Of a DNA stretch of 23,233 nucleotides, positions 1-23,233 are shown in pieces. The notes beneath the pieces were generated by a model. It saw only the letters and a list, made by a program, of their open reading frames with translations. It made no database searches and was not told the origin of the DNA. Within the stretch, counting starts at the first letter, position 1, and each line of letters opens with the position of its first letter. The stretch is from positions 1 through 23,233 of IMG/VR virus record IMGVR_UViG_3300009320_000123; one strand, given 5' to 3'. Made by a program: the position numbers and the translations under genes. The DNA comes from a virus.

Positions 1-2837
1 TCGATGCCCACGGCGGGGGCCAGTTGCCCCTCCTCGGACAGGAAACCCTCCGACTCCCCCTGCGTGACACTCATGATGAGCTTGATGATGTCCATAATGA
101 ACGCCGGGCCGACCGGGATGACCACCGCGATACCTGCCCCGAAGGCCAGCGGCTTGTCGTTGGGCTTGTTCTGGGCTGCCACCAAGTCTGCCATGACTCC
201 GCCCGTCCCGTTCGAGTAGAGCATGAGGGCGCTGCACTTCGGAATCTGGAAGGTGTAGCCCAGCATCGACTGGACGAGAGCGTTGATGCGCCGGATGAGC
301 TGCTGCAACTCGATGATTCGAGCCTCGATGAACTCGATGTACTTCTGGATGGTGTCCGTCACCGATTCGAGAGTCTTGGCGATAGCCTCCACCCAGTTGA
401 GGAACTGAGCCATGACTTCCTCGATGGCAGGAAACTGGTCGAGGAAGCGGATGGCAATCCACTCTCCGTCATCTGGGGAACGGTTCAAGGCAGCCCCAGC
501 CACCCCGAGGGCGAGCGCCGCCTCTTGGAGGAGCTGCCCGCCTTGGTACTTGGCGAACGCACCCCGGCAGAATATGACACCCGCACCCGGCACGTTTGCC
601 GGAGGTGGATTGGCCGACCGGACCTTTATCAGCTCGCGCTGCCCGACGTAGAACACCGGGGACAGGTCCGCCGACCCGACCGTCTGCTGTGTGGCAACCA
701 GCGTATTCATGGAGGCCCGGTCCTCGTCCGGCACCACGTAGGAGCCATCCTCCTGCCTGTACTTCTCGTAGAAGATTCGGAGCGACGGGGGCAACGCCCT
801 CATAAAGGTTTCGGCCCCCTCCGCCGCAACTGTCGGTGTGACCTTGAACTTGTCGTCCGTACCCCCGACCTTGCCCTCCTGCATCTGGGGACGCCGTTCC
901 TGAAATACTCCGTCGATGAAGAAGAACTGCTGGACCGTACTCGGGGCGACACCCATGCAGTACGGGTTCAGGGCGACACCGGCATCCAAGATGTTGCCCG
1001 ATACGTCGGTGTCCATGGATTCCAAGATGGTTGATGCAACCGTGGCCTCCGGGAGGTAGTGGAACAAGTCCGGGCTGACCTCTTTGATGATATTTCCCCA
1101 CAACACCGAGCGCAGGGCTTCGGTAGCATCCACCACTGCGGCCTCGGCTTCAGGTAGCGGGCCGGTCTTGCTGTAGAGGTCGTGAGCCGTCGCCCGGACC
1201 CACGTCAGAATGTGGTCGCGCATCTTCGTCGGGTCTTCTTCCCGTGTGTCCCGGAGCTTCTTGGCGAAGTCCTTGTAGATGAAGCCGACGAGGTGCTGGA
1301 ACTTTTCCAGCCCACTCCGCTCCAACGCCAGACCGGGGACGATGAGCTGATTGGCCTGCATGAGCTTGAGTTTCTCTGCGTCGATGACGTTTTCCAGCGT
1401 GTCGATGGGCGTCAGGTCGGGCCTGCTCAGGACCAGAACCACCAACGCCACCTGCACGGCTTCAAGGTACTGCTGGGTGTTCACGTTCGGGAACACCACG
1501 GGCCAAGGCTGGGAGAACTCGCTGATGGAGCTGTAGGGGCCGTCCGCGTCCTTGGTTGTGACCATCGGTGGCCGGGTCGTGTCGTCCTTGAGGGGCAGGT
1601 ACTTCGAGAAATCGTACTGGAACTCGACTTCCTTGCTCCCGATGGCCTCCGACGTGGAAGCCACGCGCACGTAGAGAGTGTGCGCCGGTCCGTCGTCCTC
1701 GATGGTCACTTCCCCTGTGGACGAGTCCATGGATACCGAGGCATCGTGAGGCATGTCCTCGGTCTTGAGCAGGTACGAAAGGGCGTCGCCCACCCACTTC
1801 TCACCAATGTTGACGGACATGAAGAAGGTCCGCTGGAAGAAATAGGTGTCGCCATCCTTGAGCGATTCCAACGGGATGGGGATGCCTGTCGGGGTGCGCC
1901 CGTAGATGCGGGTACGCCCGTCCTCGATTTTTACGTCCCCCTTGAGCGAGTTGTTGTACTGAAGGTCGGTCGGGAAGCCTGCGAGCATCTCCGCCCCACC
2001 ATAGAGGACGAAGTTGTCGTTGCCCTCGTCCTTTACAGGGCCGAAATCTCGGGGCTGCTGGCCGCCCACGGTGCCTGCATTGGACTGGCCCCGGTCCCAC
2101 ACGACGGGGATACCGTTCTCGAAGGTGGAGACGGTCACGATGTAGCCGCCCGGAGGCATCGGCGGGAACGGGTCAAAGGGGTTCTTCTTGGTGGGGACCG
2201 TGGCCACCCACTTGACCTGTGCCACGTTCGGGGGCGTCCCGTCCCCTTTCTTGAAGAAGGCACCCAAGTCCTCGATTTGCCAGACACTCAAGGCATCGTT
2301 GCCGTACTTGATTTCGGTGATAGTCGGCACGGGGAAGCCGCCCGGTGTCTTGTACTCCTGCTTGAAGAACTGGATGAGCTTCAGGATGAAGGCAATGAGC
2401 CGTTGGATGTCCGAGATGTCTACCGACAAGTAGAAGAACAGACTCAGGATGGCTGTCCGGCTCGACAGGTTCGGGCGCGTCGGGTCGGTTCTGTCGGTCA
2501 GTCGGGCAATCATCCGGCGCTCGTACTCTGCGAAACCTCCCCGCAACTCCTTGAAGGGGTATTTCATGAGAGGCCAGTCACCCGTGATGTAGATGCCCAT
2601 CTGGCGCAGGTCTTTCAGGAGGCCCTTTATCTCGTCGATGAGTGCCTTCACGATGGCCGCAATGGGGTCGATGTAGCCGATGAGGTATGCCTTGGCGATG
2701 TTCAACGCCACCAGCATGATGTCCAGCACCGTGATGAGAAACTCCGCCACCGAGTTGATGGCGTTCCGGGTGTCCTCCAAGAAGTCCGGGACTTCGAGGG
2801 TCAGAGTTCCCCATTGGTCGGTGGCGGTGTCGGCCAC
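1..2837 (-). CDS. Large phage structural protein, probably tail/baseplate (partial, 3' end beyond window)
   Basis: An open frame of 945 codons runs from a GTG at 2837 to the left edge without a stop, so the C-terminus is missing. The start follows a very strong ribosome site (GGAGGAGG, 2844-2851) and shares its G with the TAG of the preceding 80-residue gene, implying coupled translation. Residues about 27-75 are strongly hydrophobic to amphipathic helix, including VALNIAKAYLIGYIDP. A second hydrophobic helical stretch follows near residues 128-157. The middle (about 160-430) looks beta-rich, with a proline cluster PFDPFPPMPPGGY near residue 220. Residues about 790-860 form a long helical, probably coiled-coil segment. 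I recognise no enzyme motif or named family. The structural role is inferred from position in a hub/spike operon and from size. The N-terminal helices could be membrane-active or simply a packing hairpin. Confidence 0.75.
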   Translation of the reverse strand, partial: MADTATDQWGTLTLEVPDFLEDTRNAINSVAEFLITVLDIMLVALNIAKAYLIGYIDPIAAIVKALIDEIKGLLKDLRQMGIYITGDWPLMKYPFKELRGGFAEYERRMIARLTDRTDPTRPNLSSRTAILSLFFYLSVDISDIQRLIAFILKLIQFFKQEYKTPGGFPVPTITEIKYGNDALSVWQIEDLGAFFKKGDGTPPNVAQVKWVATVPTKKNPFDPFPPMPPGGYIVTVSTFENGIPVVWDRGQSNAGTVGGQQPRDFGPVKDEGNDNFVLYGGAEMLAGFPTDLQYNNSLKGDVKIEDGRTRIYGRTPTGIPIPLESLKDGDTYFFQRTFFMSVNIGEKWVGDALSYLLKTEDMPHDASVSMDSSTGEVTIEDDGPAHTLYVRVASTSEAIGSKEVEFQYDFSKYLPLKDDTTRPPMVTTKDADGPYSSISEFSQPWPVVFPNVNTQQYLEAVQVALVVLVLSRPDLTPIDTLENVIDAEKLKLMQANQLIVPGLALERSGLEKFQHLVGFIYKDFAKKLRDTREEDPTKMRDHILTWVRATAHDLYSKTGPLPEAEAAVVDATEALRSVLWGNIIKEVSPDLFHYLPEATVASTILESMDTDVSGNILDAGVALNPYCMGVAPSTVQQFFFIDGVFQERRPQMQEGKVGGTDDKFKVTPTVAAEGAETFMRALPPSLRIFYEKYRQEDGSYVVPDEDRASMNTLVATQQTVGSADLSPVFYVGQRELIKVRSANPPPANVPGAGVIFCRGAFAKYQGGQLLQEAALALGVAGAALNRSPDDGEWIAIRFLDQFPAIEEVMAQFLNWVEAIAKTLESVTDTIQKYIEFIEARIIELQQLIRRINALVQSMLGYTFQIPKCSALMLYSNGTGGVMADLVAAQNKPNDKPLAFGAGIAVVIPVGPAFIMDIIKLIMSVTQGESEGFLSEEGQLAPAVGI

Positions 2838-3079
2838 TAGATTCCTCCTCCGAACTTGAGCCGGGCCAACTGCTCCTTCAGGGCCACAAGCGATTTCTCA
2901 TCCTGCTCCACCAACCCCTGAAAGAGGTCGCGCAGGTGCAGGAGCTTCTCCCTCTGGTCGCCCACCATGGCGGGCATCACGCGACGGGCTTCCTTCTCGT
3001 CCCACTTACCGGGTTCGATGCCCAGCTCATCGAGGAGAGCTTTCAGCTCCTCTATCGTCTGTGGTGCCTGCTCACTCAA
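2837..3079 (-). CDS. Small helical protein of unknown function (80 aa, TTG start)
   Basis: I do not recognise this protein. The frame stays open further upstream, but that part only mirrors the giant gene in another frame and its protein sequence is low quality (Trp/Arg/Ser/Cys-rich). The real start is taken as TTG at 3079, preceded by GGAGAG at 3085-3090; this overlaps the giant gene's TGA by 8 bases. The protein begins MSEQAPQTIEELKALLDELG and is charged and almost wholly helical, with possible heptad patterning over residues 40-75, and ends in a Gly-rich tail (KFGGGI). It has no signal peptide, membrane span or cysteine. Its TAG stop shares a base with the next GTG start. It could be a small baseplate component, an assembly factor or a chaperone for one of its giant neighbours; only position supports this. 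Confidence 0.7.
   Translation of the reverse strand: MSEQAPQTIEELKALLDELGIEPGKWDEKEARRVMPAMVGDQREKLLHLRDLFQGLVEQDEKSLVALKEQLARLKFGGGI
2844..2851 (-). promoter_or_regulatory. Ribosome binding site deciding a GTG start
   Basis: GGAGGAGG on the minus strand lies 6 bases upstream of the GTG at 2837, inside the last codons of the preceding small gene. It is the strongest Shine-Dalgarno match seen in the window and fixes the start of the left-hand large gene. Confidence 0.8.
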
Positions 3080-6000
3080 CGATGCTCTCCGTGGCTTCCT
3101 CCAACAACAGGAGCCGTTCTCTCTCCGCCAGCCGCTCCGGCAGCTCCTCGTCGAACCGCTTGATGCCCGCCAGCGTCCCCAGAATCTTGTGAACCCTGTA
3201 GGCCAGCCAGACGTACCGGATGGGCCGGAAACGGTCCGACTCGTCCAGCACGAGGTCAATGCGCTCGGGCAGCACCGGGCGAACGTCACTGCCCCCACCT
3301 ATGTCATCGGTATAGGCCGTGTAGGGCGTGCCCCCCGGCGCTGAGAGCTTCATCGCTACGTTCTGGTAGGGCGGGTCGGCGTGGGTCAGGCGGTCGAGCC
3401 GCAGGTCGAAAATCCAGAAGCGCCGGTCCAGCAGGGAGAGGCAACTCCGGTTATTCATGAACGGGACAGTCCCCAGCTCCCCAATGATTTCCTCGATGAA
3501 AGCGTTGCTCAGGACGCCCATGCCGGACTCCGGGTCCGTGACGATGCCGAGGTCCGAGATGTGTTCCTTGTCTTGGAACTCGTAGTAGGAGCCGTACTTC
3601 CAGCCCCGCAACAGCGCCCGCAGCATCTCGACGAGGGACAGCATCCGCTCGCGCATGGTCAGCACAAGGTCGATGGCCTCGTCCGAGAACAGGCCGGACG
3701 GGCGGATGACTTTGTAGGAGAAGGGGCGGATGGAGTAGTCATTGCCCTTGTAGGTCTGTGTCACCGGGTCACGCTTGGCCGTCGGGCGCAGGTCCATCTG
3801 GCCCTCGAAGGGGGCTATTGCACCAGTAAGGCCCGAATCCGAGATGGTTGGGTAGATGGCGTACTCCCGGTTCGGGGTCGTCCCGCTTGCAAACGTCACC
3901 CAGTTGGTGTCGTTGATGCCACCCGCGTAGGTCGAGATGGGGTCCACCTCCAAGTGCGGAGTCGCACCTCCGATGACCTTCAGGACGCGATAGAAGCCCC
4001 GGTTGTCGTCCAGCTCGCTGGGCTTGCCCGCCCAGTCGTGCGGAGGTGCAGGCCACCTGCTTGTGACGCCGAGGTCCCCCAGAGGACGCGCCCCTCTGTC
4101 CGGGACAGCGGGCAGGCCGCCATGCTGGGGCAGAGTGCCTGCGGGGTCGATGACCACGATGTCCCCGACCCGGACGCCCACGGTCCCGAAGGTCTGGCTC
4201 CCGGAGGTCAGTTGGTCGTCGTACATCTTGTTGACCACGGTTTCGTAGTCCCCACCGGGTGGAATTTCCTCGACGTAGCCCCCCTCCTCGGTGTCCCAGT
4301 CGGCGTCGGAGCGGTAGACTTCCCGGTCGCTGATGAGTTCGAGGAGCTGCTCGTTGGACTGCTCGTGTGGGACTGGCGGCTGCCGGAGGTAAATCTCGAA
4401 GCGCATCCCGCCGAGAGCAGTCAGCTCGGCAGGTGTGCGCCGCGTGATGCCGGGCATGGCCAGCTTGAGGGTGACGGAATCCTCGACCCCCGTAATCTCG
4501 ACTTCCTCGATGAGCGTTCCGTCATCGTCGAGGAGCCGGAAGCGGTCCCCCGCGTTGATGTTCACGTCCGGGTCATCGAAGGGGCCGAGGTTGGTCCCGT
4601 CGTAGCTGAATCCGTCGTTCCACACATCCGGGGCGAGCGGGGCCGCCGGATTGGAGACGTTCCAGTTCATGACGAAGGAGGCCGTCACGACACCCCTCTG
4701 GCGGACGTTGGTCGAGTAGTCGTTGATGCGACCACGACGCATCTCGTAAGCGAACCGGAGGGCGCGAAAGTGGTCCCCGGCTTCTTCCATGATTTCGTGC
4801 CAGCGCCGGACGCTCCGCACGGTGTACTGGACCTCCTCTCGGGCGTCGAGGGTCGTGGCGGCCCCACCGGGGTACTGTGTCCCCGCGTACTCCAATTCGT
4901 TACGGAACCAGCTCTCTTTCTCCCAGTCGGGGACAGCAGCAAGGGGGTCCGCGATGGGGTGGGTTCTGTCCACCACCAGAGCGTCAAGGACCGACAAGTT
5001 GGCCACGGACCGGGGGAAGGACGGCTCGAAGAAGATGCCACCTTGCGCCCAGTAGCCGGGAACCACAGGCCCGGCGAGGTCGGCTACCGCGAGTTGCGTT
5101 CCCGGCAGAAGACAGTCCACCAAGGTCGGGCCGGGCGGTGCGGCGGTGTTGAGCGTCTCCCATTGGGGATGGGGGACATTCATGATGTCCAATGTATCCA
5201 CGACGTTGTGGTAGATGGGCGTCGTCAGGTCTGCCTCAAAATTGTTGCTCCCCACCGGGTTGTTCTCCCGGAGTCTCAGCGGGGTGCCTGCTCCTGTGCT
5301 AATGCCAGCAGGCCCCGTGAACAGGAGGTCTGCGCCGCCGGTCTGAATCGGCGGGCAGAGCGTGACGTGGCGGAACCCGCGTTCTGCGAGGGGGTCCTCG
5401 ACCCCGACGCAGTTGTCGTCGGGGAGGCCGTACTCGGAGCCGCCCATGGCCACGGGAAGATAGGTCATCCCGGACACCTGCAACGCCCGGTTTCCGATAA
5501 GAGCGTCGAACTCGGCGTCAGTCGCAATCAGGGTGTTCAGTGCGTCCCTGTAGGTCGCGGGGTCGAGAGTGAATACTGCCTCCTCTCCCGGAGAGACGAA
5601 CGAGGTGTAGGCCGCACTGATGAGTCCATAACGGAAATCAGCAACGACCCCCGAGGCCAAGGCGGAGAGGTCACGAATCAGATAAACACGCCCAGCCCCC
5701 ACTGCCGGGAAGGCCGAATACTTGCCATTTACCAGCGGAGCGCCCGTGTACTTGGTCTGGGGCAGGAACGTAATGGTCAACTCATGTGTCGCCGGGTCGA
5801 AGTCCACCACCCTCGGGAATTCCAGAGGGCACCAGCCATTACCCGCTCCGGCAACTGTGGTTGGGGACACCTCACGACGGACCGGAGCGCCCGCGTTTGG
5901 TTCGACCACATGCCGGATGAGATACGTCCCCAGCTTGGTACTGGCCGGGTGCGCGGCATCCACCGAGGAGTTGACAACGCACAGGTCGCCCTTCTGGATG

Positions 6001-9000
6001 AGCGCCAATCCCCCGAGGGCGGGCGGAGTCTCTATCACGAGCCGGTTGTCCGAAGTTCGCCGTTCGTTGGGGGTCAAGTCCGTGTTGTGGAAACCAGCGG
6101 CGAGGCCGACTCCACCACAGATATTGGTGGTCCCTTCGGCGTTGTCATTCGAGGGCATGGCCGAGAAGGTCACGTTGTCGCCCGTGATAGGAGTGTTCCC
6201 GTGACCCTCGAAGCCCATGACCTTGATGGTGGCCAGCTCCGCCTCTGGGGCTGCCGTGGCTGGCTCCCATGAGCCGACCTCTGTCTGCCCATGCCGGAGC
6301 AGGAAGGTGTACGGGATGGGGTCGTTTGGCGGCGCAGGGTCGAGGCCGTTGGTGTAGCTGTTGACCTCGGTCCAGTAGTGCGGGTCTGGCGCAGGGTTCG
6401 GGTTCGGTGCCAGAACCTCCGTGACGACGAGCTTGGATTCCAGTTCCAACTGGACGAAGGGAGGAAGTGGCACGATTGGGTGGACGTACCCCCGTTCCTT
6501 GGCCATGCGGAGGTCGTAGACCTCGTGGAAGGTCAGCCGGTCCTCCGCAATCCACCCGGTGGTGGACTCCCCACCAGCGGTGTTGATGTCGAAAGAGAAC
6601 TCCTGCCCGTAGAGGGTCCGGTAAACCCCCGGAGCGGGGGTGACATACGGGAGGAACCATTCGTTCTCCTGACCCGGAGGTGGAGGAGGCGGCCCTCCAA
6701 GGTTGAACCACGGGAACCAGCCCGTCCCTTGGACGATGATTTGCTGGTTCGTTGGACTCGGGTAAGCCGGATGAGAGTCCCCGAAGGTGATGCCCGGCAC
6801 GACGGCGGGGATAGCTAGTGGGTTGCCGTCCCAATCCACGGTCCAGACATTCGGGCCGATGATGAACATCGTGATGCCAATCACCCCGCCGGACATATTC
6901 GGGAAGGGCGGCCCGGATGCGCCGAGGGGCCAGAACTGGACGGCAAAATCCTTCCGAAGGATGAACTTGATGGCGATGACGTTAGTGGCCTTGGGGCCGA
7001 CGAGTCCCCAGACATCGTTCAGGTTTCCCACGGCTGGCAGGAGGCCGTTGTTCAGCTCAAACTGACCGATAGAACTGAAGTCGAGGATGGTCACGCCGAG
7101 GGCGGTGTCCTCGATGACTTCGACTCCCGGCAATCCCGGCGCGGGGAAGTCGGGGTAGGTCTGCGACGGGTCGAGCCAGACCATGGCGTCGTCGAAGGTG
7201 TAGCGCACGGGGTCGCCCGTGTCGCTGACACCTCCGCCCGGAGCCGGAGCCGTGTGGGCCACGAATCGCGGAGGCTCGAAGCCGTAGGGCGGACCCGGCG
7301 GGAGCGGGGACGGGGGCTGTGGGTCGTAGACAGCGCCGACCGTATGGATGCCCATCGGGCCTTCGGTGGCAAAGGGACCGGGCGGCTGCATGAGAATCAC
7401 GTCGTAGGGGCGCACCGTCCCCTCACCCACCCCGGTCCTTGACGGGTCTTGGACGGTCTGAAGGGTGGCCGGAAGAAGCGCCGGGGCCGTCATAACCTCG
7501 CCGTCGTTCCCCAGAATCTCGTCCGGGTAGACTGCATTGCCCAGCCCGTCCACGGCCACCATGACCCTCGGGAAGCTCGCCCCAATCTCGTCGAAGCGGT
7601 CCAGCTCCGTGTCGCCAGCCCGCATGTAGGGAATCTGGTAGTCCCCGGAGTCGTCCGTGATGCCTCCGTCGAGCGCAGGCACACGGAGCGGGTTCTGCCC
7701 CATGTAGAGGAACTCGACCGGCCCTTCGATAGCAGTCATGGGGTCCGGGGGCTTCTGGCCGAACAGCTCCTTGAAGCCGAACCAGAAGGGGTCGTGGAAC
7801 GACGGGTAGGTCTTGTCCACCAGTCGCCCGTCCGACTTGATGTCCAAGTCGAAGCCCGTCCGGTAGCTGTCCAGCGCGTTGGCCATCCGCTCGAAGTCCA
7901 CGAATTCAGGCGGGTCTTGGAACTCGTTGGGGCCAACTCCGGTCATGGACCCGATGGGCGGCCCCACGAACACCGTGTCGCCCTGCTCCGCCGGGAACTC
8001 GTGGAGCGGGATACCCGAGTCGGGGGTCAGCCCGATGAGTACGCGCCCGGAGTCCGCGATGGGGTTGTCGTCGGCGTCCTGAAGGAGGATGACGCAGCCG
8101 TACAGCACTTCCCGAACGAAGATGCCCGTGAAGGAAGGTTCCCCGTCCACGTCGATGGGGTTGTCCCTGTCGTACAGTTCGTAGGTCGTGCCGTCGGGCC
8201 GACCCCAACGGAGCTGCTGCCCCTGCCAGAAACCCGGCACCGCCAGCTCGTAGTCACCGCTCCCCGCATCCGGGATTGAGCCGCCTTGCGAGAGGAGCTG
8301 TGCGTCATCCGGGTAGTTGGTGTCCGGGTCAAGCGGAACATCCCGGAGAAGCGCCGGGAAGGCGATGATGGCTGGGTCGGGTATGGCCATCACAGGCTCC
8401 GTCCCGCCCGTGAAGACCGCTGCCGGGATGCCGTCCGGCTGGTAAGCCCAGACACGACCACGAGCAAAACGCAGCCCAAGGTCCGCCGTAACGACCGTGG
8501 TGATGTCTTCGAGGACCGGGTTGTAGAGCTGCCCGATGGTTTCGCCATGCGTACTCTGCCGACTCCCGTCGATGCTTCGCCCGTAAGTGTAGACCCCGAA
8601 GTCATTTGCCTCGGGTTCAGCCCCCACGCCCGGATAGGTCATGAGGAAGGCCCGCGTCAGCGTCGGATAGAGCCGGGAGAAGCGGTGCTGGTCCGTCATC
8701 CGGGCGTAGATGCCCTTGGCCTTGTAATCGAAGAATGGGAAGGAGGTCGTCCGGGCGATGTGCCGCTTGCCGAGCTGGATGAACACCCGGTCGTCCACGT
8801 CATTCTGGACAAGCTGCCCTTGCCGGGCGGTCATATCTCGAAGTTGGGAGGGGTCCGGGAGGAACCCGTCGATGACTCCGCCGCTGATGGCCACGGTGCT
8901 GGGGGCCACAATCCAATCGGATTCGAGGTACGTGAGGTCGATGTCCGGGCGAGCCTCGTTGTAGACCTCGGACCAGACGTGGCGTGGCTGTACGAGGCCG

Positions 9001-12000
9001 GAGATGGCGTCCTCGTATCCCGGCGTCGGCCAGTCTTTGTCATGGCCTACGAAGAAACGGAACTTGCCGTCACGGTCCCCGATGAAGCCGCCGGAGATGG
9101 TTTCGTTGACCTGCTCGAACGCTTCGATGCTCTGGTTGTAGAAGTCAAGGAACGTCCGGGCGGCCCGGTCCTTGTCTTCGAGATTCGACCGCTCACCCAG
9201 AAGGCCGTTCCGACCCAGCTCCCAGTTCTCGTCTCCGCCTCCCGCCGTGGTCGGTGCGCCGCTCGCAGGCTGCTTTGAGGTAATCTCCTCGACAGCCTCA
9301 CGGGCCGCCTCACCCAAGAAGGCAGGCAACCGGACGCACCGGAAGTAGAAGGAGTCCGGGTTATAGAAGGTGTAGGTCGCGGTCAGCAACGCCCCCAGAA
9401 GGCCGTTTGCTTCGGTCGGGATGGCCCCGTAGAGGAAGTTTGCCGCGTACCGAGGGGTCGCCACCACCCCGTCCTTCAGGAAGGGCTGTAGAGGCCGTAT
9501 CCGTGTGAAGTACAGATGGAGGAACTGGCCCGGTTGCAGGGCGGCCTGCACGGGTTCGAGCAACTGGAAATTACCCGTGCCGGGGTCGAGACTGTATTCG
9601 ACGCCCTCCGCAAGGGTGCGTCCCGGCAACGGATTTCCGGCGGAGTCTGTCTCCCCGTCGAGGACCAGCTCATACGGCTCGTCGAGGAGAATCGGCCCCA
9701 CCCCCAGAAAGTCGCGGCTCTCGGGCGGGTAGATGGGTCGGTACGAGAGCTTCACCAGCGGCGGGGTGTCCATGGAGAAACCGCTGCGGAAGCCGGACGT
9801 GACCGAAATCTTGGTCCGAGTGCCGTCGTCGTTCAGTGTCACCTCGGAAATGGTGAAGGGCGAACCGTCCAGCTCGAATACATGACCCGGTTGCGCGAAC
9901 TCTGTCAGGTCGCCCGTGAAGGTGATGTGCTTCTGGCCCCGGCTCACCGGCTCGAAGGGGAAGACGCTGGTGTCCACCTCGGACATGAACCCCAGAGGAG
10001 CATTCGTCGGGGTCGGGCTGCCCCCATGCGGTGTGACCTCGGTGGCCACAGCTTCAGAGGTGACGACCGTGATGACATCGTTGCCCGGAGCGCGGGTGCC
10101 GACCTCGTTGGTGGTCGTGGGGAAGATGCCGATGCCGGTCACATCCCCCTTGTCCCGTCCTTCTGAGTCAGTGCGCGGCGGGTAGTAGGTCAGCTTCGTG
10201 ACGTAGAAGCACTCCTCCCCGATGCGGAACATCTGGCCCAGCTCGAATTCCGCCGTCCGGTCGCCCCAGACGCCAAACTCGCTGACGCCCGCTTTGATAA
10301 AGAAGGGTGGCCTGTAGACCGGCTTCTGAGAGGACTCGTAGGCTTGCTCCCCACCCTGAGCCTCGAACACCGCGTAGGACACCGTGACCGGAATGTGCGC
10401 CTCGACCGTCCTGACGAAGGTGAGACGGCCCTTGCCGTTCAGCTCACGGGGGTAGTCCACGAGGTAATCGGTGGTCCCGAAGTTCTGCATCATCGGGCCG
10501 ATGTAGACCGTCGGCTCGATACGCTGGTCGATGGTCGTGTCCTCAGACCCGAAGGTGTAGGTGTTCCGGGCCGTGCGGACTGCTGCCTCGGCCCTCACGA
10601 AGACCGGGAGGAATTCGGTAATCATCTCCCCCACTTTCCGGCCTTCGAGGTCCGCCCGCCAGTATTCGACCTCGATGGAGGAGTCCTGCGGGATGGGGGT
10701 GGTGAACGCGAAGGCTCCCAGCAGAGGACTGAGAGACACATCGCGGCGCTGCTCGGTAATCATCTGCTCGACGAAATAGGCCGTGGTCCCCTCGAAGGCG
10801 GCCATGTCGGCAGCCGAGAAGTTCAGGTCCCCTGTCTGGGGTCGATACTCCACTTCGAGGGCTGCCATGTCGGCGGCGGGCAGGAATTCTTCGACGTACC
10901 AGACCGGGGCCGCCGCGTAAGAGGTCAGGACGTTGGACCCGAACTTGAGGCGGCCCACGGGGTCTGGCCCGGATACCGCTGTCAGGTACTCGATAGCGTC
11001 GCCGGGGTCCGGGCTGAAGGAAGCAACCGGGTTCAGCCCAGAACCGTGGCTGTAGAGGACCGTCCCGACCCGGATGGAGAAAGACTCGGTGGTGAATCGG
11101 GTCGAGGTGACAGCGGGGACATCCAGCACGTTGTTGGCTATCGGCCCCAGCTCCGTCTGGGTGAGTTCAACCAGAGTGGCCGTGTTCGCTGCTGTGGCCA
11201 ACATGAGGCCGTACCTGATGTTGATGAGCCGACCACTGGACAGGGCCGCCTCCATGTTGGCCTGCAAGGGAGGTGCCGGAGTCGTGGCCGGAACTGCCCC
11301 CACCGGGGAGAGCATCAGAACCTTGAACGGCTCGGTTTGCAGGTGGTTGAAGTCCTTGTAGGTGATGTCCGCGATGACCGTGGGGTCGTACACATCACGA
11401 GTGAAGCCTTGGAACACCTCCCAGACGACCGGGTTGGGGGACGCAGCCGGGAACGGAGGCAGCACATCCAGCTCGGTCGGGCTGGTGATGGCCTGCACCG
11501 TGTAGGAACCTTCGGCGTCGCTGGACCCGACCTTGAGCCGGTAGCCCACCTGCACGGGGTTCGCCGGGTTCGTGTAGTCAGCAAAGGGGTCGGTGAAAGC
11601 TGTCCCGCCTTCTTGGAAGCTCCCCTGAGCGCCGGAGGCAACCCGCGAGCCGAACCGCTCGACGAGGATGACCGTACCGGGCGTGCCGTTCTGGGGCAGC
11701 ACGTAGTCGTTGTCCTGACTTTGGAGGACCCTCGGGCCGCCGTCGGGCGAGATGTAGAGGCCGCCTCCGATGCCGGGCGCACCGAGCATCGACTCCGGGG
11801 ACACGGCTGTCTCCCCGAGGTTCAGGGTCGTGGTCATGGTGTCCACGGTCCCCTCGATGGTGTCCCGCTCCACCCAGTCGAACTTCCGCTGGCCGAATCG
11901 GTGGATGATGTCCCTGTAATGCTGAAGGGGCTTGTTGACGACCTGCACATCGTCGCCGTCGGTGATGATGGTCTGAAGGTTGAAGAAGACCCCTTCGTCG

Positions 12001-14543
12001 AAACCCGCGATGTCCTGCAAAGGCGGGTAGTTCAGGAAGTAGAAAGGTGTCGGCGGGACATCCTTGGTGAGGATTCCGTCTTCGATACGGTCACGGTCCC
12101 GAATGTCCGGGGTGGCATCGGCCCGGTCCAAGTTGATGGGGCTGCGGGCCATCCCCAGAGCTGCCCCCGAGTCCGGGAGCCAGTTCTCGACCCCGCCGTC
12201 CGCCCTCCAACCGGGCAGGAATCCCAGCACGGCGGCCCCGGACAAGTCCTTCACCGGGACGCCCCCGGAACCCAGCGCACCCCAGCCAACTTCGATTGAC
12301 CCCGTGTCCGGGTCGGCTGCTTCGAGGACCACGCGACCATTCTGGGCGTAGGCCGCCCCGGCGGGAAGTGGGGGAACCGAGTTGGCCATGAGGTCCGCCG
12401 CGACCTCCTCGGGCGTGTAGAAGCTCTGGGCTGTCGGAGCTGTCCATTCGTAGGGCGTCCCGTCGATGGCGAAGTAGAGGGTCTGGGCCTCCTCGAACCG
12501 GAAGATGTCACGGTTGCGGGAGATGAGCCGGGCCTGCGTCGTGTAGGTCGCCGGGGTCACGGTCGCCTGAAGGAAGTAGACCGGCTCGCCCGGCGTGCCT
12601 CCCTGCCAGTCGTCCAAGTCGTCCCTGCTCAACATGACGCGGGAACCGTGCGCCCCCATCTCGCGGGCCACGTAGGCTTCGCCCTTCTGGACCTTGTAAG
12701 GCTGGGAGGGCAGGTCGTCTTCGCGGTCCACCACAAGGACTGCTGCGACCGCACCCTTCTTCGAGAAGATGATGGTGTCGCCTACTCCATCCGTGACCTG
12801 CCGCAGGCGGCCCGTGTTCTGGCCCGTGGAATCATCTCCACCGGGTCGCACGCTCGCGTCGAGCAGCGGGTACTTGGGGACAGCTCCCGTGGCGTCCGGC
12901 GCATCCAACATCCCGGACTTGCCAAGTCCGCGATATGGGTCCGAACCCACGAAGTTCTCGGGCAACACCTCCTCACAGGGCAGGTAGTATTCCGTGGCAG
13001 TGCCGACGATGGCGACACCGCCAGACTCGTTCAGGAGCTTGGTTGGCTCCTTGGTCGGCTGCGAGATGGCATTGAGGGCCACCCCGTCGTACACCACGTC
13101 CTCGCCCAAGAAGTGCTTGTCGAAGTGAACCGAGTCCGGGTCGGACTTGGCCACGTCTTCCGGGCTGAGGCGCAGGCGGCCCGTGGACAGGGACAGAACG
13201 ACCTGACCCACTGCGGGACTGGCCGCCGCTTCGAGCAGAGCGTCTGTCGCCACGAGGATGGGCTGAAGGTATCGCCGGTTGCCGAGCTTCAGAAGGGGCC
13301 GGTCCGTCGGGCCGGGGATGGGCGCGAGGAACAGCGGTTGGAAGTCCGCGTCCCGCAGTGGGCCAACAATCCCGTCCGCCGTCTCGAAGAAGTGCTTGTA
13401 GCTGTACCAGATGGTCTTGCCAGCGTGCTGTGCCGCGTAGGCGGGGTTGAACTCCAACTTGCCGTTGGAGCGGCCCATGACCGCCTTGGCCGTGGGGTCG
13501 TTGGAAAAGTCGTAACCGTCCTCGACCTCGCTATCCGGGCGAATCCGAATCATGTCCACCGGGGTACTCGCCGCTCCGGGGTTCTCCCCGAGGCGAATCA
13601 TGGCGTAGGCATCCGGTGTGGCCGAATCGCCCGGCAGGTAGGAGTTGACCGGCAGATTCGTGACCTTGGGGTCGAGCTGGTACATCTCGTCGAGGAGCAG
13701 CTTGCCCACATTGACGGAGCCGGTCCCCTTGTATGGCTCCCACTTCTGGGTCGTGCCGTTCCACCCGAACCGAGTCTCGTAACGGTCGTTGCGCGTCCAC
13801 CAGAACTTGGCCGGGGCCAGCGCGTACCGGACCTCCCGGATGCGGTCGCCCCGGTCGTTTGAGAGGCCGCCTTCAAGCACATCGAGAATCTGCCCGGTGT
13901 CGTAGGGCGGTTCCGGGATGAGGTCTTCGCGGGTCAGGCGCACGAGGCCCGCGTCTGCGTCTTGGTCCAGCGCCGTGAGCAGCACCGTGATGTAGGGCTT
14001 CGTCCCTTCCCGGATGGGGGTGGCCGACAGGTCGTCCTCGTCCGTCCAGCCCTCGTCGTCGTAGTCGTCCACGTCGCCACGGGAGATGACGAGGGCGATG
14101 ATGTTCCCGATGGACCTGTCCCCGTTGTCCTGCACCACGACCCGGCTGGTCCCGTCCTCGAAGAAGCCGTAGTTCACGGGGGTCGGGTCGCCCGGAGGAA
14201 TCACCGCAGGAGTGTCGTCGGTGACTTGAAGCTCACCGATGGGGATGGTCCCGAAGCCCTCCTCGGTCCACCAGTCCGGGTCGAGCGCGACCGCGAGCTG
14301 GGCCGTGTTGGCCGCCCAGAGGAGGTACTCGACAGGCGTGGTGCCGGGAGCTTCGAGAACAGCGGTGCGGTACTGGTCGGCCCGAGCGTCCACGAACTCC
14401 GGGGACTGGGGTTCCAAGGCGTAGATTGGCGGGACTTCCCGAGCGTCCCGGAGGACTCCCGTCACCGGCTCGCCGGTTGATGCCGAGTTCGAGGGCGCGA
14501 TTCGAGGCGGCCTCAGAACCCATCCGTCAAAGGAGAAACCCAT
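3072..14543 (-). CDS. Giant beta-rich phage structural protein (3823 aa)
   Basis: One uninterrupted frame of 3823 codons begins with ATG at 14543, four bases after the upstream TAA starts to close the preceding gene (TAACGGATG). The ribosome site is weak, so translation probably depends on coupling. I recognise no enzymatic domain. Most of the chain is Pro/Gly/Thr/Asp-rich and reads as successive beta domains. A loose unit recurs: a turn with Gly, then G-x-L-x-F/L, then 10-20 residues, then an alternating hydrophobic strand. Copies are near residues 358 (NGKLEF), 451 (TGRLRL), 1234 (TGDLNF), 1369 (KGRLTF) and 1655 (TGNFQL). A six-proline run sits near residue 2616. The last 250 residues differ: helical, charged, with MRERMLSLVEMLRALLRG followed by YYEFQDKEHISDLG. 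Position after hub and spike suggests a baseplate, wedge or tail-fibre-like virion component. The role is inferred; the gene itself is certain. Confidence 0.9.
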   Translation of the reverse strand: MGFSFDGWVLRPPRIAPSNSASTGEPVTGVLRDAREVPPIYALEPQSPEFVDARADQYRTAVLEAPGTTPVEYLLWAANTAQLAVALDPDWWTEEGFGTIPIGELQVTDDTPAVIPPGDPTPVNYGFFEDGTSRVVVQDNGDRSIGNIIALVISRGDVDDYDDEGWTDEDDLSATPIREGTKPYITVLLTALDQDADAGLVRLTREDLIPEPPYDTGQILDVLEGGLSNDRGDRIREVRYALAPAKFWWTRNDRYETRFGWNGTTQKWEPYKGTGSVNVGKLLLDEMYQLDPKVTNLPVNSYLPGDSATPDAYAMIRLGENPGAASTPVDMIRIRPDSEVEDGYDFSNDPTAKAVMGRSNGKLEFNPAYAAQHAGKTIWYSYKHFFETADGIVGPLRDADFQPLFLAPIPGPTDRPLLKLGNRRYLQPILVATDALLEAAASPAVGQVVLSLSTGRLRLSPEDVAKSDPDSVHFDKHFLGEDVVYDGVALNAISQPTKEPTKLLNESGGVAIVGTATEYYLPCEEVLPENFVGSDPYRGLGKSGMLDAPDATGAVPKYPLLDASVRPGGDDSTGQNTGRLRQVTDGVGDTIIFSKKGAVAAVLVVDREDDLPSQPYKVQKGEAYVAREMGAHGSRVMLSRDDLDDWQGGTPGEPVYFLQATVTPATYTTQARLISRNRDIFRFEEAQTLYFAIDGTPYEWTAPTAQSFYTPEEVAADLMANSVPPLPAGAAYAQNGRVVLEAADPDTGSIEVGWGALGSGGVPVKDLSGAAVLGFLPGWRADGGVENWLPDSGAALGMARSPINLDRADATPDIRDRDRIEDGILTKDVPPTPFYFLNYPPLQDIAGFDEGVFFNLQTIITDGDDVQVVNKPLQHYRDIIHRFGQRKFDWVERDTIEGTVDTMTTTLNLGETAVSPESMLGAPGIGGGLYISPDGGPRVLQSQDNDYVLPQNGTPGTVILVERFGSRVASGAQGSFQEGGTAFTDPFADYTNPANPVQVGYRLKVGSSDAEGSYTVQAITSPTELDVLPPFPAASPNPVVWEVFQGFTRDVYDPTVIADITYKDFNHLQTEPFKVLMLSPVGAVPATTPAPPLQANMEAALSSGRLINIRYGLMLATAANTATLVELTQTELGPIANNVLDVPAVTSTRFTTESFSIRVGTVLYSHGSGLNPVASFSPDPGDAIEYLTAVSGPDPVGRLKFGSNVLTSYAAAPVWYVEEFLPAADMAALEVEYRPQTGDLNFSAADMAAFEGTTAYFVEQMITEQRRDVSLSPLLGAFAFTTPIPQDSSIEVEYWRADLEGRKVGEMITEFLPVFVRAEAAVRTARNTYTFGSEDTTIDQRIEPTVYIGPMMQNFGTTDYLVDYPRELNGKGRLTFVRTVEAHIPVTVSYAVFEAQGGEQAYESSQKPVYRPPFFIKAGVSEFGVWGDRTAEFELGQMFRIGEECFYVTKLTYYPPRTDSEGRDKGDVTGIGIFPTTTNEVGTRAPGNDVITVVTSEAVATEVTPHGGSPTPTNAPLGFMSEVDTSVFPFEPVSRGQKHITFTGDLTEFAQPGHVFELDGSPFTISEVTLNDDGTRTKISVTSGFRSGFSMDTPPLVKLSYRPIYPPESRDFLGVGPILLDEPYELVLDGETDSAGNPLPGRTLAEGVEYSLDPGTGNFQLLEPVQAALQPGQFLHLYFTRIRPLQPFLKDGVVATPRYAANFLYGAIPTEANGLLGALLTATYTFYNPDSFYFRCVRLPAFLGEAAREAVEEITSKQPASGAPTTAGGGDENWELGRNGLLGERSNLEDKDRAARTFLDFYNQSIEAFEQVNETISGGFIGDRDGKFRFFVGHDKDWPTPGYEDAISGLVQPRHVWSEVYNEARPDIDLTYLESDWIVAPSTVAISGGVIDGFLPDPSQLRDMTARQGQLVQNDVDDRVFIQLGKRHIARTTSFPFFDYKAKGIYARMTDQHRFSRLYPTLTRAFLMTYPGVGAEPEANDFGVYTYGRSIDGSRQSTHGETIGQLYNPVLEDITTVVTADLGLRFARGRVWAYQPDGIPAAVFTGGTEPVMAIPDPAIIAFPALLRDVPLDPDTNYPDDAQLLSQGGSIPDAGSGDYELAVPGFWQGQQLRWGRPDGTTYELYDRDNPIDVDGEPSFTGIFVREVLYGCVILLQDADDNPIADSGRVLIGLTPDSGIPLHEFPAEQGDTVFVGPPIGSMTGVGPNEFQDPPEFVDFERMANALDSYRTGFDLDIKSDGRLVDKTYPSFHDPFWFGFKELFGQKPPDPMTAIEGPVEFLYMGQNPLRVPALDGGITDDSGDYQIPYMRAGDTELDRFDEIGASFPRVMVAVDGLGNAVYPDEILGNDGEVMTAPALLPATLQTVQDPSRTGVGEGTVRPYDVILMQPPGPFATEGPMGIHTVGAVYDPQPPSPLPPGPPYGFEPPRFVAHTAPAPGGGVSDTGDPVRYTFDDAMVWLDPSQTYPDFPAPGLPGVEVIEDTALGVTILDFSSIGQFELNNGLLPAVGNLNDVWGLVGPKATNVIAIKFILRKDFAVQFWPLGASGPPFPNMSGGVIGITMFIIGPNVWTVDWDGNPLAIPAVVPGITFGDSHPAYPSPTNQQIIVQGTGWFPWFNLGGPPPPPPGQENEWFLPYVTPAPGVYRTLYGQEFSFDINTAGGESTTGWIAEDRLTFHEVYDLRMAKERGYVHPIVPLPPFVQLELESKLVVTEVLAPNPNPAPDPHYWTEVNSYTNGLDPAPPNDPIPYTFLLRHGQTEVGSWEPATAAPEAELATIKVMGFEGHGNTPITGDNVTFSAMPSNDNAEGTTNICGGVGLAAGFHNTDLTPNERRTSDNRLVIETPPALGGLALIQKGDLCVVNSSVDAAHPASTKLGTYLIRHVVEPNAGAPVRREVSPTTVAGAGNGWCPLEFPRVVDFDPATHELTITFLPQTKYTGAPLVNGKYSAFPAVGAGRVYLIRDLSALASGVVADFRYGLISAAYTSFVSPGEEAVFTLDPATYRDALNTLIATDAEFDALIGNRALQVSGMTYLPVAMGGSEYGLPDDNCVGVEDPLAERGFRHVTLCPPIQTGGADLLFTGPAGISTGAGTPLRLRENNPVGSNNFEADLTTPIYHNVVDTLDIMNVPHPQWETLNTAAPPGPTLVDCLLPGTQLAVADLAGPVVPGYWAQGGIFFEPSFPRSVANLSVLDALVVDRTHPIADPLAAVPDWEKESWFRNELEYAGTQYPGGAATTLDAREEVQYTVRSVRRWHEIMEEAGDHFRALRFAYEMRRGRINDYSTNVRQRGVVTASFVMNWNVSNPAAPLAPDVWNDGFSYDGTNLGPFDDPDVNINAGDRFRLLDDDGTLIEEVEITGVEDSVTLKLAMPGITRRTPAELTALGGMRFEIYLRQPPVPHEQSNEQLLELISDREVYRSDADWDTEEGGYVEEIPPGGDYETVVNKMYDDQLTSGSQTFGTVGVRVGDIVVIDPAGTLPQHGGLPAVPDRGARPLGDLGVTSRWPAPPHDWAGKPSELDDNRGFYRVLKVIGGATPHLEVDPISTYAGGINDTNWVTFASGTTPNREYAIYPTISDSGLTGAIAPFEGQMDLRPTAKRDPVTQTYKGNDYSIRPFSYKVIRPSGLFSDEAIDLVLTMRERMLSLVEMLRALLRGWKYGSYYEFQDKEHISDLGIVTDPESGMGVLSNAFIEEIIGELGTVPFMNNRSCLSLLDRRFWIFDLRLDRLTHADPPYQNVAMKLSAPGGTPYTAYTDDIGGGSDVRPVLPERIDLVLDESDRFRPIRYVWLAYRVHKILGTLAGIKRFDEELPERLAERERLLLLEEATESIVE
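3085..3090 (-). promoter_or_regulatory. Ribosome binding site supporting a TTG start
   Basis: GGAGAG on the minus strand lies 5 bases before the TTG at 3079, inside the final codons of the giant structural gene. It is the main reason for choosing this rare start codon, since no ATG or GTG lies near the point where the frame becomes protein-like. Confidence 0.65.
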
Positions 14544-14546
14544 CCG

Positions 14547-15155
14547 TTACACCACCACGCAAACCGTCGGCCCGGACATCGGAACCGGCGGAACTGTCGG
14601 CACTCCTACAACTGCACCTGCCCCAGTACCCTGTAACAATAGGCTGGCTATTCCAATGCCCAGCCCGGTTGCCATCATGCTGAGGGCTGGCCCCGGCCCC
14701 AGAGTCGCGGTCAAGGTCTGCATTAACATACCGACGAGGGAGGCCGAATTGGCCACCGTAATCTTCGAGACATCCGCCCCCACCCCGACGCCCGCCGCCG
14801 GTCCCACGTACTGGGCCGATGCGTTGAAGGCGGTCGAGATGCCGGTTGAGATGGCGAGGGCGAGGCTCTGCGCCAGAGGACCCACCATCCCGGCCCCGGC
14901 CAGCCCGGCCTGCACCAGTCCCGGATTGGGTGGCACGATGACCTTCGAGGCCACGGGGTTCACAGCTCCTCCGCCGGACACTCCGGTTGCCAACCCGGTC
15001 AAGCCGAGGTTCTGCGGCTGCATGATTCCCCACTGGGAGACTCCGTTTGCAACCCCGAGCGCCATCCGGTCGTAGTTCACCCCGCCGAAGGAGTGGATGC
15101 CCGAAGTCCGCGCCAAGGAGAGCGAGGAGTAGAGGATGCCGGGGTTCAGTGCCAT
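14547..15155 (-). CDS. Gly/Ala-rich hydrophobic protein of the tail operon (202 aa)
   Basis: The start is ATG at 15155, giving MALNPGILYSSLSLA. GAGGAG at 15159-15164 precedes it and overlaps the TGA of the endonuclease gene. The frame is open to a TTG at 15194, but those extra codons lie over the endonuclease end and lack a ribosome site. After about 40 polar residues, residues 45-170 are unusually rich in Gly, Ala, Leu, Val and Ser, with stretches such as LGLTGLATGVSGGG, ATGLGIGIASLLLQGTGAGA and VGVGADVSKITVANSASL. There is no signal peptide and no clear charged flank typical of a true membrane protein. The C-terminus is Pro/Val-rich (VPPVPMSGPTVCVVV). I do not recognise a family. It lies between spike and giant protein, so it may be a tail-tip or inner-tail component; a membrane-interacting role is possible but unproven. 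It ends 3 bases before the giant gene's ATG. Confidence 0.8.
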   Translation of the reverse strand: MALNPGILYSSLSLARTSGIHSFGGVNYDRMALGVANGVSQWGIMQPQNLGLTGLATGVSGGGAVNPVASKVIVPPNPGLVQAGLAGAGMVGPLAQSLALAISTGISTAFNASAQYVGPAAGVGVGADVSKITVANSASLVGMLMQTLTATLGPGPALSMMATGLGIGIASLLLQGTGAGAVVGVPTVPPVPMSGPTVCVVV

Positions 15156-15158
15156 ATT

Positions 15159-15164
15159 CTCCTC
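15159..15164 (-). promoter_or_regulatory. Ribosome binding site of the Gly/Ala-rich gene
   Basis: GAGGAG lies 3 bases upstream of the ATG at 15155 and includes two bases of the endonuclease gene's TGA. Because it directly follows the duplicated spike-gene tail, it was probably the ribosome site at the spike/202-aa gene junction before the endonuclease arrived (inference). Confidence 0.7.
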
Positions 15165-15948
15165 AAGGCCCAACGATGTGGGACTCGACGACAAGTCGGC
15201 ACAACCGGAAGAACTCTTGCTGGTCCATGTCCCATTTCATTTGCTGCACCCGCTTGTCCACCCACTGGATGTTCCCTTCGACGTACCCCTTTCTGCTGTC
15301 GATTCGGTCTAAAGAAGCGGTCCCCTTCCGCGCCCCGACGGGCGGGAAGTGAATGGGAAGTCCGGTTAAGGCACACTTTCCGCCCTGCTTCTTGAACAAG
15401 TCCCACACCTCTCGTAAGGACACACCGACCTCCAACCCACGAGCTTGGGCGTTGTTCAGGATGTTGGACCAGAAGGTCTTAGGTATCTTGCCCACACCCT
15501 GCCAATTATGCGCCCTCTGCCCCCTCCGGCGACGCCCCATGGCCGAGGCGGATTCTTTGGCGAGGCAGCCACAACTTCGAGTCGTCCCATTAGAGAGGTT
15601 GGATAAAGACACCACTTTCCGTTTCCCGCAATCACAACGACAGTCCCACCGAGTCCCCCCTGACTGCGTGCTTCTCTGATTACGACCCTCTACCACGAGC
15701 CGCCCGAATCTCTTTCCCACCATCTCTGCTTCAGGAAACGCTCTCCAAGAAGCCCCCCTCAGACACCCACAGCTTTGCGTGTGGCCGGACCGGACCTTGG
15801 TGAGAACTTTGATGACCGAAGCCCCACAGGAGCATTGAAACGTCGCCTGTGTCCGGCCATTCTTGTGGGGCGGGGCGGCCCCCCGCAGAGTAAGCTCGCC
15901 AAACTGCTGCCCAATCAGCTCCTCAACGCTAATTTTCGGCGCACCCAT
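15163..15948 (-). CDS. HNH homing-type endonuclease with two zinc-ribbon-like repeats (261 aa)
   Basis: This is probably a free-standing mobile endonuclease. I chose ATG 15948 (MGAPKISVEELIGQQFG) because GAAAGGG lies 5 bases upstream; an ATG at 15990 would add 14 residues but has no ribosome site. Numbered from 15948, there are two cysteine modules: C39-x-C41-G with SCGC ending at C62, and W-x-C103-x-C105-x-C107-G with SCGC ending at C128. The second follows FGRLVV, the layout common in phage HNH proteins. The nuclease part starts near residue 188: GGKCALTG (C192), then SLDRIDSRKGYVEGNIQWV with D214, D217 and N226. The usual late Asn before M-K is replaced by Gln (VQQMK). The gene interrupts the tail operon, looks less GC-rich than its neighbours (107 of 180 bases hand counted at 15481-15540 and 15601-15720), and its last six residues copy the spike's end. 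Active-site assignment is by family analogy. Confidence 0.9.
   Translation of the reverse strand: MGAPKISVEELIGQQFGELTLRGAAPPHKNGRTQATFQCSCGASVIKVLTKVRSGHTQSCGCLRGASWRAFPEAEMVGKRFGRLVVEGRNQRSTQSGGTRWDCRCDCGKRKVVSLSNLSNGTTRSCGCLAKESASAMGRRRRGQRAHNWQGVGKIPKTFWSNILNNAQARGLEVGVSLREVWDLFKKQGGKCALTGLPIHFPPVGARKGTASLDRIDSRKGYVEGNIQWVDKRVQQMKWDMDQQEFFRLCRLVVESHIVGP
15170..15185 (-). repeat. 16-base direct repeat, copy inside the endonuclease 3' end
   Basis: On the plus strand this reads ccaacgatgtgggact. It matches 14 of 16 bases of the copy at 16001-16016 (ccgacgatatgggact) in the same orientation. In the endonuclease frame it encodes S-H-I-V-G, and the protein ends 1 residue later. Both mismatches fall at third codon positions and are synonymous (CAC/CAT, GTT/GTC). 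Confidence 0.85.
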
Positions 15949-15953
15949 TGTGA

Positions 15954-15960
15954 CCCTTTC
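15954..15960 (-). promoter_or_regulatory. Ribosome binding site favouring the internal ATG of the endonuclease
   Basis: GAAAGGG on the minus strand is 5 bases upstream of ATG 15948. The alternative ATG at 15990 is preceded only by GGTAGTTAGTTT, which has no useful Shine-Dalgarno match. Confidence 0.5.
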
Positions 15961-15993
15961 ACTGTGTTGTCTTGTTAGAGGGCGTCCCATAAA

Positions 15994-18420
15994 CTAACTA
16001 CCGACGATATGGGACTTGGCTCCCATGCCAAAAGTAGAGAAAGGCAAATTCGTGAAGGGGTCGAGCGACCCGGCACAGATGATTGGCCCTTGGTCCGGCC
16101 CAGAGATGGGGCCACCGAGATAGACCCCGGAACCTCCCTTGAGCGTGGCTGTCCCTGCGGCAGAGGAAACCGTGGCCGCCGCCTGACCTTCCATCGTGGC
16201 CGTCCCGGCGGATGCCTTCAACGAGACGTTCCCCGCCTTGGCCGCCCCGGTGATGCCCGATGAACTCAGCTCCATGCTGCTTGTGACTGCCTTGGCCTTC
16301 CACACACCGAGCTTCAGGTCGAAGGTCATGTTGCCGACGAGAATCTCCGTCTTGTGGTTTCCGAGGGTGAACTTTTCTCGCCGGTCCCCCGAGGTATAGG
16401 TGACTTTTTCTGCAACCATTCCGGGGAACGCGGGCGAGTAATTCCGCTCATGGAGCGGCCCCGAGGTCGGGAGAAGCCCTTTCGGCCCGGCGTAACTTTC
16501 TTGGGCCTTCCCGTTGACAGTCTTGTGAAAAGCGTCCGTCGTGAGGGACATCGACTTGGTGGCATTCAGGTCCATATTCTGGTGGGCCGTGACCTGCACC
16601 GAGGTCGCGTTGCCGTCGATGATGTTGCCCTTCAGGAACACGGTCTTCTCGGCCTTCACCCGGACATTGGTGCGCCCTTGGATGTCCACCGACGGCAGGT
16701 TGCCGGAGCCTTGGCCCGAACCCGAGACGGACTCCACCTTGTCCGAGGCGTCCTTCGGCCCTCCGCCCCCGAAAATCTTGACCTGCCCGGCCTCGGACGA
16801 GAGGTCGAGACTGTTTTGGCTCCGGGTGCCGAGACTCACATGGCCGTTGAGCAGCAGTTCGAGTTTCCCGCCCATGCCGAGCTTCAGGCCGCCGTGGAGG
16901 TATGCCTCGATGGACGACTCTCCCGGAGGACCCCCGATGGATGCCTTGAGCTGCCCCTTCTTGTTGAGGGACCAGAACGTCTCCGGGCCGCCGGGTCCGA
17001 TGGGCGGTGTCAGCTTCATCAGCGTGGCAGCCTGTTCTTCCAGCGGGGTCGGCTGAACCCCGGACCCCGGAAGAGGGATGTTGGCCGCTTCGAGCCGTGG
17101 GGAAGGAGTCGTTCCATCGAAGATAATGGCTTGGAGGGGCAGGCCGTACATGGTCCGGCCCTGCTGGGAGAACGGGTCGTTCCCGACCACCGACCCCATC
17201 ACGCACTCGATGAAAGGCATGTTCGGCGGCAGCCCCTCGGGAGCTGAGGACGGGTCAGTCGAGGGAAGCCGCTCCGCGTCGAACCCGTCCGTCTGCTCGG
17301 TGACAGGGAGGCGGCCATCCGAGGTGTGTGTCACGTCGATGCGGTACTCGGTCAGGGTCGGTTTGTCCGGGTCGAGGTGCGCGTTATCCCGAGACTGGGA
17401 GGACACACGGTAGATAATTTTCCCACCGTAGATAGCGTCCGGCTCTTGTGTGCCGGGGGCCACGAAGCCCGTCTCGTCGATGAATCCGCCGAGACGCATG
17501 AACTCGTAGGGGTCGAGGTACGGGTTGTCCCCGAGGAAGCTGCGCCCGAGATAGCCGCCTTCCGCATCCTTGAGGCCCTTCCGCAGGATACGGGCAGGAG
17601 TCAGGAAACCTTCAGGAGACTGCTGGTCTGTCGGCAGGCCAAGGTCACTGACCGGCTCCTTCGCGGATGCTTGGCGGCTGCCATCCCAAAGATTGTCATC
17701 CCCCACCATGGAAGGGTGAAGGGCCAGTGCGTCCCGTTGCACCATCCCGGCGTAGACTCGCGCCCCAGCAAGAGCTTGGAAACTCTGCAAGGCCCGAAGA
17801 ATGGCCGCTTGGTCTTGGTCCCGCAGGCGGAACTCATTACCACGCCTGTTGGCGAGCCGGACGCTTTCGTCCAGAATGAAATCCGCCCCCTGAGACGAGC
17901 TGGCCACCACGTTACCGGGCTGGGCGTGCCGGAGTTTGTGTCGGACGCGGTTGTAGGCACCTTCCGCGAACTGCCGGTCCACAGGGGACTCTTGGTCGAA
18001 CTCGTCCACTCCGAATTCGCCAGTCGTCAGCCACTCACGACCGGGCCAGACTCCGGGGATAATCCACGTCAGAATCACGGGGGAGCGGGTGCCTTGGGAG
18101 TTGCTGCTCTCCTGTGGCAGCCAGCCGATGATGCAAGTGTCCCCCACCTCGGGCATTGCGCCGAAGAAGTGCCTCGCCCCTGCTCCGGGGAAGGTCAACG
18201 GGATGGGCACACGCTCGAAGGTGTCGGACGCCCCTGTGAGCGTCTGTAGAGTGACGTAGAACTCCTCGTAGTCGATGGTGACGACCTTGGCGACCCCCAG
18301 ACCCCAACCCGTCTCCGGGCGCATCTTCTTGAGGTCGGTCTTCGCCTTGGTCGTGGTGGAACGCATCGCCCCGCGAGAAACGGTATCCAGCACTCCTACA
18401 GGTCTGCGGGTTTCCGGCAT
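15994..18420 (-). CDS. Baseplate central spike protein, gp5/gpV-like (808 aa)
   Basis: The likely role is the membrane-piercing spike that trimerises under the hub. ATG 18420 overlaps the hub gene's TGA by one base (TGATG) and has GAGGAAG at 18425-18431. Residues about 36-122 look like the OB-fold of phage spikes: short strands, then GAMPEVGDTCIIGWLP (87-102), then SPVILTWI (113-120), the usual 'pressure-tested' P-x-x-GD pattern followed by a P-V-x-L strand. Next is VASSSQGADFILDESVRLAN (172-191) followed by GNEFRLRDQDQA, typical of the post-OB segment of large-phage spikes. From about residue 520 onward short alternating-hydrophobic repeats (for example VSLGTRSQNSLDL, VQVTAHQNMDLNATKSMSL) suggest a triple-stranded beta-helix. 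The chain ends GMGAKSHIVGS, a tail duplicated in the endonuclease gene. No lysozyme-like domain is seen, unlike T4 gp5; the hub carries a peptidase instead. Fold assignments are by pattern only. Confidence 0.82.
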   Translation of the reverse strand: MPETRRPVGVLDTVSRGAMRSTTTKAKTDLKKMRPETGWGLGVAKVVTIDYEEFYVTLQTLTGASDTFERVPIPLTFPGAGARHFFGAMPEVGDTCIIGWLPQESSNSQGTRSPVILTWIIPGVWPGREWLTTGEFGVDEFDQESPVDRQFAEGAYNRVRHKLRHAQPGNVVASSSQGADFILDESVRLANRRGNEFRLRDQDQAAILRALQSFQALAGARVYAGMVQRDALALHPSMVGDDNLWDGSRQASAKEPVSDLGLPTDQQSPEGFLTPARILRKGLKDAEGGYLGRSFLGDNPYLDPYEFMRLGGFIDETGFVAPGTQEPDAIYGGKIIYRVSSQSRDNAHLDPDKPTLTEYRIDVTHTSDGRLPVTEQTDGFDAERLPSTDPSSAPEGLPPNMPFIECVMGSVVGNDPFSQQGRTMYGLPLQAIIFDGTTPSPRLEAANIPLPGSGVQPTPLEEQAATLMKLTPPIGPGGPETFWSLNKKGQLKASIGGPPGESSIEAYLHGGLKLGMGGKLELLLNGHVSLGTRSQNSLDLSSEAGQVKIFGGGGPKDASDKVESVSGSGQGSGNLPSVDIQGRTNVRVKAEKTVFLKGNIIDGNATSVQVTAHQNMDLNATKSMSLTTDAFHKTVNGKAQESYAGPKGLLPTSGPLHERNYSPAFPGMVAEKVTYTSGDRREKFTLGNHKTEILVGNMTFDLKLGVWKAKAVTSSMELSSSGITGAAKAGNVSLKASAGTATMEGQAAATVSSAAGTATLKGGSGVYLGGPISGPDQGPIICAGSLDPFTNLPFSTFGMGAKSHIVGS
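16001..16016 (-). repeat. 16-base direct repeat, copy at the spike gene 3' end
   Basis: This copy (ccgacgatatgggact on the plus strand) encodes S-H-I-V-G near the C-terminus of the spike, whose last residues are AKSHIVGS. It matches the copy at 15170-15185 at 14 of 16 positions with the same codon phase. Confidence 0.85.
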
Positions 18421-21400
18421 CAGTCTTCCTCGGCTCCTTGCGTAAACGCGCTCTGAAGATTACCGGAGGCATCCACGATATTCGTCACCGCAGGCCCGAG
18501 CGCGGCCACTGCTGCGCCGGTCTTTGCCCCTGCTGCGTCAAACGCTTCCTTCGACCCCTTAATCGTGTCCACGATGGAGGTAGGTCGCTGGTCCGGCAGG
18601 CTGCCCGCGAGGGCGTCCCGTGACATCTGCCAGCCCACCGCCCGCTCTGCCGACGTGGACATGAGCCATGAAGTCACCCGGTCCTGCGTGCCATCGCCGT
18701 AGTCTGTCGGAACGGTGGTCGCGGGGGCCACGAACTTCACGAAGTCCTCCTGCCCCGCCGCTTCGAGGAGGGTGTTCGCCTCGGCCATCTTGCACTGACA
18801 GACGTTCTTGCCGACGGCCAAGGTCATGTCTGCCAGAGAGTAGGCCGCGTTGTTAATAGGCACCTTCTGGATACCGTCCTTGCCCTTCTCCGCGAACCAG
18901 TTGGACAGTCCGAACTGAAGGACATTCGGGTCGTCCGTCTCCACGGCCAGCCCGAGGTCGAGAATCTGCTTGTCGGTCAACCGGGTTTGGAGCTTCTCTA
19001 AGACGATTTTCTCCAAGGCGGTCCGGGCCTCGGGGGCGGCTAGTGTCTTCTTGACCGTCTTCGTCTTCCCGTCCAGCCCCGTTTCGGTCGTCGTAATCGT
19101 GATGGGTTGGCCCTTGATGAAAGCCCGCACAACTTGGTCGATGGTGTGCTTGTCGAGGAGCTGAAGAGGGTCTTGAGCGTGCATCACGGCGAAGACCCCT
19201 TCCGGGTCGATGTCCACGTCCCGGCCATACCGGAAAGCACCGATGACCTCGTAGCCGCCTGCATCGGACACCGGGAACACGGGACTCTGCACGTTGCCCT
19301 TGTAGGTCTTGAGCTTCCGCGTCTTCACCTTCGACCGGCGCTGGCTCGTTCCCGCCCCCGCCAACCCGTTGAAGGTACTCAAGGCCAGCTTGGCATCTTC
19401 TTCGCTCAACTGGGAGATTTTCATGACCTTGAACCACGACTTCCGGGCGCTCTCCATATCTCGAAACAGACGGTATCCGAGGCCCTTTGAAGCGGCTTTA
19501 TAGAATTGCTCAACGGTGTAGCCGCCGCCTCCTGAAAAAGCCGTGTCCCCTCCCGCCGTGGCCCCGATGAAGTCGTACTCCCCCATCACGGCGCTCATCG
19601 GGATGGATGTATTGCGGAAGGTTATCCCCGAGGGAAAGGCAAGTGCAGGGAACGCTGGCACTTTGTTCTGCTGTGCCGCTGGCAGCGCGGCCTTAGCAGC
19701 CACCGCTGCATCCACAAACTTCTGGGCCAGTTCCTCCCACGGGCCTTTAGTGATGGCCCCAAGGGTGGAGGTCAATCGGGTTTCCTCGTCCGAGGAGGCC
19801 AGCACCTTCTGATAGAAGGCCGTCCCCAGTGACTTCTGGGAACCCTTGGTCAAGTCCGGGTGGGAGGACTTGGGCGAAGTCGTCGTAAGCGGCTTCTTCA
19901 GGGACACCTTGTGAGAGGCGAACATCAACTCCCGAATCTCACTGGTGGGCAACACCTCGCCGCTGGGTGCTTCCGGGTTGTTGGTGAAGACCTTGATGCC
20001 CCACTCCGGCTCCATCTCCCCGAGGGTCGCCGCAGGCACCTTGTCCCCAGCAGCGACCGTCTTCTTGGAGTCCTCCACGAAACCTATGACCTTCGGACCC
20101 TTCCAGACGGCCTCCAAGAATGGGTTGGATGTCTCGACGGCCTTGTCATCCACCGACTTCTTCACCTTGAAGTTGGGCTGTAGTTGTCCCTGATGTTCCT
20201 TGCTCGGGTGGGAAGCCGAGTAATACCGATAGGTTCCGGGCAGCGTCCCGTTGGTCATGATGGACTTCTTGTCCGAGAGCATGTCGAGGAGGCTCGACGG
20301 GGAGTTGATGTCCCCGAACGTCTCCCCCTCGGTCTGCTGCTTCGTCTTGTACGACTCCCCCACAACCGAGATGAGCTGGTTGAGGTACGAGATGTCCGTC
20401 TGCTGGCCCGGTTCCAGTGTTTCCCAGAAAGCCAGCTCCTCCGCACGAATATGACTGTTGGCATCCTTTATCTGCTTTTCCAGCTTCTCCCAGTCCTTGG
20501 CAATCTTGTCGAGCGCCACTTTGTGGTCCGCCGCAGGCTTCAGGTTCCGCACTTGGGAATCGAGGGTTACGAGGTCGGACTCCCATTTCCTGATATTGAC
20601 CAGTTGCTCGTCCCGCTTCTGGACGTAGGCCGCCTTGTGGGCGTTGTAGGCCCCAGCGAGCTTTCTGATGTCCTTGGCACCCGACGGAGCCGACCCCCCG
20701 CTTTCCGAGAAGTAGAACGAGATGTTCCCCATCTCCGATACCGCCGACTTGTAGACAGGGCCGGGGTTACTGGGGTCCTCGGTCGTCAGGACTTTGAGTT
20801 GGACGGCCTGCTTCAGGAAATTGTTGATGGTGTCCTCATTGTCGAGGACAGCAACATCAGACCCCACGATAAAGAACAGCGGGTTTAGCTGCTCAGGGTC
20901 GAGCGCCATGACCACGTTAGGGAAGCCTGCCAGCCGGGGACGGTCTGCCATGTCCAACACCTCCAACGGCCTCTGGGGGAGCCGGGTATTGGAGAGGTCG
21001 ATGGCGTCGATGCCGGTCTTGTCCACCCTGCCGGGCGCGTAGAACTTGGACCGCTTCCCGACGAGCTGGATGGTGGTGGTGCATTGACCACCCACAGAGA
21101 AGCTGTGCGCGAAGGAGTTGTTGTAGTAGAAGCAATCGAGGTACGCAATATAGACCGGGTAGCCGGGCCGAATCTCGGGCCGCAACGGGATGGTTAGCGA
21201 CGCCGAAGTCGTAGGGACGTTCATCACATCCATGCGGTTCACGGCAGCGAAAAACATGCTCTTGGGGTCGTTGAAGTAGGCTGTCTCGTAGTCGCCGGGC
21301 CGCCAGCCAAATTGGGCCACCAGCCGGTAGTCGATGTACTGGCCCTTGACGCCCCACTCATTCTCCATCCCGTGGCCCGCCAAATTCTTGATTTGGGAAC

Positions 21401-23233
21401 CCTTCACGGTCATGTACGTGACCTGCGGCTCCTTCTCGTCGAAGTTGATGGAGATGATGTCGATGTCCTCGATGCGGTAGACCCGCGAGGACGAGGTGTC
21501 CATGTTATACATCGGCGGCTTGAACACGAAATCGCCATCCACGTCTTGGTAGAACTCGAACCCCGTGACCTCACAGACTCTCTGGATGATGTCGAGCTTC
21601 GATTCGTAGGTGGCCTCGAACAGTTGAACCTGCCCGAAGTTACCGATGTTGGCCACGAACGCCTGCATCTCCACCATGTTCATCTCGAACTGCGGGGTCT
21701 TGGCGTTGGTGCCACCGGGCTGGGAACGCCGAAGCCATTGAAGTGCCTCCAACTTCCTGTTGTTGAACATCCCGAGGGAAAGTGCCTGTTGCAGGATGCT
21801 CCCCGTGTCCGCCTGACCGGACTTGTCGAACCGCTCCCGCATCAGTCTGGTCAGTTGAGAACTCTTGGTCTGGGAGAGCCACGCGGCCTGCGCGGAGTTG
21901 AACAGCTCCCCCGTCGCCCCGTGCATCCTGAGCTTGATGTCCCGTGTCTGGAATCGACGTTCCCAGTAGCGCAGGTTCAGGGAGAACAGGGACTCCCCTG
22001 TCACCGGGCTGCGGGCGTCCTGATTCGTCTTATGGGACAGCGCCCATTCCACGCCTGCGGCGGACCCGGCCACGTCGTGGTGCATCTTGTAGATGATTTC
22101 GTAGGGGTGCATCCCCGTGAAGTTGTGGCCCACGAGGGACATCTTGAGCTTCGAGTTGTGCGGGCGTGCGCCGAACAGCGACGCATTGGTCGAGACACGC
22201 TGGTACTCCCAGAAATGGAGCATCGAGGCACACTGGATGGAGACAGTCTGGACCCCACCGCTATAGGAATGCGAAACCTGCGTGATAACCCCGTGGAAGA
22301 CGTGGTAGTAGGGGTACGCGAGGATATTCTCGATGTCCTTGCCGGACAGGCCAGCCTCATCCAACGCCGATTCCCCGAAATCAGGGGGCTTCGTGACAGG
22401 TGAGATGTCTGTCTCTTCCGGGGTGTCCTGCCCGAGAACCTGATTGAGATTTGGCACTTCGTCCCCGACGGCAGGTGGGTTCAGGGACGCACCCTCGGAA
22501 TTGTACGCATCGACGAGATGCTGGCCGCCATGTTCCTTGGCCCACGCCAGAGAATCGGCGGTGTTGAGTTCCGTGCCGTCCGCCAGCGTGATGTGGAACC
22601 ATTGGTCGCCACCTTGTTTGGGGTAAGGGAACCCGTAGTGGCCCCGAAAGTCGTAGTGAGTTGATGATGTCTTCCCTGTCTCGGGATTCTTGTAGAAGCC
22701 GTTGCCCCCGGTTGGTAGCCGCCCGGCATTCTCCAACGCCCACGTCCCGGCCCAGACCTCCTCTACTGGAACTTGCTTCTTGTCCCCGTTCTCGTCCCAG
22801 TAGAACACGCGGTAGTCAGTGGCAGCCCCTTGACCGTGGTTGGCTGAGTCGCTGCGCCCATCGACATGGCTGCCTATCCAGACCTTGGCGTTCGGGTACT
22901 TCTGCTGCCAATATCGCTCGACGACTTCCACGACCCCGGCGGAGATGGTAGACCACGGATACCCGTCTTTGGCCATGCCTTGCGTCTTCCACTTGTTCTT
23001 CAGGTCGTCTGGCACCTTGCTGAAGTCGATGTCCCCGAATTCATCAGTGGAATGGCCACCTTCCAGACCTGCGAGAGGCGCTCCCGACACCGTGAACTCG
23101 TCGTGGTCTTCCAAGTCCTTCAAGTTCTGGGGCTGGTCGAGGTTCGAGTACATCCCCTTCACCGGGAAGTACCCACGCTCGTAGATGTGGACTTCGAGGC
23201 CGGGCCGCAGGATGAACTTCGCGTCGCGGGCGA
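18420..23233 (-). CDS. Tail/baseplate hub protein with inserted M15-type peptidase domain (partial, 5' end beyond window)
   Basis: The frame is open through the right edge. A GTG at 23162 is a possible start, but it has no ribosome site and the 23 codons above it read like hub sequence (KFILRPGLEVHIYERGYF), so I treat the gene as 5'-truncated. Residues below count from that GTG. Residues 60-190 form an M15-like zinc peptidase: H109-x2-G-x-A-x-D116 and H169-Y-D-F-R-G. After a linker, YYHVFHGVITQVSHSYSGGV (284-303) and the following region to about 713 resemble gp27/gpD-type hubs, ending with GYPVYIAYLDCFYYNNSFAH, then GGQCTTTIQLVGKRSKF. Residues 830-910 are coiled coil. The rest to 1580 is unrecognised, Lys/Ala-rich, with a C-x-C pair (NVCQC) near the C-terminus. 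It should bind the spike encoded just downstream, whose ATG overlaps this TGA. Hub identity is fairly firm; the last half is unknown. Confidence 0.82.
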   Translation of the reverse strand, partial: ARDAKFILRPGLEVHIYERGYFPVKGMYSNLDQPQNLKDLEDHDEFTVSGAPLAGLEGGHSTDEFGDIDFSKVPDDLKNKWKTQGMAKDGYPWSTISAGVVEVVERYWQQKYPNAKVWIGSHVDGRSDSANHGQGAATDYRVFYWDENGDKKQVPVEEVWAGTWALENAGRLPTGGNGFYKNPETGKTSSTHYDFRGHYGFPYPKQGGDQWFHITLADGTELNTADSLAWAKEHGGQHLVDAYNSEGASLNPPAVGDEVPNLNQVLGQDTPEETDISPVTKPPDFGESALDEAGLSGKDIENILAYPYYHVFHGVITQVSHSYSGGVQTVSIQCASMLHFWEYQRVSTNASLFGARPHNSKLKMSLVGHNFTGMHPYEIIYKMHHDVAGSAAGVEWALSHKTNQDARSPVTGESLFSLNLRYWERRFQTRDIKLRMHGATGELFNSAQAAWLSQTKSSQLTRLMRERFDKSGQADTGSILQQALSLGMFNNRKLEALQWLRRSQPGGTNAKTPQFEMNMVEMQAFVANIGNFGQVQLFEATYESKLDIIQRVCEVTGFEFYQDVDGDFVFKPPMYNMDTSSSRVYRIEDIDIISINFDEKEPQVTYMTVKGSQIKNLAGHGMENEWGVKGQYIDYRLVAQFGWRPGDYETAYFNDPKSMFFAAVNRMDVMNVPTTSASLTIPLRPEIRPGYPVYIAYLDCFYYNNSFAHSFSVGGQCTTTIQLVGKRSKFYAPGRVDKTGIDAIDLSNTRLPQRPLEVLDMADRPRLAGFPNVVMALDPEQLNPLFFIVGSDVAVLDNEDTINNFLKQAVQLKVLTTEDPSNPGPVYKSAVSEMGNISFYFSESGGSAPSGAKDIRKLAGAYNAHKAAYVQKRDEQLVNIRKWESDLVTLDSQVRNLKPAADHKVALDKIAKDWEKLEKQIKDANSHIRAEELAFWETLEPGQQTDISYLNQLISVVGESYKTKQQTEGETFGDINSPSSLLDMLSDKKSIMTNGTLPGTYRYYSASHPSKEHQGQLQPNFKVKKSVDDKAVETSNPFLEAVWKGPKVIGFVEDSKKTVAAGDKVPAATLGEMEPEWGIKVFTNNPEAPSGEVLPTSEIRELMFASHKVSLKKPLTTTSPKSSHPDLTKGSQKSLGTAFYQKVLASSDEETRLTSTLGAITKGPWEELAQKFVDAAVAAKAALPAAQQNKVPAFPALAFPSGITFRNTSIPMSAVMGEYDFIGATAGGDTAFSGGGGYTVEQFYKAASKGLGYRLFRDMESARKSWFKVMKISQLSEEDAKLALSTFNGLAGAGTSQRRSKVKTRKLKTYKGNVQSPVFPVSDAGGYEVIGAFRYGRDVDIDPEGVFAVMHAQDPLQLLDKHTIDQVVRAFIKGQPITITTTETGLDGKTKTVKKTLAAPEARTALEKIVLEKLQTRLTDKQILDLGLAVETDDPNVLQFGLSNWFAEKGKDGIQKVPINNAAYSLADMTLAVGKNVCQCKMAEANTLLEAAGQEDFVKFVAPATTVPTDYGDGTQDRVTSWLMSTSAERAVGWQMSRDALAGSLPDQRPTSIVDTIKGSKEAFDAAGAKTGAAVAALGPAVTNIVDASGNLQSAFTQGAEED
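18425..18431 (-). promoter_or_regulatory. Ribosome binding site of the spike gene
   Basis: GAGGAAG ends 4 bases before ATG 18420, inside the last codons of the hub gene. With the TGATG stop/start overlap it indicates coupled production of hub and spike. Confidence 0.65.
22593..22985 (-). other. M15-type D-Ala-D-Ala peptidase-like domain within the hub
   Basis: The order matches the Peptidase_M15 layout: a strand VWIGSHVDGR, the zinc motif NHGQGAATD (H109 and D116 as H-x2-G-x-A-x-D), a helix WALENAGRLP, GGNGFY in the place of the family's G-x-G-F-Y, and HYDFRG in the place of H-V-D-x-R-G (H169 as third zinc ligand, D171 as likely catalytic residue). All expected ligands are present, so activity is plausible. 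Known members cut peptide cross-links of peptidoglycan; use during infection is inferred from its place in the hub. Confidence 0.75.

Follow-up and report, generated by a model that had tools for sequence, protein, structure and literature searches.

A free-standing phage homing endonuclease gene appears to carry along a new 3' end that replaces that of its target gene, a reading drawn from comparison of DNA sequences, to which we assign a probability of roughly 0.73. The window, the whole stretch of 23,233 nucleotides analysed here (IMG/VR bacterial-virus record IMGVR_UViG_3300009320_000123), carries on its minus strand the genes for a putative baseplate spike, an HNH endonuclease and a 202-aa protein (Table 1), and the endonuclease end, ESHIVGP-TGA, is followed by GGAGAAT and then by the ATG of the 202-aa gene. 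The name spike is only likely: the best family match was DUF2345 with an E value of 0.03, which is under the family cut-off, and the fold model was too poor to be usable (pLDDT 48.6). An identical junction layout was present in a second record (L002, IMGVR_UViG_3300009314_000094), which is 99.93% identical to the window over 13,237 bases including the junction and may not be an independent sample. Comparison of 4 kb of the window with annotated phages gave no match at the DNA level.

Table 1. Features of the spike-endonuclease junction in the window
Feature	Position	Strand	Description
Putative baseplate spike gene (host gene)	15994..18420	-	808 aa; C-terminus GAKSHIVGS-TAG
Left tail, CAT ATC GTC GGT AGT TAG	15994..16011	-	rebuilt, probably imported, spike end
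Left copy of the 16-base repeat	16001..16016	-	
Leader, spike stop to endonuclease core start	15949..15993	-	45 nt
HNH endonuclease gene	15163..15948	-	261 aa; ORF open from 15990 (275 aa)
HNH-like region, CALTG...SLDRIDSRKGY...NIQWV	15259..15375	-	many invariant columns among nine relatives (alignment)
Right tail, TCC CAC ATC GTT GGG CCT TGA (SHIVGP-stop)	15163..15183	-	probably resident spike end, serving as endonuclease C-terminus
Right copy of the 16-base repeat	15170..15185	-	
GGAGAAT, ribosome-binding-like spacer of the 202-aa gene	15156..15162	-	
202-aa gene, conserved spike neighbour	14547..15155	-	202 aa

Read on the minus strand, the two copies of the 16-base repeat, AGTCCCATATCGTCGG at 16016-16001 and AGTCCCACATCGTTGG at 15185-15170, agree at 14 of 16 bases, lie 831 bases apart and are in the same codon phase, and both differences are silent (CAT/CAC for His and GTC/GTT for Val). 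No third site for the 16-mer was present on either strand of the window when up to four mismatches were allowed. The match, spacing, phase and synonymous differences had all been described in the first-pass annotation and were borne out, with none of 20,000 codon-resampled endonuclease tails reaching 14/16 (maximum 13). The endonuclease ORF is open from 15990, but the start at 15948 (MGAPKI) is more likely, giving a protein of 261 aa in line with its relatives. The leader between spike stop and endonuclease core start has counterparts of 46 nt (L030) and 45 nt (L072) in two related phages that also carry the gene.

The endonuclease protein matched phrog_374 (E 9e-41) and phrog_3322 (E 4.4e-21), and the first of these matches assigns it an HNH-type endonuclease domain; the stretch listed as the HNH-like region in Table 1 is what we take to be the motif itself. 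No Pfam family was matched above the cut-off, a profile search of solved structures returned nothing relevant, and the best fold match of the model was the PacI HNH nuclease (3ldy), with an E value of 4.5e-3 and a TM score of only 0.30. The tail residues 258-261 were modelled with a pLDDT below 50. Two wide scans for endonuclease relatives covered the best 80 loci each, and all family counts refer to the matches listed. Among these, the H-x-[V/I]-G ending was absent from 82 of 82 distinct C-termini of relatives outside the spike site, which supports the reading of the tail as a spike end.

These data bear on one alternative, an ordinary intergenic insertion in which the common tail arose by chance or by selection for the ribosome-binding region of the next gene. 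The tail does abut the start region of that gene and its GG-rich codons could act as a ribosome site, but the resampling result argues against chance, the match of L030 to spike tails takes in GGAGCGAAGGGTCAC, which is too far upstream for a ribosome site, and the listed relatives elsewhere lack the tail, some bearing the tails of their own neighbours. We therefore regard this explanation as very improbable.

Comparison with related phages identified present and absent alleles of the gene at one site. Among 39 distinct spike junctions, 33 were empty and four carried an endonuclease of a single clade, a sporadic distribution; a gene of the 202-aa family came next after the spike in 33/33 empty junctions, its start lying at −4 to 18 nt relative to the stop of the spike. 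This supports the claim that the end of the spike gene was where an HNH endonuclease gene entered. The accompanying prediction, that empty spikes would end in SHIVGP directly before the 202-aa gene, stood for the empty sites and for the neighbouring family and failed for the ending itself, as no empty relative with a SHIVGP end was found, the nearest being GAKAHNVGP-TAA (L061) and GAKGHIITP-TGA (L060). A scan of genome contigs added two loci, both counted, one empty (L087) and one with another neighbour (L088). The spike-protein search of annotated phages yielded a single distant record, LR745208.1, which is 38% identical to the spike and differs in spike end and next gene, and which was left out of the junction counts.

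An AGT-TAG spike end was common to the window, L030, L072 and L006, the last of which is empty; it occurred at three of the four occupied junctions and at one of 35 others (p 0.0017, for a signature chosen after the data were seen). The remaining occupied junction, L067, rests on one contig; its left end is not of this type, its two copies agree at only 6/15 bases and the p value for tail sharing is 0.046. The L072 endonuclease ends in THSARRD, with no clear spike tail.

All four occupied junctions had an empty relative nearby in the tree of spike ends: L030 was sister to the empty L058 (support 100/100), the window grouped with the empty L006 and the occupied L067 (100/99), and L072 grouped with the empty L076 (86/89). 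The four spike-site endonucleases formed one clade among 13 rows (96/97), within which the window and L030 paired with a support of only 87/85. Both host genes, spike and 202-aa, grouped the window and L067 with L006, although the 202-aa tree did not resolve L030 with L058, whereas the same grouping of window and L067 was rejected for the endonuclease (p-AU 0.0104, in a test run with the groupings known). The endonuclease and host trees are thus in conflict, as expected from horizontal spread, with moderate branch support. A single old insertion followed by vertical inheritance and losses, with no homing since, would fit the similar identities between the window and L030 for the endonuclease (61%), spike (60%) and 202-aa gene (59%), but the tree conflict and the empty relative near every occupied lineage make it unlikely.

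To assign the two copies to donor and recipient, we compared occupied junctions with their nearest empty relatives; as the tail is short, each assignment depends on 12 to 27 bases. The last five codons of the L030 endonuclease agree at 13/15 bases with the spike end of its empty sister L058, and at 6/15 with its own spike end, while the left copies (spike ends) of L030 and the window agree at 13/15. Of the 12 bases that close the spike gene, L030 has 10 in common with the window and five with L058; over the 18 bases before these it matches L058 at 15 and the window at 14, and so is barely closer to L058. In L030, then, the right copy resembles a resident tail and the left copy has the look of an import, a pattern which suggests that a new gene end arrives with the element and that the resident tail becomes the C-terminus of the endonuclease. 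The imported stretch seems to span just four to five codons and the stop codon.

In the window, by the same polarity, the left copy would be the imported and the right copy the resident one. This direction is only inferred, because the nearest empty relative (L003/L006; the L003 spike is 71% identical to that of the window) ends in NHNVGS-TAG and agrees with the left copy at 13/15 bases and with the right at 8/15; the model must assume either a loss of the gene in L006/L003 or a close relation of L006/L003 to the donor lineage. The first-pass proposal of a rebuilt spike tail, with the original tail closing the endonuclease gene, fits the pattern in L030, while in the window the closest empty relative points the opposite way. 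That resemblance is what would be expected if the polarity were reversed in the window, with the left VGS-TAG resident and the endonuclease arriving with a spike-derived 3' tail from a donor phage. The start of the next gene, where the window and L006 agree at 29 of the first 30 bases, would also fit, but segments of the two that match at 29/30 or better recur elsewhere (22/2374 in the spike), and for the same reason we dropped this identity as support for a conversion tract. The pattern in L030 is the opposite, and AGT-TAG marks three of four occupied sites in different host lineages. Reverse polarity is accordingly an improbable reading, somewhat more so than vertical inheritance.

Direct repeats flanking the gene could also be produced by a transposon-like insertion with target-site duplication, or be seen where an endonuclease resides in a group I intron or an intein. 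The copies, however, diverge immediately after the 16 bases, the left end is common to different hosts, and spike and endonuclease occupy separate frames, each with its own stop; an Rfam search of positions 14500-18500 gave no match at E values up to 1. A group I intron or intein was rejected on the last two of these grounds, and we consider explanations of this type barely credible.

In the preferred reading, carriage of a replacement 3' end, the HNH enzyme would cut within the last spike codons of a phage that lacks the endonuclease gene. Repair would copy the donor's short spike tail and stop, followed by the endonuclease gene, and the far side of the break would rejoin inside the recipient's own spike tail. 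The product would have, in order, a spike with the donor end, the endonuclease and the recipient's old tail; since the old tail stays in frame, its codons and stop would terminate the endonuclease gene, leaving the next gene with the start region that had overlapped or abutted the end of the spike gene. Cleavage, its position and protection of the element from its own enzyme are putative.

Some related endonucleases adjoin copied ends of thymidylate synthase, portal, ligase and topoisomerase genes. With 10 endonuclease-like neighbours removed from the set, an end-anchored tail common to the upstream gene was detected at p<0.01 in 8/106 other endonuclease-family loci among those listed, against 1.06 expected, two of the eight being chance-like; in wider tests several matches at p<0.01 looked like composition effects (L117, L155, L250 and others). 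One endonuclease ends in NPTIKAEVAV and the thymidylate synthase upstream of it in SPAIKYEVAI; among solved structures, the two thymidylate synthases that match best end in PAIKAPVAV and PAIKAPIAV. A search of the phage collection found no homologs of the L101 and L148 host genes, and homologs of the L106 host gene were below 30% among the matches listed. Insertion that reuses host-gene codons had been called unusual; the layout is not confined to this locus and recurs at other genes. We judge it an even bet that a widespread class of phage HNH genes homes by target-end replacement, with the imported end both repairing and shielding the target, such that repeated homing would make gene ends evolve by replacement. 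The class would comprise a 3' type, with new tail and stop, endonuclease and an old tail conscripted in frame as its C-terminus, and a mirror-image 5' type, in which a stump of the former gene start would precede the endonuclease, itself followed by the complete gene with its new start.

Close counterparts are known in eukaryotes. In Torulaspora and Lachancea yeasts, WHO homing elements reside at FBA1 and encode proteins with an intein-like endonuclease and a zinc finger, cutting having been demonstrated for one of them (PMC7282813). Like the proposed phage element, they combine an endonuclease gene with a 3' end of the target gene that comes from the donor, leaving a chimeric target and the recipient's former 3' end beyond the endonuclease gene; unlike it, their FBA1 fragments are of about 400 bp and may decay (PMC7282813), whereas the putatively imported phage tail is of about five codons, the phage HNH gene would keep the former end in frame as its own C-terminus, and phage cutting is putative. 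The endonuclease gene of the window does not belong to the WHO family proper, as it encodes an HNH enzyme (phrog_374) and lies next to a putative phage spike gene, not an aldolase gene. Fungal mitochondrial mobile ORFs with C-terminal duplications, described for Glomus atp6, atp9, cox2 and nad3 and Allomyces atp6, likewise carry a foreign C-terminal end with the endonuclease ORF, displace the native end downstream and leave it closer to sister species than the inserted end, but they are mitochondrial, encode LAGLIDADG or GIY-YIG enzymes, and the native atp6/cox2 end is reportedly untranslated now (PMC3630166). Free-standing phage endonucleases include the T4 mob and seg genes (PMC2988022), lactococcal HNH genes (PMC12724721) and mycobacteriophage HNH genes such as Omega gene 51, whose insertion coincides with a new lysin A 3' end in Omega (PMC3706429). 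These also lie between phage genes, sporadically and in location-associated clades, but the available portions of the three reports do not describe a flanking copied gene end (PMC2988022, PMC12724721, PMC3706429). Our search of the open-licence literature turned up no account of phage homing endonucleases flanked by copied gene ends.

The usual picture of a free-standing phage homing endonuclease is of a gene that settles harmlessly between others. The endonuclease of the window seems to invade a coding sequence at its end, to pay with a spare gene end and to turn the end that it displaces into its own C-terminus. That unrelated genes of other phages show the same layout points to a general route for swapping phage gene ends, in parallel with the yeast WHO elements, and provides a simple testable signature, an endonuclease C-terminus that resembles that of its neighbour.

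The open frame of the endonuclease starts 3 bases past the spike stop, and its TGA is followed by GGAGAAT and the ATG of the 202-aa gene, all on the minus strand. The ends of the spike and endonuclease genes carry the 16-base repeat described in the first-pass annotation, and we found the two copies to match at 14/16 positions, in the same codon phase and with both differences silent. None of 20,000 codon-resampled tails reached such a match, and a search of the window that allowed as many as 4 mismatches found no further site of the repeat. An assembly slip is made less likely by a second virus record, possibly from the same sample, in which the same junction lies inside 13,237 bases with 99.93% identity to the window.

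Features of the spike-endonuclease junction in the window
Feature	Coordinates	Strand	Length and end
Putative baseplate spike gene	18420-15994	minus	808 aa, ends GAKSHIVGS-TAG
HNH endonuclease ORF	15990 to 15163	minus	275 aa from 15990; ends ESHIVGP-TGA
HNH endonuclease, likelier start	15948	minus	261 aa

Scans with the spike gene and the spike tail gave 56 loci, many on the same contigs, which reduced to 39 distinct junctions (not identical over 180 bases). Entry of a homing endonuclease at the spike end, as previously proposed, predicts empty sites among relatives, and 33/39 junctions were empty, with a 202-aa-family gene (profile match) −4 to 18 bases past the spike stop; at one of them (L064) the contig end cuts this gene after 46 codons. 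Something else followed the spike at two junctions (L077 and L088), and four were occupied, namely the window and the related loci L030, L072 and L067, found on three near-identical contigs (L028-L030), three contigs (L072-L074) and one contig, respectively. GAK was present in the spike tail at 18/39 distinct junctions, and among ten aligned spike relatives nine carried GAK and all ten the next H. Given this conservation, HIV(G) is spike sequence common to the empty relatives, not acquired by the spike from the endonuclease.

A huge phage may be the source of the window, since the contigs with spike-gene relatives reach 536 kb and LR745208.1, with another relative, measures 485 kb. On the 536-kb contig (G007, source of locus L059), nine stretches match the endonuclease profile; the spike junction of this contig is empty, and none of the nine lies at it.

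The window endonuclease matched phrog_374 (HNH endonuclease, E 9e-41) and phrog_3322 (E 4.4e-21), with no Pfam family above the cut-off. The best fold match of its structure model (pLDDT 77.6) was the PacI HNH nuclease (E 4.5e-3), a likeness that at TM 0.30 is only suggestive. In the model, residue 257 closes the last helix and pLDDT is below 50 at residues 258-261; five aligned relatives outside the spike site end 9 to 15 residues past the last conserved cysteine. The earlier proposal that the endonuclease took its C-terminus from the spike agrees with the distribution of H-x-[V/I]-G, which occurred in 0/82 C-termini outside the spike site. Among 85 distinct C-termini of relatives, the window itself not counted, both that carried it were spike-site types (L030 and L067), while the third, L072, lacked it.

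The L030 endonuclease ends GAKGHIVGA-TAA, and this stop overlaps the start codon (ATG) of the gene behind it. The last five endonuclease codons share 13/15 bases with the empty sister L058, as compared with 6/15 for the L030 spike end. That spike end shares 13/15 bases with the spike end of the window and 12/15 with that of L072. Its final 12 bases have 5 matches to L058 and 10 to the window; for the preceding 18 bases the figures are 15 and 14, a slight contrast. From these matches, the left end of L030 (the spike tail) looks foreign and the right end (the endonuclease tail) resident, with a foreign part that seems to span some four to five codons and the stop. AGT-TAG spike ends, a signature chosen post hoc, were found at 3/4 occupied versus 1/35 other junctions (p 0.0017), the sole non-occupied case being L006/L003, the nearest empty relative of the window. 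The left copy of the window shares 13/15 bases with this spike end and the right copy 8/15, which, if L006/L003 is taken alone, points to a polarity opposite to that of L030. We infer that L006 either lost the endonuclease gene and retained the imported end or is near the donor lineage. Both the window and L067 have HxVGP-TGA as the right copy, which would suit an older resident end common to the two. The L072 endonuclease ends THSARRD, with no clear tail copy; this may be an eroded HGAKGH.

In a spike C-terminus tree (26 rows), L030 and L058 were sisters (100/100), the window grouped with empty L006 and occupied L067 (100/99), and L072 paired with empty L076 (86/89). The 202-aa gene tree (24 rows) grouped the window, L006 and L067 (99/97) and L072 with L076 (93/88), and did not resolve L030 and L058. 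The four spike-site endonucleases formed one clade against nine relatives (96/97), in which the window paired with L030 (87/85) and L067 lay outside; constraining the window with L067 was rejected (p-AU 0.0104, host groupings known before the test). The endonuclease and host trees fit a site-specific endonuclease lineage that moved between phages. Since the window and L030 are about equally similar in endonuclease (61%), spike (60%) and 202-aa gene (59%), the comparison suggests that this movement was not recent.

We favour end-replacing homing at the spike gene, with a probability of roughly 0.73; its cutting, repair and protection steps are putative. The enzyme would cut the empty allele within the last spike codons, and repair would bring in the donor tail with its stop, together with the endonuclease gene, before the break is closed on its far side within the recipient's own spike tail. 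A good spike end and the start region of the 202-aa gene would be retained, and the displaced spike tail, still in frame, would terminate the endonuclease gene. We hold this slightly less firmly because of the slight upstream contrast at L030 and the 202-aa tree that does not resolve L030 and L058. At the left spike stop, the window reads TTAGTTTATGG (15987-15997), found also at the empty L076 junction, where its ATGG opens the 202-aa gene. The donor's start codon for that gene may have been part of the imported piece.

Two endonuclease scans (best 80 loci each) and one further locus gave at least 129 distinct closed-frame loci. Upstream gene tails and endonuclease tails were compared in an end-anchored test against 11,130 mispaired combinations; after inclusion of two spike-site loci and removal of 10 endonuclease-like neighbours, 106 loci were testable. 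Among the matches listed, eight of these had p <0.01, with 1.06 expected. By sequence comparison, tail sharing appears convincing at L160, L030 (= L183), L227, L101, L106 (downstream of a portal gene) and the window, and marginal at L168 and L174; L067, whose endonuclease ends GAPPNHRVGP, gave p 0.046. The near copies L121 and L124 share a tail with the upstream gene at a different offset, and at L148 a copied gene end lies immediately beyond the endonuclease stop. The clearest case is L227, where a complete thymidylate synthase gene (phrog_160, E 7.2e-89) ending SPAIKYEVAI is directly followed by the endonuclease ORF (3776-4342) ending NPTIKAEVAV, an HNH endonuclease C-terminus that in sequence resembles those of thymidylate synthases (PAIKAPVAV and PAIKAPIAV in the two best-matching solved proteins). 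In a further pair of tests, low p values (<0.01) in the 3' test at L250, L155, L233 and L113 were discounted as likely composition effects, as were those in the 5' test at L117, L155, L250 and L067.

In the mirror-image layout, the downstream gene has its start repeated upstream of the endonuclease. Among 91 loci tested from the matches listed, this was found at L174 (ADP-ribosylglycohydrolase), L215 (DNA ligase) and L147 (topoisomerase II), and it was seen without a null comparison at L198 (RNA ligase) and L168 (unnamed gene). At L174 (G007, about 1100-3017), an ADP-ribosylglycohydrolase stump of about 50 codons, ending YTDDT-stop, precedes the endonuclease, and beyond it lies the complete gene, whose start has diverged, a 5' version of the layout. 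On these comparisons, a copied end is present at about 1/10 of the loci examined among the matches listed and absent at most.

End-replacement logic of the kind favoured here has already been proposed for the WHO elements of yeast (PMC7282813) and reported for fungal mitochondrial mobile ORFs (PMC3630166). In phage Omega, the new 3' end of lysin A adjoins an HNH gene (PMC3706429). The available portions of phage papers describe free-standing endonuclease genes located between phage genes, with no mention of a copied gene end or of its reuse as the endonuclease terminus, and our searches of open-licence papers found no copied gene end at phage homing endonucleases. Since the logic has been put forward for yeast and for fungal mitochondria and these portions of the phage literature hold no such description, what appears to be new is the phage variant, in which the copied end is the terminus of the endonuclease itself.
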